64,000 nt of DNA, taken from Bacteroidota bacterium (lineage in GTDB: Bacteria > Bacteroidota > Bacteroidia > Palsa-965). The stretch is taken from positions 248,001 to 312,000 of the forward strand of contig JADBYT010000015.1 of NCBI GenBank assembly GCA_020402865.1, given 5' to 3'. The notes beneath the pieces were generated by a model. It saw nothing but the letters and a program-made list of their open reading frames with translations. It made no database searches and had not been told where the DNA came from. Numbering within the stretch: position 1 is the first letter of the stretch; every line of letters begins with the position of its first letter. Position numbers and translations under genes: made by a program. Below are positions 1 through 64,000 of this stretch, piece after piece.

Positions 1-46
1 TTTTGCGAAGGTCAATCGTTTGACCTTTCTGTAGGTTAATCGCCAT
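1..46 (-). CDS. TerD-family protein, N-terminal fragment (cut by window edge)
   Basis: Only the first 15 codons are inside the window. They read MAINLQKGQTIDLRK, almost the same as the N-terminus of the complete TerD-family gene just upstream on the same strand (MAINLQKGQKVDISL). The start codon is at 44-46 and follows that gene's stop by 32 nt, so the two look like a tandem duplication in one transcript. TerD-family proteins are calcium-binding stress proteins of tellurite/phage-resistance operons. Nothing can be said about the missing part. Confidence 0.7.
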   Translation of the reverse strand, partial: MAINLQKGQTIDLRK

Positions 47-78
47 TTTAAATCTTGTATTTAGTTGAGTGAATGAAC

Positions 79-654
79 TTACTTAATCACCTGTCCGGTG
101 TAATACTTCTCTACAAAGAAAGAAAGGTCTTTCTGGTAGCCTATACCTGAAGCCTCAAACTTCCAGCCGGCATCACGACGATAGAGACGACCGAATTCAA
201 CCGCTGTTTCAATTGAGAAATCTTCTCCAAGCTCGTATTTACAAATCTCACTACCGTTGTTGTTGTCCACAATACGGATGTATGAGTTGCGTACCTGACC
301 GAAATTCTGGCGCCGCGTATCTGCATCATGAATGGTAACCACAAAGAGAATCTCCTGAATATCGTTCGATACTTTTTGCAGGTTTACCATAATGGTTTCG
401 TCGTCGCCCTCGGCACTGTTGCCGCCTGTCGGGTCATCGCCGGTGTGATGCAGCGCCGTATCGGGCGAATCAGGCTGGTTGTAGAAAATGAAATGTCCTT
501 CGGATGGAATCATCCGGTTACCGTTAAGCATGAAAGCCGACGCATCAAGATCGAAATCATGTCCTGTTCCTTCATTGGGATTCCAGCCCAGACCTACACT
601 GAGATTCGAAAGGGAAATGTCAACTTTTTGGCCTTTTTGCAGATTGATAGCCAT
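79..654 (-). CDS. TerD-family calcium-binding stress protein
   Basis: The 191-residue protein matches the usual TerD/TerE/TerZ length and domain. Family hallmarks visible are the N-terminal MAINLQKGQ, the aspartate-rich stretch GWNPNEGTGHDFDLDAS near residues 23-41 and a second acidic loop GNSAEGDDETI near residues 78-88. Together these form the family's two calcium sites. The protein is probably cytoplasmic, since no signal peptide is seen. A second TerD-family gene follows on the same strand, so this is probably the edge of a ter-like stress cluster that continues outside the window. The exact paralogue (TerD, E, Z or X) cannot be assigned. Confidence 0.9.
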   Translation of the reverse strand: MAINLQKGQKVDISLSNLSVGLGWNPNEGTGHDFDLDASAFMLNGNRMIPSEGHFIFYNQPDSPDTALHHTGDDPTGGNSAEGDDETIMVNLQKVSNDIQEILFVVTIHDADTRRQNFGQVRNSYIRIVDNNNGSEICKYELGEDFSIETAVEFGRLYRRDAGWKFEASGIGYQKDLSFFVEKYYTGQVIK

Positions 655-799
655 AACAGAAATGTGAGTGAATGATGTTGTTTGGAAATTGTAATTCGGG
701 GTAAAACTGTCCCCAAAATAGGAATTTTCGGTTAAAAGCGCCGTCGTTGTGGAAAAATCACGAAACAGGAAGAAAATTTTTTCGCCCCGCGCAGGAATG

Positions 800-811
800 T
801 ACCTTTACACC
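800..811 (+). promoter_or_regulatory. -7 box abutting the ridA start codon
   Basis: TACCTTTA at 800-807 matches the Bacteroidota -7 consensus TAnnTTTG in seven of eight positions. It is followed by only CACC before the ATG at 812, so the predicted transcript has almost no leader. No convincing -33 TTTG was found. Confidence 0.4.
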
Positions 812-1198
812 ATGAAACAGGTTATTACATCAGCCGGTGCTCCCGCACCCATCGGGCCATACAGCCATGGTATTCTCATCAATAATATGCTTTTTATTTC
901 CGGACAGGTAGGTAAAGATCCTGTTACCGGCGAAATACACAACAGCAGCATTGAGGCCGAAACCACACGTGTAATGGAAAACCTCAAAAGCATTCTTACG
1001 GATGCGGGTATGGACTTCACACATGTGGTAAAAACCACAATTTTTCTCACCGACCTTAACAATTTTGCAAAAGTAAATGCCGTGTATGGCAGCTATTTCC
1101 CCGAAGGCGCCGCCTATCCGGCCCGCGAAACCGTGCAGGTATCGCGTTTGCCGCTTGATGTGAACGTGGAAATTTCGATGATTGCCATAAAAGGCTAA
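812..1198 (+). CDS. ridA: RidA family enamine/imine deaminase
   Basis: The 128-residue protein has the RidA (YjgF/YER057c) signature: N-terminal APAPIGPYSHG, FISGQVG, and near the C-terminus PARETVQVSRLPLDVNVEI with the conserved arginine that binds the substrate carboxylate. RidA hydrolyses reactive 2-aminoacrylate and other enamines released by PLP enzymes. The start at 812 (MKQVITSAG) is preferred over an upstream in-frame codon at 749, because RidA proteins begin there and a -7-like box ends four bases before it. Only 6 nt separate its stop from asparagine synthetase, so the two are probably co-transcribed. Confidence 0.93.
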   Translation: MKQVITSAGAPAPIGPYSHGILINNMLFISGQVGKDPVTGEIHNSSIEAETTRVMENLKSILTDAGMDFTHVVKTTIFLTDLNNFAKVNAVYGSYFPEGAAYPARETVQVSRLPLDVNVEISMIAIKG

Positions 1199-1204
1199 GC
1201 TTTT

Positions 1205-3100
1205 ATGTGCGGCATTGCAGGCAGTATCAGCTGGCACGAAAGTACCCGGCATTTTCCCGGGCGCATTGCGCGTGCCGTAGCGGCCATGCACCGGCGCGGG
1301 CCTGATGCGGAGGGTGTTTTCGAAAGCAGCGGCTTTGCGCTTGGTCACGCGCGGCTGGCAATTTTTGATACCAGCAATGCCTCCGCGCAGCCGTTTCACT
1401 CCTCATGCGGACGTTATGTGCTGGTGTTTAACGGCGAAATTTTCAATTTCCGCAACCTGCGCGAAAATCTGCAAAGCAAAGGTGTTTCTTTCCGCAGCAG
1501 CGGCGATTCGGAAGTGTTGCTCGAATGCTTCAAACACTATGGCCATGAGTGCCTGCACATGCTCAATGGCTTTTTTGCATTTGCCATTGCCGATCTGATG
1601 CAACACGAAATTTTCATTGCCCGCGACCGTTTCGGTGAAAAGCCGCTGCTGGTGTATCGCGGGGCGCATGGGGTTTGTTTTGCATCCACGCTCACTGCTT
1701 TGCTGCAATTTGGCATTCCGCGCACGCTCAATGCCGATGCCTTGCAGGCTTATCTGCATCTCAATTACGTACCGCCGCAGCTGAGTATTGTGGAACATGT
1801 GCAGCCTTTGCCGCCCGGAAGCTGGATGCGCATTGCCGCTCACACCGGCAAAATAACAGCGCAGCAATGGTACACCTTGCCTCAGACCACCGCTATGCCG
1901 CCTTCATTTATGGAAGCGGCCAGCATGCTGGAGGAAAAACTTACTGTTGCTGTAGCCCGAAGGCTTGAAGCCGATGTGCCGCTGGGCGCATTCCTCAGCG
2001 GCGGCATCGATTCGAGCGTGGTGGCGGCGATTGGTGCGAAGCTTTCGCCCGGACTGCGCACATTCTCTATCGGTTTTCCCGATGCACCGCTTTTCGATGA
2101 AACACCGTTTGCAAAGCAGGTGGCCGCACACATCGGCACTGCGCATACTGTTTTTCCTGTTACACAAAATGATCTTGCGCATGCGCTTGGCGATACGCTT
2201 GCAGCCATGGACGAGCCTTTTGCCGATACTTCGGCGCTCGCGGTAAACATACTCAGCCGCCATGTGCGCAGTCAGGTAACCGTGGCCCTTTCGGGCGATG
2301 GTGCCGACGAATTGCTGGGTGGCTACCACAAACACCGCGCCTGGCACATGCTGCTGCTGCCGCAGCTCAAGCACAAACTGGTGGCCGCCGGTGCGCCGTT
2401 ATGGAATATGTTGCCTGCTTCGCGCAATTCGTCGTTTGGCAACCGTGTGCGCCAGCTCCGCCGCTTTGCCGAAGGCATGCAGCTTGGTCAGGCACAACGC
2501 TACTGGCGCTGGGCCGGTTACACAAAGCATACAGAAGCACTGCAACTCCTGCAGTCGCACTGGCAACGCCCCGAAGCATTGCAAATCTGTCATTATCTCC
2601 CTCAGCTTGATTTCAGCAGCGCCGATGCCATGAATGCCATGCTGCATGCGGATACCGCTTTTGTGCTTCCCGGCGACATGCTGGTGAAAGTGGATCGCAT
2701 GAGCATGCACCACAGCCTCGAAGTGCGTCCGCCATTCCTCGATCACGAAGTGGCCGGCTGGATCCATTCGCTGCCCGCGCACTACAAAATTGATGCGCAA
2801 GGCCAGAAACGCCTGCTTAAAGCCGCATTTGCACACATGCTGCCCGAAACCATTTTCACACGCCGCAAACAAGGTTTTGAAGTGCCCGTGCTGCAATGGC
2901 TCCGGACTGATCTGCATGAAGAACTTCTCGATTTATGCGCTCCAGACACGATCCGCAATCAGGGCATATTCAGCCACGATGTACTTCAGGCACTTTTCAG
3001 GCAGCTGCATTCAACCGCTCCCGCCGACGCTGCAGCGCGGGTTTGGGGCATCTATGTGTTTCAAAAAAAGTATGCGGAAATTTTCACAAATGAATATTAA
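1205..3100 (+). CDS. asnB: Asparagine synthetase, glutamine-hydrolysing
   Basis: The 631-residue protein has both AsnB domains. The N-terminal class II glutaminase starts MCGIAGS with the nucleophile Cys2 and carries RGPDAEG and GEIFNFRNL. The C-terminal synthetase has the PP-loop ATP site LSGGIDSS at residues 264-271 and later LSGDGADELLGGY. It transfers glutamine amide nitrogen to an AMP-activated carboxylate, classically aspartate to asparagine. Some AsnB paralogues in polysaccharide loci amidate sugars, but the locus here starts 5 kb downstream, so the housekeeping role is preferred. It follows ridA closely. Confidence 0.93.
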   Translation: MCGIAGSISWHESTRHFPGRIARAVAAMHRRGPDAEGVFESSGFALGHARLAIFDTSNASAQPFHSSCGRYVLVFNGEIFNFRNLRENLQSKGVSFRSSGDSEVLLECFKHYGHECLHMLNGFFAFAIADLMQHEIFIARDRFGEKPLLVYRGAHGVCFASTLTALLQFGIPRTLNADALQAYLHLNYVPPQLSIVEHVQPLPPGSWMRIAAHTGKITAQQWYTLPQTTAMPPSFMEAASMLEEKLTVAVARRLEADVPLGAFLSGGIDSSVVAAIGAKLSPGLRTFSIGFPDAPLFDETPFAKQVAAHIGTAHTVFPVTQNDLAHALGDTLAAMDEPFADTSALAVNILSRHVRSQVTVALSGDGADELLGGYHKHRAWHMLLLPQLKHKLVAAGAPLWNMLPASRNSSFGNRVRQLRRFAEGMQLGQAQRYWRWAGYTKHTEALQLLQSHWQRPEALQICHYLPQLDFSSADAMNAMLHADTAFVLPGDMLVKVDRMSMHHSLEVRPPFLDHEVAGWIHSLPAHYKIDAQGQKRLLKAAFAHMLPETIFTRRKQGFEVPVLQWLRTDLHEELLDLCAPDTIRNQGIFSHDVLQALFRQLHSTAPADAAARVWGIYVFQKKYAEIFTNEY

Positions 3101-3144
3101 TGCAATTTAGTTGCAATAATGAGTGTTTTTTACGCGGGAATGCG

Positions 3145-3152
3145 TAATTTCG
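3145..3152 (+). promoter_or_regulatory. Candidate -7 box upstream of methyltransferase
   Basis: TAATTTCG matches TAnnTTTG in seven of eight positions and is followed by GCGGCGCA-type sequence before the ATG at 3160, giving a leader of a few bases at most. No clear -33 element was seen. Confidence 0.3.
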
Positions 3153-3159
3153 CGGCGCA

Positions 3160-3909
3160 ATGAATAACGCCGAGGCTGAAAATACGTGGTACAAAAACTG
3201 GTTCGACAGTCCGTATTACCACATACTCTATCATAAACGTAATGATGAGGAAGCCGCGCAGTTTATTACCCGTCTTCATCAGTTGCTCAATCCCGCAGCA
3301 GGCAGCAAAGTGCTTGACCTCGCCTGTGGCCGTGGGCGTCACTCTTTAGTGCTGCATAGTCTGGGATTAGATGTAACGGGAATTGATTTATCTCCTTCCA
3401 GCATAGCCACCGCATCTGAATCAGAAACAGATAAACTGGCGTTTTATGTACATGATATGCGCCGCCCGTTCCGTATCAGGTATTACGATATTGTGTTCAA
3501 CCTGTTTACCAGTTTCGGTTATTTCGATTCGGAGCGCGATAACCGTCAGGTGCTGGAATCTGTTTATAAAGGGTTGAAGCCGGATGGCATGCTTGTAATT
3601 GATTTTCTGAATGCGGAATGGGTGAAGGGCTGTTTAACCCAGAAAAGCGAATATACCGAAACAGCATCAGGAATAGACTTTTCCATTAAGAAGGAAACAG
3701 ATGGAAAGTTTATTTATAAAACAATTCATTTTCAGGACAATAAAATATCATATAATTTCCGTGAAAAGGTGCAGTTGCTTGGTTTGCGTGATTTTGAAAA
3801 GCTGATGGAAGGTTTGTTTGAAATTACGCAGGTTTACGGGAATTATGATTTAAGTGCATTTGATGAAAATGCTTCGCCCCGTTTGATTCTCATTGTCCGT
3901 AAACGCTGA
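3160..3909 (+). CDS. Class I SAM-dependent methyltransferase
   Basis: The 249-residue protein has the Rossmann methyltransferase motif I VLDLACGRGRHS near residues 50-60, the acidic end of strand 2 in VTGIDLSP, and motif IV-like FNLFTSFGYFD. The C-terminal half resembles the common stand-alone methyltransferases in which this fold carries a beta-sheet insertion. The substrate cannot be read from sequence; small-molecule methylation is likelier than DNA because no NPPY motif or target-recognition domain is present. It is followed after 2 nt by the ZIP transporter gene, so it heads or belongs to a small operon. Confidence 0.85.
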   Translation: MNNAEAENTWYKNWFDSPYYHILYHKRNDEEAAQFITRLHQLLNPAAGSKVLDLACGRGRHSLVLHSLGLDVTGIDLSPSSIATASESETDKLAFYVHDMRRPFRIRYYDIVFNLFTSFGYFDSERDNRQVLESVYKGLKPDGMLVIDFLNAEWVKGCLTQKSEYTETASGIDFSIKKETDGKFIYKTIHFQDNKISYNFREKVQLLGLRDFEKLMEGLFEITQVYGNYDLSAFDENASPRLILIVRKR

Positions 3910-3911
3910 TT

Positions 3912-4697
3912 ATGTTTTTCACCGCAGCAGTCATATTGCTTTCGGCATTGGTGAGCGGATTGCTCATGCTGGTTTTTCGTGTGCCGCGAAAGCCGCTCAG
4001 GCTGCTGCTTGGGTTTAGCGGTGCGTTTCTGCTTGCATTGAGTTTGCTGCACCTTATTCCCGAATTGTATCATGAAGGCGGATCGAATACGGGAATTTGG
4101 ATACTTTCCGGCTTTCTCATTCAGGTGTTGCTCGAATACATTACGGCTGGTGTAGAACACGGGCATGATCTTACGCACAGTCATTCGCATTCGCACGATC
4201 ACCCGCACGCACACGATCATTCACACGATCATTCACATGTGCGGCATATTGTGCCTGCAGGTGTGCTTATCGGGTTGTGTCTTCATGCTTTTCTGGAAGG
4301 TATGCCGCTGGGTTCGGAAGCGGTGGGGGAGGCGTTGTTTCCTCCGTTTGTGCTGGGCATCGTGCTGCATAACATTCCCATTGCCATTGCTTTTGCCGGA
4401 CTCATGCTGCATCTGGGCATAAGCCGCCGGCGCATCGTGCTTAATCTTTTGTTGTTTGCAGCCATGACACCTGCCGGTATGCTGGCGAGCTATTTCATTG
4501 GCACACAACTTACCGGCGGACTAACGCCCTACTTCCATGCCATAACGGCTGTGGTGGTGGGTATTTTTCTGCATATCTCCACCACAATTTTGTTTGAATC
4601 GTCAGAAAATCACCGGTTCAACGCCATCAAGTTTTTTATCATTCTGCTGGGGGCTGCGGCTGCCTGGTTAGTCACTATTGCTGCTGCACATGGCTGA
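3912..4697 (+). CDS. ZIP-family divalent metal transporter with His-rich loop
   Basis: The 261-residue integral membrane protein has about eight hydrophobic segments. It carries ZIP metal-site motifs LHAFLEGMPLG and LHNIPIAIAFA, and a cytoplasmic-type histidine loop at about residues 83-112 in which His alternates with Asp or Ser. ZIP proteins import zinc or other divalent cations, and the loop is a presumed metal sensor or buffer. The second motif reads HNIPIA where ZupT-type proteins have HNxPEG, so a standard binding glutamate is absent there. The gene overlaps the downstream RNA methyltransferase by 8 nt. Confidence 0.88.
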   Translation: MFFTAAVILLSALVSGLLMLVFRVPRKPLRLLLGFSGAFLLALSLLHLIPELYHEGGSNTGIWILSGFLIQVLLEYITAGVEHGHDLTHSHSHSHDHPHAHDHSHDHSHVRHIVPAGVLIGLCLHAFLEGMPLGSEAVGEALFPPFVLGIVLHNIPIAIAFAGLMLHLGISRRRIVLNLLLFAAMTPAGMLASYFIGTQLTGGLTPYFHAITAVVVGIFLHISTTILFESSENHRFNAIKFFIILLGAAAAWLVTIAAAHG

Positions 4698-5874
4698 GGA
4701 AACAAATCAAATACAGCCCGGCGAGTTTCGCATGGTGGCCAAAACAATGCCCGGACTCGAAACCGAACTTGCCCGCGAACTTTTGAAAATTGGTGCGCGC
4801 AATATCGAGGAACACCGCCGTGCGGTGAGCTTTGTAGGCGACAAGGGCACGATGTACAAAGCGAACTATCTGCTGCGTACAGCGCTGCGTGTGCTTATGC
4901 CGGTTGAGCAATTTGAAGCACGCAACGAGCAGGAACTGTACGACGGGATTCGCCGTATCGACTGGGAGCAGTGGATGGGGCCTGATGATACGCTGGCCGT
5001 TGATGCTACGGCCAATTCTGAATTTTTCGATCACACCTTTTACCTCGCGCAGAAAACGAAAGATGCCATCGTGGATCAGTTTCGTGATAAGCATGGTCGC
5101 CGGCCTTCGGTCGAAAAATTTTCGCCCACGCTGCGCATAAATATTCATGTGAATGATGCTTCGGTAACGGTTTCGCTCGACAGTTCGGGCGATTCGCTGC
5201 ACAAGCGCGGTTATCGTGAAGATACCGGACGTGCTCCGCTCAACGAGGTACTGGCAGCGGGTATGATTGCGCTTTCGGGCTGGAACAAACGTTCGCGTTT
5301 AATTGATCCGATGTGTGGTTCAGGTACATTGGTTATTGAAGCGGCCTTGCTGGCTACCAACGTGCCGGCAGGCTGGTTCCGCGAATCGTTCGGCTTTCAG
5401 CGCTGGCGCGATTTTGAACCTGAGCTTTGGGAAAAAATTACCGAAGGTGCAATAAGCCGCATCAACAACGAAACCGTTGAAATTCTGGGCAGCGACGTAT
5501 CCTACAACGTGCTGCGCAAAGCCCGCGAAAATATCAAGCTGGCTAAGGTGGATGATATTGTAAAAACCGCCTGCCAGAATTTCTTCGACAGCGAGCCGCC
5601 CGAACAGGGAGCAGGCATGCTCATTCTCAATCCACCCTACGGCGAACGTATGGCACAGGATGATGTAACTGAGCTTTACAAGCAAATTGGCGATACGCTG
5701 AAGAAGAAGTATGCCGGCTATCAGGCCTGGATGATTACATCAAACCCTGATGGATTAAGGGCAGTGGGGCTTCGCCCGTCGCGCAAAATAGCACTGTGGA
5801 ACGGTCCGCTCGAATGCCGCTTTGTGCGTTATGATCTTTACGAAGGCACCAAGAAAATTCATAAGCTTCGTTAA
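4690..5874 (+). CDS. THUMP-domain class I RNA methyltransferase (RlmKL N-domain-like)
   Basis: The 394-residue protein has a THUMP RNA-binding region (roughly residues 45-165) followed by an UPF0020-type methyltransferase with motif I LIDPMCGSGTLVIEA near residue 205 and catalytic motif ILNPPYGERM near residue 315. The NPPY motif indicates N-methylation of a base. It resembles the N-terminal half of E. coli RlmL, which makes m2G in 23S rRNA; the RlmK half is missing, as is usual in Bacteroidota. The ATG at 4690 overlaps the transporter's TGA, which argues for coupled translation, and is preferred to an in-frame codon at 4678. Confidence 0.88.
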   Translation: MAEETNQIQPGEFRMVAKTMPGLETELARELLKIGARNIEEHRRAVSFVGDKGTMYKANYLLRTALRVLMPVEQFEARNEQELYDGIRRIDWEQWMGPDDTLAVDATANSEFFDHTFYLAQKTKDAIVDQFRDKHGRRPSVEKFSPTLRINIHVNDASVTVSLDSSGDSLHKRGYREDTGRAPLNEVLAAGMIALSGWNKRSRLIDPMCGSGTLVIEAALLATNVPAGWFRESFGFQRWRDFEPELWEKITEGAISRINNETVEILGSDVSYNVLRKARENIKLAKVDDIVKTACQNFFDSEPPEQGAGMLILNPPYGERMAQDDVTELYKQIGDTLKKKYAGYQAWMITSNPDGLRAVGLRPSRKIALWNGPLECRFVRYDLYEGTKKIHKLR

Positions 5875-5916
5875 CAACGCACGCGCCACACAATTTTTAC
5901 TTCCTATCTTGAGGCT

Positions 5917-6885
5917 ATGAAAACTATAGCCGTGTTTACCTCCGGTGGTGATTCGCCGGGAATGAATGCCTGCGTGCGTGCAGTGGTTCGTACAGCCCTG
6001 AGTAAGGATTTGCGTGTATTCGGCATCCGTTACGGGTACGAAGGAATGATAGAAGGTGATATTGTGGAGATGGATGCCGCTTCGGTAGCCAACATCATTC
6101 ATCGTGGCGGCACCATTCTGAAAACCGCCCGCAGTAAGCGGTTTATGACGCCCGAAGGCAGGCAGCAGGCCAAAACCGAATTGGAGAAGCGCGGAATTGA
6201 AGGCGTGGTAGCCATTGGCGGCGATGGAACCTTCCGCGGCGCAGTGGCGTTTTCCGAAATAAGCAGCATCCCCTTCATCGGTTGCCCGGGTACAATTGAT
6301 AATGACCTTGCGGGCACCGATTACACCATTGGCTTTGATACAGCCATAAACACCGTAGTGGAAGCGGTTGACCGAATACGCGACACGGCCGAGTCGCACA
6401 ACCGTGTGTTTATTGTAGAAGTAATGGGGCGCGATGCAGGGCTTATTGCATTGTACAGCGGCATTGGTACCGGAGCCGAAGGCATTCTCATTCCCGAATC
6501 GCCCAACGATTTGCAGGTGGTGATTAATCGTCTGGCTAATTCGCGCAGCGGCAAACAATCGAAAATAATTGTAGTGGCTGAGGGCGATGAAGCCGGTGGC
6601 GCATTTAAGGTAGGTGATGCCGTAAAGGCAAACTTTCCTGAGCTGGATGTACGCGTAACCATTCTCGGTCACATCCAGCGCGGAGGCGCACCCACGTGTA
6701 TGGAACGTGTAAACGCCAGCCGCATGGGCTACGCAGCTGTTGATGCTTTATTAAACGGACATAGCCATGAGATGGTGGGCATAATAAATAACAAAATTGC
6801 ATTTACTCCCTTTAAAGACGCCGTAAAACATATTCTCGAACCGGATAAGGCCCTGCTTAAAATGGTAGGTGTACTTGCCCGCTGA
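5917..6885 (+). CDS. pfkA: ATP-dependent 6-phosphofructokinase
   Basis: The 322-residue protein has the size and motifs of bacterial PfkA: TSGGDSPGMN at residues 8-17, GGDGTFRG near 101-108, the catalytic segment PGTIDNDLAGTDYTIGFDTA near 124-143, and EVMGRDAG. The glycine in GGDG (rather than GGDD) points to ATP, not pyrophosphate, as phosphoryl donor. The enzyme makes fructose 1,6-bisphosphate, the committed step of glycolysis. The stop codon abuts the promoter of the ORF6N-type gene downstream. Confidence 0.95.
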   Translation: MKTIAVFTSGGDSPGMNACVRAVVRTALSKDLRVFGIRYGYEGMIEGDIVEMDAASVANIIHRGGTILKTARSKRFMTPEGRQQAKTELEKRGIEGVVAIGGDGTFRGAVAFSEISSIPFIGCPGTIDNDLAGTDYTIGFDTAINTVVEAVDRIRDTAESHNRVFIVEVMGRDAGLIALYSGIGTGAEGILIPESPNDLQVVINRLANSRSGKQSKIIVVAEGDEAGGAFKVGDAVKANFPELDVRVTILGHIQRGGAPTCMERVNASRMGYAAVDALLNGHSHEMVGIINNKIAFTPFKDAVKHILEPDKALLKMVGVLAR

Positions 6886-6917
6886 TTTGGAAGTTTGAAA
6901 TTATTGGTTTACGTTTG
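6886..6917 (+). promoter_or_regulatory. Bacteroidota-type promoter of the ORF6N gene
   Basis: A -33 TTTG at 6886-6889 and an exact -7 box TACGTTTG at 6910-6917 are separated by 20 nt, the canonical spacing. They lie right after the pfkA stop and about 64 nt before the ATG at 6981. The intact promoter suggests the broken gene was recently functional. Confidence 0.6.
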
Positions 6918-6980
6918 CGCCGCTTTTCAAGATAGAACTAGTTTTTTTCTGTTGTTAATTATTTGATTTTCTTATTTACC

Positions 6981-7696
6981 ATGAACAAAAAAACGAGAGT
7001 TGTAAAACTGTCTGATGATGCTGTCATCAGTAAAATGTACCTCATCCGTGATACTAAAGTGATGATGGACAATGACCTTGCCGAACTTTACAAGGTAACC
7101 ACCGGAAATTTTAGAGCCTGTCAGGATTTTTTCTTACTAATGATTTTGCGCCTTTTTTGCCATCTCTTCGTTGGTTTTTTCGCCGAGACCCTCCGGGTAT
7201 CGACTCAAAAACCGCCTCGATCTTGCAAAAAATCCTGCAAAAATCAAAGCGCAACAAAAAATCCTGACAGGCTCTTAACAAAGCAGTAGCCCGAAACATC
7301 AAGCGTTTTCCGCCTGATTTTATGTTTCAGCTTACACGTGAAGAAGCTGCCGAGTTGCAACGCAACTCACCCGGACGCAAATGGGGAGGCTCCAGAAAAC
7401 AGCCTTTTGTTTTTACAGAACAAGGGGTGGCTATGCTTTCTGGCATATTAAACAGTGAGCGTGCCATATCTGTAAATATTCAGATTATGAGAATATTCTG
7501 TAAAGTGCGGCAAATGATTACAGATCACACATTGCTTGGTTTTGAACTCGAAGAACTGAAGAAAAAAATATCGGAACAAGATCAGCGTATCTTCTCAATA
7601 ATAGGTTATCTCGAAGCACTCAGAAAGAAAACCGACAGTGCGCCACGAAGAGCGAGAATAGGGTATAAACTACCTTCGGAAACCGATAAAACTTGA
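6981..7696 (+). pseudogene. ORF6N-domain (KilA-N relative) protein gene interrupted by MITE
   Basis: The 5' part encodes the ORF6N start MYLIRDTKVMMDNDLAELYKV. The 3' part, in another frame, encodes NIKRFPPDFMFQLTREE, then FVFTEQGVAMLSGIL, the rest of the same domain. A 161-bp element plus a 3-bp duplication (164 bp) lies between. Removing 164 bp rejoins the two parts as GNF-NKAVARNIKRF in one frame of 183 codons plus stop, ending in a Lys/Glu-rich coiled-coil-like tail. ORF6N proteins are DNA-binding proteins of phage and mobile-element origin. As it stands the first frame runs into the element and stops at 7289, losing most of the domain. Re-initiation at the ATG at 7322 could at most make a C-terminal fragment. 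Confidence 0.88.
7114..7274. mobile_element. 161-bp MITE-like element with perfect 19-bp inverted ends
   Basis: The ends are exact inverted repeats: GAGCCTGTCAGGATTTTTT at 7114-7132 and its complement at 7256-7274. TTA flanks both sides (7111-7113 and 7275-7277), a 3-bp target duplication that when collapsed restores the host reading frame. There is no room for a transposase, so the element is non-autonomous. On the minus strand a frame is open from the outer end for 45 codons to a TAG, ending in EKTNEEMAKKAQNH; it may be a remnant of the parent element. The GAGCC ends and TTA (TNA) target resemble the IS1031 group of the IS5 family, but that match is from memory. Confidence 0.88.
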
Positions 7697-7718
7697 TATT
7701 CCAATTTGGAAGATCAAG
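7692..7718 (+). terminator. Imperfect hairpin at the end of the ORF6N gene
   Basis: CTTGAT-A-TTCCAA pairs with TTGGAA-G-ATCAAG around a 1-3 nt loop, overlapping the stop codon of the ORF6N gene. Only a short T run follows, so its strength as a terminator is doubtful. Confidence 0.4.
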
Positions 7719-7982
7719 TTTGTAAATAATTGTATTTCAGTTATTTGTGGCGCAACTTTGTTGTAAGTTACCTCCCTGAAAAATGCATTTCTGAGAAATT
7801 ACCGGATGTGATTGCAGAATCATTTCACATCAGGTTTGTGCAAGGGATAAATGTAAAGGCATTGGTGCGGACGTGTGTTTGATCTTTATAACAGGCCAAT
7901 CCGATGAAATAGCTTTTCTAAATACAATTATCGGAAAAGCAGCCTTCATTTTTTATACTTTTACCTGCCACGCAGAGAGGGT
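7719..7982. other. Non-coding gap before the polysaccharide locus
   Basis: No convincing open frame, tRNA or repeat is seen here. The only signal is a weak -7-like TACTTTTA at 7956-7963, 19 nt before the epimerase start. The stretch separates the broken mobile-type gene from the sugar locus. Confidence 0.4.
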
Positions 7983-8963
7983 ATGTCATCAGAAAAAATT
8001 TCCCGTAAAAAAATTGTGTTAACAGGAGGAGCCGGTTTTATTGGTTCCGCATTAGCCTTTCAATTGGTTGAGCGGAATTATGATGTTATTGTGCTCGATA
8101 ATCTGTTGACTGGGAATTATGATAATATCAGGGAATTAGCTGAAGGCGGGCTGATTCACTTTGTGAATGGGGATATCAGAGATTACAGTATCTGCGAAGC
8201 AGTGATGAAGGGGGCCGATGTTGTTTTACACCAGGCTGCTTTAGGTTCAGTACCGCGCAGCATTGCTCAGCCGCTTAATACACATTCAATCAATATTGAT
8301 GGCTTTGTGAATGTGCTGGAAGCGGCACGTATGGCCGGTGTGAAGCGGTTTATTTATGCTTCCTCCTCATCGGTTTACGGTAATGATGCTTCAAGTCCCA
8401 AGACAGAAACTGTTCTTGGCGCTCCGCTTTCTCCTTATGCGCTCACCAAATCGGTGAATGAGCAATATGCCCGATTGTATGCCGGTTTGTATGACATGGA
8501 AATAATCGGCCTGCGATACTTTAACGTCTTTGGTCCGAGGCAGAACCCTGAGGGGGCATACGCCGCAGTAATTCCATTGTTTATTACACAAATGCTTACC
8601 GGTAAAACACCGGTCATTTATGGCGATGGTCTTACCACCCGCGATTTTACCTATGTCGATAATGTGGTAGAGGCCAATCTCCATGCACTTTCAGTTGAAC
8701 ATATCCCTTCAGGCGTAGAGCCCGTATTTAATATTGCATGCGGTGCCACTACCAGTTTGCTTGATTTATATGCAATGGTAGCACGTGCAACAGGATTTAC
8801 TTCACAACCTGTATTTCTGCCCGAACGCAAAGGCGATATACGGCAAAGTTTTGCCTCTGTGGCGGCTGCGGGGAAATACCTCAATTATACCCCTGCAATC
8901 TCGCTCGAAGAAGGAATTCAGCGCACCGTAAACTGGTATCGCAGCCTACTTAACAAAGTTTAG
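7983..8963 (+). CDS. SDR-family UDP-GlcNAc 4-epimerase (WbpP-like)
   Basis: The 326-residue extended SDR enzyme has the NAD motif TGGAGFIGSA near residues 14-23, GSVPRSI, the serine region YASSSSVYGN, and catalytic tyrosine and lysine in SPYALTKSVNEQYA. It continues with YFNVFGPRQNPEGAYAAVIP and DFTYVDNV. These are the segments that set WbpP/TviC-type 4-epimerases apart from GalE; WbpP interconverts UDP-GlcNAc and UDP-GalNAc (or the uronic acids). It is the first gene of the surface-sugar locus and probably supplies a sugar donor to it. Substrate specificity is inferred, not proven. Confidence 0.82.
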   Translation: MSSEKISRKKIVLTGGAGFIGSALAFQLVERNYDVIVLDNLLTGNYDNIRELAEGGLIHFVNGDIRDYSICEAVMKGADVVLHQAALGSVPRSIAQPLNTHSINIDGFVNVLEAARMAGVKRFIYASSSSVYGNDASSPKTETVLGAPLSPYALTKSVNEQYARLYAGLYDMEIIGLRYFNVFGPRQNPEGAYAAVIPLFITQMLTGKTPVIYGDGLTTRDFTYVDNVVEANLHALSVEHIPSGVEPVFNIACGATTSLLDLYAMVARATGFTSQPVFLPERKGDIRQSFASVAAAGKYLNYTPAISLEEGIQRTVNWYRSLLNKV

Positions 8964-8979
8964 ACTTTGGCATAGCGGG

Positions 8980-9014
8980 TTTGATTCCAACCCTCGCAGA
9001 TTTTAATAACTTTG
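8980..9014 (+). promoter_or_regulatory. Promoter of the YfhO-family gene
   Basis: TTTG at 8980-8983 and the exact -7 box TAACTTTG at 9007-9014 are 23 nt apart, at the long end of normal spacing. The box lies over an in-frame TTG at 9012, which excludes that codon as the start. Confidence 0.5.
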
Positions 9015-9041
9015 TGGCCAACCCGCAAGAAATCAATGGTT

Positions 9042-11585
9042 ATGAATACAAAACGGTATTTACCACACATCGCTGCACTGCTTATTTTCTTTGTTGTACT
9101 TGTTTTTTTCCTGAACCCGATTGTGTTTGGCGGAAAAAGCATTAAGCAGGGTGATATTTACAATCACGCAGGGATGTCGAAAGAGATTGTGGATTACCGC
9201 AAAGCGCATCCGGGTGAAGAGCCGCTCTGGACAAATTCGATGTTTGGAGGTATGCCGGCTTACCAGATTTCCACACTTTATCCGGGCAATATCATCAACA
9301 GTATCCATGTCGGGTTTCTCCGGATGATGTCGGTGCCCTTTTTCGCGCTGTTTATGAGCATGGTGGGTTTTTATTTTCTGCTTGTCACACTGCGCATAAA
9401 TCCCTGGCTGTGTATAGGTGCTGCCGTGGCATTCGGGCTGGCCAGTTATACCGTAATTATTCTGCAGGCCGGCCACAACTCCAAAGCTTTCGCAATGGCT
9501 TATATGGCTCCGGTAATTGCCGGTGTATTCATCACACTCAGAGGGCGTTTGCTGTTGGGGGCCGTAATTACGGCGCTTGCTCTCGCATTCGAGTTGGCAG
9601 CAGGCCACTTGCAAATAACCTATTATCTGGCCATTTTGCTTTTACTTCTTGGCCTTGGCGAAGCGATTCGCCTTATTCGCGAAGGGAAAATTGTATATCT
9701 GGCCAAGTCCGGCGCTGTACTTGCCGTTGCCGTTGTGCTTGCCGTGCTTCCCAACATTACCAGCCTCTATCTCACCAACGAGTACGGAAAGGAAACCACA
9801 CGCGGCAGGTCAGAACTTACACTCGATTCGAAAACCGAAAGCAAAACGGAAGATGGTCTTGGAATTGGCTATGCCACTCAATGGAGTTACGGGGTTGGCG
9901 AATCGTTCACACTCCTGATCCCAGACTTTAATGGCGGTGCTTCGGATAACATTGCCGATTACGACAAAGAGGCGCTGAAAAAAGCGAGTGACGTAAACCA
10001 ACGCGAATCTATCGGCCAGAGTTTTACAGCCTATTTCGGTGATCAGCCTTTTACAAGCGGACCAGTTTATGTAGGAGCAATTTTCTGCTTCCTTTTTGTG
10101 CTCGGATTGCTCATAGTAAAAGATCAGATTAAATGGTGGCTGCTTGCTGCTACAGTGGTTTCCATCATGTTTTCCTGGGGAAGCAATGCTGAAGGACTCA
10201 CCGAGTTTTTATTTCACAATCTTCCCGGGTATAATAAGTTCCGCGCTGTTTCCATGATACTGGTAATTGCCTGCATTACCATTCCTATACTTGCTATGCT
10301 GGCAGTGAAGGAAATTATGGATAATCCGGATGTATTTAAGTCTGGCAAAAGATCATTCTGGATTGCATTGGGCATAACCGGAGGGATAACATTCCTTGTA
10401 AGTATCACGCCTTCGTCATTTGTAACACCTGTAAAAGACAGTGAAATTGGTCAGGTGCGTTCAGCCTATGAAAAACAGGGAGTTCCTCTTAGTGAAGTCG
10501 ATCCTCTCATTGCATCGCTTGAGGAAGTGCGTCTCGGTCTGGTATCTTCTGATGCCATGCGTTCAACGCTGTTTATCGTAATGGCTGCGGGATTGCTGTT
10601 TGCGTATTCACGTTTCCGCTTCAATGTTTTTTTCCTTGCAGGTGGTATGCTGGTGCTATTTATGGTGGATTTAATGCCTGTTGCTTCGCGTTACCTTAGC
10701 CAGAAACGCGGCCACTACGAAAAACGCACCACCAAAGAAATAAACTTCAGTATGTCGGCCTCTGATGAGCTGATTTTACAGGATAAAGATCCTGATTACC
10801 GTGTACTCAATCTGGCGGCCAATATCTGGAATGATGCTTCTACCTCTTATTTCCATAAGTCGGTAGGAGGCTATCACGGTGCCAAACTCAAGCGCATTCA
10901 GGAATTGTATGAGTGGGCCATGGAAAACGACATTAAGCAGTTCCGCATCGAGGCTTCAAAGGCTCAGTCAGACTCCGCGGTGCAGGCAGCACTTGCTTCA
11001 GCAGCCACACTCAATATGCTGAATACCCGCTACCTGATTGTAAATGATGAAGGTGGTGTAATTAAAAACAGTAATGCCTGCGGAAATGCCTGGTTTGTGA
11101 GCAACATCAAAAAGGTAGCCAATGCCGACAGTGAAATGGTGGCCGTACAGAATTTCAATCCCCGCACCACCGCAGTGGTTGATCAGCGTTTCGAAAAACA
11201 GCTTGCCGGATTAATTCCAGCAGCTGATTCTACCGCCAGCATCAAACTGCTTAGCTACGCACCCAACAAGCTCACTTACGAGAGTAATTCATCGAAAGAG
11301 CAACTGGCAGTATTCTCTGAGATTTATTACCCGCATGGCTGGAATGCTTATGTGGATGGTAAATTAACCGAGCATTTCCGTGCCGACTATGTGCTTCGCG
11401 CCATGCGCGTTCCGGCCGGAAAACATACTGTTGAATTCCGTTTTGAACCTGAGTTTTATTCGAAAGGGGAGATGATTTCAAAAATCTCTTCTTTGATTTT
11501 GTTGGTGTTACTGTTGGGAGTCGGGTTTCTTGAAATCAGAAAAAATAAAAAGCAGGAACAAAATCAATCACCGAAAACCGTCTAA
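9042..11585 (+). CDS. YfhO-family integral membrane protein (GT-C-like)
   Basis: The protein of about 847 residues begins with a membrane segment after MNTKRYLPH, has roughly a dozen more hydrophobic segments, a long extracytoplasmic part, and ends with a typical YfhO tail: PHGWNAYVDGK, VPAGKHTVEFRFEP and a last membrane helix. YfhO proteins are GT-C-fold membrane proteins thought to use lipid-linked sugars, for example in glycosylating teichoic acids or glycans in Firmicutes. Their role in Bacteroidota is unknown. The start at 9042 (or 9036) is chosen because the upstream in-frame TTG lies within the -7 box. Position inside the locus suggests a job in surface glycan synthesis. Confidence 0.8.
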   Translation: MNTKRYLPHIAALLIFFVVLVFFLNPIVFGGKSIKQGDIYNHAGMSKEIVDYRKAHPGEEPLWTNSMFGGMPAYQISTLYPGNIINSIHVGFLRMMSVPFFALFMSMVGFYFLLVTLRINPWLCIGAAVAFGLASYTVIILQAGHNSKAFAMAYMAPVIAGVFITLRGRLLLGAVITALALAFELAAGHLQITYYLAILLLLLGLGEAIRLIREGKIVYLAKSGAVLAVAVVLAVLPNITSLYLTNEYGKETTRGRSELTLDSKTESKTEDGLGIGYATQWSYGVGESFTLLIPDFNGGASDNIADYDKEALKKASDVNQRESIGQSFTAYFGDQPFTSGPVYVGAIFCFLFVLGLLIVKDQIKWWLLAATVVSIMFSWGSNAEGLTEFLFHNLPGYNKFRAVSMILVIACITIPILAMLAVKEIMDNPDVFKSGKRSFWIALGITGGITFLVSITPSSFVTPVKDSEIGQVRSAYEKQGVPLSEVDPLIASLEEVRLGLVSSDAMRSTLFIVMAAGLLFAYSRFRFNVFFLAGGMLVLFMVDLMPVASRYLSQKRGHYEKRTTKEINFSMSASDELILQDKDPDYRVLNLAANIWNDASTSYFHKSVGGYHGAKLKRIQELYEWAMENDIKQFRIEASKAQSDSAVQAALASAATLNMLNTRYLIVNDEGGVIKNSNACGNAWFVSNIKKVANADSEMVAVQNFNPRTTAVVDQRFEKQLAGLIPAADSTASIKLLSYAPNKLTYESNSSKEQLAVFSEIYYPHGWNAYVDGKLTEHFRADYVLRAMRVPAGKHTVEFRFEPEFYSKGEMISKISSLILLVLLLGVGFLEIRKNKKQEQNQSPKTV

Positions 11586-11599
11586 CAATCAAAAAAAAC

Positions 11600-11657
11600 T
11601 CATCAGTATTCTCCCCAAACACTGCTTTCCGGCTTGTACATAGGGCAATACTGATGA
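11600..11657 (+). terminator. Inverted repeat with T-run, candidate terminator
   Basis: An 11-bp perfect inverted repeat (TCATCAGTATT at 11600-11610 and its complement at 11647-11657) surrounds 36 nt. It is preceded by a run of eight A and followed after a few bases by TTTTTT. It lies between the YfhO gene and the LegB-like gene. The large loop makes an ordinary intrinsic terminator less certain. Confidence 0.4.
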
Positions 11658-11696
11658 AACTGTTTTTTATTCAGTTATATAAATTCATTGTTCAAT

Positions 11697-12695
11697 ATGG
11701 AGCTAAAAAACAAACAGGTGCTTGTTACCGGTGCTGATGGATTCATTGGCAGCCATCTGGTTGAAAGACTGCTGGAAGAAGGCTGTAAAGTGAGGGCATT
11801 TGTTTTTTACAACTCGTTTAACTCTTGGGGATGGCTTGATACCTTATCTTCGGAGCAATTGTCTCGGATTGAAATTTTCGCCGGAGATATAAGAGATCAG
11901 AATGGTGTTAAAACGGCAATGAAAAATGTAGATGTAGTTTTTCATCTTGCCGCGTTAATTGCAATTCCTTACAGTTACCATTCTCCAGACAGCTACGTAG
12001 ATACTAACATCAAAGGTACACTCAATATTCTGCAGGCAGCAAGAGACAACAACGTCGAAAAAATTCTAGTTACTTCCACCTCAGAAGTATATGGCACAGC
12101 TTTGTATGCTCCTATTGATGAGAAGCATCCGCGGCAGGGACAATCACCTTACTCGGCCACTAAAATTGGTGCAGATTATTTAGCTGACAGTTTTTATCGC
12201 AGTTTTCAACTTCCGGTTACCATTGTACGGCCGTTTAACACATACGGGCCGCGTCAATCGGCCAGAGCCGTTATCCCAACTATCATTTCTCAGTTGCTGG
12301 CGGGCAAAAATCAGATTAAACTGGGGGCGGTAACTCCCACACGAGATCTGCTTTTTGTGAAAGATACCGTGGCCGGTTTTGTGGCAATTGCAAAAAGTGA
12401 CACTGTACTCGGCAAGGAAATTAATATAGCCACGCAAAATGAAATAAGCATTGGTCATTTGGCCGAGAACCTGATTCGGATTATTAATCCATCAGCAACT
12501 GTGGTCACCGATGAAATTCGTTTAAGACCGGAGAAGAGTGAGGTGGAAAGACTGCTTGGAAGCAACCAGGAAATTCTTCGTTTAACCGACTGGTCTCCCC
12601 GGTATTCGCTCGAACAAGGGCTTTCTGAAACAATAGAATGGTTTCGACAGCCACAAAATATTTCCCGCTACAAAACAGATATTTACAATGTGTGA
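11697..12695 (+). CDS. legB: NAD-dependent 4,6-dehydratase, LegB-like
   Basis: The 332-residue SDR protein has TGADGFIGSHLVERL, then the segment YNSFNSWGWLD near residue 40 that is characteristic of LegB. It also has STSEVYGTA and the YSATKIGADYLA catalytic Tyr/Lys. LegB dehydrates GDP- (or UDP-) GlcNAc to the 4-keto-6-deoxy sugar, the first dedicated step of the legionaminic acid route. The LegC-like aminotransferase follows, as expected. The ATG at 11697 is preferred over an in-frame TTG at 11688. No LegG, LegI or LegF follows in this window. Confidence 0.87.
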   Translation: MELKNKQVLVTGADGFIGSHLVERLLEEGCKVRAFVFYNSFNSWGWLDTLSSEQLSRIEIFAGDIRDQNGVKTAMKNVDVVFHLAALIAIPYSYHSPDSYVDTNIKGTLNILQAARDNNVEKILVTSTSEVYGTALYAPIDEKHPRQGQSPYSATKIGADYLADSFYRSFQLPVTIVRPFNTYGPRQSARAVIPTIISQLLAGKNQIKLGAVTPTRDLLFVKDTVAGFVAIAKSDTVLGKEINIATQNEISIGHLAENLIRIINPSATVVTDEIRLRPEKSEVERLLGSNQEILRLTDWSPRYSLEQGLSETIEWFRQPQNISRYKTDIYNV

Positions 12696-12772
12696 TTAGT
12701 ACACAAACTCCAATGAATTCAGCCGTCAGTACTGTAGTTAACACCTGTTAAATAGCGAAAAATTCAGTTAAG

Positions 12773-13921
12773 ATGAACGCAAGCGAAATAAATAAATTTG
12801 TTCGTACGCTATATAACACAGAGGAGCCCATTCCGCTTCATGCTCCGGTGTTTATTGGAAACGAGAAAAAATATTTAGCTGAATGTATTGATTCTACGTT
12901 TGTATCATACGTAGGGCGTTTTGTTGGATTGTTTGAAGAAGGTGTACGTGAATACACAGGTGCAAAATACGCTGTAGCCTGTGTAAGCGGAACTGCTGCA
13001 TTGCACATTTCATTCATTCTCGCCGGTGTAAGAGAAAACGACGAAATACTTGTACCTGCTCTTACATTTGTTGCCTCCGCCAATGCTATTGCCTATTGCA
13101 GGGCCATTCCACATTTTATCGACAGCGAACGCGAAACCTTAGGTGTATCGCCGGAGAAACTCGAAGAAATGCTGGCGGCCGAAACCGAAATGCGTAGTGA
13201 TGGATTCTGCTACAACATAAAAACAGGACGTCGTATTTCTATCTGTGTACCGATGCACACATTCGGACATGCGGTAAGAATGGATGAACTTATGAATGTG
13301 TGTAACCGCTACAACATTGCAGTGGTGGAAGATGCCGCCGAATCAATGGGCACATTCTACAAAGGAAAACACACCGGCACATTTGGCAAACTGGGTATTC
13401 TCAGTTTCAATGGCAACAAAACAATTACTACTGGCGGAGGTGGGATGATTCTTACCAATGATGAAGAACTTGCCAAACGTGCCCGCCACATCACTACCAC
13501 TGCTAAAATTCCGCATCGCTGGGAGTTTGATCATGATGAAGTTGGTTACAACTATCGTATGACAAACGTAAATGCTGCAATAGGCGTAGCGCAAATGGAA
13601 AACTTTGACAGATACATTGAAAGCAAACGCAAAATTGCCAATGCCTACAATGAATTTTTCAAAGAATCTGAAATAACATTTTTCAGTGAGCGTGATTTTT
13701 GTAAATCCAATTACTGGCTTAACGTAATTATTCTCAAAGACCGGAACAGCAGAGACGAAATTCTTGAAGCTACAAATGGCAGTGGTGTAATGACACGGCC
13801 CATCTGGAAACTCATGAGTAAACTCCGCATGTACGATAGTTGCCCGTCAGCCAATCTCGAAAATGCACTATGGCTTGAAGATCGGGTGATTAATCTACCT
13901 AGTTCTCCGATTTTGAAATGA
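12773..13921 (+). CDS. legC: PLP-dependent sugar aminotransferase, LegC-like
   Basis: The 382-residue DegT/DnrJ/EryC1/StrS-family aminotransferase has the LegC start LYNTEEPIPLHAPVFIGNEKKYL, the phosphate-binding SGTAALHI, VVEDAAESMGT with the PLP-ring aspartate, and the Schiff-base Lys216 in SFNGNKTITTGGGG. It would transaminate the 4-keto-6-deoxy sugar made by the LegB-like enzyme, giving a 4-amino-4,6-dideoxy-GlcNAc nucleotide. It is 16 nt upstream of the nucleotidyltransferase gene. Identification as LegC rather than PglE or PseC rests on the N-terminal segment and on the legB neighbour. Confidence 0.87.
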   Translation: MNASEINKFVRTLYNTEEPIPLHAPVFIGNEKKYLAECIDSTFVSYVGRFVGLFEEGVREYTGAKYAVACVSGTAALHISFILAGVRENDEILVPALTFVASANAIAYCRAIPHFIDSERETLGVSPEKLEEMLAAETEMRSDGFCYNIKTGRRISICVPMHTFGHAVRMDELMNVCNRYNIAVVEDAAESMGTFYKGKHTGTFGKLGILSFNGNKTITTGGGGMILTNDEELAKRARHITTTAKIPHRWEFDHDEVGYNYRMTNVNAAIGVAQMENFDRYIESKRKIANAYNEFFKESEITFFSERDFCKSNYWLNVIILKDRNSRDEILEATNGSGVMTRPIWKLMSKLRMYDSCPSANLENALWLEDRVINLPSSPILK

Positions 13922-13937
13922 GTAAAGGAACCTGACA

Positions 13938-15026
13938 ATGACATCGGCAGATAAAATAAAAATGATTTCTTTAAATGTTGATACATCCCTTCTTCATGCA
14001 TTGAAGTTAATGGATGCGATCGACAGAAAATTATTGCTTGTTTTTGATAATGATGTTTTCAAAGGACTCTTAAGCATTGGAGATATTCAACGCGCTATCA
14101 TTAAAAATATTCCGCTTGATCAAGCCATCTCGTCCGTAATGCGCTCAAATATTAGAGTGGCAACTATAGATGATGATCGCGAAGAAATTAGAAAAAACAT
14201 GTTTGAATATCGAACGGAGTGTATGCCAATTATTAATCAGGACGGCTCCATTCATGATGTGCTTTTTTGGGAAGAAGAATTTTCTGAAAATCAGTTAGTT
14301 CCGGATGGTGGTTTAGAAGGGGTACCTGTTGTAATTATGGCCGGTGGCTTGGGAAGTCGTTTGAAACCCTTAACAAATGTAATTCCTAAACCCCTAGTGC
14401 CAGTTGGTGATAAACCGATAATCGAAATAATCGTTAATCGGTTTAATAGATTAGGAGTTAAAGATTTTTATTTTTCTGTGAACTACAAAAAAGAAATGAT
14501 TGAATATTATTTTGATCACATTCAGTCAAAAAAATATCAAGTTCAATATTTCACCGAAGACAAACCTTTAGGTACAGCAGGCAGTATTTATCTTTTAAAG
14601 AAAGTTTTGAAAGTGCCTTTCTTTGTTTCAAATTGTGATATTTTAATAGAGCAGGATTATCGTGAGATATATAATTATCATATAGAAAATTCCAACACAA
14701 TTACCCTTGTAGGCTCGTTAAAACATGTCAGAATACCTTATGGCACAATAGAAATTGGTGAGGGAGGTATTTTGAAGGAAATGAAAGAAAAACCTGAAAT
14801 AACTTATATGATAAACTCAGGCATGTATGTGTTAGATCCTTTGGTTTTGGAATTTATTCCAGACAATACCTTTATGCATATTACTGAACTTATTGAGATT
14901 GTTAAAAATAAAAAGGAGTTTAAGGTGGGGGTTTTCCCTGTATCCGAAAAGGCATGGTTTGATATTGGCGATTGGGAAGAATACCGACAAACAATAGCAT
15001 ATTTCGAGAAAAAATCCATTTCATGA
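13938..15026 (+). CDS. ptmE: CBS-domain sugar-1-phosphate nucleotidyltransferase, PtmE-like
   Basis: The 362-residue protein has a pair of CBS motifs in the first ~115 residues (LLLVFDNDVFKGLLSIGDIQRAI, then ECMPIINQDGSIHDVL) and a nucleotidyltransferase domain from about residue 130 (VVIMAGGLGSRLKPLT, IPKPLVPVGDKPII). This order is that of Campylobacter PtmE, the glucosamine-1-phosphate guanylyltransferase that commits carbon to the GDP-linked Leg route. CBS domains usually bind adenine nucleotides and may allow feedback control. Its TGA overlaps the ATG of the next gene (ATGA), so translation is coupled. The DNA is clearly more AT-rich than the housekeeping genes. Confidence 0.85.
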   Translation: MTSADKIKMISLNVDTSLLHALKLMDAIDRKLLLVFDNDVFKGLLSIGDIQRAIIKNIPLDQAISSVMRSNIRVATIDDDREEIRKNMFEYRTECMPIINQDGSIHDVLFWEEEFSENQLVPDGGLEGVPVVIMAGGLGSRLKPLTNVIPKPLVPVGDKPIIEIIVNRFNRLGVKDFYFSVNYKKEMIEYYFDHIQSKKYQVQYFTEDKPLGTAGSIYLLKKVLKVPFFVSNCDILIEQDYREIYNYHIENSNTITLVGSLKHVRIPYGTIEIGEGGILKEMKEKPEITYMINSGMYVLDPLVLEFIPDNTFMHITELIEIVKNKKEFKVGVFPVSEKAWFDIGDWEEYRQTIAYFEKKSIS

Positions 15027-16153
15027 AAAGGGTTTTATTTATAGGTAATCCTGATAATGAATTATTGAAAAACCTTGCTATTGAGTTAAGAAAGGTAGAT
15101 TCAACTTTACAAATTGACTTTTTGTCGGCAACCCCCTTCTTAAATCGTGCCACTAAAACTGTTTATTCAAATACATTTACACCAGAATCTCAATCCCGGT
15201 GGCTTCAAATTCGTATTATTAAATTTTTTGCAATCTGGTACATTTTGAGAAGTCAGATTGGCCGCATACCACATCATTATGATGCAGTTCATGTTTTTTA
15301 TGTTACACCTGTATTGGGATTTTTAAGATTCAAGGTACAGGCTTTATCAAAAAAACTAATTGTAAGTATTTTTGGCAGCGAATTCTACAGATCAGGAAAA
15401 GTATTGCGGTGGCTCGTATTCAGATTTATCCGCCGAGCACAGCTTATAACAGCAGCCAACGAAAGTACGTTAAATGATGTATTAGCATATTATAAACTTG
15501 TTGATATTCCTGTTAAGGTGATTCCGTTTGGAGTAAAAACACTTGATATAATAAACAGTATTTCGGCTGATACTTTGGAGCATACCCAAAAAAAATTGGG
15601 TATTGATGATAATAAAATAAATATTGCTGTTGGTTATAATGGATTTCCAATCCAGCAACACGAAGCAATATTAGCATCTATCGAGAAAAGTGGTTTGTCA
15701 CAAAGGACTGATTTATGCTTTGTTTTTCAATTAAATGGTGCGGGGCCGTTAGAGTATAAGTCAAAACTAATAGATAAGATTTCTAAGTCGGTTTCAAATT
15801 ATTTGATATTCGACAAATTTTTATCCGATCAGGAATTGGCCGTAATTAGAATGAGTATTGACGTCATGATTCAGTTGCAAAAGACAGATCAATTATCGGC
15901 TTCTATGCTTGAGTATATGTATTCGGGTGCTATTGTTATTACCGGGGCCTGGCTTCCATATGATATGTTGAGTAAACAGGGTTTTTATTTTTTTAAAATT
16001 GAACATATTGATGATATTGGAGAAAAGCTAAATGAAATATTGACTAATATTGTGATTGAAAAATCTTTATCTGTAGTGAATAAAGAAAAGGTATGGGACT
16101 TGACTAATTGGGCAATTAAGGCAAAGCAATGGCATTCTTTATATAGAGTATAA
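15023..16153 (+). CDS. Glycosyltransferase, GT4-like
   Basis: The 376-residue protein has two-domain GT-B character: an N-terminal KRVLFIGNPDNELLKNLA Rossmann start, then KLIVSIFGSEFYRSG, and a C-terminal acceptor/donor region with YLIFDKFLSDQELAVI and YMYSGAIVITGAWLPYD, where the family's EP-type glycogen-synthase motif is weak. It has no signal or membrane segment. The start at 15023 overlaps the stop of the PtmE-like gene, so an upstream in-frame codon at 14972 is rejected. Sitting between the nucleotidyltransferase and the acetyltransferase of the amino-sugar pathway, it is the best candidate to transfer that sugar; this is inference. The DNA is AT-rich. Confidence 0.75.
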   Translation: MKRVLFIGNPDNELLKNLAIELRKVDSTLQIDFLSATPFLNRATKTVYSNTFTPESQSRWLQIRIIKFFAIWYILRSQIGRIPHHYDAVHVFYVTPVLGFLRFKVQALSKKLIVSIFGSEFYRSGKVLRWLVFRFIRRAQLITAANESTLNDVLAYYKLVDIPVKVIPFGVKTLDIINSISADTLEHTQKKLGIDDNKINIAVGYNGFPIQQHEAILASIEKSGLSQRTDLCFVFQLNGAGPLEYKSKLIDKISKSVSNYLIFDKFLSDQELAVIRMSIDVMIQLQKTDQLSASMLEYMYSGAIVITGAWLPYDMLSKQGFYFFKIEHIDDIGEKLNEILTNIVIEKSLSVVNKEKVWDLTNWAIKAKQWHSLYRV

Positions 16154-16178
16154 TAAAATATTCAATTTCGTTTTTAGT

Positions 16179-16186
16179 TATATTTA
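16179..16186 (+). promoter_or_regulatory. -7 box abutting the NeuD-like start codon
   Basis: TATATTTA matches TAnnTTTG in seven of eight positions and ends 4 nt before the ATG at 16191, the same spacing as at ridA, ctlX and the VanX-like gene. The surrounding DNA is AT-rich, so chance is harder to exclude here. Confidence 0.3.
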
Positions 16187-16190
16187 CAGT

Positions 16191-16826
16191 ATGAGTAAAA
16201 AACTTTGTATTGCCGGTACCGGAGGATTTGCACGCGAAACTCTTTGCTGTTACCTTGATTCAATTTCTATTAAATCAGATAAGCGATACGAGCTAGTGTG
16301 TTTTATGGAAAGTGATGAATATTATTCAGAAACCCACATATTGGGATTCCCCGTAATTCATCAATCTGATTTTGATCCATCAGTATATGATGTTGTTGTT
16401 GGAGTTGGTGATCCTAAAGTGAGAAAAAAAGTAGTTAATAGTCTGCCGCCGCAAACCACATTCCGATCAGTTATTCACCCTTCAGCAGTAATTTCTGAAT
16501 GGGTAGAGCTGGGAAAGGGAGCAGTAGTTACTGCCGGTGTAATATTAACATGCAATATTAAGGTTGGAGACCATGCCCATTTTAATCTGCATACAACAGT
16601 GGGGCATGATTGTATAATTGGCGATTATTTTACTACCGCTCCTGGTGTAAATATCAGTGGTAATTGTAAGTTTGGCGACAACATCTATATTGGTACCAAT
16701 GCGTCAATTAAACAAGGTATAACCATTTGTTCCGACGTTGTTGTGGGTATGGGAGGAACGGTGGTTAAGAATATATTGGAAGCAGGTACTTATATAGGTA
16801 CTCCTGTAAGTAAGCTTAGCAAATAA
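16191..16826 (+). CDS. NeuD/PglD-family sugar N-acetyltransferase
   Basis: The 211-residue protein has the NeuD-type N-terminal Rossmann part (CIAGTGGFARETL) and a C-terminal left-handed beta-helix of hexapeptide repeats (GKGAVVTAGVILTCNIKVGDHA onward). The conserved HTTVGHDC carries the catalytic histidine of PglD-like enzymes. By context it would N-acetylate the 4-amino group created by the LegC-like enzyme, the role of LegH or PglD, giving a di-N-acetylbacillosamine-type sugar nucleotide. O-acetylation as in NeuD proper is the alternative. It is the last gene of the AT-rich block and converges with a T9SS cargo gene 2 nt downstream. Confidence 0.82.
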   Translation: MSKKLCIAGTGGFARETLCCYLDSISIKSDKRYELVCFMESDEYYSETHILGFPVIHQSDFDPSVYDVVVGVGDPKVRKKVVNSLPPQTTFRSVIHPSAVISEWVELGKGAVVTAGVILTCNIKVGDHAHFNLHTTVGHDCIIGDYFTTAPGVNISGNCKFGDNIYIGTNASIKQGITICSDVVVGMGGTVVKNILEAGTYIGTPVSKLSK

Positions 16827-16828
16827 GT

Positions 16829-19129
16829 TTATCGAATAACAGTAATTCTACCGTAGAAGTTTCTATTATTATATTTATTGTCTGTTAGTTCTATCTTATA
16901 AGTATATACATCTTGTTGAACAATTTTACCTTTGTATGTTCCATCCCATGAGTTTGTCAATGAATGTGTTTCAAAAATAAGTTCGCCCCAACGGTCGAAA
17001 ATCAACATTTTGTAATTTACTATTCCCACTCCAACACCATTGAACGTATCATTTAATCCATCACCATTTGGAGTAAACGAATTTGGGACATAAAATGAAA
17101 CTTCAGATTCAATTATAATCAGAGTACTTATAGTATCGCTGCACCCTGCTTCATTTGTTACCACTAAAGTAACTGTATAAGTTCCGGGTTGTTGATAGGT
17201 ATGTTGGGGCGAACCCAGGGTACTGTAATTGTTATCTCCGAAATCCCACAACCACCCGGATATATTCCCTGATGATTGGTCGGTAAAAGTATATTGAGTT
17301 TGATTATTTGGAAGAAGTATTGATGAGCTGGAAAATAGCGCATTAATTGAATACCCGGTAGTTTGAATGATTTGTTGAACGGAATCGCTGCCACAAGAAT
17401 TGCTGGCCGTTAGTGTAATGGTGTATGTGTTTGTTGAATTATATGTATTTTCCGGTGACGCCGATGTTGATGTGTTCCCGTCGCCAAAATCCCATAAATA
17501 GTTGGTTGCATTCAATGAATTATTAAAGAAACTGTATTCAGAACTGCATGTGTCAAATGTGAAATCAAAAGCAGCCAAAGGAGTATTTCCTCCGGAAATG
17601 TTTATAGTATCACTAACCACACAGCAATTCACTGTTACCTGAACCCAATATTGACCAGGTTGTGTTACCTGAAAGGTAGAATTTGTACTGCCATTTTGCC
17701 ATAAGTACTGAGCATTACCAGATGTTGTTGCATTCAAGGTAAAACTGCCGTTGCAAAGGGAAGTGTCCGCTCCCAGATTTACATTAATCGAACTGCAATT
17801 GTCGTTTAATATCTGTAAGCTGGATTGTGAATTTGGGTACAGGTAGCTGAGCGAGTTTTGAACTGAACTAACAGTTGTGCTTAATGATAAGGTCGGATTA
17901 ATTGTGGTTGTTAGTGTTAAATTACCCGGATTAATGCACTGAATATTTCCCGATAAGTCTGTACACATAAAAAGCATGTCTGTATTTGTACCCTGTACAG
18001 ATTGAGCGGTGAAATAAATTAGTCCAGCATCCACGTATGAGCAAGCCAAATGTGTATATCTAAGATTTTCAGTACTGGCAGGAGTTCCATAAGATTTAGT
18101 CCAAAGCATGTTTCCTTGAAAATCCGTGCTTAGCATGAATAAATCATTCCCCCCGGAAAGCTGATAGCCGGTGATAACATAACCGTTAGGTGTCACTAAA
18201 AGGTTTGAACTTATCTCTGCACTGGTTGCAAGCAAATTATAGTTTTTTGACCATAATACATTACCCAATGTATCTGTATGAATAAGTCCAACTGTAAAAT
18301 TCGAACTTGCTCCGCTCACATCACCGAAATATGCAATGGTGAGAGAATTATTTTCGAAGATTATATCGATGCCATATATTCGGGCACTTTGAGAGGAATT
18401 AAACAATAAGTATTTCGACCATTGATGTTGACCATTTGTTCCGAACCGACTGATGAATGGCCGCATTGAACTTGGAGATGAGCCATTGACGTATATCCGT
18501 CCTGTAGAATAAATTGCTGTGCCGGATGAATTCATCGTTGATGAATAACAATCATCTATAAATGAATTACTCGGGACATAATCATAACGAGGAGATGTGG
18601 AAATTATACTTCCATTTGAGGCATCTACATTGACTGAAATTACGTCAGGCCAGCTAAAAGATGACGTTTCATAGACTGAACCATAAATTATATAATTGGT
18701 CGAACTTACAGGGATAATGTTATCGAAGAAGATATCGCGGTTGTCGTTAACAATACTTAGCCATAACGAAGTTCCTGCAAGATCCATCTTAAACACAAAT
18801 CCATCTCTGGGAACACTTGTTAAAGAATTAAAGCCATTACCTACACCAATTAAAAAACCATCGGGGCTAATTGAAATGTCATGAATAATATTATTTCCGA
18901 CTGTAGGCTTAACACATTTTGTCCAGAGGATATTTCCCAAAGGATCAAGTTTAACAATCATTGCACTGTCATCTTTATATCCACCGATAAAGAAATTTCC
19001 ATCAGGTGATTTAATGGTGCAAAGCCCGCTTTCATTTGTTGAGGTATTCCCGTATGTTCTGTAAAATGTTTGACAAAACACCTGTAAAATGAGAAACGAG
19101 AATAGTGAGGTTAGGACAGTTTTTCGCAT
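16829..19129 (-). CDS. T9SS type B cargo protein with PKD domains
   Basis: The 766-residue secreted protein starts with a signal peptide (MRKTVLTSLFSFLILQVFCQ). It then has a long beta-rich region with repeated ILWTK / WSKNYN segments, two PKD domains with YLWDFGDGN and WLWDFGDNN signatures, and a C-terminal CHU_C/type B sorting domain with NSFTPNGDGLNDTF, FDRWGELIFET and SWDGTYKG. Type B domains direct export by the type IX system and surface attachment. The gene lies inside the polysaccharide locus on the opposite strand. Its function is unknown; adhesion is a reasonable guess from the PKD domains. Confidence 0.9.
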   Translation of the reverse strand: MRKTVLTSLFSFLILQVFCQTFYRTYGNTSTNESGLCTIKSPDGNFFIGGYKDDSAMIVKLDPLGNILWTKCVKPTVGNNIIHDISISPDGFLIGVGNGFNSLTSVPRDGFVFKMDLAGTSLWLSIVNDNRDIFFDNIIPVSSTNYIIYGSVYETSSFSWPDVISVNVDASNGSIISTSPRYDYVPSNSFIDDCYSSTMNSSGTAIYSTGRIYVNGSSPSSMRPFISRFGTNGQHQWSKYLLFNSSQSARIYGIDIIFENNSLTIAYFGDVSGASSNFTVGLIHTDTLGNVLWSKNYNLLATSAEISSNLLVTPNGYVITGYQLSGGNDLFMLSTDFQGNMLWTKSYGTPASTENLRYTHLACSYVDAGLIYFTAQSVQGTNTDMLFMCTDLSGNIQCINPGNLTLTTTINPTLSLSTTVSSVQNSLSYLYPNSQSSLQILNDNCSSINVNLGADTSLCNGSFTLNATTSGNAQYLWQNGSTNSTFQVTQPGQYWVQVTVNCCVVSDTINISGGNTPLAAFDFTFDTCSSEYSFFNNSLNATNYLWDFGDGNTSTSASPENTYNSTNTYTITLTASNSCGSDSVQQIIQTTGYSINALFSSSSILLPNNQTQYTFTDQSSGNISGWLWDFGDNNYSTLGSPQHTYQQPGTYTVTLVVTNEAGCSDTISTLIIIESEVSFYVPNSFTPNGDGLNDTFNGVGVGIVNYKMLIFDRWGELIFETHSLTNSWDGTYKGKIVQQDVYTYKIELTDNKYNNRNFYGRITVIR

Positions 19130-19223
19130 TGGGTTAATGCATTTGCTAAATACAAAAATAAATAATAATCAATTGCTAATAAGCACACTGTGTTAATAAA
19201 AATACTGATCTTTGTAAGTAAAG

Positions 19224-20678
19224 ATGATCTCCAGCAAGTTCCTGTCCTCAACACTTATCTATACCATAGTTGGCTCGCTGCCATTGGTGTCGGGGTTAAT
19301 ACTGCTCCCCTTCTACATTGCCGTACTCAACGAAGCTAATTTTGGTTTACTCACGCTCTATATTGCCATTACCCTGTTTTTTCAGGGAATAATTCTTTTT
19401 GCCACCGAGCATAAAACCGCTGTTGATTATTACCTCTATACCGATAAGCCAGTTTTGCAAAAACTTATTCTTTCAACCAATCTTATCTGGGGCGTAGCTT
19501 TTGCTGTTTTGCTTACAATATTAACGTATAGCTGGAGCCTGAGTATTGGTAAAGACTTTTTGACACGTAATGATTTGCAGTTAACACCGTGGCTCGGTAT
19601 GTGTATTGTTACGGCCTTCGGGAATGCAATGTTTAAGCAATACACCAATTTCCTGATTTACCGTGGACGGACCTCGGAGTATGTAGTTGTAAATTCAATA
19701 AACTTTATTGCCACAATCAGTATTTCACTGTTGGGAATTTACCTTTATGGCGACAGTATTCAAGGGCCAATGCAGGGGCGTTTTTATTCGGGATTAATTA
19801 TTCTGCTGCTTGCGCTTATCTATTTTGCCCGAAATATTGGGGCAGGATTTAAGGTTAGTGAATCAAAAGCGGTTTTGCTTTTTGTTTGGCCACTGCTGCT
19901 TTATTTTGCGTTTTCATGGGTTTCGTCGTATATCGACAGGTTTATCATAAAACATTACCTCGATACGGAAAGTGTGGGCATCTTCGATTTTGCAGTGAAG
20001 TGTACAATGGGAATAGAATTTATTCTTGCGGGATTGGTTAATGTGGTTTATCCGAAAATTTTTGAGCTGTTTAAGAAGTCTGACACTACACCTGAAAAAG
20101 AACTTAATCGTCTTGTTAATCTCTACTTTAATGGAATGACAGGCGGGGTTTTTGCGGCAATAATTTTTACGCTGTTGGTTGTGCCAATACTCGCTCCGGT
20201 ATTTATTCATAAAGTAAATTACATTAACTCGCTTTGGTTTTTACCTGTGCTTGGTGTATCGTTCTTGTGGCGTATTGTATTTCATTTCTATTATGCTCCT
20301 ATTGTATTCAGCAAAAAAACATACTGGCTTCCTGTTAACCTTGCCATTGCATCGCTATTGCAGATATTCGTTTCTGTTTTACTTACAGCCTTAATGGGAT
20401 TAACCGGAACCGTAATTTCGTTTGTTTTAGCCAAGTTATTTTCCAGCGTTGTGTTTTGGATTTTCGGACGGCGATTAACCAATGTGCGCTTCTCTGTTTC
20501 TCATCAATTATTATTCCCGCTCACTGCATCAGCAATTAGTTTGGCGTTTTATGCTATGGGTTATACCAGTTACGGGCAAACACTACTGCAATGCGTGCTG
20601 CTGAGTCTGGTTTTTGTTTTCTTTTTCAGGAAAGAAATTGGAGAAATCCGTATAGTAAAAAAAATGCTGGGAAGGTAA
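19224..20678 (+). CDS. Wzx-type oligosaccharide flippase
   Basis: The 484-residue protein has about 12-14 hydrophobic segments spread over its whole length and begins FLSSTLIYTIVGSLPLVSGLILLPFYIAVL, a layout typical of MATE/MOP-superfamily polysaccharide exporters (Wzx/RfbX). Such proteins flip undecaprenyl-linked repeat units across the inner membrane. Its place between sugar-nucleotide genes and a glycosyltransferase supports this role. A Wzy-type polymerase is not recognisable in the window, although the YfhO protein is another large polytopic candidate of unknown role. Confidence 0.85.
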   Translation: MISSKFLSSTLIYTIVGSLPLVSGLILLPFYIAVLNEANFGLLTLYIAITLFFQGIILFATEHKTAVDYYLYTDKPVLQKLILSTNLIWGVAFAVLLTILTYSWSLSIGKDFLTRNDLQLTPWLGMCIVTAFGNAMFKQYTNFLIYRGRTSEYVVVNSINFIATISISLLGIYLYGDSIQGPMQGRFYSGLIILLLALIYFARNIGAGFKVSESKAVLLFVWPLLLYFAFSWVSSYIDRFIIKHYLDTESVGIFDFAVKCTMGIEFILAGLVNVVYPKIFELFKKSDTTPEKELNRLVNLYFNGMTGGVFAAIIFTLLVVPILAPVFIHKVNYINSLWFLPVLGVSFLWRIVFHFYYAPIVFSKKTYWLPVNLAIASLLQIFVSVLLTALMGLTGTVISFVLAKLFSSVVFWIFGRRLTNVRFSVSHQLLFPLTASAISLAFYAMGYTSYGQTLLQCVLLSLVFVFFFRKEIGEIRIVKKMLGR

Positions 20679-20713
20679 ATCCGACAGAACAGTTGTAACT
20701 ACTGATTAAATTA

Positions 20714-21652
20714 CTACACAACAAACTTTGAACGCAAATGCCGGTTATCGGCCACCAATTGTACAAAGTAAAAGCCGCAGGCAAGATTGTTTACCGGTAA
20801 AATAATTTTTCCATTTGCCTGCGCTGTTTTTTCCTGCCTTACAATCCGGCCATGGGCATCGGTAATGGTTAAACTCACGTCGCCTTTCAGCAATTCGTGT
20901 TCAAGCACAATTTCGCCACCCTTTACTGCCGGGTTTGGGTAAGCCAATACATACTGAGGTTCAGGTGAGGTGGCATAAACAACTGTTTCATGTGTTTCGC
21001 CCGATGAAAGTTCGCTGCCTTTCCATATTACACATAGTGCAGGGAATTTGGAAGGAATGGTATTATCGCTCGAATAAAAGGCAAGTGCTGCTGGCGTATT
21101 CGGGTTTTCAGTGTCTAGTCTGAGCATGAAACCCATGTTGGTAGCAGGATTGTTTACCATGCCCTGCACCATAACCGTGAGGTTTACAGTATAGTCCTGT
21201 GTAGAACTTGTGCTTGGCAGCAGCGTGCCCCGGTTTGTAGTTGTGGTTGCAGGCTGGTTGTTCCAGGTTACTGAAAATTCGTTCCATGGCGATGTAACCT
21301 GTTCGATGTAAGCCAGGTTATTGCCCAAGTGGCCGGGAAGTAAAGTATTGATAAATCCTGTAGCGTATAGTGATAGCCCGGCCGATAATACCTGTGCATT
21401 TGCAGGAATTGTACTGAGGTCAAAGAAAAGCAAACCGCGATTGGTATTTTGCCCGCCGCTGGCTCCCGGTAAGCAAAAGGCCTTGAGGTATATATCCGAG
21501 CCATAATTGTTTGCTGAGGTATTAAAAAAATCGTGATAGCCGAGTGATGCATCCTGTGCGGTTGATGCATCCGGCTGCTGGCACAATGTATCGTTCTGAG
21601 AGAAAAGACCCGCCGAAGCAAAGAGGGCGAAGAAAACATATGCTTGTTTCAT
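20714..21652 (-). CDS. T9SS type A cargo protein with DNRLRE-like domain
   Basis: The 312-residue protein has a signal peptide (MKQAYVFFALFASAGLFSQ), then a DNRLRE/CBM96-like beta domain (DASLGYHDFFNTSANNYGSDIYLKAF, RGLLFFDLSTIPANAQVLSAGLSLYA). It ends in a type A sorting domain with AYPNPAVKGGEIVLEHEL and CGFYFVQL. DNRLRE domains occur in secreted surface and carbohydrate-binding proteins. The start at 21652 gives a clean signal peptide; a longer frame to 21745 would run across the promoter region of the divergent glycosyltransferase. Ligand and function are unknown. Confidence 0.85.
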   Translation of the reverse strand: MKQAYVFFALFASAGLFSQNDTLCQQPDASTAQDASLGYHDFFNTSANNYGSDIYLKAFCLPGASGGQNTNRGLLFFDLSTIPANAQVLSAGLSLYATGFINTLLPGHLGNNLAYIEQVTSPWNEFSVTWNNQPATTTTNRGTLLPSTSSTQDYTVNLTVMVQGMVNNPATNMGFMLRLDTENPNTPAALAFYSSDNTIPSKFPALCVIWKGSELSSGETHETVVYATSPEPQYVLAYPNPAVKGGEIVLEHELLKGDVSLTITDAHGRIVRQEKTAQANGKIILPVNNLACGFYFVQLVADNRHLRSKFVV

Positions 21653-21697
21653 GAGGTTAGTTTGGTGATATGAAATTATAACATTCTTCAATTCTCT

Positions 21698-21705
21698 TAC
21701 CTTTG
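21698..21705 (+). promoter_or_regulatory. -7 box abutting a GTG start codon
   Basis: The exact box TACCTTTG is followed by CCCTC and then the GTG at 21711. No other start codon is available nearby, so transcription would begin on or next to the start codon. Confidence 0.5.
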
Positions 21706-21710
21706 CCCTC

Positions 21711-23036
21711 GTGCTCACCCCAAGGAAAAAAGTACTCGTAATCACCTACTACTGGCCCCCCGCCGGTGGCGCCGGCGTACAACGCTGGCTGAAGTTTGTA
21801 AAGTACTTCCGCGATTTTGGCTGGGAACCTATCGTATATACCCCCGAAAACCCCGAAATGCCCGCCCGCGACGAATCGCTGCTGGCTGATGTGCCTGCAG
21901 ATATTCAGATGCTTAAAACGCCCATCTGGGAGCCTTACGATGCCTATAAAAAACTGGTGGGCCGCAAAAAAGAAGAAGGCATAGGCGCAGGTTTTGTGTC
22001 AGACAAAAAGCAGCCCGGTAAGGCCGAAAGCCTTGCCGTGTGGGTGAGAGGCAATTTCTTTATTCCCGATGCGCGCCGGTTCTGGATCAGGCCTTCGGTG
22101 AAATTTCTTGCGCAATGGCTTAGCGAGAATAAGGTGGATGCCATAGTTTCTACCGGGCCTCCGCACAGTATGCATCTCATTGCGCTCGGACTGAAAAAGA
22201 AAATGCCGCACCTGAAATGGGTGGCCGATTTCCGCGACCCGTGGACCAATATTGATTTCTACGAAGAACTCAAACTCTCGTCGTGGGCCGATGCAAAACA
22301 TCACCGCCTCGAACGTAAAGTGCTCCAAACAGCCAATGCGGTGGTGAGTGTGGGGAAAACGATGAGCGATGAGTTTGGCGAAATACTGGCTCAGGCTCAT
22401 ACATCCAACCGGCTAGAAGTAATTCCCAACGGTTTTGATCCTGATGCCGTTTTCACGTCGGGTTATACGCCCGATGAAAAATTTTCCATTGCCCACATCG
22501 GCACACTCAACCGCTCGCGCAATCCGCACGAACTCTGGAATGTGCTTTCGATGCTGGTAAAAGAAAATGAAGCTTTTGCCACCCACCTCGAAATAAAACT
22601 CGTGGGCAAGGTTGATTTTCAAGTTATGGAAGCCATTGAGCAGGCCGGCCTCACAAAATATCTTCGCAAAATAGATTACGTACCGCTCAGCGAAGTGGGG
22701 CGCGTGCAAAAAGAAAGCCGGGTGTTGCTGCTGCTGATTAACCGCACCAAAAACGCCAAAGGAATTATCACCGGTAAATTTTTCGAGTACATGGCAACCG
22801 GAAATCCGGTACTTGCTATTGGACCCGAAGATGGTGATGCCGCAGCTATTATTGCGGAAACAGGTTGCGGTTTTATTTCCGGCTTCGGCCAGACCGAAAA
22901 TCTTACCCAACATATTCTTCAGCTTTTTCAGCAATACAAATCAGGCCACACACCGCATCAAATTTCGCCGTTAGTGCAACAGTATTCACGGCGTGAACTT
23001 ACCGGGAAAATGGCCCGGCTGCTGGAATCACTTTAG
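21711..23036 (+). CDS. Glycosyltransferase, GT4-like
   Basis: The 441-residue GT-B protein begins KKVLVITYYWPPAGGAGVQRWLKFVKYFRDFGWEP, a common glycosyltransferase N-terminus with the glycine-rich loop that faces the donor. It carries VVSTGPPHSMHLIA-type and VADFRDPWTNIDF segments and a C-terminal nucleotide-binding half with NGFDPDAV, HIGTLNRSRNP and FFEYMATGNPVLAIGPEDGD, where Glu and Gly bind the donor. It starts with GTG: no ATG is available and a -7 box ends 5 nt upstream. It is the last recognisable gene of the sugar locus. Confidence 0.85.
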   Translation: MLTPRKKVLVITYYWPPAGGAGVQRWLKFVKYFRDFGWEPIVYTPENPEMPARDESLLADVPADIQMLKTPIWEPYDAYKKLVGRKKEEGIGAGFVSDKKQPGKAESLAVWVRGNFFIPDARRFWIRPSVKFLAQWLSENKVDAIVSTGPPHSMHLIALGLKKKMPHLKWVADFRDPWTNIDFYEELKLSSWADAKHHRLERKVLQTANAVVSVGKTMSDEFGEILAQAHTSNRLEVIPNGFDPDAVFTSGYTPDEKFSIAHIGTLNRSRNPHELWNVLSMLVKENEAFATHLEIKLVGKVDFQVMEAIEQAGLTKYLRKIDYVPLSEVGRVQKESRVLLLLINRTKNAKGIITGKFFEYMATGNPVLAIGPEDGDAAAIIAETGCGFISGFGQTENLTQHILQLFQQYKSGHTPHQISPLVQQYSRRELTGKMARLLESL

Positions 23037-23107
23037 TGGTTATTGTTTTTGCCGGATAAGAACATCGGCTTGCCATAATAATCGTAACTTACCTCAAAAC
23101 AACCCCA

Positions 23108-24358
23108 ATGAAAAACATTTTCGCCGCCTCAGCATTTCTTTTGCCCACTCTCGTTTCGGCTCAATGGCAAACTTACACGATTGCAAATTCTGGACTTAAC
23201 GATAATTCGTGCTGGTTTGTAAATACCGATGCCAACAATGATGTGTGGGTTTCGGGGCAGTATAATGGCTTGAATAAATTCGACGGCACAAACTGGATTG
23301 CCTGGGACCAGTCTAACTCGGCAATTCCTTACAATACAGTGCTTGTATCATTTATAGATGGCAGCAACGTATGGATTGGCACAAATACCGGCGGCACAGG
23401 TCTGTTTAATGGTACAAGCTGGCAAACATTCAATACCTCAAACTCCACGATAAGCGATAACACGGTATATGATATTGAAAAAGATGCCGCAGGTAATTTG
23501 TGGATGGGTTCGCGCTCTGGCGGATTGATACAATATAACGGAAGCACATTTAATTCATACTCCGTACAAAGTCAGTTGCAGGTAAACTTTGATCGTGTTC
23601 ATAATATTGTAATTGATGCTTCCGGTATGATATGGATGGGGCTTGCCGGTGGCGGACTCGGACGATTTAATCCGGTAAACGGAACCATGACACAATGGGC
23701 AACATGGAACTCCCCGATTGTAAATGATGATGTATATGCTTTGTGTATAGCCTCCGATGGAAAAATCTGGTGCGGAACTTTTGGAGGAATTTCAGTGTTT
23801 GATCCGGTTAGCAACAATTTTACGGCAAATTATACAGTTGCCAACTCTGCTCTGCCTTCCAATTATATACGTGCCATTGTGTTTGACGATGCCGGCGCTT
23901 GCTGGCTTGGTACCGGCTGGGGCGGAGTTGCCCGTTTAAGCAACAACACATTTACAATTTGGAACGATAACAATTCCAACCTGCCAAGCGATTCTGTGTG
24001 GAGTGTGCATTACAGCAACAACAGAATCTGGGTAGCCACAATTACCGAAGGGATTGCCACCATGTTTCTCAATCCCAAGAGTGTGGAAGAAACTCAGCAA
24101 ACACTTTCACTTTCGTTTCTTGCGTTTCCCAATCCTGCAGCCGAGCATGTAACGGTTGATTTTGTACTGGAGCATAATTCTCAAATGCAAATGCAGCTTT
24201 TCAATGCCGCCGGGCAGTTGGTAAAAGCCGAAATGTGGGAACTATTGCCGGGAAATATCCGGAAACAAATTTTCATCGGCGATCTTTCTTCGGGCATGTA
24301 CACCTTGCGTTTAATGGACGATAAATATTCGGGTACGCAGCAAATAATTATTCAGTAA
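23108..24358 (+). CDS. T9SS type A cargo protein with two-component-regulator propeller repeats
   Basis: The 416-residue protein has a signal peptide (MKNIFAASAFLLPTLVSAQ). It then has about six propeller repeats recognisable by the recurring pattern of NxxVWIGT, GNLWMGSRSGGL, GMIWMGLAGGGL, GKIWCGTFGGIS and ACWLGTGWGGVA, and a type A sorting domain at the C-terminus (AFPNPAAEHVTVDF, LSSGMYTLRL). The propeller is the same one found as the sensor of hybrid two-component systems but here is free-standing and secreted. It may be an extracellular binding protein; the ligand is unknown. Confidence 0.88.
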   Translation: MKNIFAASAFLLPTLVSAQWQTYTIANSGLNDNSCWFVNTDANNDVWVSGQYNGLNKFDGTNWIAWDQSNSAIPYNTVLVSFIDGSNVWIGTNTGGTGLFNGTSWQTFNTSNSTISDNTVYDIEKDAAGNLWMGSRSGGLIQYNGSTFNSYSVQSQLQVNFDRVHNIVIDASGMIWMGLAGGGLGRFNPVNGTMTQWATWNSPIVNDDVYALCIASDGKIWCGTFGGISVFDPVSNNFTANYTVANSALPSNYIRAIVFDDAGACWLGTGWGGVARLSNNTFTIWNDNNSNLPSDSVWSVHYSNNRIWVATITEGIATMFLNPKSVEETQQTLSLSFLAFPNPAAEHVTVDFVLEHNSQMQMQLFNAAGQLVKAEMWELLPGNIRKQIFIGDLSSGMYTLRLMDDKYSGTQQIIIQ

Positions 24359-24365
24359 ACAATTG

Positions 24366-24415
24366 CACAAACAAAAGTGCCGCATCTTTTTCGGGATGCG
24401 GCACTTTTGTTTGTG
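24366..24415. terminator. Perfect 21-bp hairpin between convergent genes
   Basis: Positions 24366-24386 and 24395-24415 are exact inverted complements around an 8-nt loop. The hairpin starts 8 nt after the plus-strand stop and lies 13 nt before the minus-strand stop. The AAAA/TTTT tracts are inside the stem. It probably terminates transcription from both sides. Confidence 0.75.
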
Positions 24416-24427
24416 TGTCTGTGAATA

Positions 24428-27400
24428 TTAAAACGCGCGGCTCACACCCACCACCCAGCGAAGCTGGAGGTAATCAGGTGCTACAAACGGTGTGCGGTTG
24501 AGGAAGAGCGGGAAATCAACGCGGAGTGTAAGTGGTTTCACGGTTTGCAGCGGCGGGAAACGCTTAATGGTAAGTGCAAAGCCCACACCTGCATCGGCAC
24601 GGAAATCAGACATGGCCAGCGGCTCATCGCCGGTGTTGAAGTTGATTGCGCCTATATCTCCGAACAGATAGCTTTGCATGCCCAGCACGCTTCTTACACG
24701 CGGCATGGCCCGGCCAATGAAGCCGAAGAGTTCCTGAAACTCAAGTTCCATATTAAACGCCGCACCTGTGGTGCCTTTGTACACACGGCGCAAATCGCCG
24801 TACCAGTCGAACTGCGGCACCACGTAACCTGCATAGCCGCGAAGTCCGAGCCCGCCGCCGGCATGGAAATGGTTGATGTCATCGCCGTATTCGGCCCAGG
24901 TAACCGGGAAAAAGCCCATGCTGCGGGTATATTTGCTGTCCATCATCTGCTCGGGATTAGCGCCGGCCAGATACAGCATGGATTCAGACGCCCATTTTAA
25001 ACCGGTTCCGGCCTGTGCAAACAAACGGGTATTGATGTTGATCTTGCCGAGATCGTTTTTATTCACCACATTGAGTTGCGCATACTGATAGTCGTAATCG
25101 CTGCCAAGCGCGGTAGAGCGGAGGTTAAGCTGAATTACACCGTTGCCGCGTTTGTAATTGTAAGGGTGCTCGTAGCCAAGGTTTACCGAATTATTGAAAC
25201 GGTCGGGCGTCCATTCATTCCGGTAAATGAGGTAGTTGAGATCCGACGAGTCGGCCCGCTGCATCATTTTAAAGGCCACGGTAAACTTGTGCTTCAGGTT
25301 GCGGCTCTGTACTTCGAGACCGGTGTTTACATAGTTCAGCCCGTCGAGATGACGACCACTAAAGAAGAACGACGAATTCTTTACCAGCTTTTGGAGAGGT
25401 GTCCGGTAGTTGAACTGTACCGAGAACTGATCATACAGATTAAACTCCGCACCTTCGGGCAACTGACTCTGACCAATACCCGTATTGTAGTGGAACCAGA
25501 GATCGAACATGTGTTTCGTGGCCAGATAATCGCCGCCGAGATAGAATCCGGCTTTCACACCATCAAAACCATTGTACCAGAAATCGGGCCTGGCGCGCAG
25601 TGCATAGGCCATGCGTGAGGGCTGGTTGTAAATCTTCGAATCGAAGCGTAAATCAACAGGCAGTTTCGAACTGTTGTTGAGCATATTCACATCGGCCATG
25701 CGGTGCGTGGTGTCAATCATCACTTCGGCAATGCCCGAAGGAATAACCACCTCGGCCTGATAGGTTTTCTGGATATTGTCCCAGCCAATCCAGCGCGGCA
25801 GCACCGTGGCGGTTGTTTGTTTCACAAACCAGGTGTTCGGAATGTGATAGTTGTACTCCCGCCCTTCGTTTGAGCGCACCGTAAAGTCGATGGGCATTTG
25901 CATGCCATAGCGTTTAAATGTAATGAGGTAAGTACTGGCCGAGTCGCCGCGTTTTATTCCTTCCACCCCATAGTCTATGGTTTGCGAAGTATTGAGCCAC
26001 TGATCGAAAAACCAGTTGAGATCCACATGGGTGTATTGAATTACCGAGTTACGGAAGTCTTCCACATACGGGTGCGCAAACTTCCACTGATTGAAGTAAT
26101 GCTGTATCGACTTGAGGAAAAGTTCATCGCCCAGCACATACTGCAGGTTGTAGAGCATGGTGGCTGTTTTCATATACACCTGCCTGTATCCGCCTCCATG
26201 ACGCAACGCACCGCCAAAATGATCGGAGTGTGTTTCGAGTACAGCTTCTTCGCCGCGCACGGCATCAATGGTGTAGGGCAGCATGCATTCGCTTTCCATT
26301 ACCATGTCGGGTTCGCGGAAACGCTCGGCGTATTTCGAGCGGTAGGGATATTGCAGGCGCACATCGCCTTTTATTTTTCGGTACGACCAGGCCGTGAGGA
26401 ATTGCGTAAAGCCTTCGTCGAGCATGGCGCGGTAAGTTTCGTTGCTGCCCACCATGCCGAAAAACCAGTTGTGGCCTACTTCGTGTGCAATGAGGTCGTA
26501 GTAATCAGGAGCGCGGCCACCGTCGAGCGTAAGCATGGGATATTCCATGCCGTCGCGCGCATCGGCCACAATCATTTTCGGGTAGGCATACATGCCAAAG
26601 TCGGTCGAATAGGTTTCAATTACTTTGGCCGTAAAAGCTGCCGCATCCTGCCAGCCCGAACAATGTTGTTCCTGCGCCAGTGCAATGCAGCGTATGCCGT
26701 TCCACTTCACTTCACCAATGCGGTACGAGGGATCAGCCGTCCATGCAAAATCGTGTACATTTTCGGCATGGAACTTCCACGTTTTGCTGCTGCCGTCGCT
26801 GGCAATAACGGTTGAAGGCTGCGTACCCCAGGGCTTTCTGGCAAAGTTTGAAATATCAAGTTTCTGGCGCAGATCAGCCGGAAGCACTTCCTGCTCGTTC
26901 ACCAGTTCGCCGGTGGCATCCATCACGTAATGATTGGGGAAAGTAAGTTCCACATCATACACACCGAAATCGCCGTAAAACTCACGCGTTAAATGCTGAT
27001 CAGTATCCCAGCCGGCTTTGCGGTCGTACACCGAAATGCGCGGATACCAGTGCACACCGTCGTAATGCTTGTAGCCAAATTCCTTATACATTTTCATCCG
27101 CCGGCGGATGTTGCCGCCATTGTCGAAGTAGGTTTTGAAATCCATCGTAAAGCGCACGGCAAAGCCCGGGCGAAGCGGCTTGGGCAGCCATACTTTCAGA
27201 ATGGTGTTGTCGAGTTCCACACGCACATCCTGTCCATCCACTTTAATATTGTTTACTGTGGTGCCAAGTCCTTGCTTTTCATAGTTGCCATAGCGCACCG
27301 GAAAATCGTTGTTACGGTGTAAATCGTCTGTGTACGAACCGGGCTGAAAAGCGTTTTGGTAAAGATGAAAATAGACAAACGCGAGCGTATCGGGCGAGTT

Positions 27401-27622
27401 GTTCCAGTAGGTCAGCTCCTGCGAAGCATTGATAATATCTGTGGCATCATCAATTACGGCTTTGATGCGGTAGTGCACATCCTGTTGCCAGTAGCCCGGA
27501 TAAGGTGCACGGTTTTTCCAGTAGTTCGGATTGGAACGTGAACGGTAGGGGATATCAGCATACTGAGCTGAGGCGGTGGTTGTGATGAGCAACAACAACG
27601 CGGCGAAAATTCGCTGAAGCAT
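24428..27622 (-). CDS. M1-family metallopeptidase with C-terminal barrel-like region
   Basis: The 1064-residue protein starts with a signal peptide (MLQRIFAALLLLITTTASAQ). It then has an M1 aminopeptidase domain with zinc site HEVGHNWFFG around residue 380, the distal glutamate in MLDEGFTQF, and an exopeptidase-type GMEYPM (variant of GAMEN). From about residue 650 the sequence changes to alternating aromatic and hydrophobic strands, with GGLGLRGYAGYVV and YLFGDIGAINFN, and ends in GVSRAF with a terminal phenylalanine. These are features of outer-membrane barrel proteins of the surface-antigen type. The start at 27622 is chosen for its signal peptide over a frame reaching 27694. The peptidase may thus be anchored in the outer membrane. 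Confidence 0.85.
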   Translation of the reverse strand: MLQRIFAALLLLITTTASAQYADIPYRSRSNPNYWKNRAPYPGYWQQDVHYRIKAVIDDATDIINASQELTYWNNSPDTLAFVYFHLYQNAFQPGSYTDDLHRNNDFPVRYGNYEKQGLGTTVNNIKVDGQDVRVELDNTILKVWLPKPLRPGFAVRFTMDFKTYFDNGGNIRRRMKMYKEFGYKHYDGVHWYPRISVYDRKAGWDTDQHLTREFYGDFGVYDVELTFPNHYVMDATGELVNEQEVLPADLRQKLDISNFARKPWGTQPSTVIASDGSSKTWKFHAENVHDFAWTADPSYRIGEVKWNGIRCIALAQEQHCSGWQDAAAFTAKVIETYSTDFGMYAYPKMIVADARDGMEYPMLTLDGGRAPDYYDLIAHEVGHNWFFGMVGSNETYRAMLDEGFTQFLTAWSYRKIKGDVRLQYPYRSKYAERFREPDMVMESECMLPYTIDAVRGEEAVLETHSDHFGGALRHGGGYRQVYMKTATMLYNLQYVLGDELFLKSIQHYFNQWKFAHPYVEDFRNSVIQYTHVDLNWFFDQWLNTSQTIDYGVEGIKRGDSASTYLITFKRYGMQMPIDFTVRSNEGREYNYHIPNTWFVKQTTATVLPRWIGWDNIQKTYQAEVVIPSGIAEVMIDTTHRMADVNMLNNSSKLPVDLRFDSKIYNQPSRMAYALRARPDFWYNGFDGVKAGFYLGGDYLATKHMFDLWFHYNTGIGQSQLPEGAEFNLYDQFSVQFNYRTPLQKLVKNSSFFFSGRHLDGLNYVNTGLEVQSRNLKHKFTVAFKMMQRADSSDLNYLIYRNEWTPDRFNNSVNLGYEHPYNYKRGNGVIQLNLRSTALGSDYDYQYAQLNVVNKNDLGKININTRLFAQAGTGLKWASESMLYLAGANPEQMMDSKYTRSMGFFPVTWAEYGDDINHFHAGGGLGLRGYAGYVVPQFDWYGDLRRVYKGTTGAAFNMELEFQELFGFIGRAMPRVRSVLGMQSYLFGDIGAINFNTGDEPLAMSDFRADAGVGFALTIKRFPPLQTVKPLTLRVDFPLFLNRTPFVAPDYLQLRWVVGVSRAF

Positions 27623-27796
27623 ACGCAGTTTCTTTTCGTGAAGTGGTATGCGGTAAAGATAAGGGATTTGGGGAGAAAGAGAGGGTATTTTCAATGACGT
27701 TCATCAGCAGATTTAACCGTTGATGAAGTTGTTTATCAATAGAACTATTGAGCAAAGAATCATCGAATTTGATGATTTAATGTAGTAGAGGGGACT

Positions 27797-27804
27797 TAAT
27801 TTTG
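27797..27804 (+). promoter_or_regulatory. -7 box of the AT-rich orphan gene
   Basis: TAATTTTG is an exact TAnnTTTG match, 15 nt before the ATG at 27820. A TTTG at 27768-27771 is 25 nt upstream, longer than usual. Confidence 0.4.
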
Positions 27805-27819
27805 TAAAAAAACTGAACT

Positions 27820-28788
27820 ATGATGCTGATACATATACTTTACTTTCTCATTTATTTGTCTGATGTTGAGATAAATAACCAATTTTTAGCAAGAGAAATA
27901 AATAACAATTATAAATATATTCAAATTAAGTCAGATTTTGAATTGTACAGGCAAGTGTATTTAGTTAATTCAAAACAAATTTTTGTTCCTCAAATGTGGG
28001 ATTTTGATAATTTCTGGGGTTTTGAAACTGAAGAACAAAGAATAATTAGAAGAGAGAAAAAGCAAAAAAAAATTTTTAATATATATTTATTACTGAGTGT
28101 ATTAGGTGTTTCGTCATTTATACTCATTTTTCGTCAATCGAGAAAAAAAATCACAATGGATTCAAATGATCCTCAATTGATTTTATCAGGCAAGACTCGA
28201 TACAGGATTTTTTCTTACACAGGGGTTGTCACTCAATCTTCGAATATGGTAAGCACTGAACAAACAGTATTTGTAAGTAATAACTATGTTAGTGTATCGA
28301 ATAATATAAATGAAAGCGAACGATTTATGATACTTGATTCAGAAGGTCTGGAGCATGCTGTTGATTTACAAAATACGGGTATCAGGTTACGTCACGGAAA
28401 TAATATCTCTGCATTTTGGATAGCCTCCGAGGGAAAAACATTTTGGAAGTACATTTGTTTTTTTAATCATGATACGCGTGTACCAACATATATTCCCAAT
28501 ACTATTGAATTGTTACTAGAATTTAATCCATTTCCAAGTATAGTTTTCGGAGCGTTATCTGTATGTATTATCGGATTATTTATGAATTTAGCTTATGGTG
28601 AAGTCTTTGTTTTTTTACAAATACTTTTGAGCTTATTAGCGTTTGGAATATTTTTCTGGATTGAATGGTCAAATTGGAAAAATAATCTAAATGAGTTTAT
28701 TGATAAATATTTTCATAAATATGTAATTAAATACCATGAAAGATACCAACTAGCAAAACAAATAGATGGTAATAATAAAAGTTTGTAA
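27820..28788 (+). CDS. Unrecognised AT-rich membrane protein
   Basis: This 322-residue product is not recognised. It has a hydrophobic N-terminus, a Lys/Arg-rich stretch (EEQRIIRREKKQKK) before a membrane segment near residues 90-105, a soluble beta-rich middle of about 110 residues, and two more membrane segments near residues 240-285, followed by a charged C-terminal tail. Base composition is far more AT-rich than the M1 peptidase gene next to it, and it stands alone between unrelated genes. That suggests horizontal acquisition. No catalytic motif is evident. Confidence 0.6.
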   Translation: MMLIHILYFLIYLSDVEINNQFLAREINNNYKYIQIKSDFELYRQVYLVNSKQIFVPQMWDFDNFWGFETEEQRIIRREKKQKKIFNIYLLLSVLGVSSFILIFRQSRKKITMDSNDPQLILSGKTRYRIFSYTGVVTQSSNMVSTEQTVFVSNNYVSVSNNINESERFMILDSEGLEHAVDLQNTGIRLRHGNNISAFWIASEGKTFWKYICFFNHDTRVPTYIPNTIELLLEFNPFPSIVFGALSVCIIGLFMNLAYGEVFVFLQILLSLLAFGIFFWIEWSNWKNNLNEFIDKYFHKYVIKYHERYQLAKQIDGNNKSL

Positions 28789-28973
28789 TTGTAGTCCTGA
28801 AATTTGATTGGGATTATTTCTTGAGCAATAAATTGAAAATTATAATATTAAATTCATGAAAATAATGTATTAAGGCAATACAGTTTATGTTTGGTAATAG
28901 CTCAAATACATTCTCGATATTTTTCTAATCGTGTAATAATTATAAAAAGCACGCTGAGGGATGAATATCCGGT

Positions 28974-29660
28974 CTAGAAAAATCCCTGCAGACTCTGATC
29001 CAGTTCATCTTCCGAAATCATTTTATATTCGGCAGGAACGGTAAATACCGCTGAGTCAATTTTGGCAGGCATCACACTGTTTGCAGTAAAATGCAGCTCA
29101 AGACCAAACTTGCGCAGGCGGTAATCCATCAAAACACCGTCAATTTTATAGAATGCATTTGTCCAGTTCGGTTTGTTTACCTGAAGTTCACGGGTGTACC
29201 ACACTTCCATATCGGGGCTTTTGTCGGCAAATTTCAGAATGGCTTTCTGGCAATTGTAACCGGCAATTTTTTTCGTCTCTTTGGTTTCGGAAACCGAATA
29301 ATCGGGCAGGTAATAGTTGCGGGTACGTATTTCAGAAGAATCAAGCACAGCTGCTTTTTTATCAAGAAAGCTCACCATATTGGTGAAGGTTTTTTTATTC
29401 GGATCGGATAAAAATGCAATGTGCATGGCGCCCACACCTGCATCCAGTTCGGCAAGCGTATAATCGTTGCGGAACTTCACCGTCATTTTATCCGGAAACA
29501 TCATTGAGAGGGATGATTTCGGGTTTACCGGTGTGGCTTTGTACTCAATTATTCCCTCTGCAATTTGCGAAGTGGTTGTTTTTTCTTCACAGCCCCACAT
29601 AAAAGCAAGCATCATCAGTGCGAAAATGCAAAGCAGGTGTGAAGAGAAACGGGCGTACAT
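28974..29660 (-). CDS. Lipoprotein of unknown function (GLPGLI-like layout)
   Basis: The 228-residue protein has a signal sequence ending in a lipobox-like MWGC, so it is probably a lipid-anchored envelope protein. The body is a single beta-rich domain with EGIIEYKATP near its start, KMTVKFRN, KKIAGYNCQKAI and VWYTREL, a pattern shared with secreted Bacteroidota proteins whose domains bind hydrophobic ligands (DUF4412/GLPGLI type). The start at 29660 places the lipobox correctly; the longer frame to 29735 lacks a signal. Function is unknown. Confidence 0.7.
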   Translation of the reverse strand: MYARFSSHLLCIFALMMLAFMWGCEEKTTTSQIAEGIIEYKATPVNPKSSLSMMFPDKMTVKFRNDYTLAELDAGVGAMHIAFLSDPNKKTFTNMVSFLDKKAAVLDSSEIRTRNYYLPDYSVSETKETKKIAGYNCQKAILKFADKSPDMEVWYTRELQVNKPNWTNAFYKIDGVLMDYRLRKFGLELHFTANSVMPAKIDSAVFTVPAEYKMISEDELDQSLQGFF

Positions 29661-29791
29661 TCGGATGGGTCGGTCAGTATGTTTTGTTGCAGCAAGGTAA
29701 CGATTAATTTTTATCTTGCAAGTCTGCATACACAATATCCCGCAAATTGCGTCAGACCAGCTTTTACAGGTAACTGACAGTAAAATATACT

Positions 29792-30343
29792 ATGCCCTCA
29801 GTTAAGATTATATATCATCTTTCCACACGAATTTTCGGCAGGCTTGCCCTTATTACGGGGCTGATTACTGCAATACAACTTTATACACAGTTCACTAAGC
29901 CCGATTTATCACCCTACCTCCTTATACTGCCCGTTTTATTTGGCCTTATTTTTCTGTACAGCATTTTTCAATTACTCCGCAAAAAGCCCGTTTTAACCCT
30001 CACCGAAACAGGTATCACTTCCGCCACTTCCTCCGCCTCAGAAATAGGTTGGGAAACGATACGGGCAATTGAAGTGATTCAATTTCAAAATCAAAAACTA
30101 CTGGCTTTGCGTGTAGAGAAAACAGCCATGCAGGCTATTGCCACTACCCGTTTTCTTGAAAAACGCCGGCAGTGGATGATTTCGAAAACCGGATTGATGG
30201 CTTATCCGGATACCGATTATCTGTTTGCTGCAATCAGCAATCTTTCCAGGCCAGCACCGGAAATAGCGCAATTGGTGACTCAGCTGGCAGAAATGGATGC
30301 GGCCGGGCGAGTGGCGCAACTCAATGCACTGGCAAGTAAGTAA
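29792..30343 (+). CDS. Small two-helix membrane protein (STM3941-like)
   Basis: The 183-residue protein has two hydrophobic helices near residues 15-35 and 42-62 followed by a soluble PH-like domain of about 110 residues (LTLTETGITSATSSASEIGWETIRAIEV, then LALRVEK). This layout is seen in small uncharacterised STM3941-type proteins. No enzymatic motif is present. It lies alone and converges with speA. The assignment is by layout only. Confidence 0.65.
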   Translation: MPSVKIIYHLSTRIFGRLALITGLITAIQLYTQFTKPDLSPYLLILPVLFGLIFLYSIFQLLRKKPVLTLTETGITSATSSASEIGWETIRAIEVIQFQNQKLLALRVEKTAMQAIATTRFLEKRRQWMISKTGLMAYPDTDYLFAAISNLSRPAPEIAQLVTQLAEMDAAGRVAQLNALASK

Positions 30344-30344
30344 A

Positions 30345-30375
30345 ACGCCTGCCTTTCTTGCGAAAAAGCAGGCGT
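30345..30375. terminator. Hairpin between convergent genes
   Basis: ACGCCTGC at 30345-30352 pairs with GCAGGCGT at 30368-30375, with extra pairing possible between TTTC and GAAA inside the loop. It starts 2 nt after the plus-strand stop codon and lies 23 nt before the speA stop. Confidence 0.6.
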
Positions 30376-30397
30376 AAGCGTATTGGTAAACCGCTAA

Positions 30398-31795
30398 TTA
30401 ATAGCCCAAAGTCTTCAGCATCGACTTGTAGCTTTGTTCTTTGGCAAAGAGGCGGGTCACAATTTCGCCATCTTCGTCGCGGTCAATGAGTACATGCTTG
30501 GGCGCAGGAATAAGGCAGTGCTGAATACCACCATAGCCGCCCAGCGACTCCTGATAAGCACCCGTGTGGAAGAAGCCGATGTACTGTGTGCCTTTTTCCT
30601 TCGGATCTACTTTGGGCAGAAACACATTGTTGGCGTGCGCTTCTGTATTGTAATAATCCATACTGTCGCACGTAATGCCGCCTAAGTTCACCGGCTGATA
30701 TTCGCGTTCCCAGTTGTTTATGGCCAGCAGAATGAAACGCTGGTTAATTCCCCAGGTATCGGGCAGGGTGGTAATAAACGAACTGTCAATCATGTACCAG
30801 AGCTCACGGTCGTTTTGCAGCTTCTGGTCAATTATCGAGTAAAGCGCCGCACCGCTTTCGCTCACCGTAAACGAGCCAAATTCGGTGAAAATATTGGGCT
30901 CGGCAATCTCATTGTTCTCGCAGTAGTTTTTGATCTGACTGATAATTTCTTCAATCATGTATTCATAGTCATATTCAAAACTCAGTGAGTTTTTAATAGG
31001 CATGCCCCCGCCAATATTGAGCGAGTCGAGTGTGGGGCAGATGCGCTTGAGATCAAGATACACCTTGAGGCATTTGGCCAGTTCGGTCCAGTAATAGATG
31101 GTATCTTTTATTCCGGTGTTGATGAAGAAGTGCAGCATCTTCAGTTCAAACTTCGGGTTGGTGGCAATTTTCTCTTTATAGAAATCCACAATATCCACAT
31201 GCCGTATGCCCAGGCGTGAGGTGTAGAACTGAAAGTTCGGTTCTTCTTCCGACGCAATGCGGATGCCCACTTTTTGTTTGGGTGCTTTTACATGCTTTGC
31301 GTAATAGTCAATTTCCGATTTATGATCGAGAATCGGAATGGTATTGTAGCCGTCGTTAGAAAGATCGGTTATCAGGCGCAGATACTCATCGCGCTTATAG
31401 CCGTTACTTACAATGAACTTGTTTTTATCAATCTTGCCCTCTTTAATAAGCTGGCGGATGATATAAATATCGTATGTTGACGAAGTTTCGATGTGTACAT
31501 CGTTTTTGAGCACTTCGTCGAGTACAAATGAAAAATGCGAGCTTTTGGTGCAGTAACAATAGGTATAGTTACCTTTGTAATCTACCTTCGCCATAGCTAC
31601 ATTGAAGAGGCGTTTGGCCTTTTGAATCTGTTGCCCTATCTTGGGAAGGTAGGTAATCTTTAACGGAGTTCCGTATTTCTTGATGATATCCATCAATGGA
31701 ATGTCGTTGAAGTACAGCTCGTTATCTGTTACATGAAACCCTTCCTGCGGAAAGTTGAACGTTTGTTCAATCAGGTTTTGATAGGTGTTTTCCAT
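30398..31795 (-). CDS. speA: Arginine decarboxylase, short fold-III type
   Basis: The 465-residue protein matches the compact PLP-dependent decarboxylase found in Bacteroidota in place of the ~650-residue E. coli SpeA. Visible are the Schiff-base lysine in YCYCTKSSHFSF near residue 85, HIETSSTYDI, LNIGGGMPIK (glycine-rich PLP-phosphate loop) and a late CDSMDYYN carrying the second-subunit aspartate. It makes agmatine, the entry to spermidine or carboxyspermidine synthesis. The divergent neighbour is an arginase/agmatinase-family enzyme and argS follows it, so the region handles arginine. A good promoter lies 55 nt upstream. Confidence 0.9.
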   Translation of the reverse strand: MENTYQNLIEQTFNFPQEGFHVTDNELYFNDIPLMDIIKKYGTPLKITYLPKIGQQIQKAKRLFNVAMAKVDYKGNYTYCYCTKSSHFSFVLDEVLKNDVHIETSSTYDIYIIRQLIKEGKIDKNKFIVSNGYKRDEYLRLITDLSNDGYNTIPILDHKSEIDYYAKHVKAPKQKVGIRIASEEEPNFQFYTSRLGIRHVDIVDFYKEKIATNPKFELKMLHFFINTGIKDTIYYWTELAKCLKVYLDLKRICPTLDSLNIGGGMPIKNSLSFEYDYEYMIEEIISQIKNYCENNEIAEPNIFTEFGSFTVSESGAALYSIIDQKLQNDRELWYMIDSSFITTLPDTWGINQRFILLAINNWEREYQPVNLGGITCDSMDYYNTEAHANNVFLPKVDPKEKGTQYIGFFHTGAYQESLGGYGGIQHCLIPAPKHVLIDRDEDGEIVTRLFAKEQSYKSMLKTLGY

Positions 31796-31849
31796 TTGTT
31801 TCAGGTAAACTGAATGTAAAGTAAGTGAGTTGGATTACTGGTTCGGGTG

Positions 31850-31883
31850 CAAATGTAAGTAACCCGGATGAGTCAATGTCAAA
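31850..31883 (-). promoter_or_regulatory. Promoter of speA
   Basis: On the minus strand the -7 box TACATTTG (31857-31850) is an exact match and a -33 TTTG (31883-31880) lies 22 nt upstream. The 15-nt string TTACATTTGCACCCG recurs in the argS promoter at 32855-32869. Confidence 0.6.
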
Positions 31884-31897
31884 TTAATTATCAAAAT

Positions 31898-32854
31898 ATG
31901 AGATCAGTTAAAAAAGTTAAGTTCATCGAGATTAAGTCCGAAATTGGTGCCGGAACCCGGGGAGCCAGTCTTGGCCCCGATGCAATTAAAATTGCTGCGC
32001 TGGATATGGTGAGCAATATTTTCAACGAGCACGAATCGGTTGAGGTAAAAAACGAGAATCACCAGCTGTTCAGCCCTCCGGGAAGCATCTTTGCCCGTCG
32101 TATCAAAGGACTCATCGCTATTTACGAACGTCTTTCGGGCGAAGTGGCCAAAGCCATAAAAGGCAATTTCTTTCCTATTGTACTTGCCGGCGATCACAGC
32201 ACGGCGGGCGGAACAATTGCTGGTGTACGTTTGGCGCTTCCCCCCAAAAACACCCGCATCGGTGTTATCTGGATTGATGCGCACGCCGATCTTCATTCGC
32301 CCTACACCACGCCTTCGGGCAATATGCACGGTATGCCACTTGCCGTTGCTTTGGGGGAAGACAACAAGAGCAACCAGATAAATAAAGTGGATAAGGAAAC
32401 CACAGAACTCTGGAATAAACTCAAAAGCATTGGCGGCAACGGACCCAATATCCGCTATGAGGATCTCGTGTACATTGGCGTGCGTGATGTGGAACCGGAA
32501 GAAACGGCTCTCATGCGTAGTAAGAAGATTAAACACTTTACCACGGAAGATATTCGTCTGAACGGCGTTGAGCGCATTGCACGTGATACACTCGCTTATC
32601 TCAAGGCATGCACACATATCTATATCTCTTTTGATGTGGATAGTATGGACTCCAGCATCTCACGCGGAACAGGTACACCTGTACCCAACGGCATCACCGA
32701 GAAAGAAGCGGGGTCACTGCTTGTGCGCCTTGTACAGAACGAGAAAGTAGTTTGCCTTGAAGTAACCGAAGTAAATCCCACCCTTGATAAAGAGAATCTC
32801 ATGGCAGAAAATACATTTGAGATTCTGCAAAAGGTAATTGGTCAGTTTACCTGA
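31898..32854 (+). CDS. Arginase/agmatinase-family ureohydrolase
   Basis: The protein (318 residues from this start) has the dinuclear manganese motifs of ureohydrolases: AGDHSTAGGT, WIDAHADLHSP and SFDVDSMDSSISRGTGTPVPNG. It hydrolyses a guanidino group to urea; the substrate may be arginine or agmatine. The divergent speA makes agmatine plausible, giving putrescine, but the catalytic motifs do not decide it. The start at 31898 is preferred because homologues begin shortly before IEIKSEIGAGTRGASLG and because an ATG at 31868 would lie over the divergent promoter. That codon (328 residues) remains possible. Confidence 0.85.
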   Translation: MRSVKKVKFIEIKSEIGAGTRGASLGPDAIKIAALDMVSNIFNEHESVEVKNENHQLFSPPGSIFARRIKGLIAIYERLSGEVAKAIKGNFFPIVLAGDHSTAGGTIAGVRLALPPKNTRIGVIWIDAHADLHSPYTTPSGNMHGMPLAVALGEDNKSNQINKVDKETTELWNKLKSIGGNGPNIRYEDLVYIGVRDVEPEETALMRSKKIKHFTTEDIRLNGVERIARDTLAYLKACTHIYISFDVDSMDSSISRGTGTPVPNGITEKEAGSLLVRLVQNEKVVCLEVTEVNPTLDKENLMAENTFEILQKVIGQFT

Positions 32855-32855
32855 T

Positions 32856-32863
32856 TACATTTG
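32856..32863 (+). promoter_or_regulatory. -7 box of argS
   Basis: The exact box TACATTTG starts 2 nt after the ureohydrolase stop and lies 34 nt before the argS ATG at 32898. It is embedded in the same 15-nt string that forms the speA -7 region. Confidence 0.5.
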
Positions 32864-32897
32864 CACCCGCATTTACCGAATTACCCATTACATACCT

Positions 32898-34688
32898 ATG
32901 TTAACTACCGAAGATTTGCTCCGGGCTCCTGTAGCCGCCGCCGTGGCCGAACTGTTTTCAGCCGAAATTACACCCGCGTCGGTTACCTTTCAGCGCACCA
33001 ATCCGGCTTTTGAAGGCGATGTAACCCTTGTGGTATTTCCCTATGTAAAGCTGGCCGGCAAAGGTCCCGAGCAAACTGCCCAGCTCATTGGCGAACACCT
33101 GCAGGCCAAACTGCCCGAAGTAACCCGCTTCAATGTGGTAAAGGGCTTCCTCAATCTGGTTATTGCCGATGAATTCTGGAGCCGTGAGTATGTCAGCCTG
33201 GCTGAAGAATCTGAATTTGGCCGCAAGCCGGTAAATGAGTCCAGCCCGATGGTGATGGTCGAATACAGTTCGCCCAACACCAACAAGCCTTTGCACCTCG
33301 GTCACGTGCGCAACAACCTGCTGGGCTTTTCGGTAAGTGAAATACTGAAAGCCGCCGGCTACCGGGTGGTAATGGTTAATCTGGTAAACGACCGGGGCAT
33401 CCACATTTGCAAAAGCATGTATGCCTGGCAGAAATTAGGCAACGGCGAAACACCCCAAAGCAGCGGCATGAAAGGCGATCACCTTGTTGGTAAATACTAC
33501 GTGGAGTTCGACCGGCTGTTTAAAGAAGAAGTAAAACAGGCCGTAGCCGCCGGACAAGCGCAGGAAGAAGCTGAGAAAACCGTGCAGTCCATGCGCGATA
33601 TTCAGGAAATGCTGCGCAAATGGGAAGCCGGCGATGAAGAAGTGATTTCACTTTGGAAAATGATGAACGGCTGGGTGTACGATGGTTTTGGTACAACCTA
33701 TAAAAAGCTGGGCGTTTCGTTTGATAAGATTTACTACGAATCAAACACCTATCTGCTTGGCAAAAGCATAGTGGAAGACGGCCTGAACAAAGGTGTTTTG
33801 CAGAAACGCCCGGATGGCGCCGTAATCATCGACCTTACAGCCGACGGGCTCGACCAGAAAGTGCTGTTGCGCAGCGATGGTACTTCGGTTTACATGACAC
33901 AGGATTTAGGAACCGCAGCCGAGCGCCACAATGAATTTCCGTTTGAAAAATTAGTTTACGTAGTAGGCAACGAGCAGGAGTATCATTTCAAAGTGCTCAA
34001 ACTGGCACTTTCCAAACTCGGCTATAGCTGGGCCGACGGCCTTTACCACCTTTCCTACGGCATGGTGGAGCTGCCCGATGGCAAAATGAAATCGCGCGAG
34101 GGCACGGTGGTGGATGCCGACGACCTCATCCAGTTCATGGAAAAAAGCGCGCAGCTGCTTGCCGAAGAACGCGGCCTGATTGCCGAAATGAGCAGTGAAG
34201 CCAAAGAAACGCTGTACCATCAGGTAGGCATGGCCGCGCTCAAATATTTCATTCTCAAAGTGGATCCGAAGAAGAAAATGCTCTTCAATCCGCAGGAAAG
34301 TATTGACCTTCAGGGCAACACCGGGCCTTTTATTCAATATACCTATGCCCGTATCCGTTCCATGCTGCGCAAAGCCGGTGTGGCCGGTGCTTTACCGCAG
34401 GCCACAGCCCCGTTGCAGCTTCACGAAAAAGAAAAGGCCCTGATCAAGCACCTGCATCAGTTCCCTGCCACGGTGCACGAAGCGGCCACTGCATACAGTC
34501 CGGCAGTAGTGGCACAATATGCCTACGACCTGGCCAAAACCTACAACCAGTTTTACGATGCCTGCCCGGTAATGAAAGCCGATTCGGACGCATTAAAAGC
34601 ATTCCGTTTGCAGCTTTCAGGCACTGTAGCCCGCACGGTAAAAGCATCGCTTGCCTTGCTTGGCATTGAAGCGCCGGAGCAGATGTAA
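32898..34688 (+). CDS. argS: Arginyl-tRNA synthetase
   Basis: The 596-residue protein has the ArgS N-terminal Add-1 domain, then the class I signature in the form SSPNTNKPLHLGHVRNNLLG (HLGH), the arginine-site region RSDGTSVYMTQDLGTA, the KMSKS-equivalent KMKSREG, and a DALR anticodon-binding domain ending in LLGIEAPEQM. It charges tRNA-Arg. The frame is open from 32838, but ATG 32898 (MLTTEDLLRA) is the natural start because the -7 box lies between. The speA promoter shares a 15-nt motif with this gene. Confidence 0.95.
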   Translation: MLTTEDLLRAPVAAAVAELFSAEITPASVTFQRTNPAFEGDVTLVVFPYVKLAGKGPEQTAQLIGEHLQAKLPEVTRFNVVKGFLNLVIADEFWSREYVSLAEESEFGRKPVNESSPMVMVEYSSPNTNKPLHLGHVRNNLLGFSVSEILKAAGYRVVMVNLVNDRGIHICKSMYAWQKLGNGETPQSSGMKGDHLVGKYYVEFDRLFKEEVKQAVAAGQAQEEAEKTVQSMRDIQEMLRKWEAGDEEVISLWKMMNGWVYDGFGTTYKKLGVSFDKIYYESNTYLLGKSIVEDGLNKGVLQKRPDGAVIIDLTADGLDQKVLLRSDGTSVYMTQDLGTAAERHNEFPFEKLVYVVGNEQEYHFKVLKLALSKLGYSWADGLYHLSYGMVELPDGKMKSREGTVVDADDLIQFMEKSAQLLAEERGLIAEMSSEAKETLYHQVGMAALKYFILKVDPKKKMLFNPQESIDLQGNTGPFIQYTYARIRSMLRKAGVAGALPQATAPLQLHEKEKALIKHLHQFPATVHEAATAYSPAVVAQYAYDLAKTYNQFYDACPVMKADSDALKAFRLQLSGTVARTVKASLALLGIEAPEQM

Positions 34689-34714
34689 CAGTGCCGCATT
34701 GCCAGAAAACCACT

Positions 34715-35515
34715 TTACGGCCTGCGCCAGAGCGCAAACATATCCATGCTTATGGCTACGCTGTAATGAATAAGCACGCCCAGCCAGATCGACCGGCTTT
34801 TCAGGCTTAATGTACCCAGCACAATGCCGGCCGCTATGGCGCCAAAGGTTTCGGGCATGGGCTTGCGGAAATGAATCATGCAGTAAGGCACCATCATGAC
34901 CAGTATGCTGAAGTAGCCAAACTGTTTGCGCAGTCCCAGCGTCATAAACCCGCGGAAAAAGAACTCCAGCGCCACAAACTGCGCAAAGTAAAACGCTTCC
35001 CATATCCAGAAACGCGGCCAAAGCGGCTCATCCGGATCGGGCTGGTAAAAGGGATATTTCTGCTGAAACGCGGTAGTTCCTGAGAAATAAGCCACCAGCG
35101 GAAGCATTACCACCAGCATTAACGCATACAACGGCCAGCCCTGAAAGGCGGCTTTGGTGTGAAGACCGTAGTCGCCAATCGGTTCGCGCAGCACGAAGCG
35201 GATGAGCAGCAATGGAACAACCATGTAGTTGGTAATGCTTACCAATGCCCACCAGATGAGCTGATGCAACTGCGCCGCATCGTGGTAAAGTGCCCATTCC
35301 GTAAAGCGCCGTTGCCATTCCTTAAAGCCGCACAAGCCCAGAAAAGAGGCAAAGCCGGTTGTGCTTGCGGCGTAGTTGATGAGCGTAAGCGCAGTGGCTG
35401 TCCACACCATTACTACCCATGTCCGGCGGCGTGTGCCTGCGGTTGGATTGAGCCTTTCGGCCAGTGCATCGGCTTCGGCGGACTGGAAGGTGCTGCTGAA
35501 AAGAGACTTGATCAC
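34715..35515 (-). CDS. CPBP-family intramembrane protease-like protein
   Basis: The 266-residue protein has about seven hydrophobic segments. It shows the three CPBP (type II CAAX protease/bacteriocin-immunity) motifs: LEFFFRGF near residue 195, HFRKPMPETFGAIAAGI, and IHYSVAISMD. The first motif normally reads EExxxR; here the first glutamate is leucine, so one catalytic residue seems missing and activity may be altered. Its ATG overlaps the tsaD stop by 4 nt, implying coupled translation. The role is unknown; family members process prenylated proteins or act in immunity and envelope signalling. Confidence 0.82.
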   Translation of the reverse strand: MIKSLFSSTFQSAEADALAERLNPTAGTRRRTWVVMVWTATALTLINYAASTTGFASFLGLCGFKEWQRRFTEWALYHDAAQLHQLIWWALVSITNYMVVPLLLIRFVLREPIGDYGLHTKAAFQGWPLYALMLVVMLPLVAYFSGTTAFQQKYPFYQPDPDEPLWPRFWIWEAFYFAQFVALEFFFRGFMTLGLRKQFGYFSILVMMVPYCMIHFRKPMPETFGAIAAGIVLGTLSLKSRSIWLGVLIHYSVAISMDMFALWRRP

Positions 35516-36525
35516 AGGCTGAAACGGGGTAAGGGAGGTGTATTCTGACCGGCAGTTTCGCCGGCCAGCAGCTGGAAATGGCCGGCCATGGCAATCATGG
35601 CCGCATTATCGGTGCAGTAGGCAAAGGGCGGAATGTAGGTTTGCCAGCCTTCCTGCAGGCCGGTTTGCTGCAATGCGCTGCGCAAACCGCTGTTTGCCGA
35701 AACGCCGCCGGCCAGCGCCACACGGGTAATGCCGGTTTCCTTTACGGCCATTTTTACCCGCTTCATCAGCGTACTCACAATGGTGTATTGAATGGAGGCG
35801 CAAATGTCGGGCAGGTTACGCTCCACAAAACCGGCATCGCCGGCGCTGTGATCGCGCACAAAGTAAAGCACGGCGGTTTTGAGTCCGCTGAAACTGAAAC
35901 GCAGTCCGGGCACCTGCGCCTGCGGAAAAGTAAACGCTTTCGGATTGCCCTGTGCGGCGTATTTATCAATGAGGGGGCCGCCGGGATAGGGCAGCCCGAG
36001 AATTTTGGCGCATTTGTCAAAAGCCTCGCCGGCCGCATCGTCAATGGTTTCGCCAATGAGCACGAAGGTGCGGGCATCGTCCACGCGCACAAGCTGTGTA
36101 TGTCCGCCCGACACGGTGAGGCAGAGGAACGGAAATTCGGGTACGGGGCGCTCGTGTTCATCGCGCACAAAATGCGCCAGAATATGTCCCTGCATGTGGT
36201 TTACGGCCAGCAGCGGTTTTTGCAATGCCAGCGAAAATGCTTTGGCAAACGAACCACCTACCAGCAAAGCGCCCAGCAGGCCTGGTCCCTGCGTGTAGGC
36301 AATACCGTCGAGCTCGTGTGGCAGTACACCGGCCAAACGCAGAGCTTCGTGTACTACGGGCACCACCTGTTGCTGGTGTGCGCGCGAGGCCAGTTCGGGA
36401 ATTACGCCGCCCCATTGCCTGTGTACCTCCTGTCCGGCCACCACATTTGCCAGCAGGTAGCCATTGCGCAGCACGGCGGCAGCGGTTTCATCGCACGAGG
36501 ATTCGATTCCCAGAATAAGCGGCAT
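35512..36525 (-). CDS. tsaD: tRNA N6-threonylcarbamoyladenosine transferase, TsaD subunit
   Basis: The 337-residue protein starts LILGIESSCDETAAAV, with metal ligands in NHMQGH near residue 110, SGGHTQLV, FSFSGLKTAV, and VALAGGVSANSGLR near the C-terminus, followed by FAYCTDNAAMIA. TsaD transfers threonylcarbamoyl to A37 of ANN-decoding tRNAs together with TsaB, TsaC and TsaE; those partners are not in the window. Its stop overlaps the CPBP gene start. The gene is divergent from tamB. Confidence 0.96.
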   Translation of the reverse strand: MPLILGIESSCDETAAAVLRNGYLLANVVAGQEVHRQWGGVIPELASRAHQQQVVPVVHEALRLAGVLPHELDGIAYTQGPGLLGALLVGGSFAKAFSLALQKPLLAVNHMQGHILAHFVRDEHERPVPEFPFLCLTVSGGHTQLVRVDDARTFVLIGETIDDAAGEAFDKCAKILGLPYPGGPLIDKYAAQGNPKAFTFPQAQVPGLRFSFSGLKTAVLYFVRDHSAGDAGFVERNLPDICASIQYTIVSTLMKRVKMAVKETGITRVALAGGVSANSGLRSALQQTGLQEGWQTYIPPFAYCTDNAAMIAMAGHFQLLAGETAGQNTPPLPRFSL

Positions 36526-36538
36526 GGTAGTAATATGT

Positions 36539-36546
36539 TATTTTTG
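36539..36546 (+). promoter_or_regulatory. -7 box upstream of tamB
   Basis: TATTTTTG is an exact TAnnTTTG match in the 9-14 nt after the tsaD start on the other strand. It predicts a leader of about 100 nt before the tamB start at 36649 and rules out an in-frame ATG at 36535. Confidence 0.45.
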
Positions 36547-36648
36547 CAAAAAAAATCCCAGATTGCAGTAATTATCGCCATTTCTGGCGTTCTTATTGCT
36601 GTGCGTGAGGGGCAGAATGCACTGCCTTCACACGCAACCCACTGCTCT

Positions 36649-39600
36649 ATGGCTGAAGAACAGCGTATCGGTAGCAAAATTATCAAAAAGACGGGGCGCT
36701 GGCTGCTCAGGCTGGTGATCTTCTTATTGGTATTGCTTACCGCCACGTATTTTCTCATTCAGCTTCCTGCGGTACAAACCTGGCTGGCTCAGCGCGCAGC
36801 CGGCTGGCTTTCCGACGAACTTCAAACAAAAGTGGAGGTAAAGGGCGTAAACATCCGCTTTTTCACCAAAGCCGTGCTCGAAGGTATTTATGTGGAAGAC
36901 CAGCATGGTGATACGATTCTGCACGCCGAAGAACTGGTGGCCGATGTACGCCGCTTCAGCTACGAAAACCGTCAGCTCGCATTGCGTGATATCGCGTTAA
37001 AAAACGCGCATATCAAACTCAAAAAATATCCCAATGAACGTGGCCTCAGCTACCGCTTCATTCTGATGCATTTCAAATCAACCGGGCCAAAAAAGCAAAA
37101 GTCAAAATCGCCGTGGGATGTGCAGCTGGGCGGAATTACACTCGATAATGTGCGCATGGAGTATATCGACCTGCGTGATACGATTGATGATCCGGGAATG
37201 GATTTTGAAAATATCCGCATTACCGGAATGAGCGCACATTTTGGCGATATAAAACCGCAGGGCGATTCGGTACAGCTGCATCTCGATTATCTCCGTGCAA
37301 AAGAACGAAGCGGTTTTGTGCTGAAAGAATTCAATGCCGATCTTACGCTTTCGGAAGAATATGCGCATTTCCGCAAACTACATATTCTCACCCCCGAATC
37401 GGGCATACACGGTGATCTGAAATTTGTGTACGACAGTATTGAAGCCATTGAAGATGATTTCATTCACCTTGTACGCATGCAGGGGCATCTCGACAGCACA
37501 ACGGTTGAAATGGCGGATGTGGCCTATTTCGGGCACGACTTGCTGGGTATCCGTGAGCGGGTGAAAGTAAGCGGCGATGTAAGCGGTACGGTTGAACATT
37601 TGCGCTGCAAAAACATCCGCCTTGAGTTTGGGCGCAGCTCGGTAATTGCCGGCAATTTCAGTTTCAACGGTCTGCCCGATATTGAAACAACCGATATGAA
37701 CTTCCGCATCAGGGAACTGCGCACCAGTTATTACGATCTGGGGAGTTTGCCGTATCCGCCTTTCCCGCAAGGTGATTCACTGCTGCCTCATTTGCCTGCT
37801 GAAATGGCCCGTTTGGGAAGTATTTACTTTAGTGGCATTTACGAAGGCTTTCTCACTGAGTTTGTGGCGCATGGCAATTTCAATACCTCGCTGGGCAAAC
37901 TCAATCTCGAAAACTTAGCCATGTCGCAGTCTGATTCGGCTTCGTTGTTTGTGTATCACGGACGGGTGGCAGCAGAGGGTTTTGACTTTGGTACTTTGCT
38001 CGATGTGCCCGGTTTGGGTGCAGTTACAGGGGTGGTAGATGTGGATGGTAAAGGTTTCAGTACCGATGAGGTGGATGCCAAAGTAAACGGACAGCTTGCA
38101 GCAGTACAGTTTGAAAAATACAATTACCGGAATATTGCTATCGAAAACGGCCATCTTTATCACGGCACTTACGATGTGGGGCAGCTCGAAATGAGGGATC
38201 CCAATGCCGGACTTTCGTTTTCGGGGAAGGTGAATTTTTCGGGAGTTGTACCTGTAATGGATTTTACGGCTGATATTGATTCGGCCAACCTCGGTGCGCT
38301 GGGCTTTCTGGATACCACCAGTCAGCATATTCTTACCACCGGTCTTGAAATGCGTTTAAAGGGTAATAACATCGATAACATTACCGGCACAATAGGCATT
38401 CAGCAGCTTGACTACATACGCGATGGGGAGCAGTACTCGTTTAATCAGCTCACACTCAATGCGCAGAATTTCGAAGACAGCACGCGCACCATTGCGCTGG
38501 AGTCAGATATTGCCACAGCTACCATCAAAGGTAAATTTCAATTGCTCGAACTGCAGGCTACCGTAAAAAATCTTTTGTCGGATTATCTGCCTTCCTATTT
38601 CCCGCCACCGCTGCCGCCCGATCCGAAGAAGAGGCAAAAGCAGGCGACTGACCAGCAGTTTACGTATTACCTCACCTTTAACCAGAACACACGCCCGGTA
38701 GAAGTGCTTGCGCCGGGGCTGATAATTAAGCCCGGCACATTTCTCAAAGGAAGTTTTGATACCCGTAAACGCAGAATGGAAGGCTTGCTTGATTCTGACG
38801 GCATTGCCTGGAAAAGCACACGTTTTGAAGGCCTGCACAGTATCTCGTTTTCCAACTCCGGCCGACGGGGCGAATTAAACGGCCGCATAAACCGCGTTGC
38901 ACTGAGTGATTCGGTAGGGCTTAGCAATGTGGTGCTCAAAACCACGGCCTCCAACGATTCGCTGCTTTCGCGGCTCGACTGGAACAATCAAAGCGCATTG
39001 CGCAACGAAGGAAAAGTACTTTTACTTACCCGCTTTTTTGGCGGCAGTGCGCTCAGTATGCAGTTTCTCAATGCCGCACTCTGGCTCAATGACTCGCTCT
39101 GGCAGGTAGCCACGGGTAACCAAGTGCGCATCGATTCGAGCCGCATCAGCTTTACCAATCTCCGCTTCAGTTCGGGGCAGCAGCTCATTGGTCTGAACGG
39201 CACGGTGTCTGAACATCCGACTGATCAGCTGCAGGTAAGTCTCAACCGCTTCAACCTGCATCATATTAATTACTTCACGCAAACCTCCGGTGTTACTTTC
39301 AAAGGTTTCATCAGCGGACAAACCACCCTTGCCGAACTCTACGGTACTCCCATATTTACCAGCAACACCGAGTTTGCCGATTTATACATAAACGGCCAGA
39401 AAATAGGGCAGGGCGAGGTGGATGCCGTGTGGGATAAACCACGGAATGCCGTGTACATGCACGGCGAGTTTTCGCGCGGAATAGTTAGTCCTGAAACCAA
39501 TACGCTGGTAAAAAATATTCTTTTCGAAGGTTATTACTATCCGCAACGCACCGGCAGCAATCTCGATGTGGACCTTAGTTTGTATGGCATTGAACTGGCT

Positions 39601-41283
39601 GTATTGCAGCCCCTGCTCAAAGATTTCTGCAGCCGTTTAATTGGCTCCATTGGTGGAAAAATACACGTGGGCGGCACACTCAATCATCCCGAATTTAACG
39701 GTGATGCCGATGTGTGGATTAAAAAAGCCACCATTGATTATCTCGGTATTGATGTAAAAGCCGCCGAACAGAAAATATTCATCGAATCAAATTCATTTTA
39801 TTTCAACGATTATCAGGTAGCTGATCCGTATGGCAACAAAGCCAAGATATACGGCCACCTTTATCACGATAACTTTACACGGTTTCAGTTTGACATGGAC
39901 TTTGCGCTCAACAAATTTCTGGTGATGCGCACTACTGAAAAAGATAATGAACTGTACTACGGGACCGTGTTTGCGACGGGCTACATGAATATTTTTGGTT
40001 TTGTAGATGAGAAAATAACGATCAGTATTACCGCACAAACCGAAAGCATCGACAACAACGGATCACGCATCCGCTCGGTATTTAATATTCCGATGAACTA
40101 TGCTTCGGAAGTAGGTGAAAACGATTTTGTGTATTTCAACAACGATACGGTTGCGGTACAAAAATCACAGGCCAACCAGTTTAAAAGCAATGGCATCGAA
40201 CTTTTGCTGAATATCGAAGCCACAGAAGATGCGGATGTAAATGTAATTTTTGACGATAAGGTAGGCGATAAAATTAATGCTACCGGAACCGGTAACCTTG
40301 AAATGCATGTAAGCGAACAGGGCGATTTTACCATGCAGGGGCAGTATCAGGTGAGCAGCGGTGAATATTTGTTTACCCTGAAAAATATTATCTATGCGCA
40401 CTTTAATTTATCGCCCGGCGGCACCATAAGCTGGAGTGGTAATCCCGAACAGGCCATTATTGATGCCGATGCTGTTTACAAAGCCAATGCTTCGGTGGAA
40501 CCATTTTTCCCGCTCGATTCCATTAACCCCGCCTATAAAAAAACATACCCGGTAGAAGTGGTCATGCACCTTGACAGTAACCTGATGAACCCGCTCATCG
40601 GATTTGATATTGAACTGCCCACAGCCGATCAGAACATACGCGAAACAGTGAAGAGTTTTACTCAGGTTGAACTTGAGCGAAACAAGCAGGTACTTTCGTT
40701 GCTGGTGCTCAATAGTTTCATTACACCGCAGGAATTCCGCGATGGTGCATCAAGCAGCAACCTGGCAGGCAGCACCGGCACAACTGTACTTTCCAACTTC
40801 GTGTCAGGTACGCTGAACAACTGGCTGGCACAAATAAGCGATGATTTCTCCTTTCAGTTTAAATACCGGCCCAATGACGATGTAAGTCCGGGTGAACTTA
40901 AGCTGTATATGCAAACCGCTATTCTCAACAACCGCGTTACCATCGACGGGAACTTCGGGCGGCAGGAACAAACGCAGTCGTCGGTTAGCAACGTGCAATG
41001 GGTGGGTGATTTGAACGTAGAGTATAAAGTAACCGACGACGGCAAGGTGCGTTTGCGTGCATTCAACCGTTCAAACGATAATACATTGCTCAACGCATCG
41101 GCTCCGTTTACACAGGGAGTGGGTGTGTTTTACCGCGAGGACTTCAACAGCTTTTCAGAACTCATGCAGCGATACAAAAACTATCTTGTTGAAGACAAGA
41201 AGCGCCGTGAAGATCCGAAACTTCCTGTTCAGCCTCCGGCACCTGATTCTACCCGAAAAGACTCTGTGCCCGGGCCCCGTTAA
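36649..41283 (+). CDS. tamB: TamB-family outer-membrane translocation/assembly protein
   Basis: The 1544-residue protein has one N-terminal membrane anchor (about residues 18-38), a very long beta-rich body of repeated strands, and a C-terminal DUF490/TamB domain with GEYLFTLKNIIY, INPAYKKTYPVEVVMHL and the closing VEYKVTDDGKVRLRAF-like segment. TamB-type proteins span the periplasm and move lipids or assist barrel insertion in the outer membrane. The frame is open upstream through the antisense of tsaD; that part is a shadow. The start is placed at 36649 because it lies just before the anchor and after a -7 box. Confidence 0.9.
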   Translation: MAEEQRIGSKIIKKTGRWLLRLVIFLLVLLTATYFLIQLPAVQTWLAQRAAGWLSDELQTKVEVKGVNIRFFTKAVLEGIYVEDQHGDTILHAEELVADVRRFSYENRQLALRDIALKNAHIKLKKYPNERGLSYRFILMHFKSTGPKKQKSKSPWDVQLGGITLDNVRMEYIDLRDTIDDPGMDFENIRITGMSAHFGDIKPQGDSVQLHLDYLRAKERSGFVLKEFNADLTLSEEYAHFRKLHILTPESGIHGDLKFVYDSIEAIEDDFIHLVRMQGHLDSTTVEMADVAYFGHDLLGIRERVKVSGDVSGTVEHLRCKNIRLEFGRSSVIAGNFSFNGLPDIETTDMNFRIRELRTSYYDLGSLPYPPFPQGDSLLPHLPAEMARLGSIYFSGIYEGFLTEFVAHGNFNTSLGKLNLENLAMSQSDSASLFVYHGRVAAEGFDFGTLLDVPGLGAVTGVVDVDGKGFSTDEVDAKVNGQLAAVQFEKYNYRNIAIENGHLYHGTYDVGQLEMRDPNAGLSFSGKVNFSGVVPVMDFTADIDSANLGALGFLDTTSQHILTTGLEMRLKGNNIDNITGTIGIQQLDYIRDGEQYSFNQLTLNAQNFEDSTRTIALESDIATATIKGKFQLLELQATVKNLLSDYLPSYFPPPLPPDPKKRQKQATDQQFTYYLTFNQNTRPVEVLAPGLIIKPGTFLKGSFDTRKRRMEGLLDSDGIAWKSTRFEGLHSISFSNSGRRGELNGRINRVALSDSVGLSNVVLKTTASNDSLLSRLDWNNQSALRNEGKVLLLTRFFGGSALSMQFLNAALWLNDSLWQVATGNQVRIDSSRISFTNLRFSSGQQLIGLNGTVSEHPTDQLQVSLNRFNLHHINYFTQTSGVTFKGFISGQTTLAELYGTPIFTSNTEFADLYINGQKIGQGEVDAVWDKPRNAVYMHGEFSRGIVSPETNTLVKNILFEGYYYPQRTGSNLDVDLSLYGIELAVLQPLLKDFCSRLIGSIGGKIHVGGTLNHPEFNGDADVWIKKATIDYLGIDVKAAEQKIFIESNSFYFNDYQVADPYGNKAKIYGHLYHDNFTRFQFDMDFALNKFLVMRTTEKDNELYYGTVFATGYMNIFGFVDEKITISITAQTESIDNNGSRIRSVFNIPMNYASEVGENDFVYFNNDTVAVQKSQANQFKSNGIELLLNIEATEDADVNVIFDDKVGDKINATGTGNLEMHVSEQGDFTMQGQYQVSSGEYLFTLKNIIYAHFNLSPGGTISWSGNPEQAIIDADAVYKANASVEPFFPLDSINPAYKKTYPVEVVMHLDSNLMNPLIGFDIELPTADQNIRETVKSFTQVELERNKQVLSLLVLNSFITPQEFRDGASSSNLAGSTGTTVLSNFVSGTLNNWLAQISDDFSFQFKYRPNDDVSPGELKLYMQTAILNNRVTIDGNFGRQEQTQSSVSNVQWVGDLNVEYKVTDDGKVRLRAFNRSNDNTLLNASAPFTQGVGVFYREDFNSFSELMQRYKNYLVEDKKRREDPKLPVQPPAPDSTRKDSVPGPR

Positions 41284-41927
41284 TTATAGCCATCGCTCAG
41301 AATTACACTCACACCAAGAGAAAAAGAACTGCGCCTGTTCTGCAAGCGGAAGTAACTGGCTGAAGTGCTTACAAAATCAATATCCCCTTTTGTAAAATAC
41401 ATATTATACCGGGCTACAAACATGGCTTTATTTACCCGTAAATGCACTCCGGCCACACCGCCAAACCAAAGCCAGCGCGTTCCGTCTTTTTCACTGTAAC
41501 CTGATAATCCGGTGTGGTTAATAATGCACATGGTTGGACCAGCCTGCACACTGATAATATTACGTTTGTCGGCAATTCCGGGAACTAAACGGAAGTCAAA
41601 CATCAGCTGTGAAAAATCAGCGTCATAGCTATTGAACTGGAAAGCTGTTTTGTTGTACGCAACGCCCAGTTCAGAGGATAGTGTGAATCCATTGCTGAAT
41701 CTTAGTGTGGTAAATTCACTCACACCAACGTTTAGTTGTTTCGAAAACATTTTCGGACGGATAAACGTGCCGGTTTCAGAACCGTTAGCCGCGTCGTAAA
41801 ATGTAAGTACCGGATTGTCGAGCCGACGGTGAAAATCTAAACGGGCTCCGCTGTAGGTTTGTGCTTTTCCCTCGGTAAACAGGCACACTACAGCAAGGCA
41901 GACAGCGAGTCTGATTGCAGTTTTCAT
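41280..41927 (-). CDS. Small outer-membrane beta-barrel-like protein
   Basis: The 215-residue protein has a signal peptide (MKTAIRLAVCLAVVCLFTEGKAQ), then alternating strands with aromatic belts (TLRFSNGFTLSSELGVAYNK, WLWFGGVAGVHLRV, AMFVARYNMYFTKG). It ends SLGVSVILSDGYN. It resembles PorT/outer-membrane-barrel proteins in general but cannot be assigned to a named family. It overlaps the tamB stop by 4 nt on the opposite strand. Confidence 0.65.
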   Translation of the reverse strand: MKTAIRLAVCLAVVCLFTEGKAQTYSGARLDFHRRLDNPVLTFYDAANGSETGTFIRPKMFSKQLNVGVSEFTTLRFSNGFTLSSELGVAYNKTAFQFNSYDADFSQLMFDFRLVPGIADKRNIISVQAGPTMCIINHTGLSGYSEKDGTRWLWFGGVAGVHLRVNKAMFVARYNMYFTKGDIDFVSTSASYFRLQNRRSSFSLGVSVILSDGYN

Positions 41928-42035
41928 AGTGGTTTTTTATAAAGTTGGCGTGTGCCAGAGGGAAGCTCAAAACTAAATAAATTGTTTTATCTAAACAAAG
42001 CCACTAAACAATTCAGATATACCGGCTGTAAACGA

Positions 42036-42066
42036 AAAACCGGCCGGTTGTGTGCCGGCCGGTTTT
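42036..42066 (-). terminator. Rho-independent terminator of yidC
   Basis: A perfect 12-bp stem (42036-42047 with 42055-42066) and 7-nt loop lies 15 nt after the yidC stop on the minus strand. The stem ends in A tracts on the plus strand, so the minus transcript gets a U run. Confidence 0.8.
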
Positions 42067-42081
42067 GGGTGTGATGCTGAA

Positions 42082-44010
42082 TTATTTCTTTTTATTGTTG
42101 TTGCCTTGCTGAATCTGCTTGGCCCGTTCGCGCTGGGCTGCTTCAAGGCGTTGCATGAGGCCCGATTTCTTGACCGGTTTTTTCTTGTTCTCCTCAATTT
42201 TTGCCCGTATAGCTCCTTCATCCACAAACCTGCGCATCAGGAACATTTGCAGGAAGGTAATCATGTTGCTCAGGAAGTAGTAATAGCTGAGCGCCGCTGA
42301 GGCCGAGTTGAGGAAGCCGAGGAACATAACCGGCATGAGGTACATAAGCCATTTCATGCCCGGAAGCTGATTGCCGGTTGACAGCATCTGCTGGTTCATC
42401 CAGGTATAGAGCAGGGTAGAAGCGGTCATTAAAATGGCAAACAGGCTCACGTGATCGCCATAGAACGGAACTTTGAATCCGAAATCAAAAATCGAATCAT
42501 AAGTTGAAAGGTCTTCGGCCCAGAGGAATTCCGACTGGCGGAGTTCAAATACGGTGGGAAAGAAACGGAGCAGTGCAAAGAGAATGGGCAGTTGCAGCAG
42601 CAGCGGAATGCAGCCTGCCATGGGATTTACTCCGGCCTTGCGGTAGAGTGCCATGGTTTCCTGCTGCTTTTTCATCGGGTCGCCGTCTTTGAATTTCTCG
42701 TTGATTTCGTCAATCTCAGGCTTCAGCACACGCATTTTGGCTGAGGAGAGGAACGATTTGTAAGCAATCGGGAAAAGCACCAGCTTTACAATAATGGTAA
42801 GCAGCAGAATAATGATTCCGTAGTTGCTGCTCAGCCCCGAAAGCCAGCCGAAAATGGGCATAATGGCGTATTTGTTGAGCCAGCCAAACAGGCTGAAGCC
42901 AAGATCAACCTGTTTTTCGAGGCCGAGGTTGTACGACTTGAGTGCTTTGTAATTGGTGGTGCCGAAGTAGAACTTCATGGGGAATGAAGTGCTGCCGTTT
43001 TCGGCAATGGGAATGGGGGTTTCCACCGCCATACCTTTTACATAGCCTTCGGCATTTTCGGCCGGTACGCTGATGCCGAATGTAGAACCGCTTGAAAAAC
43101 GCGAATCGGCAATGAGGACAGAGGTGAAGTACTGCTGTTTGAAAGCCACCCATTTCAAATCGCCGGTGGGTGTTTGTATTTCGCTTTCGGCCATGCTCAG
43201 GTTCTCCACATCCTTATCGCCATCAATCTGATAGTAGAGTGAAGAAACCTGCTTCTGGTTATCAATGTTCTTTTCCTGCGAAGGTGTGTGCATGGCCCAG
43301 GTAAGCATTACATCTTTCTGGTCTTTGCCCATCATTTTACCCGCATTCATTACGTTAACCGTGCAGTTAACCAGATCACTGTTGCCTGCAAGCGAGTATT
43401 TGTATTCAATATAGGTATCGGGGCTGCCATCGGCGGTGAGGCGGAAGGATACTGATTTTGAGTCTTTGCCGCTCACGCTGAAATTGCTTCCGCTGGCGGT
43501 GAAGTAAAGCGAATCGGTGGTTACACGGCGGCGGTTGTTATCGAAAAAGTTCAGGCCGAAACGTGTGGAATCGTTCGTAAACAAACGCAGGTGATCTGCT
43601 GATTTGTTTTGCTTCTGTTTGTAAGTCTGGTAGCCTTTCAGTTCAACCGAGCCGATGCGTCCGCCTTTGGGATAAATGAACACGCGCATTTTCTCGTTTT
43701 CAATTACCACCGGTTTGTTGTCGCCTTTGGCAGCTCCGCTGAACATGCCCCAGCGCTGCATTTCCTGCACCTGCCTGAGCGAGTCGGCATTTAGCGTGGT
43801 ATCGGCAACCACCAGTTTTTTGAGGCTGTCGTTTACGCGTGCGGCCTTTTTATCGGCTTCGGCCTTTTTGGCTGCTTCCACGCGGGCTACCGAGTCGTTG
43901 AACTTTTTCTTTAATTCGGCTTCCTTCTGATTTTGGGAGCTGGTCCAGGTCATCCACGCAGTAAGAATTACCGCAATAATGCCAAAGCCGATAAGTGATT
44001 TACGATCCAT
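42082..44010 (-). CDS. yidC: Membrane protein insertase YidC
   Basis: The 642-residue protein has the YidC layout for Gram-negative bacteria: an N-terminal anchor (MDRKSLIGFGIIAVILTAWM), a long periplasmic beta-sandwich to about residue 370, and the five-helix Oxa1 core with YGIIILLLTIIVKLVLFPIAYKSFLSSAKMRVLKPEI, a cytoplasmic coiled coil and MAGCIPLLLQLPILFALLRFF. The lysine-rich tail (KKKPVKKSG...GNNNKKK) can contact ribosomes. It inserts and folds inner-membrane proteins with or without SecYEG. A good promoter lies upstream. Confidence 0.95.
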   Translation of the reverse strand: MDRKSLIGFGIIAVILTAWMTWTSSQNQKEAELKKKFNDSVARVEAAKKAEADKKAARVNDSLKKLVVADTTLNADSLRQVQEMQRWGMFSGAAKGDNKPVVIENEKMRVFIYPKGGRIGSVELKGYQTYKQKQNKSADHLRLFTNDSTRFGLNFFDNNRRRVTTDSLYFTASGSNFSVSGKDSKSVSFRLTADGSPDTYIEYKYSLAGNSDLVNCTVNVMNAGKMMGKDQKDVMLTWAMHTPSQEKNIDNQKQVSSLYYQIDGDKDVENLSMAESEIQTPTGDLKWVAFKQQYFTSVLIADSRFSSGSTFGISVPAENAEGYVKGMAVETPIPIAENGSTSFPMKFYFGTTNYKALKSYNLGLEKQVDLGFSLFGWLNKYAIMPIFGWLSGLSSNYGIIILLLTIIVKLVLFPIAYKSFLSSAKMRVLKPEIDEINEKFKDGDPMKKQQETMALYRKAGVNPMAGCIPLLLQLPILFALLRFFPTVFELRQSEFLWAEDLSTYDSIFDFGFKVPFYGDHVSLFAILMTASTLLYTWMNQQMLSTGNQLPGMKWLMYLMPVMFLGFLNSASAALSYYYFLSNMITFLQMFLMRRFVDEGAIRAKIEENKKKPVKKSGLMQRLEAAQRERAKQIQQGNNNKKK

Positions 44011-44045
44011 TGAATAGAATTAAGTATGCCGCTTATTGCAGCCCG

Positions 44046-44079
44046 CAAAAATACAGAAAATCGGCAGTGCGGCGACAAA
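44046..44079 (-). promoter_or_regulatory. Promoter of yidC
   Basis: On the minus strand the exact -7 box TATTTTTG (44053-44046) follows a -33 TTTG (44079-44076) by 22 nt and lies 35 nt before the yidC ATG. Confidence 0.6.
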
Positions 44080-44081
44080 AA

Positions 44082-44112
44082 AAGCCCCGGCAAAACCATT
44101 TTGCCGGGGCTT
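44082..44112 (-). terminator. Rho-independent terminator of the M13 peptidase gene
   Basis: A perfect 14-bp stem (44082-44095 with 44099-44112) and 3-nt loop is followed on the minus strand by a run of seven U (A at 44077-44083). It lies 19 nt after the peptidase stop. Confidence 0.85.
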
Positions 44113-44131
44113 ATGTTAAGAAGTCCTGAAA

Positions 44132-46162
44132 TTACCAGATTTCGGCGCGTTCCTCAGGTTTGCGATACATTTTATCGGCGGCTTTTACACCAAATGCATC
44201 GTAAAACTCCTTCATGTTTGAAAGCGGCCCGATTACGCGGAAACGCTGCGGTGCATGCGGATCGGTTTTTACCATGTTCATCAACGCTTTCGGGCGCATG
44301 CTTCCGCGCCAGGCCTGTGCCCATGAAATAAAGAAACGCTGCGCACCGGTAAAACCGTCGATCTTGGCCGGCGTTTTACCTTTCAGCGAACGCTGATAGG
44401 CCGCATACGAAATGGTAAGACCGCCCAAATCAGCAATGTTTTCGCCAAGTGTAAGCTGTCCGTTTACAGTAAGCTTCAATGAGTCGATAGCTACAAAACT
44501 GTTGAACTGATCGATCAGCACTTTAGCGCGGATTTCAAACGCCTTGCGGTCGTCGGCTGTCCACCAGTCGCGCAGGTTGCCTTCCGAGTCATATTTCGAA
44601 CCTTCGTCATCAAAACCATGTGTAAGCTCGTGACCAATTACAGCGCCCATTGCACCGTAGTTCACGGCATCATCCGCATCCGGATCGAAGAACGGGGCCT
44701 GCATAATGGCCGCAGGGAATACGATTTCGTTAAATGCCGGATTGTAGTAGGCATTAATGGTCGCAGGTGTCATGCCCCACTCGGTTTTGTCAACCGGCTG
44801 GTTAATGCGCGAGAGGAGATACTTTGCATCAAATTTATTTGAGTTCAGGTAGTTGCGCACATACGATTCACGGGTTACATCAAGTCCGCTGTAATCGCGC
44901 CATTTGTCGGGGTAGCCGAGCTTGCGCATAATGGTACTGAGTTTTTTCAGTGCCTCGCCTTTGGTTTGTTCGCTCATCCACGGGCGTGTTTTGATACGTT
45001 CCTTGTAGGCTTCGGTGAGGTTGTCAACCATTTCGTTTACACGGTCGCGGGCTTGTGAGCTGAAGTTTTTCTCGACATAAATTTTACCCATTGCTTCGCC
45101 CAGCGCCCCTTCGGTAGAGGCAAGCACACGTTTCCAGCGGGGCTGTAAACGACGCTGGCCGCTCATCATGGTGCCATAAAATTTGAAGTGCTCGTTTACC
45201 ACATCGCTGTGCAGTTTACCGGCTACAGAGTGCACAAGCTGCCAACGGAAATAGGCGCGCCAGGCTTCAATCGGTTCGCTGTCCATCAGGGCATTGAAAC
45301 CTTTCATAAAATCAGGCTGCATCACAATCATATCGCCGGGCGAGGGTGTGCCCATTTTCTCGAAATATTGCGCAAAATTGAAATTCGGACAAAGGTCATT
45401 CAGCTCGGCCTGTGTCATTTTGTTGTACAGTTTATCAGGATCGCGCTGCTCCACGGCTGTCATCGACTTTTCAGCCAGTTTTGATTCGAGGGCGAAAACC
45501 ATTTCGGCGTTTTCCTGCGCCATTTTTTTATCATCGCCCATGAGTGCGAACATGGCATTTATGTGTGCTTTGTAAGCATCAGCCAGTTCCTTCATTTCAG
45601 GAGCCGAATAATAATCACGGTCGGGCAGCCCAAGACCAGACTGTGAGAGGTAAGGTGCATTCTGGTTGCTGTTTTTCTGATCGGCCATTACAAAATAGCC
45701 AAAGCCGGCGCCCACCTGCAGCAGGTGCATTTCGGCCATGAGATCGGTAATGCCTTTTTTATCTTTCAGCGCATCAATCATTGCCAATTCAGGCTTGAGC
45801 GGCGAAAAGCCCATTTTTTCCACCTGCACAGAGTCCATGCCCGAAGCATAAAAATCGCCGATGCGCTGCATGTCTGTTCCGGGCTTGGGCTGACTGGCGG
45901 CGGCTCCTTCGCAGATATCACGCAGTGCCTTCTGGCTGCGCTCATTCAGTACGTTGAAATTGCCCCAGCGTACTTCAGTGGCCGGAATCGGGTTGCTGCG
46001 AATCCATAAACCGTTTACATACTCGAAAAAGTCGTCTTGCGGACGTACCCGTTTATCAAGCAATTGCGGATCAATAGCTTTGTTTACAGACACAGTCATG
46101 GCCAGCGCCAGAATACCGGCACCTGCCAGCGGCATCAAACTGCGAGAAAGAATTTTGCTCAT
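44132..46162 (-). CDS. M13-family (neprilysin-like) zinc endopeptidase
   Basis: The 676-residue protein has a signal sequence (MSKILSRSLMPLAGAGILALAMTVSV). It then has the M13 start DDFFEYVNGLWIRSNPIP, NAYYNPAFNEIVFPAAIMQAPFF, the zinc site VIGHELTHGFDDEG around residue 510, and the third ligand region GENIADLGGL. It is a periplasmic or secreted oligopeptidase. The usual M13 ending CxxW is replaced by AEIW, so the terminal cysteine is missing. The start at 46162 is preferred over a frame to 46183 because of its signal peptide. Confidence 0.93.
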   Translation of the reverse strand: MSKILSRSLMPLAGAGILALAMTVSVNKAIDPQLLDKRVRPQDDFFEYVNGLWIRSNPIPATEVRWGNFNVLNERSQKALRDICEGAAASQPKPGTDMQRIGDFYASGMDSVQVEKMGFSPLKPELAMIDALKDKKGITDLMAEMHLLQVGAGFGYFVMADQKNSNQNAPYLSQSGLGLPDRDYYSAPEMKELADAYKAHINAMFALMGDDKKMAQENAEMVFALESKLAEKSMTAVEQRDPDKLYNKMTQAELNDLCPNFNFAQYFEKMGTPSPGDMIVMQPDFMKGFNALMDSEPIEAWRAYFRWQLVHSVAGKLHSDVVNEHFKFYGTMMSGQRRLQPRWKRVLASTEGALGEAMGKIYVEKNFSSQARDRVNEMVDNLTEAYKERIKTRPWMSEQTKGEALKKLSTIMRKLGYPDKWRDYSGLDVTRESYVRNYLNSNKFDAKYLLSRINQPVDKTEWGMTPATINAYYNPAFNEIVFPAAIMQAPFFDPDADDAVNYGAMGAVIGHELTHGFDDEGSKYDSEGNLRDWWTADDRKAFEIRAKVLIDQFNSFVAIDSLKLTVNGQLTLGENIADLGGLTISYAAYQRSLKGKTPAKIDGFTGAQRFFISWAQAWRGSMRPKALMNMVKTDPHAPQRFRVIGPLSNMKEFYDAFGVKAADKMYRKPEERAEIW

Positions 46163-46267
46163 AGTGGTTAAAAATAGAAGCACGAAGCTACAAAAACCGC
46201 TTCGTATGATAATTATAAGTGGGGTAAACGGTTGTGGGCTGGTGTAAACGGTTTCCTCAGATCAGTT

Positions 46268-47179
46268 TCAGCAGGGATAAATTTCGGCCAGCATGCAGCG
46301 TGCGCTGCCTCCGCCGGTTTGTTCAATGGTGCGGATATCGGGAGTAAGGGGTGTGGCCACTTTTGCAAGTTGTTCCTGTTGTGCAGGAGAAAGCGCCATC
46401 CAGCCGGTTTTAGAAATTACCACAAAGTCTTTACCTGCACGGTTTTTCACAAAAAGTGCATTGCCGGCAAATGCGGTCACCTGTTCATGGGTAATGCGAA
46501 GAAGCTGCCTGCCGGTTTTTTGAAGCATACGTTCCACAGTTGTTTTATCGGCCGCATCGGCAGTGGCATCGGTGCAGATAATGGCCAGTGCAGGGTGCAA
46601 TGCCATAATTACATTGGTATGATATACCGGACGATTGTTTGCATCAACGGCTTTAAACACCACAGGAAGCAGGCACAGTTTCTCGCATAGTTCAATCAGC
46701 ACATCGGCATGTGTGCGGCTCGAAAACGAGGCCCAGGCCAGGCCGTTGGCAAAATCAAACAGCACACTTCCGGTTCCTTCCAGATAACGGCCTGCGCGTT
46801 CGTGTGTGGTTAAGTTGTAAACGGTGTGGTACTTAAAATCAGTCTGCAACCAGCTAATGATATCATGCCTACGTTCGGCGCGGCGGTTGGGGGCTTCCAT
46901 CGGATAAAGCGCCAGCGAGCCGTTTGGGTGCGTGGAGAACCAGTTGTTGGGGAAAATAGCGTCAGGACGGATTGCGGAGGTATCATCATGCCACACCTTT
47001 ACCGGAATATCGTGCTGTTGCAGCAAGGCCACAAAAGCATCAAACTCTGCCAGTGCCTGTTGCTGTACATTTGCCGTGGCTGCTGCTGCCTGCTGGTAAT
47101 GGTTGCTGGCAGCGGTTTCGGTGTTGAATCCAAAACTTGCCGGCCGGACCATGAATAAAGTTGGAATTCCCCTTTCCAC
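46268..47179 (-). CDS. ctlX: Amidinotransferase-family citrulline hydrolase, CtlX-like
   Basis: The 303-residue protein has the guanidino-modifying fold signature: MVRPASFGFN, FPNNWFSTHPNG, ERAGRYLEGTGSVLFD, VIMALHPALAI and the catalytic cysteine near the end in TGGGSARCMLAEI. CtlX and related dimethylarginine/citrulline hydrolases cleave ureido or guanidino groups. Together with speA and the ureohydrolase it adds to the arginine-derived chemistry of this window. A GTG at 47179 is chosen as start: an exact -7 box ends 4 nt upstream of it. The next ATG is at 47152 and would cut the conserved start. Confidence 0.85.
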   Translation of the reverse strand: MERGIPTLFMVRPASFGFNTETAASNHYQQAAAATANVQQQALAEFDAFVALLQQHDIPVKVWHDDTSAIRPDAIFPNNWFSTHPNGSLALYPMEAPNRRAERRHDIISWLQTDFKYHTVYNLTTHERAGRYLEGTGSVLFDFANGLAWASFSSRTHADVLIELCEKLCLLPVVFKAVDANNRPVYHTNVIMALHPALAIICTDATADAADKTTVERMLQKTGRQLLRITHEQVTAFAGNALFVKNRAGKDFVVISKTGWMALSPAQQEQLAKVATPLTPDIRTIEQTGGGSARCMLAEIYPC

Positions 47180-47183
47180 GCCG

Positions 47184-47191
47184 CAAAAGTA
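47184..47191 (-). promoter_or_regulatory. -7 box abutting the ctlX GTG start
   Basis: On the minus strand TACTTTTG (47191-47184) is an exact match. CGGC separates it from the GTG at 47179-47177, so a leaderless transcript is predicted. Confidence 0.5.
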
Positions 47192-47296
47192 GGAAGCAAA
47201 CCAATGCAACGTGTGAATTGAGTGTTTTCTTTCATTACTTTTAAATAACTAACCCGGTGTGTGAAGGCAAATACACACATTCAAAAAATCAAACAC

Positions 47297-47857
47297 ATGA
47301 AAAAATTTTTACTCCTCTTCGCCTTGTCGATTTGCAGCTTCCTGCATAGTCAAACAATTACTACTTATTATATTATTCCGCCGGTTTCGGGCTGCGACGG
47401 GGTTTGGGCAATTGATGCCAATCAGGTATTATGCGGACAGACGTATATTTTTACACCCACATTGTGTGCCTCTTTTTCCGGGCAGGTAGCTGATACCATG
47501 TATCTTGCACTTTGCTCACAGCCGTGCTCGCTTATGGTAATGGGCCCTAACGGCCCTTGCGGATTTTGCGGCACACCGCTTACCACCGGACAGCAGGAAG
47601 CTCCTTCACCTGTATTTACAACCTATCCCAATCCGGCTACTGCGCAAAGCGGTTATACCATTGTTACATCGGGACCGGCGCAGGAAGTGAAGGCTGAAAT
47701 TATTTCGCTGGCGGGACAAACCGTAGCCACTTTTACAGAATCAGCTCTAACAGGCAAAGTGGTGTTAGACACTTCGCAGCTGGCTACAGGCACTTACCTT
47801 GTGCGAATTGCAGTTGATAATGCGCCGCCGGTGTTGCAGAAAATGGTTTTGCTGTAA
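47297..47857 (+). CDS. Small T9SS type A cargo protein
   Basis: The 186-residue protein has a signal peptide (MKKFLLLFALSICSFLHSQ), a short Cys-rich region of about 90 residues (GCDG, LCGQTY, TLCASFSG, CSQPCSLMVM, CGFCGTP) that may hold disulfides, and a type A sorting domain with YPNPATAQSGY, TVATFTESAL and GTYLVRIA. The mature cargo part is small, so it may be a structural or effector protein. The start at 47297 gives the signal peptide; the frame is open from 47261. Confidence 0.85.
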   Translation: MKKFLLLFALSICSFLHSQTITTYYIIPPVSGCDGVWAIDANQVLCGQTYIFTPTLCASFSGQVADTMYLALCSQPCSLMVMGPNGPCGFCGTPLTTGQQEAPSPVFTTYPNPATAQSGYTIVTSGPAQEVKAEIISLAGQTVATFTESALTGKVVLDTSQLATGTYLVRIAVDNAPPVLQKMVLL

Positions 47858-47883
47858 AACCGTGCAAACTCATGCCGCTTTTC

Positions 47884-47891
47884 TAACTTCG
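47884..47891 (+). promoter_or_regulatory. -7 box abutting the VanX-like start
   Basis: TAACTTCG matches TAnnTTTG in seven of eight positions and ends 4 nt before the ATG at 47896. Confidence 0.4.
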
Positions 47892-47895
47892 CGGT

Positions 47896-48687
47896 ATGTT
47901 CAGGCTTGCCCCGTGGTGCTTTCTTTTATTTGCTGCTGCATGCAGCGAAAATGCGCCGCCACAACAGCCTGTCAATTCCGGGCGCATCATTACACCCGAT
48001 ACGCTTGTGCAAATTGATACACCGGTTGTATCTGACAGCAGCCTGATAATTTCCCGCATTTCGGCAGAGCGCGACAGTCTTGCATCGTTGCCTTTGCTTA
48101 GTGCCGGGCTGGTTAACATTCAGCAAATTGCGCCCGAAGTTCTGGTTGAATTGAAGTATTCTACCACCGACAATTTCCTCGGCTTCGATGTATATGGCGA
48201 TTTGAACACGGCCTTTCTTCAGCCCGATGTGGCCGCCAAGCTGGCCGCCGCGCAAAAAGCACTTGCTCAATTGCATCCCGGCTACAGGCTGCTGGTGTAC
48301 GATGCGGCACGACCGCTTGGCATACAGCAAAAAATGTGGGATACCCTGCGCCACCGCCCGCTCGACCGCTCAAAATATGTATCCAATCCGGCCAATGGCG
48401 GCTCATTGCACAACTACGGCGCAGCGGTAGATCTTACCATCGCCGACAGCCTCGGCCTTCCGCTCGACATGGGCAGTCCGTATGATTTTTTCGGCATTGA
48501 GTCGCATCCTGCACATGAGGCCGAGCTGCTGGCCGCCGGCAAACTCACCGAAGCACAAATTGAAAACCGTAAACTTCTGCGCCGTGTAATGCGCAGTGCC
48601 GGATTTTTTGGAATTACATCGGAATGGTGGCACTTTAATTCGTGCACACGTGCAGTGGCGCAGGAAAAGTATGTTTTATTGTGGTAA
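47896..48687 (+). CDS. D-Ala-D-Ala dipeptidase-like lipoprotein (VanX/DdpX family)
   Basis: The 263-residue protein has a lipobox (FAAACSEN) within the first 17 residues, so it is probably lipid-anchored. It then carries the M15D motifs: DAARPLGIQQKMW with the essential arginine, SLHNYGAAVDLT with zinc ligands His and Asp, and SEWWHF with the catalytic Glu and third ligand His. VanX-type enzymes hydrolyse D-Ala-D-Ala; in bacteria without vanHAX they recycle peptidoglycan peptides. No vanH or vanA partner lies nearby, so glycopeptide resistance is not implied. Confidence 0.88.
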   Translation: MFRLAPWCFLLFAAACSENAPPQQPVNSGRIITPDTLVQIDTPVVSDSSLIISRISAERDSLASLPLLSAGLVNIQQIAPEVLVELKYSTTDNFLGFDVYGDLNTAFLQPDVAAKLAAAQKALAQLHPGYRLLVYDAARPLGIQQKMWDTLRHRPLDRSKYVSNPANGGSLHNYGAAVDLTIADSLGLPLDMGSPYDFFGIESHPAHEAELLAAGKLTEAQIENRKLLRRVMRSAGFFGITSEWWHFNSCTRAVAQEKYVLLW

Positions 48688-48693
48688 AGGGGC

Positions 48694-48885
48694 TTAGGAT
48701 TGCTCACGTTTTAATGCTTCTCTTCTTTCTACTTCTTCCGGAGTGAGGTACACAATTTTATCATCTTCCAAAACTACTAGTACAGACTTCTTTTGCTTTT
48801 TATATTCGATCAATCTTTGATAGACTAGATCAAAGCCTGCCATAATTTTATCTTTAAATGCAATCTGCTCTTCAATAGTGGCCAT
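48694..48885 (-). CDS. Small protein paired with the zeta-toxin-like gene
   Basis: The 63-residue product (MATIEEQIAFKDKIMAGFD...) is mostly helical, ending in a charged EEVERREALKREQS tail. Its ATG at 48885 lies inside the last codons of the zeta-like gene (overlap about 14 nt), so translation is coupled. A toxin-antitoxin partner is plausible given the arrangement, but the product is not recognised and the order (kinase first) differs from classic epsilon-zeta. Confidence 0.6.
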   Translation of the reverse strand: MATIEEQIAFKDKIMAGFDLVYQRLIEYKKQKKSVLVVLEDDKIVYLTPEEVERREALKREQS

Positions 48886-49456
48886 GATAAGATTTAAATT
48901 TTGAGAATTTTTTATGATTGACAACAATTATTTTCTGACTTGTTAATTTACAAGCAATTAACTCACTTTCCCAGTTTGAGTTATCTAAGATAAGTGCGCT
49001 ATCAACAATAGGCAAATATAATTCAAAAAGATTATTAATTCCATGAATATAACGCCTTTCAATTACGTGAGGTTCAATATTATGACCTCCCTCTGATACT
49101 CTGATTTTTACTCGCTCTTTTGCCAATTCTATATCCGACAACCAGAAAAAGAGTAATGTTATAGCATATCCCTTATCTCTAGCAATCCGAATTTTTTTTT
49201 GGTAAATCCTTGTCGCTAATGTGGTTTCAAAGGCAAAACTCTCACCGCTATTCAGCAAGTCATTAATTCTGTTCAACATTATTCGCCCGGATTCGAATGA
49301 TGCCTTTTCGGGCTGAAAGGGTGATAATCCTCTTGCAATTTCGTCGGCATTGACAAACTCCCTGCATTTAATAATTTCTGGGAGAATAGTAAATGAAGCT
49401 GTGGTTTTCCCTGCACCGTTACATCCGGCAATGATATATAGGTTCTTATTTTGCAT
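48872..49456 (-). CDS. Zeta-toxin-like P-loop kinase
   Basis: The 194-residue protein has the Walker A GCNGAGKTTASF at residues 11-22, the zeta-type EFVNADEIARGLSPF, and FAFETTLATRIY, followed by a LID-like RVKIRVSEGGHNIEPHVIERRY. Zeta toxins phosphorylate UDP-N-acetylglucosamine and block peptidoglycan synthesis; this short form lacks the larger C-terminal part. The pair is in visibly AT-rich DNA between GC-richer genes, a sign of acquisition. A small overlapping gene follows. Other P-loop nucleotide kinases are possible. Confidence 0.75.
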   Translation of the reverse strand: MQNKNLYIIAGCNGAGKTTASFTILPEIIKCREFVNADEIARGLSPFQPEKASFESGRIMLNRINDLLNSGESFAFETTLATRIYQKKIRIARDKGYAITLLFFWLSDIELAKERVKIRVSEGGHNIEPHVIERRYIHGINNLFELYLPIVDSALILDNSNWESELIACKLTSQKIIVVNHKKFSKFKSYHGHY

Positions 49457-49517
49457 TGATATAAAATCAGAGCGAAGAACTATTACAATTGTAACACACT
49501 AAATAAAATTTATCCTC

Positions 49518-50456
49518 TCAGAACAAATTGTACTTCTGCTTCTGAAACGAGTCGAAATTCTTGTACTTACCGCCGCGTTTATTCATATCAAACCGGTAGC
49601 CGAGCGTAAGCTCATGTGAGCCGCTGTGTCCGCCACGCAGGCGCGAAATACCCAGATCGTAGGAATACACAAACTGGTAATCGTTCAGAAAAACCATTCC
49701 GGCCTGCAAGGCTACCGCATCGCGCAGGCGCCAGGCCACACCGGCAATAATTTTTTCGCGTATGTGTAAACGCAGGTTGTAGTTAATGGTAATCGGAAGT
49801 CCTTTTACAATGGTGGCAAACAAATTATTCTCCCACACAAAATCAGGATGGCCGTGAAAATTATAACCGAAGGTGAAGTAATAATGATTTTCATTGCGCA
49901 CCACCGTTTCGCCCAGGTTGTATTTCGACTGGATCATGTTCATCAGACTGAATCCGAAATGAAACCGGTCGTTGTAAAGCAGTAAGCCCGCATTGGGGTT
50001 TCTCTTTTTATCGAATGTATTAAGTCCGGGAGCAAAGGCCGGATCATTTGTCCAGTGCTGGGTGAGATTTGCTGCGTTGAAATTATACTTTGTAAAATTG
50101 AGTCCGATGCCAGCCGAAAATTCCACATCCGGAAAACGCAGGTGAAATGCGGCCATGAAGCCATAGGTAAAGCGTGAAGAAGGCCCGGTTACATCGTTGC
50201 TTACCAGCGCACCCAACCCCAGCATGCCTTTAAGCAGGCGGCTGTGTACAAGTGCGGTTTGCTGTACGGGCGCATCATTAAAGCCCATCCATTGTGCACG
50301 ATAATTTACGCGTGCATCAACGGTGCCCTTCGTGCCGGTGTAAGCCGCATTGAAAATCGGGTTGAGCGACGGGTATTGTGTAAAATCAGAAAGTTGCTGG
50401 GCCGAAGCAGTAAATACGGCAAGTACGCCCACAGTGAAAATGGAAATTCGTTTCAT
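49518..50456 (-). CDS. PorP/SprF-family type IX secretion membrane protein
   Basis: The 312-residue protein has a signal peptide (MKRISIFTVGVLAVFTASAQ) and the PorP/SprF start QQLSDFTQYPSLNPIFNAAYTGTKG, then barrel strands (GMLGLGALVSNDVTGPSS, FSAGIGLNFTKYNFN), and a late HELTLGYRFDMNKRG. PorP/SprF proteins are outer-membrane barrels that pair with type B cargo for export or attachment. It starts 4 nt after the CHU_C protein gene and is co-transcribed with it, the classic sprB/sprF-like order. Confidence 0.92.
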   Translation of the reverse strand: MKRISIFTVGVLAVFTASAQQLSDFTQYPSLNPIFNAAYTGTKGTVDARVNYRAQWMGFNDAPVQQTALVHSRLLKGMLGLGALVSNDVTGPSSRFTYGFMAAFHLRFPDVEFSAGIGLNFTKYNFNAANLTQHWTNDPAFAPGLNTFDKKRNPNAGLLLYNDRFHFGFSLMNMIQSKYNLGETVVRNENHYYFTFGYNFHGHPDFVWENNLFATIVKGLPITINYNLRLHIREKIIAGVAWRLRDAVALQAGMVFLNDYQFVYSYDLGISRLRGGHSGSHELTLGYRFDMNKRGGKYKNFDSFQKQKYNLF

Positions 50457-50460
50457 TGGT

Positions 50461-51513
50461 TTAGCGTACAATGGTTACTGAATCATAAATTTTGGGTGAT
50501 CCGTCGCCAAGATCAAGCACATAATAGTAAGTGGCATCGGGCAACCGGTCGCCGTAATTTGTGCCGTCCCAGCTATTGTCATAATTCCCTTTCGAATAAA
50601 CTAATTGTCCTGTGCGGTCAAATACCTCGAGGCGTGAGTTGGGGTATTTGTAGATGTTGCCGATGTAAAACAAATCGTTAATGCCGTCGTTATTTGGCGA
50701 GAACGAATTGTAGAGGTAAATTTCTTTGTTGGGAATTACATTCACGGTTACTGATGTATAATTAGCACATCCAAACTGGGTATAACCAGCCAGGTTGTAG
50801 GTAATTGTATCAGTTGGTTCGGCTGTAACGGAAGGTGTGTTTACACTGGAGAGTGCGGTGTCGGGTGACCAGAAGTAATAAGCGCCTCCGCTGGCGGTTA
50901 AGACTACAGTCTGGCCTTCGAGTATGGTAATTACCGTAGGAGAAACCGTAATTGTAGGAAGCGGTTGCACGGTTACAAGAATTGTATTAGTAACCTGCGT
51001 GCATCCTGCCGAATTGATTGAAACCGTGTAAGTAGTGGTTACGGTTGGAGAAGCGATGGGACGTGGCGCAGAGCTGCTGCTCAGGCTTGCAGCCGGCGCC
51101 CAGTTGTAGGCCAATGCCGCATCGTTTGCAGGCAAGCCGATTTGCACCTGTCCGCCCACACACACAAACGTATCGTTTCCTGCACCGGCATTGGCAATAG
51201 GATTAATATCCACAAAAATGGTATCCGTGGCACTGTTCCCATCGGCATCTGTAACCGTGACTACATATTGCGTGGGGGCAGCGGGTGTAGCCACCGGATT
51301 TGCGAAGGTGGCATTGTTCAGGCCTGTGGCGGGTATCCAGCTGTAGGTGTAGGGCGCATTGCCGCCGGTAGCCGTGGGTGATCCGCCGAGGGTGAACGTA
51401 TTGCCCGGGCAAATCATGGTATAAGACGGACCCGCATTGGCAGTAACCTGTGCACGGAGACTATTGCCTGAGATAAAGAGCAGGAAGGCAAGCAGAGGAA
51501 GGAAATATTTCAC
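50461..51513 (-). CDS. T9SS type B (CHU_C) cargo protein
   Basis: The 350-residue protein has a signal peptide (KYFLPLLAFLLFISGNSLRAQ), then two or three beta-sandwich repeats with PYTYSWIPATGLNNATFANP and YNWAPAASLSSSSAP. It ends with the type B domain NSFSPNNDGINDLFYIGN, FDRTGQLVYSKG and SWDGTNYG. Its pairing with the downstream PorP/SprF protein suggests cargo and dedicated barrel. A GTG at 51513 is chosen as start: the longer frame to 51549 overlaps a -7 box. Ligand or target is unknown. Confidence 0.88.
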   Translation of the reverse strand: MKYFLPLLAFLLFISGNSLRAQVTANAGPSYTMICPGNTFTLGGSPTATGGNAPYTYSWIPATGLNNATFANPVATPAAPTQYVVTVTDADGNSATDTIFVDINPIANAGAGNDTFVCVGGQVQIGLPANDAALAYNWAPAASLSSSSAPRPIASPTVTTTYTVSINSAGCTQVTNTILVTVQPLPTITVSPTVITILEGQTVVLTASGGAYYFWSPDTALSSVNTPSVTAEPTDTITYNLAGYTQFGCANYTSVTVNVIPNKEIYLYNSFSPNNDGINDLFYIGNIYKYPNSRLEVFDRTGQLVYSKGNYDNSWDGTNYGDRLPDATYYYVLDLGDGSPKIYDSVTIVR

Positions 51514-51548
51514 AGACTGATACACTATGTTTTTTACAGGGAGATACA

Positions 51549-51556
51549 CAAAGATA
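51549..51556 (-). promoter_or_regulatory. -7 box of the CHU_C/PorP operon
   Basis: On the minus strand TATCTTTG (51556-51549) is an exact match, about 35 nt before the GTG at 51513. It overlaps the first base of the longer in-frame start, which it therefore argues against. Confidence 0.5.
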
Positions 51557-51591
51557 ACGTTCTCCCCGAGGTGTAAAGTGTGAATTTAGTG

Positions 51592-52494
51592 CTAAAAATA
51601 GATTTCCATTGCTGTGCGGTATGTATTTGCATGGGCATCTACAATATCGCTGATTTGCGGGGAATAGCCGCCGCCCATGCTCACGGCCACGGGGATTTTG
51701 TGTTTGCGGCAGGTTTCAAATACAAATTTATCGCGTTGTACGCAGCCGTTGCGGCTAACAGCAAGGCGCCCCAGTTTGTCGGTTTCCAGTATGTCAACGC
51801 CGGCCTGATAGAAAATAAAGTCAGGCTCCACAGTATCGATGAGACGTGGCAGGTGTTGCGTAAGCTGTTTAAGGTACTGCGCATCGCCGGTGCCGTCGGG
51901 GAGCTCTATGTCGAGGTCGGACTGTTCCTTGTGCATGGGGTAGTTTTTTTCGCCGTGCATGCTGAAGGTGAATACATTTTTGTTTCCGGCAAAAATGGCA
52001 GCTGTGCCGTTGCCCTGATGCACGTCGAGATCGACCACGAGGATGCGGCGTGCGAGTTTGCGGTGGAGCAGTACGTTGGCGGCGGTGGCAATGTCGTTGA
52101 GCAGGCAGAAGCCTTCGCCGCGGTTGGTGTAGGCGTGGTGTGTGCCGCCGGCCACGTTAAAAGCCACGCCATGCTTTAAGGCCCGCAATGCACCTTCAAC
52201 GGAGCCATGTAAAATGGTGACTTCGCGCTGCACGAGTTCCGGCGAGAGGGGGAAGCCTGTTTTGCGTATCTCGGCCGGTGTAAGTTGCTGCGCATGCAGG
52301 CGTTTAAGATAGTCTGCATCATGTGTAAGCAGAATATCGGCATCGTGCAAGGGCTGCGGCTCGAAGAAATTAGCCGGTTTAAGTGTGCCTTCGTACACAA
52401 GCTGTTCGGGCAGCAATTCGTACTTGGCCATCGGAAACCGATGCCCCGCAGGAAGCGGATGCGCATACACAGGCGACCAGGCAACGTACATCAT
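51592..52494 (-). CDS. Histone-deacetylase-family (AcuC/HdaH-like) hydrolase
   Basis: The 300-residue protein has arginase-fold deacetylase motifs: HHAYTNRGEGFCLLNDIA, VVDLDVHQGNGTAAIF with zinc ligands Asp and His, MHGEKNYP, DFIFYQAGVDIL and VSMGGGY. Bacterial members deacetylate acetylated small molecules or protein lysines; the substrate is unknown. The start at 52494 (or 52491) is chosen since homologues begin AWSPVYAHPLP and the -7 box lies just upstream. Confidence 0.87.
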   Translation of the reverse strand: MMYVAWSPVYAHPLPAGHRFPMAKYELLPEQLVYEGTLKPANFFEPQPLHDADILLTHDADYLKRLHAQQLTPAEIRKTGFPLSPELVQREVTILHGSVEGALRALKHGVAFNVAGGTHHAYTNRGEGFCLLNDIATAANVLLHRKLARRILVVDLDVHQGNGTAAIFAGNKNVFTFSMHGEKNYPMHKEQSDLDIELPDGTGDAQYLKQLTQHLPRLIDTVEPDFIFYQAGVDILETDKLGRLAVSRNGCVQRDKFVFETCRKHKIPVAVSMGGGYSPQISDIVDAHANTYRTAMEIYF

Positions 52495-52502
52495 AAGCAG
52501 CG

Positions 52503-52510
52503 CAAATGTA
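52503..52510 (-). promoter_or_regulatory. -7 box of the deacetylase gene
   Basis: On the minus strand TACATTTG (52510-52503) is an exact match, 8 nt before the ATG at 52494. No -33 TTTG is seen at the usual distance. Confidence 0.5.
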
Positions 52511-52555
52511 ACAAACACCGGTTCTATCCGGTTCGGAAGTACAGGTGGATAAATG

Positions 52556-52587
52556 CACAACGGCTGCCTTTTCGGGCAGCCGTTGTG
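52556..52587 (-). terminator. Hairpin downstream of the LolA-like gene
   Basis: A perfect 13-bp stem (52556-52568 with 52575-52587) with a 6-nt loop lies 21 nt after the LolA-like stop. The U run on the minus strand is only three bases, so efficiency is uncertain. Confidence 0.6.
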
Positions 52588-52607
52588 GCTTTGGTTCGTA
52601 ATCTCAA

Positions 52608-53300
52608 TTATCGGAGATCAACTTCCTCGGTTCCGGCCGGGTAGTTTTTAAGGCTGTATTCAAATTCGGTGTCATTCACCGCCAGATTGGGTGTAAATGT
52701 TTTTACCACGTAAATCATTTTCGATCCGTCGGTATTCAGCATCGTGGCGCCGATAATCTGTTTTTTCAGTTTGTCGATTTTCACCTTCACGGTATGATAG
52801 CTCTTGCCATCGGGTTTTTCAGGATAGAGGTTGATATACTGAATAGCGCGGCCGCCTTCGGTTACTTCTTTCTCAAACTTATATTTGAAACCTTTCTCGT
52901 GAATTGTGAAAATATCAGAGGGCACAATTGCATTTTTCGCATTGGGCTTGTTCGGATCCGGAGCATTGTCAACCGTAACCTCCCCGTCTTTTTCACTGTA
53001 GTTGCAAATTACTTTTGTATTGCTGCGGTACTCCTCCTTGTAAATTTTCTCTTTTATTTTTTTGTTGAGGATTACCTTATATTTTTTGCCTTTGAGCACA
53101 ACTGTGCCATCCTGCACATCTTTTGTACCGTTTGGTTTCTCAATGGTAATGCTGAATGAAGCTGTAATGCTGGTGTAGGCCTTTGCGGTTTTGCTCACCT
53201 CATCGAGGATGGCTTTGGCTTTAGGATCCTGTTGTGCGGTGGCATTCACAGCGATCAGAAGTGCGGTGGCGGCAAGCGCCTTTTTAAGGGTAGGTTTCAT
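52608..53300 (-). CDS. lolA: LolA-like outer-membrane lipoprotein carrier
   Basis: The 230-residue protein has a signal peptide (MKPTLKKALAATALLIAVNATAQ) and a LolA-type half-barrel: AKAILDEVSKTAKAYTSITASFSITIEKPNG, GTVVLKGKKYKVIL, KVICNYSEKDGEVTV and TPNLAVNDTEFEYSL. LolA carries lipoproteins through the periplasm. The gene sits directly downstream of ftsK, a placement that is common for lolA. The start at 53300 is chosen for its signal peptide over a frame to 53345, which would cross the -7 box. Confidence 0.85.
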   Translation of the reverse strand: MKPTLKKALAATALLIAVNATAQQDPKAKAILDEVSKTAKAYTSITASFSITIEKPNGTKDVQDGTVVLKGKKYKVILNKKIKEKIYKEEYRSNTKVICNYSEKDGEVTVDNAPDPNKPNAKNAIVPSDIFTIHEKGFKYKFEKEVTEGGRAIQYINLYPEKPDGKSYHTVKVKIDKLKKQIIGATMLNTDGSKMIYVVKTFTPNLAVNDTEFEYSLKNYPAGTEEVDLR

Positions 53301-53342
53301 TTTAGAAATCCGATTATGCTGGTCAGGTTTCAAAAAGCGTTC

Positions 53343-53350
53343 CAAAGTTA
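53343..53350 (-). promoter_or_regulatory. -7 box of the LolA-like gene
   Basis: On the minus strand TAACTTTG (53350-53343) is an exact match about 42 nt before the ATG at 53300. It lies downstream of the ftsK terminator, so this gene has its own promoter. Confidence 0.5.
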
Positions 53351-53436
53351 CAAAATGGTTGTGTTGGTTGTTAAATGATTGATAATCAACAATAATTTTA
53401 ACACGATTTGTAATTTGTGATTAGACGCCGAAAAAA

Positions 53437-53460
53437 CAGCCGGGTTTAACAGCCCGGCTG
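53437..53460 (-). terminator. Rho-independent terminator of ftsK
   Basis: CAGCCGGG at 53437-53444 pairs with CCCGGCTG at 53453-53460. Six A on the plus strand at 53431-53436 give a U run on the minus transcript. It starts 30 nt after the ftsK stop. Confidence 0.75.
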
Positions 53461-53490
53461 AATCAGTTATGTCATTGTTTGAATTTCGGG

Positions 53491-56142
53491 TTAAAACGGA
53501 TCACTTCCGCCTTTGTTTCCGCCCAGCATCTGTTCGAGCGAGAGTATGTCTTTCACGAGTACTTCTCGGGCTTTGCTGCCTTCAAACGGTCCAATAATTC
53601 CGGCCGCTTCCAGCTGATCAACAATGCGGCCGGCGCGGTTGTAGCCGAGTTTGAGTTTACGCTGAAGCAGTGAGGCTGAGCCCTGCTGGTGATTAACCAC
53701 AATGCGAGCCGCTTCTTCAAACAGCGAATCGCGGTCGCCTTCGTCAATTTCAAGTTTGGCATCGCTGTTTTCGTCCACATACTCAGGCAGCAGGAATGCA
53801 CTCGGGTAGCCGCGCTGGTCGCCGATGAACTGGCAGATGCGTTCTACTTCGGGCGTGTCAACAAACGCGCATTGAAGTCGGGTGAGGTCGTTGCCGGTTG
53901 AGTAAAGCATATCGCCGCGGCCAATCAGCTGTTCGGCTCCGCCGGCATCAAGAATGGTGCGCGAATCGATTTTTGAGGTTACGCGGAATGCGATGCGCGC
54001 CGGGAAGTTGGCTTTGATGGTACCGGTAATGATATTAACCGACGGGCGCTGTGTGGCAATAATGAGGTGAATGCCTACAGCGCGGGCAAGCTGGGCAAGG
54101 CGGGCAATAGGCGTTTCTACTTCTTTGCCGGCAGTCATAATCAGGTCGGCAAATTCATCCACCACCAGCACGATGTAAGGCAGGAATTTATGCTCGCCGG
54201 AGGGCGGCAGGCGGCGCTGTACAATTTTGGCATTGTATTCTTTGATGTTGCGCACCTGTGCATCTTTCAGCAAGTCGTAGCGCGTATCCATTTCAATGCA
54301 CAGCGAGTTGAGCGTGTGTACTACCTTCTTGGTATCGGTAATAATGGCTTCGGCGCTGTCGGGCAGTTTGGCGAGGAAGTGGCGCTCAATTTTGTTGAAC
54401 AATGTAAGTTCCACTTTTTTCGGGTCCACCAGCACGAATTTGATTTGCGCCGGATGCTTTTTGTAAAGCAGCGAAACAAGAATTGCATTCAACCCAACTG
54501 ATTTACCCTGACCGGTAGCACCCGCCATAAGCAGGTGAGGCATTTTGGCCAGATCGGCAATGTAAATTTCGTTTGAGATGGTTTTGCCCAGCGCCACCGG
54601 CAAATCCATGGCACTGTGCTGAAAACGTTCTGAAGCCAGCAGCGCACGCATGGGCACCATTTCGGGGTGCTGGTTGGGGACTTCAATGCCAATGGTGCCT
54701 TTACCGGGAATCGGTGCGATGATACGAATGCCCAGCGCCGAAAGACTCAGTGCAATATCGTCTTCCAGGTTTTTGATTTTGGAAATGCGCACACCAGCCG
54801 CCGGATTTATTTCGTAAAGCGTAACCGTAGGGCCAATGGTGGCTTTAATTTTTTCGATTGCAATGCCGTAGTTGCCCAGCGTTTCCACAATGCGGTTTTT
54901 ATTGGCATTAAGCTCCTCGGTATTTACGCCCCCATCTTTTCCGGTACTGTAATTTTCGAGCAGGTCGATAGTGGGAAACTGGTAGCTGCCCAGTTCGAGT
55001 GTGGGATCAAACTCGCCAAACTCGCGCACCAGTTCATCGGCTTTGTTTTCAATTTCATCGGCGCTGAGTTCTGCTTCTTCTTTCTTCTCTACAGTGAATT
55101 GAATGTTGTCGTCGGCCGTAAGGTCTGTGGTAACGGGCAACAGGGGTGGGATTTCGGCCACAGGCAGTGGTTCGGGCTCCGGTTCCGGCTCAGCGGTTTC
55201 TTCTTCATTTTCTGTTTCGTCAGCTGTTTCTTCTTCTGCAGGTGTTTCCACCGTCATCAGCACGGGCTCGGGAATTTCTTCGTCATCTTCTGTTTCGTCT
55301 TCAATATCCAGTGCCTCATTTTCGTCGGGTTGCTGGCGTATTTGGTTGCGCATGCCGGCGGCAGTTGTTTCTTCCCGGGCGGGTTCTTCTTCTGTTTCGG
55401 TGGCAGCGGGTTTACGAGCAAATACAAACGAGAAATTGAACACCACAATTAAAAACGCCGATGCAATAAAGAGCAGGAAAAGCCCTGTGCCTATTTTGCC
55501 AAACACGCTGTTGAGCCAGCTGCTGACTTCGTAGCCAAACACGCCGCCCGGGTAAAATACGGCTGTACTGAACACATAGCCCAGCAGCACCGAGCCAAAG
55601 AGCAGGGCAAACACGCCAAAGCGGAAGGTTTTGCCAAAGGGCAGTATTTCGGCGCCGGTAAGCATGCGTATGCCGCCAATAAACGAAAGCAGCGGAACGA
55701 CAAAGGCCATAATACCAAAGCCGCTGTGAATAAATGCGTGCGACACCAGCGCCCCGAATTTGCCGAGCACATTGGTTATGCGTGAGGAGGCTGCAAAAAG
55801 TTCGCTGAGCGGGCCCATTACCATATTCTGGTCGGCTTTCCAGGTAAAGAAGTAGGAGAGGAAAGCCACCGCGAGGTAGGGCGTAACAATGAAAAGCAGG
55901 AAAGCCCCGATGAGTTTGCGCAGGCGTTCGTCGTTATTGAAACGGTCGCGCAGGCCGCCAAACAGTCTGAATTTAGGGCGCGATGTATTGGCGGGCTGTT
56001 CGGATTGGCTTTGGGGTTCGGGTGCGGGACGCTGCGGGCGTTTTTTGCGCTCGGGGGGCGGGGGGGGCGTTTCCTGCTCCGGCTCAGGTTGCCGGAGTGT
56101 ATTGCGCACTGTGTTTTTCTTTTGTTTTGGTTCTTCGGCCAT
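53491..56142 (-). CDS. ftsK: DNA translocase FtsK
   Basis: The 883-residue protein has four N-terminal membrane segments (about residues 70-240) and a Glu/Pro-rich acidic linker (about 255-340). The motor follows, with Walker A MAGATGQGKSVGLNA near residue 540, Walker B YIVLVVDEFADLIMTAG and IATQRPSVNIITGTIKANFPARIAF. A C-terminal winged-helix gamma domain (SASLLQRKLKLGYNRAGRIVDQLE) reads the chromosome's polarity sequences. FtsK pumps DNA across the septum and activates dimer resolution. The start at 56142 follows a -7 box by about 28 nt. Confidence 0.95.
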   Translation of the reverse strand: MAEEPKQKKNTVRNTLRQPEPEQETPPPPPERKKRPQRPAPEPQSQSEQPANTSRPKFRLFGGLRDRFNNDERLRKLIGAFLLFIVTPYLAVAFLSYFFTWKADQNMVMGPLSELFAASSRITNVLGKFGALVSHAFIHSGFGIMAFVVPLLSFIGGIRMLTGAEILPFGKTFRFGVFALLFGSVLLGYVFSTAVFYPGGVFGYEVSSWLNSVFGKIGTGLFLLFIASAFLIVVFNFSFVFARKPAATETEEEPAREETTAAGMRNQIRQQPDENEALDIEDETEDDEEIPEPVLMTVETPAEEETADETENEEETAEPEPEPEPLPVAEIPPLLPVTTDLTADDNIQFTVEKKEEAELSADEIENKADELVREFGEFDPTLELGSYQFPTIDLLENYSTGKDGGVNTEELNANKNRIVETLGNYGIAIEKIKATIGPTVTLYEINPAAGVRISKIKNLEDDIALSLSALGIRIIAPIPGKGTIGIEVPNQHPEMVPMRALLASERFQHSAMDLPVALGKTISNEIYIADLAKMPHLLMAGATGQGKSVGLNAILVSLLYKKHPAQIKFVLVDPKKVELTLFNKIERHFLAKLPDSAEAIITDTKKVVHTLNSLCIEMDTRYDLLKDAQVRNIKEYNAKIVQRRLPPSGEHKFLPYIVLVVDEFADLIMTAGKEVETPIARLAQLARAVGIHLIIATQRPSVNIITGTIKANFPARIAFRVTSKIDSRTILDAGGAEQLIGRGDMLYSTGNDLTRLQCAFVDTPEVERICQFIGDQRGYPSAFLLPEYVDENSDAKLEIDEGDRDSLFEEAARIVVNHQQGSASLLQRKLKLGYNRAGRIVDQLEAAGIIGPFEGSKAREVLVKDILSLEQMLGGNKGGSDPF

Positions 56143-56169
56143 TTGGGCAGTATTCGGGATGCAAACGAT

Positions 56170-56177
56170 CAAAAGTA
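56170..56177 (-). promoter_or_regulatory. -7 box of ftsK
   Basis: On the minus strand TACTTTTG (56177-56170) is an exact match 27 nt before the ATG at 56142. It excludes the longer frame reaching 56193. Confidence 0.5.
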
Positions 56178-56343
56178 CATTCGTCAAGTGCACAACGCCG
56201 GAGCCGGGCGAAATCTTATAAACGGGGGGGTGTTCAGAAAGGTGGGTTCGTTTCTATGTTGTGTTTCGTATAAAATGTTGTAATCAAAATAACTTGGCTT
56301 TAATTCGTTGGAATCGTTGAAATAAAGCTTGTCTTGCTACTAT

Positions 56344-56667
56344 TCATCCGGAATAATCTCTAAAACTTGTTACCGTAAGCAAAAATAGCCCCAATGCAGC
56401 GGCTGCATAAATCAGATTGAGAAAAACGATAAGATGTGCATTGCGCTTTCTGATTAATGAATAAATACATAAACCAATACCTGTAGCGGCCAGTAAAAGG
56501 TGGATAAGTATTGCCACTGTTAATGGAAAATAAAACAGCCATATTGCATACCTGAAATCAAGAAGAGTAATTGCCGCAGCAATAAAATAAATCAAGGCAA
56601 TAAAATCAGAAACAATGTTATGCTTACGAGCCAGTAAATACATCCAGCCGAATTGTCCCATTTTCAT
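56344..56667 (-). CDS. Small membrane protein of unknown function
   Basis: The 107-residue product has three hydrophobic segments (about residues 20-37, 45-67 and 78-100) with a short basic loop RKRNAHL between the second and third. It is not recognised and has no motif. It stands alone between ftsK and another unknown gene, in DNA slightly more AT-rich than ftsK. Either of two nearby ATGs (56667 or 56661) could be the start. Confidence 0.55.
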   Translation of the reverse strand: MKMGQFGWMYLLARKHNIVSDFIALIYFIAAAITLLDFRYAIWLFYFPLTVAILIHLLLAATGIGLCIYSLIRKRNAHLIVFLNLIYAAAALGLFLLTVTSFRDYSG

Positions 56668-56697
56668 TTATCACCATTAGTTTCAGGATGGCTTTGA

Positions 56698-57105
56698 TCA
56701 TCCAAACATCTGCTCCAGCTTTTCCAGCTCTCCATCAAGCAGGGCCTGCAAATAATGTAGCACTTCATTGCTGTCCTGAACTGTTTTTTCGTTCAGGTAG
56801 TCAGGCTCCATAATTTCCTTTTTGCCAAAGAGACTTCGTTTGGTAATCAATTTAGGCCGTTTGTAAAAAAGTAGCCACACCTGCCCATCAATGGCAGAAA
56901 TGCAAAGGCCGTGTTTCTGTTCAGTGCGTTCAACTTCAAGCGAGGGTGAATGAAACACTTCCTGTGCAGGAGTGGCGTCCATTTTCGTCAAAAGTTCCTT
57001 CCACGGCGTGGAGGAGAATGTGTGCAGGATTTGGGTGGCACTGAGCGGCCCCAGGTCAACAAATTCGGGATTAAACGGATCGGCGAAGGAGGCGCGAAAA
57101 GACAT
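56698..57105 (-). CDS. Unrecognised soluble protein
   Basis: The 135-residue product has no signal peptide and no membrane segment. It begins MSFRASFADPFNPEFVDLGP and has a mixed alpha/beta look, with a probable helix at the C-terminus (EVLHYLQALLDGELEKLEQMFG). It is not recognised. Codon use resembles the neighbouring housekeeping genes. It is divergent from the Fic gene. Confidence 0.6.
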   Translation of the reverse strand: MSFRASFADPFNPEFVDLGPLSATQILHTFSSTPWKELLTKMDATPAQEVFHSPSLEVERTEQKHGLCISAIDGQVWLLFYKRPKLITKRSLFGKKEIMEPDYLNEKTVQDSNEVLHYLQALLDGELEKLEQMFG

Positions 57106-57241
57106 GCGATTATTGGTAATTTGTGTTTTGGGGCCTAACAGCCTCTAAGGCTAAAAGTAAGCAATTGCAGGCCGACAGGCACGGCTGAGGTAATTTTGCA
57201 ACGAATAACGGTATTAATCGTTGCAAAAAGTGCGGCGAATG

Positions 57242-57273
57242 TTTGGAAGGGAGGGAGGGGGGATGTATATTTG
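57242..57273 (+). promoter_or_regulatory. Promoter of the Fic gene
   Basis: TTTG at 57242-57245 and the exact -7 box TATATTTG at 57266-57273 are 20 nt apart, an ideal arrangement. The ATG at 57292 is 18 nt downstream, so upstream in-frame codons are not used. Confidence 0.65.
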
Positions 57274-57291
57274 TGGCGAAAGGTAAGGCGA

Positions 57292-58395
57292 ATGAGTGAT
57301 TACATACATCAGAAGTATAACTGGCCGGTTTTCCTTTGGGAGAGTGATGAAGTAATTGATGAGCTTAGCGAAGCCAGGAATCTGCAGGGCCGGTTACTTG
57401 GAAAAATGCAGATGTTCGGGTTTGAACTACAGGATGAGGCTTTATTTGAAACCCTTACGCTGGATGTACTAAAGTCGTCGGAAATTGAAGGTGAGATGCT
57501 TAATCCGTTGCAGGTGCGGTCGTCGATAGCGGAGCGGCTGGGAATTGAATTTGCCGGGGCAGTTGCATCAGACAGGAACGTGGATGGAATGGTGGATATG
57601 CTTATTGATGCTACCCGGAATTGTTTTGAACCATTAACCAAAGAACGGCTTTTTGGCTGGCATTCGGCTTTATTCCCTACAGGCAGAAGCGGGATGTTTC
57701 CGATTGTTGTGGGCGACTGGAGAAAAGACACGAAGGGGAAAATGCAGGTTGTATCGGGAGTGGCGGGGAAAGAAAAGGTGCATTTTGTAGCTCCGGATGC
57801 CGAATTGCTTGAGGATGAGATGGAAGCATTTTTGTACTGGTTTAACGGGAAGTACAAACTTGATCCGGTAATTAAAGCCGCTATAGCGCACTTATGGTTT
57901 ATTACCATTCACCCGTTTCAGGATGGAAACGGGCGTATTGCAAGAGCATTAACGGATATGCTGCTGGCGCGTTCGGATAAAAGTATGCAGCGGTTTTACA
58001 GTATGTCGGCCCAGATACGGATTGACAGAAAGGCTTATTACCACATACTGGAGAAAACGCAGAAGGGGCACCTGTTCATTACCGAGTGGGTAAGGTGGTT
58101 TTTGAATTGTCTGATTAATGCGTTGCATGCCTCGGAAACAGTGCTTACACGTGTGTTGAAGAAAGCCGAGTTCTGGAAGAAATATTCGAAGGTTAACTTT
58201 AATGAGCGGCAGAAAAAAGTATTGGTAAAGCTGCTTGAAGGGTTTGACGGGAAACTTACTTCGATGAAATGGGCAAAACTTGTGAAATGTTCGAAGGATA
58301 CGGCGATACGTGATATTAATGATCTGATCGGGAAGAATGTGTTGAAGAAAGACGGGGCCGGGGGGAGAAGTACAAGTTATTTGCTGGTGAGTTAA
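57292..58395 (+). CDS. Fic-domain protein with N-terminal inhibitory motif
   Basis: The 367-residue protein has an N-terminal DUF4172-like domain (YNWPVFLWESDEVIDEL) and the inhibitory helix LKSSEIEGE with the (S/T)xxxE(G/N) motif at residues 62-67. The Fic active site HPFQDGNGR starts at His207, and a C-terminal winged-helix-like region follows (LTSMKWAKLVKCSKDTAIRDI). Fic enzymes transfer AMP to hydroxyls of target proteins; the glutamate in the motif blocks productive ATP binding until relieved. All catalytic residues are present, so the enzyme should be active. The target is unknown. Confidence 0.9.
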   Translation: MSDYIHQKYNWPVFLWESDEVIDELSEARNLQGRLLGKMQMFGFELQDEALFETLTLDVLKSSEIEGEMLNPLQVRSSIAERLGIEFAGAVASDRNVDGMVDMLIDATRNCFEPLTKERLFGWHSALFPTGRSGMFPIVVGDWRKDTKGKMQVVSGVAGKEKVHFVAPDAELLEDEMEAFLYWFNGKYKLDPVIKAAIAHLWFITIHPFQDGNGRIARALTDMLLARSDKSMQRFYSMSAQIRIDRKAYYHILEKTQKGHLFITEWVRWFLNCLINALHASETVLTRVLKKAEFWKKYSKVNFNERQKKVLVKLLEGFDGKLTSMKWAKLVKCSKDTAIRDINDLIGKNVLKKDGAGGRSTSYLLVS

Positions 58396-58399
58396 AAAA

Positions 58400-58431
58400 C
58401 TGCCTCCTTCAGCCAAAGCCGGAGGAGGCAG
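58400..58431 (-). terminator. Terminator of ndk
   Basis: An 11-pair stem (58400-58410 with 58421-58431, one G-U pair) and 10-nt loop, with A tracts on both sides of the plus strand. Only the minus transcript gains a U run (from A at 58394-58399), so it serves ndk. It begins 22 nt after the ndk stop. Confidence 0.7.
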
Positions 58432-58452
58432 AAAAAAATGCGTTACAAACGC

Positions 58453-58872
58453 TTAGAATCGCTCGAGTTGCGAGAAGAAGAAATTGCCTTCGATAGCGGC
58501 GTTTTCATCGCTGTCTGAGCCGTGAATGGCATTGGCCGCAATTGAAGTGGCAAAGCGTGCGCGGATTGTTCCGGGTTCGGCTTTGGCAGGATCGGTAGCG
58601 CCGATGAGTGTACGGAAATCGGCTACGGCATTGTCTTTTTCAAGAATAGCAGCCACGATGGGGCCAGACGACATATAGCTAACCAGTTCGCCGTAGAAGG
58701 GGCGTTCTTTGTGGATTTCGTAAAATTTGCCAGCCGCTTCGGGAGTGAGGCGGGTGTATTTCATGGCCACAATGCGGAAACCGGCTTCGTTAATCTGCGC
58801 CAGAATGGGGCCAATGTGGTTGTTGCCCGTAGCATCGGGCTTGATCATGGTGAAAGTTTTGTTGCCTGCCAT
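58453..58872 (-). CDS. ndk: Nucleoside diphosphate kinase
   Basis: The 139-residue protein has the Ndk length and motifs: [46 protein letters not shown] and the phosphorylated histidine His117 in NAIHGSDS. It equilibrates nucleoside di- and triphosphates. The start at 58872 is preferred over a frame reaching 58938, which would cross an exact -7 box. It is divergent from nrnA. Confidence 0.96.
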
Positions 58873-58907
58873 AGTAGTTTTTGTTGATGCCTTTTCAAAA
58901 AGGCGTG

Positions 58908-58915
58908 CAAAGATA
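58908..58915 (-). promoter_or_regulatory. -7 box of ndk
   Basis: On the minus strand TATCTTTG (58915-58908) is an exact match 35 nt before the ATG at 58872. Confidence 0.5.
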
Positions 58916-58972
58916 GTGGTTTTTGAGTGTTTATGCACATTTACTGTTATTTTTACGGCTTAATTCCACCTT

Positions 58973-59989
58973 GTGAAGCCTGCCGAAAAAACCGCGCTTA
59001 AACGCCTGCTTGCCCAGCCGCAGCAAATTGTAATTGTTACACATTGGTCGCCTGATGGCGATGCTATTGGTTCCTCGCTGGGGCTTTGGCATTACCTGCG
59101 CAAAAAGGGGCACAGTGTAAACGTGGTAACGCCCAACGATTATCCCGAATTTCTGCACTGGATGCCCGGCCACAAACAGGTTACCGATGCCCAGCGCAAT
59201 CCGGCCAAGGCGGCCAGGCTCATAGCCAAAGCCTCGCTCATTTTCTGTCTCGATTTTAATGATCTCAAACGCATAAACGTACTGGGCAAGCTGGTGGCCG
59301 AAAGTCAGGCGCCCAAAGTGCTTATCGACCATCACCCCCAACCTGATGCTTTTGCCCGCTTCAGCCTGCACGAGGTAAAAGCCAGCTCCACCGCCGAACT
59401 CATTTACGAGTTTATGTCGCTCATGGGCGATGAAAAGCTGGTGGATAAACACATAGCCAACTGCCTTTACGTAGGTATAATGACCGATACGGGCTCGTTT
59501 CGTTTTCCGGCCACAACCGCGCGTACGCATGCCGTAGTGCAGCGGCTTATGGAGGCTGGCGCAGAAAATGCACTGAATCACAACCGCATTTACGACGATA
59601 ATACCGAAAACCGGATCCGTCTGTTGGGTTATGCGTTGAGCGAAAAGCTGGTGGTGCTGCCCGAATTCCGCACGGCGTTTTTTGCGCTGAGCCACGAAGA
59701 GCATGAGCGTTTTCATTTCCAGAAAGGCGATACGGAAGGGCTGGTGAATTATGGCCTTACCATGCGCGGCATTGTGTTTTCGGCCTTTTTTGCCGAGCGC
59801 GACGGAATTATAAAATGTTCGTTCCGCTCGAAAGGGAAGTTTGATGTGAATGTGTTTGCGCGCGAGAACTTCAGCGGCGGCGGCCATGTGAATGCGGCCG
59901 GCGGGGCTTCACAACTTTCGTTAAACGATACCGTTTCTAAGTTCAGAAAGCTGCTTCCGAAGTATCTTGCAGCATTAAACAAAGCCTAA
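58973..59989 (+). CDS. nrnA: DHH-family oligoribonuclease/pAp phosphatase, NrnA-like
   Basis: The 338-residue protein has the DHH motifs: THWSPDGDAIGSSLG, IFCLDFNDLKRI, LIDHHPQPD, IMTDTGSFRFP, and the C-terminal DHHA1 motif GGGHVNAAGGAS. NrnA degrades nano-RNAs and removes the 3'-phosphate of pAp, replacing Orn in many bacteria. It begins with GTG at 58973; no ATG is available nearby. Its stop is 6 nt before the first FKBP gene, so it is probably the head of the isomerase operon. Confidence 0.9.
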   Translation: MKPAEKTALKRLLAQPQQIVIVTHWSPDGDAIGSSLGLWHYLRKKGHSVNVVTPNDYPEFLHWMPGHKQVTDAQRNPAKAARLIAKASLIFCLDFNDLKRINVLGKLVAESQAPKVLIDHHPQPDAFARFSLHEVKASSTAELIYEFMSLMGDEKLVDKHIANCLYVGIMTDTGSFRFPATTARTHAVVQRLMEAGAENALNHNRIYDDNTENRIRLLGYALSEKLVVLPEFRTAFFALSHEEHERFHFQKGDTEGLVNYGLTMRGIVFSAFFAERDGIIKCSFRSKGKFDVNVFARENFSGGGHVNAAGGASQLSLNDTVSKFRKLLPKYLAALNKA

Positions 59990-59995
59990 ACAACC

Positions 59996-60535
59996 ATGAA
60001 ACGCATTGGTGTGTTACTGCTTGCGCTCTCCGCACTGGTTGCTGCCTGCTCGGAAGATAAGCCTGTGCAGCGCCGCCGGCCGCTTACTGAAAAGCAGATG
60101 CGCGACGGATCAGTGAAAATGCACACGTGGGACAGGCAGCGGCAGGCCGACGAAATAGACCAGTACATCCGCCGTCAGGGCTGGACAATGGAAACCACGG
60201 CATCGGGCCTGCGCTGGATGCTGCTCAAAAAAGGCAGCGGCACGCAAACCGCCCAACCCGGCCAGATTGCCAAAGTGTATTACACCATTAAACTCATGGA
60301 CGGCACGGTGTGCTACACGTCTGACAAAGACGGCTCGCGGAGTTTTGTAATTGGGCGCGATGATGTGGAGCCCGGCATACACGAAGGCGTGCAGCTGATG
60401 CACACCGGCGATAAAATGCGGTTTGTGCTGCCCTCGCATCTTGCACACGGACTTACGGGCGACAATGCCAAAATACCGCTGCTGGCCTCGCTGGTGTGTG
60501 AACTTGAACTTTTAAAAATCTCCCAGCCCGAGTAA
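59996..60535 (+). CDS. GldI-like FKBP peptidyl-prolyl isomerase lipoprotein
   Basis: The 179-residue lipoprotein (lipobox LVAACSED) has one FKBP domain: DQYIRRQGWTMETTASGLRWMLLKKGSG, LMDGTVCYTSDKDG, VEPGIHEGVQLMHTGDKMRFVLPSHLAHGL. These segments match GldI, the Bacteroidota gliding-associated isomerase, which helps fold secretion or gliding proteins in the periplasm. It is the first of five consecutive FKBP genes and overlaps the next by one base (TAATG). Gliding itself is not shown by the sequence. Confidence 0.87.
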   Translation: MKRIGVLLLALSALVAACSEDKPVQRRRPLTEKQMRDGSVKMHTWDRQRQADEIDQYIRRQGWTMETTASGLRWMLLKKGSGTQTAQPGQIAKVYYTIKLMDGTVCYTSDKDGSRSFVIGRDDVEPGIHEGVQLMHTGDKMRFVLPSHLAHGLTGDNAKIPLLASLVCELELLKISQPE

Positions 60536-61365
60536 TGCGATTTTATTCTCTCCCGCTTTTTTTCTGTGTAGTTACGCTGCTTGCTGCCTGTGGCAACGAA
60601 TCGTCGAAATATCCCGGCTACAGCGAAGCCGGCGAAGAAGTGTACTGGAAACTCATTGAACCCGGCGAGGCTGAAAAGCAACCCGGCGAAAACGATTTCA
60701 TTGAAGTACGCATGCGCAACAGCTTCAACGGCACGGTATTTTTCGATTCGGAGCTGCAAAGTGCCCGTGGCACCGTGCTCATGCCGTTTGCAGGGAACAA
60801 ACATCTGGCTATGCTGCACGAAGGCGACAGCGCCGCCATTTTGCTCCCCGGCGGCGATTTACGTCTGCCCGGCATGCCCGATACCGGCATGATGCAAATG
60901 AATATACGCCTGGTGCGCATCCTCTCCGAAGCCGAGTACAACAAACGCATTACCCAAACCGACACCGACGCCGACGAACAAATTCTCATTGCCCGTTACC
61001 TCAGCCGTCAGAAAATTGCCGCAAAACCCGACAGTACGGGCATGGTATTTATTCCGGTAAGTGCAGGCAGCGGGCGCACCGCTTCAGGCGCTAAAACCGT
61101 TACCGTGCGCTATACCGGCAGCTTTTTAAACGGACGTGTGTTTGATAATAATGCCAGCGGCGAAAAGGGTGTGGCTTTCAGCTGGGGGAGCGAAGGACAG
61201 TTAATTCCCGGATTAACCCGTGCATTGCGTGGTATGAAAACGGGCGGAAAAGCAAAAATAGTCCTACCTTCGGCGCTGGCTTTTGGGAATGGTGGCTCAA
61301 GCACCGGACTCATTCCGCCACATACGCCCGTGGTGTATGAACTCGAATTTTTATCTGCAGAATAA
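60535..61365 (+). CDS. FKBP-type isomerase lipoprotein with N-terminal extra domain
   Basis: The 276-residue lipoprotein (lipobox LLAACGNE) has a C-terminal FKBP domain (KTVTVRYTGSFLNGRVFDN, LIPGLTRALRGMKTGGKAKIVLPSALAFGNG). Before it is an N-terminal region of about 120 residues with VRMRNSFNGTVFFDS and HEGDSAAILLPGG, a pattern like a worn FKBP domain. The two are joined by a helical segment. Its ATG overlaps the stop of the GldI-like gene by one base, so they are translationally coupled. Confidence 0.85.
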   Translation: MRFYSLPLFFCVVTLLAACGNESSKYPGYSEAGEEVYWKLIEPGEAEKQPGENDFIEVRMRNSFNGTVFFDSELQSARGTVLMPFAGNKHLAMLHEGDSAAILLPGGDLRLPGMPDTGMMQMNIRLVRILSEAEYNKRITQTDTDADEQILIARYLSRQKIAAKPDSTGMVFIPVSAGSGRTASGAKTVTVRYTGSFLNGRVFDNNASGEKGVAFSWGSEGQLIPGLTRALRGMKTGGKAKIVLPSALAFGNGGSSTGLIPPHTPVVYELEFLSAE

Positions 61366-61384
61366 ATATTTCCTAATTCAATCA

Positions 61385-62314
61385 ATGAAAAATGTCCTGT
61401 TTGCTGCACTTGCAGCAGTTTCAGTAGCCGCCGTTTCGTGCACCGAAGGTGGTCCTTTCCCGGGCTTCGAAAAACAAACGCCCTCTACCTACATCAAGTT
61501 TCATAAAAAAGGCGATGGAAAAGACACGGCCGGACAGGGTGGTGTGGCTTTCCTTCAGTTGAAACTGATTACCCCGCTCGATTCGGTGATTCAGGACTTC
61601 AATGCGGCACGCGGCGAGCAGTCGGTACCGATGCGTCTGGAGCCCTCTCGTTTTAAAGGCGATTTTCTGGATATTATTGCACACCTGCACAAAGGCGACA
61701 GTGCCACGTTTTTTGTAAACCTTGATACAATTAAAAAGTATTTCCGTAAAGGCGAGCAGAATGAATTCCCGCTTGAACCGAAATACGATTCGTTGAAATA
61801 CATTGGTTTCCGCGTGAAGGTGGACAGCATTTACACCAAAGCTTATACTGAGAAGAAGATTAAGGAGATGCAGGATAAGCAGCAGAAAATGATTGATGAT
61901 GCGAAGAATGCGGAAGCCGGTAAAATTCAGAGTTACCTTACAAACAACAAACTCACCGACCTTAAGCCCGATGAAAAAGGCATTTATTTTAAAGTAATCA
62001 AGCCCGGTACAGGTAAGCAGGTTGCCGAAGGCATGCAGGTAGCAGCCCGTTACAAAGGTACTTTCACCGACGGCCGTATGTTTGACGGCAACTTTGAAGC
62101 ACCCGAACCGATGCGTTTTACTGCCGGTCAGCAAATGATTCCGGGCTTTACCGATTGCATTCTGCGTATGAAAGACGGCAGCCGCGTGCTGTTCATTCTT
62201 CCTTCGTCTCAAGCTTACGGCGATATGGGTTCGCAGGGAATTCCGCCTTACGAGCCGCTGGTGTTTGAAGTGGAAATCAAAATTGAAAATGCAAAACCGG
62301 CTGCCGGTAAATAA
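61385..62314 (+). CDS. FKBP-type isomerase lipoprotein, tandem copy 3
   Basis: The 309-residue lipoprotein (lipobox AVSCTEGG) has an N-terminal FKBP-like region (VAFLQLKLITPLDSVIQDF, DIIAHLHKGDSATFFVNLD), a charged helix (EKKIKEMQDKQQKMIDDAKN) and a C-terminal catalytic-type FKBP domain (GMQVAARYKGTFTDGRMFDG, QMIPGFTDCILRMKDGSRVLFILPSSQAYGD). It is closely related to the next gene at protein and, over a 57-nt stretch, DNA level. The start at 61385 is the first with a signal sequence; the frame is open from 61283. Confidence 0.88.
   Translation: MKNVLFAALAAVSVAAVSCTEGGPFPGFEKQTPSTYIKFHKKGDGKDTAGQGGVAFLQLKLITPLDSVIQDFNAARGEQSVPMRLEPSRFKGDFLDIIAHLHKGDSATFFVNLDTIKKYFRKGEQNEFPLEPKYDSLKYIGFRVKVDSIYTKAYTEKKIKEMQDKQQKMIDDAKNAEAGKIQSYLTNNKLTDLKPDEKGIYFKVIKPGTGKQVAEGMQVAARYKGTFTDGRMFDGNFEAPEPMRFTAGQQMIPGFTDCILRMKDGSRVLFILPSSQAYGDMGSQGIPPYEPLVFEVEIKIENAKPAAGK
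62123..62179 (+). repeat. 57-nt near-identical repeat, first copy
   Basis: This stretch matches 63111-63167 at 55 of 57 positions. It encodes AGQQMIPGFTDCILRMKDG in both FKBP genes. Silent identity beyond what the protein needs suggests recent duplication or gene conversion. Confidence 0.8.
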
Positions 62315-62333
62315 TTAAGTAAATCACTTTCAC

Positions 62334-63290
62334 ATGAAACGTATTCCGGCTCTGTTTGTAATTGTTACACTTGCGCTGCTTGCGGCTTTGAACTGGTCGT
62401 TTGCCGGTAAAGACAAGGGCAAACAGAGCCGGAAGTTTCTGAAAGGCTACCAGCAGATAGCTCCCGCTACCTGGCTGAAAATGCACAAAGCCGGGCCTAA
62501 AGTCGATTCGGCCGGTGTGGGCGGTGTGGCGTTTATGAAACTCAAACTAATCGACCACCGCGATTCAGTACTGGCCGACTACAATGCGCAACGTGGCGGG
62601 CAGCAGGTGGCTGTGCAGTTTGAAAAACCTCGTTTCAAAGGCGATTTTCTCGATGTGCTCATGCACCTCAACACGGGCGACAGCGCCACGTTTTACATGG
62701 TGCTTGATTCGATCAAGAAATACTTCCGTACTCCGGCCGGCAACGATTTTCCGCTTTCGCCCAAAGATGATTCACTTGAATTTGTGGGCTTCCGGGTAAG
62801 AGTTGACAGTGTGTACACAAAAGCTGCAATGGACCAGAAAATGGCAGTGATGCAGCGCCAGCAAACGGAGCAACAAAAAGCCATGAAGGAAAAAAGCCGC
62901 AATGATGTACTCTGGTATCTTGCGGTTAACGAAATGAGCGATCTGAAGCCCGATACCAAAGGAATTTATTATAAAGAGCTTATTCCCGGCACCGGCGCAC
63001 AGGTTACACCCGGCACAAAAGTATCTGTGTGGTATAAAGGCATGCTTACTAACGGGCTGATTTTTGATACCAATCTGGCCGGCCCCAACCGTATGCCTAT
63101 GGAATTTATTGCCGGTCAGCAAATGATTCCCGGATTTACCGATTGCATTCTGCGTATGAAAGACGGCGGCAAATCGGTATTCATTATTCCACCCGAACTG
63201 GCCTACGGCGATCAGCAAAACGGCGCTATTCCGCCCTACAGTGCGCTGGTGTTTGTAGTGGAACTCAAAATAGTGAGTTCGGGGAAATAA
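62334..63290 (+). CDS. FKBP-type isomerase, tandem copy 4
   Basis: The 318-residue protein repeats the layout of copy 3: N-terminal FKBP-like region (VAFMKLKLIDHRDSVLADY, DVLMHLNTGDSATFYMVLD), a charged helix (RQQTEQQKAMKEKSRND) and a C-terminal FKBP domain (KVSVWYKGMLTNGLIFDTN, QMIPGFTDCILRMKDGGKSVFIIPPELAYGD). Unlike copies 1-3 it has no lipobox cysteine in its signal-like N-terminus (ALFVIVTLALLAALNWSFAG), so it is probably periplasmic or held by that helix. It lies 19 nt after copy 3. Confidence 0.87.
   Translation: MKRIPALFVIVTLALLAALNWSFAGKDKGKQSRKFLKGYQQIAPATWLKMHKAGPKVDSAGVGGVAFMKLKLIDHRDSVLADYNAQRGGQQVAVQFEKPRFKGDFLDVLMHLNTGDSATFYMVLDSIKKYFRTPAGNDFPLSPKDDSLEFVGFRVRVDSVYTKAAMDQKMAVMQRQQTEQQKAMKEKSRNDVLWYLAVNEMSDLKPDTKGIYYKELIPGTGAQVTPGTKVSVWYKGMLTNGLIFDTNLAGPNRMPMEFIAGQQMIPGFTDCILRMKDGGKSVFIIPPELAYGDQQNGAIPPYSALVFVVELKIVSSGK
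63111..63167 (+). repeat. 57-nt near-identical repeat, second copy
   Basis: Second copy of the 57-nt stretch at 62123-62179 (55 of 57 positions identical), in the FKBP domain of tandem copy 4. Confidence 0.8.
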
Positions 63291-63306
63291 ACAGCATCTG
63301 CGCGGC

Positions 63307-64000
63307 ATGAAACAGTCTCTTCAAACCGTGTTGTTTGCTGCGGTGGTTTGTTATGCCGGATTACGTTTTGCCGTGCCTGCAGAAAAAACGGTGCCTGCTT
63401 TTCTCGAAGGTTATTCACCGCTTAGCCCAAACACATGGCTGCGTGTAATTCGCCCCGGCGAAACAGCCGACAGCATTCCGGCTGGCAGCATGGTGTTTGC
63501 AAAACTCCGCGTGGCGGCTCCTAACGGTAAAACCATTGTGGATTATTCCGCCGCAAATCACAATGCCCCGATGCCGCTGAAATTTAACTTTGCCCGTTTT
63601 GCCGGTGATTATGCCGACGTAATGAAACAGCTGCACAGCGGCGACAGTGCCTGCTTTTTCATCTGTACAGATACACTCAAAAAATACAGCCTGAACCGGC
63701 ATCTTATTGATCCGGTACCGCTGGCGGCGGAATTTGATACGTTGCCCTACATTGGCTTTTACATCCGCATCGACAGTGTGTACACTCCCGCCCGCATGGA
63801 ACAGATGCGCAGGGAAAAAGCGCAGCGTAACGATCCTGCGGCCCTACGTGCCAAAGCCCTTGCCGATATTCAGACCTATCTCACCGACAATAATCTTTCT
63901 GACCTGCAGCCTGACCGTAACGGTATTTACTACAAGGAACTTATTCCCGGCAAAGGATTGCGCGTAATGCCCGGCATGAAAGTTTCGGTGATGTACAAAG
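63307..64000 (+). CDS. FKBP-type isomerase, tandem copy 5 (cut by window end)
   Basis: The frame opens with ATG at 63307 and runs to the window edge (231 codons visible). It begins KQSLQTVLFAAVVCYAGLRFAVPAE, a signal sequence, followed by the N-terminal FKBP-like region with MVFAKLRVAAPNGKTIVDY, VMKQLHSGDSACFFICTD and YIGFYIRIDSVYTPARM. A charged helix and the beginning of the C-terminal FKBP domain follow (GIYYKELIPGKGLRV, MKVSVMYK). It is the same architecture as copies 3 and 4. The catalytic half lies outside the window. Confidence 0.88.
   Translation, partial: MKQSLQTVLFAAVVCYAGLRFAVPAEKTVPAFLEGYSPLSPNTWLRVIRPGETADSIPAGSMVFAKLRVAAPNGKTIVDYSAANHNAPMPLKFNFARFAGDYADVMKQLHSGDSACFFICTDTLKKYSLNRHLIDPVPLAAEFDTLPYIGFYIRIDSVYTPARMEQMRREKAQRNDPAALRAKALADIQTYLTDNNLSDLQPDRNGIYYKELIPGKGLRVMPGMKVSVMYK

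Follow-up and report, generated by a model that had tools for sequence, protein, structure and literature searches.

Flavobacterium gliding has since 2004 been known to require GldI, and 2025 brought the description of BamK as an isomerase on the surface of the BAM complex in Bacteroides. In FkpA, Mip and FKBP51/52, non-catalytic domains hold clients or pair subunits. In a GldI null, GldJ/GldK, chitin use and gliding are all affected, and GldI is needed for the stability of GldJ/GldK (PMC9127263). In F. johnsoniae, the PPI bound to SprA can be deleted while T9SS and gliding remain unaffected (PMC9127263). The BAM complexes of Bacteroidota carry PPI-fold surface lipoproteins which differ between species (PMC12578637, PMC12611786), and in F. 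johnsoniae the deletion of BamM leaves growth and gliding without defect (PMC12611786). Since both the SprA-bound PPI and BamM are deletable, single PPIs can be dispensable.

We analysed a stretch of 64,000 nucleotides (the window) at whose 3' end lies an array of six FKBP genes, all on the + strand and head-to-tail after nrnA (59996-65136). This array is the longest example of a cluster found in most sampled Bacteroidia. A preliminary description had counted at least five genes in this order and position; both hold, and there are six, the last one lying beyond the window on the same contig (64285-65136) and carrying two intact FKBP domains. The window end cuts gene 5, which is complete at 63307-64257. 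The features are:

58973..59989, + strand: nrnA (DHH-family phosphoesterase), conserved gene just 5' of the cluster (ORF; 144 of 149 class genomes have it).
59996..60535, + strand: gene 1, GldI-like single-domain FKBP lipoprotein, LVAAC then SEDKPV, non-canonical pocket (TIGR03516, 82.7 bits).
60535..61365, + strand: gene 2, lipoprotein with a degenerate N-terminal FKBP-like domain and a C-terminal FKBP (Pfam, tree, model).
60622..60924, + strand: degenerate N-terminal FKBP domain of gene 2, residues 30-130 (model, profile, Foldseek).
61385..62314, + strand: gene 3, lipoprotein (AAVSC) with a degenerate N-domain, a linker and a C-terminal FKBP (ORF, Pfam, tree).
62334..63290, + strand: gene 4, non-lipidated, signal peptide without lipobox, degenerate N-domain, long helix and C-terminal FKBP (Pfam, model).
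62451..62816, + strand: degenerate N-terminal FKBP domain of gene 4, residues 40-161 (model, profile).
62820..62927, + strand: inter-domain helix of gene 4, residues 163-198 (model).
62967..63278, + strand: C-terminal FKBP domain of gene 4, residues 212-315, in which most residues of the canonical pocket remain (Pfam, structure comparison, pocket).
63307..64000 in the window (whole gene to 64257), + strand: gene 5, non-lipidated, architecture as gene 4 (Pfam).

The intergenic gaps from nrnA through gene 6 (6, -1, 19, 19, 16 and 27 nt) show operon-like spacing. All six genes match PF00254/FKBP_C with 55-202 bits against a Pfam gathering cut-off of 21.1 bits, and genes 1-5, with E-values from 8e-15 to 9e-22, lie far above it. 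Gene 1 is single-domain, genes 2-5 combine an N-domain, a helical linker and an FKBP domain, and gene 6 has two FKBP domains. The start of gene 3 is the ATG at 61385, which opens the signal peptide; the start in the ORF list (61283) is too early. Lipoboxes can be read in gene 1 (LVAAC), gene 2 (LLAAC) and gene 3 (AAVSC) and are absent from genes 4, 5 and 6, in agreement with the earlier assignment of lipid anchors to copies 1-3 and not to 4-5. Genes 3-5 are, at their closest, merely 44-51% identical in protein sequence, and therefore the array is not an assembly duplicate or artefact. T9SS cargo tails and PorP/SprF are also present within the window. No RNA families or tRNAs were found in the window, and a promoter and terminator scan gave no useful excess over shuffles.

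The N-terminal regions of genes 2-5 had been described as FKBP-like but degenerate, with a helix between the domains. Pfam recognises only the C-terminal FKBP domain of these genes, the N-terminal regions being below cut-off. Profile comparison with hhalign, on the other hand, aligns the N-domain with the C-domain at 98.3% (E 1.5e-13) and with strong FKBP domains at 98.0%, while the controls ndk and nrnA give 0-0.1%; a non-FKBP identity of the N-domain is ruled out by this difference. The structure prediction proposed in the preliminary description agrees: in the AlphaFold models of genes 4 and 2 (pLDDT 92 and 89) both domains repeat one FKBP strand/helix order, and in Foldseek the two domains align with the FK1-FK2 tandem of FKBP51/52 (E 3e-15 and 8e-15). 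The gene 4 model shows a long helix between the domains, and gene 2 has a shorter linker. VIA-align covered the C-terminal part only in both models, so that the evidence for the N-domain comes from profiles, secondary structure and the tandem alignments of Foldseek. In the class survey, an N-domain hit was obtained for 73 genes, and in 40 of them the FKBP profile also matches this stretch directly (at least 10 bits), a few of these stretches being fully intact FKBP domains. The arrangement resembles both FKBP51/FKBP52, where one domain of the FK1-FK2 tandem is non-catalytic, and the helix-linked FKBPs FkpA and Mip. However, FKBP51/52 are eukaryotic and cytosolic, FkpA and Mip have a single FKBP, and genes 2-5 have their degenerate domain at the N-terminus.

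We compared the pockets at eight positions of FKBP12 (Tyr26, Phe36, Asp37, Phe46, Ile56, Trp59, Tyr82, Phe99), allowing conservative swaps. The C-domains in genes 2-5 retain 6-7 of the eight residues and the domains of gene 6 retain 8 and 7, while the N-domains keep 1-4 and gene 1 only one. Gene 1 carries Cys at 36, Tyr at 37, Glu at 56, Ile at 59, His at 82, Asp at 87 and Lys at 90 (FKBP12 numbering). This replacement pocket is conserved: Asp37 has become Tyr in 45 of 47 GldI-type (gene-1 type) genes, and Tyr occupies this position in all four flavobacterial GldI proteins examined. With the canonical pocket lost and a different one conserved, the GldI-type gene is probably not a normal isomerase. 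Far from being the plain enzyme of the set, gene 1 has the most altered active site of the array.

Gene 1 shares several features with GldI (F. johnsoniae, TIGR03516, Fjoh_2369). Both are lipoproteins in which an N-terminal helix is followed by a single FKBP domain, both have lost the catalytic Asp37, and both lie just 3' of nrnA with ndk divergent, in the case of GldI in Flavobacteriaceae. By the pattern used, 44 of the 47 gene-1 types have a lipoprotein signal. When the locus is compared with that of gldI in relatives, as had been suggested, Aquimarina GldI, above the curated cut-off (254.9 vs 157.6 bits), occupies the same post-nrnA slot; the gene after it differs, encoding a cyclophilin-FKBP fusion and not a chain of two-domain FKBPs. 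The description of copy 1 as single-domain and GldI-like is upheld by best match and slot, but not at the level of the GldI equivalog, whose cut-off it misses (82.7 vs 157.6 bits).

The source genome has a T9SS, with SprA (2656 bits) and GldK (552 bits) both over cut-off, and in a structure comparison the closest solved chain to gene 2 is the SprA-translocon PPI (6h3i_B, Fjoh_4997; Z 18.7, 128 residues, 2.6 A). This PPI has the helix and FKBP layout of the C-terminal part of gene 2, but is single-domain and lacks the degenerate N-terminal FKBP. The whole set might, along the lines of the preliminary description, be dedicated to T9SS and gliding, its six proteins folding or holding SprA/PorV, GldJ/GldK and T9SS cargo. 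The GldI-like match and position of gene 1, the presence of SprA and GldK in the genome and of cargo tails and PorP/SprF in the window, the dependence of GldK/GldJ stability on GldI (PMC9127263) and the PPI carried by SprA, which gene 2 matches best, all point this way. We nevertheless consider such a dedication rather unlikely, as gene 1 falls under the GldI cut-off, loss of the SprA-bound PPI is tolerated (PMC9127263), and Bacteroidales put a BAM subunit in the same slot.

This subunit is BamK, which directly follows nrnA in 27 of 29 Bacteroidales loci and matches chain 9his_J of BtBAM (E 1e-28); GldI and BamK are therefore positional counterparts. BamK, a PPI on the surface of the BAM complex in Bacteroides (NF053690/DUF4827; chain J of 9HIS, 9HJ3 and 9HJM), resembles the array in being a lipoprotein just after nrnA with an FKBP-related fold and a helix and FKBP layout. 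In hhalign comparisons it is homologous to the array FKBPs, at 95.5% with the gene-1 type and 98.6% with the two-domain C-domains (no more than 3.1% for shuffled controls). Its cut-off (120 bits), however, is approached by no array gene, the best scoring 16.6 bits. As the BamK profile is nearer to the two-domain C-domains than to the gene-1 type, gene 1 is not supported as a specific BamK orthologue. In the Bacteroides-type loci inspected, no second FKBP gene follows BamK.

The FKBP fold also links the array to BamJ and BamM, two subunits with a PPI fold on the surface of the Bacteroidota BAM: P. gingivalis BamJ (9hjm_I) aligns with gene 4 at Z 16.6. Against the BamJ profile (NF053689, cut-off 100 bits), gene 6 reaches 134.2 bits only as the sum of two domains and genes 1-5 at most 78.9; moreover, BamJ is a surface lipoprotein and gene 6 has no lipobox. 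With BamK filling the same slot in Bacteroidales, the link of the locus to the BAM complex is at least as direct as its link to T9SS.

Could the lipid-anchored members then be surface BAM subunits, equivalent to BamJ, BamK or BamM, with the soluble members as their periplasmic partners? The position and homology of BamK and the species-variable PPI-fold surface lipoproteins of BAM (PMC12578637, PMC12611786) fit this idea. So do the residues after the lipid Cys: at least two of the next six are acidic in 41% of gene-1 types vs 11% of two-domain types, a rule used in the BAM paper as predictor of surface export. However, true BamK relatives follow this rule in 27% only, so it is a weak predictor, and a search for SusD in the genome found none that could serve for calibration on its own lipoproteins. 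The BamK profile is not closest to the gene-1 type, and a BamH model found nothing in the genome, though it was silent in the controls too. We regard the assignment as doubtful.

The duplicated nature of the set, proposed from the outset, is supported by the trees. Genes 3-5 form one clade (support 100/99) and represent a local expansion, while gene 2 has orthologues across the family (clade 100/100); in the genome collection, the order of the source genome is one family of 12 genomes. The lipid/non-lipid split could be old in the genus, with later gene conversion making genes 3-5 alike and no new origin here: in relatives, too, the next-to-last gene is a non-lipidated copy, and the end of the gene 4 signal region (SFAGKDKGKQSRKF) resembles their SFSKGGKKKF. 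We lean against this possibility, although it deserves some weight, as the N- and C-domain trees concur on the triplication of genes 3-5, and a single clade of the mature parts of the non-lipidated copies is rejected (p-AU 2.7e-7), giving two changes on the tree.

To place the array within the class, we surveyed 88 Bacteroidia nrnA loci, of which 72 have at least one FKBP/BamK-type gene directly 3' of nrnA. The number of FKBP genes per locus is 0 in 16, 1 in 22, 2 in 15, 3 in 8, 4 in 21, 5 in 5 and 6 in one, the window locus. The array is thus not peculiar to the source genome, and with 16 loci lacking an FKBP after nrnA the cluster is not universal. The preliminary description had named a broad occurrence of the array as a known conserved cluster as grounds against its reading; this objection applies by half, since the cluster occurs in most sampled Bacteroidia and the window holds its longest form. 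The conserved order appears to be nrnA, a GldI-type FKBP, one to four two-domain FKBPs and, last, a protein whose two or three FKBP domains are intact.

This conservation bears on a further account, a general periplasmic isomerase set of the FkpA/Mip type that serves no dedicated client and was expanded as other FKBP genes are scarce in the genome. Of the seven FKBP genes in the genome, the array holds six; its C-domains reach Z 17-18 with FkpA and Mip, and gene 6 is, by Pfam and pocket residues, predicted to be a canonical double PPIase. Yet the class-wide conservation of position and order and the conserved non-canonical pocket of gene 1 make specific roles the more arguable, and we judge a general set to be improbable.

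We therefore favour, with some confidence, a set of envelope chaperones, expanded in number and acting at the outer membrane, whose clients would be outer-membrane proteins and T9SS components. The six products all start with a signal sequence and would work outside the cytoplasm, those of genes 1-3 lipid-anchored, most likely at the outer membrane, and those of genes 4-6 probably as soluble periplasmic forms. The C-terminal FKBP of genes 2-5 is likely catalytic, as most pocket residues are kept, while the N-domain, without a normal pocket, would probably serve client holding or subunit pairing, as in FkpA, Mip and FKBP51/52. Gene 1, its pocket swapped, probably binds a partner or peptide instead of isomerising proline. 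The positional counterparts GldI (GldJ/GldK stability, gliding) and BamK (surface BAM subunit) point to outer-membrane proteins and to lipoproteins of T9SS and gliding as the most likely clients. Against this reading, the high structural scores of the array are also reached with the generic FkpA and Mip, and no array gene passes the curated GldI or BamK cut-offs.

The location of the array at a chromosomal spot common to gldI and bamK suggests that gliding and outer-membrane assembly share one helper family. The single conserved post-nrnA slot ties the two proteins GldI and BamK together; in the literature searched we found no mention of GldI together with Bacteroidota BamK, though others may have noticed the link. 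More speculatively, and with low confidence, GldI and BamK may derive from the same nrnA-linked gene, GldI-types being FKBPs with a pocket rebuilt for a task other than proline isomerisation and acting as exchangeable subunits on BAM and/or the SprA translocon. If so, the gliding defect of gldI mutants would stem from a failure to assemble outer-membrane and lipoprotein components, and the six-gene array would be an enlarged toolkit of exchangeable assembly-machine subunits. The conserved pocket replacement in GldI-types predicts that gliding does not need isomerase activity, and the class-wide cluster, with its lipid-anchored start and mostly soluble end, offers natural variation in the number of envelope FKBPs.

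After nrnA lie six consecutive FKBP genes in the genome studied (4.89 Mb; window G000:C15:248001-312000), an array larger than the at least five genes claimed in the preliminary description:

58973-59989, nrnA, immediately preceding the FKBP array
59996-60535, gene 1 (FKBP), within the window
60535-61365, gene 2 (FKBP), within the window
61385-62314, gene 3 (FKBP), within the window
62334-63290, gene 4 (FKBP), within the window
63307-64257, gene 5 (FKBP), passing the window end
64285-65136, gene 6 (FKBP), outside the window

The successive spacings from nrnA to gene 6 are 6, -1, 19, 19, 16 and 27 nt. Six of the seven FKBP genes in the whole genome belong to this array, and the seventh lies separately on a different contig, its product being SlyD-like by reading. 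Just 5' of ndk/nrnA is a gene for a Fic-domain protein with DUF4172 (window 57196-58395, +). Downstream of gene 6, after a gap of 77 nt, are genes for a SiaB-family kinase and a SiaC regulatory phosphoprotein (L009:6215-7165, corresponding to 65214-66164 in window coordinates and lying beyond the window end); none of the family loci read has this pair 3' of the cluster.

Pfam recognizes a single FKBP_C domain in each of genes 1-5 and a pair of them in gene 6, and does not recognize the N-terminal 100-130 residues of genes 2-5. Aligned against the C-terminal FKBP domains, a profile of this N-region built from 42 homologues reached a probability of 98.3% (E 1.5e-13), and against strong FKBP domains one of 98.0%, as opposed to 0-0.1% for the Ndk and NrnA controls. 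AlphaFold models of gene 2 (pLDDT 89.1, pTM 0.80) and gene 4 (pLDDT 92.2, pTM 0.75) present an identical strand/helix order in the N- and C-domains, and Foldseek matches them best to FKBP51/52, whose tandem FK1-FK2 domains align over 274-282 columns covering both domains. On these three grounds, the earlier reading of the N-terminal region of copies 2-5 as FKBP-like and degenerate was right.

To characterize the pockets we scored eight positions in FKBP12 numbering. The C-domains of genes 2-5 retain 6-7 of them and the two domains of gene 6 retain 8 and 7, while the N-domains of genes 2-5 retain 1-4 and gene 1 only 1. Among 47 gene-1-type proteins (GldI-like, single-domain) from across the class, Tyr replaces the catalytic Asp at position 37 in 45, and Cys stands at position 36 in 39, Glu at position 56 in 43, Asp at position 87 in 46 and Lys at position 90 in 41; this recurrence rules out decay of gene 1 alone. 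Tyr37, Asp87 and Lys90 are also present in four flavobacterial GldI proteins, one of which was scored and lies above the curated GldI cut-off. Because these residues recur in both sets, the GldI type has, at the level of sequence, a conserved non-canonical pocket, and established knowledge of FKBP12 predicts that it would not isomerize proline.

NrnA is present in 144 of the 149 Bacteroidia genomes sampled. We counted consecutive FKBP/BamK genes at 88 nrnA loci having at least 2.5 kb downstream: 16 loci had none, 22 one, 15 two, 8 three, 21 four, 5 five and 1 six, the 4-6 gene classes being inflated by ten loci from the window's own family. The usual order after nrnA is a gene-1 type, one or more two-domain types and finally a protein in which 2-3 FKBP domains are intact. 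Among 40 named loci, the same arrangement occurs in Bacteroidales, Aquimarina, Pedobacter and Chitinophaga (the last with the two-domain gene only). Since the survey and the named loci show this arrangement across Bacteroidia, the cluster is an old, class-wide locus. The window holds its longest version among the loci sampled, a lineage-specific enlargement of an already known kind of locus. In some Bacteroidales (loci L064, L065, L067-L069) a three-domain version of ~455 aa, with a degenerate N-domain and two FKBP domains, lies directly 3' of the GldI-like gene.

The enlargement can be followed in the trees. Gene 2 falls in a family-wide orthologue group (support 100/100), and genes 3, 4 and 5 form a triplication found only in the window genome (100/99), recovered by both N-domain and C-domain trees, within which genes 4 and 5 are sisters (99/85). 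The preliminary description had seen a real feature correctly and interpreted it correctly only in part, its duplicated set being borne out for genes 3-5. The lipobox split that it reported, copies 1-3 with and 4-5 without, holds and extends to gene 6, which also lacks one. A non-lipidated copy is also present in related genomes, and grouping every non-lipidated copy in a single clade is rejected by a test (p-AU 2.7e-7) that is not clean, as the group was named after the first tree was seen. Read plainly, these sequences suggest that lipidation was lost twice. One old loss followed by gene conversion would look identical, and is hinted at by a basic stretch that follows the signal sequence and is similar in gene 4 and the related genomes.

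The gene directly 3' of nrnA in Aquimarina scores 254.9 bits against the GldI profile (cut-off 157.6), and the second gene after nrnA encodes a cyclophilin-FKBP fusion. Such a cyclophilin-linker-FKBP fusion adjoins gldI at L078:7314-8450, an Aquimarina locus, and at others of this genus. A review states the F. johnsoniae fusion as the gldI product (PMC6316441); gldI and the fusion gene are probably neighbours there, not one gene, and the adjacency in Aquimarina may explain the attribution.

Bacteroides-like genomes carry a DUF4827 lipoprotein gene directly 3' of nrnA. These lipoproteins score 215.8 and 140.4 bits against the BamK profile (cut-off 120) and match chain J of 9HIS (E 1e-28), which is the B. 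thetaiotaomicron BAM complex according to the data statement of the paper (PMC12578637). Across 149 Bacteroidales genomes, nrnA lies directly upstream, on the same strand, of 27/29 BamK-type genes. Profile comparison gives 95.5% for BamK against the gene-1 type and 98.6% against the two-domain C-domains, compared with no more than 3.1% for shuffled controls. BamK is homologous to the array FKBPs and is their counterpart by position, the profiles leaving its nearest array relative unspecified.

GldI is needed to keep GldJ/GldK stable and for both chitin use and gliding, and a PPI on SprA is present yet dispensable (PMC9127263); PPI-fold surface lipoproteins occur on Bacteroidota BAM, varying by species (PMC12578637, PMC12611786). 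The window genome encodes SprA and GldK, and T9SS cargo tails are encoded within the window, which also holds the following envelope-related genes:

36700-41283, +, TamB-like protein
42082-44010, -, YidC
47261-47857, +, Por_Secre_tail protein
49518-51549, -, PorP/SprF adjoining a CHU_C (T9SS) protein

The product of window 52608-53345 (-) is LolA-like by eye, and Pfam gave no match. No SusD/RagB homologue was found in the 4.9 Mb genome G000, while a control Bacteroides genome gave a match. The surface-lipoprotein rule of thumb holds for 41% of gene-1 types and 11% of two-domain types, a weak sign for the former because real BamK relatives satisfy it in only 27%.

Most likely, the array would be an outer-membrane envelope chaperone set serving OMP and T9SS assembly, whose clients we infer, with some members membrane-tethered and others free, and its GldI-type member most likely would act by binding. 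The point of interest from the comparison is that GldI and BamK share one conserved slot, and that a rebuilt pocket is conserved in the GldI type.
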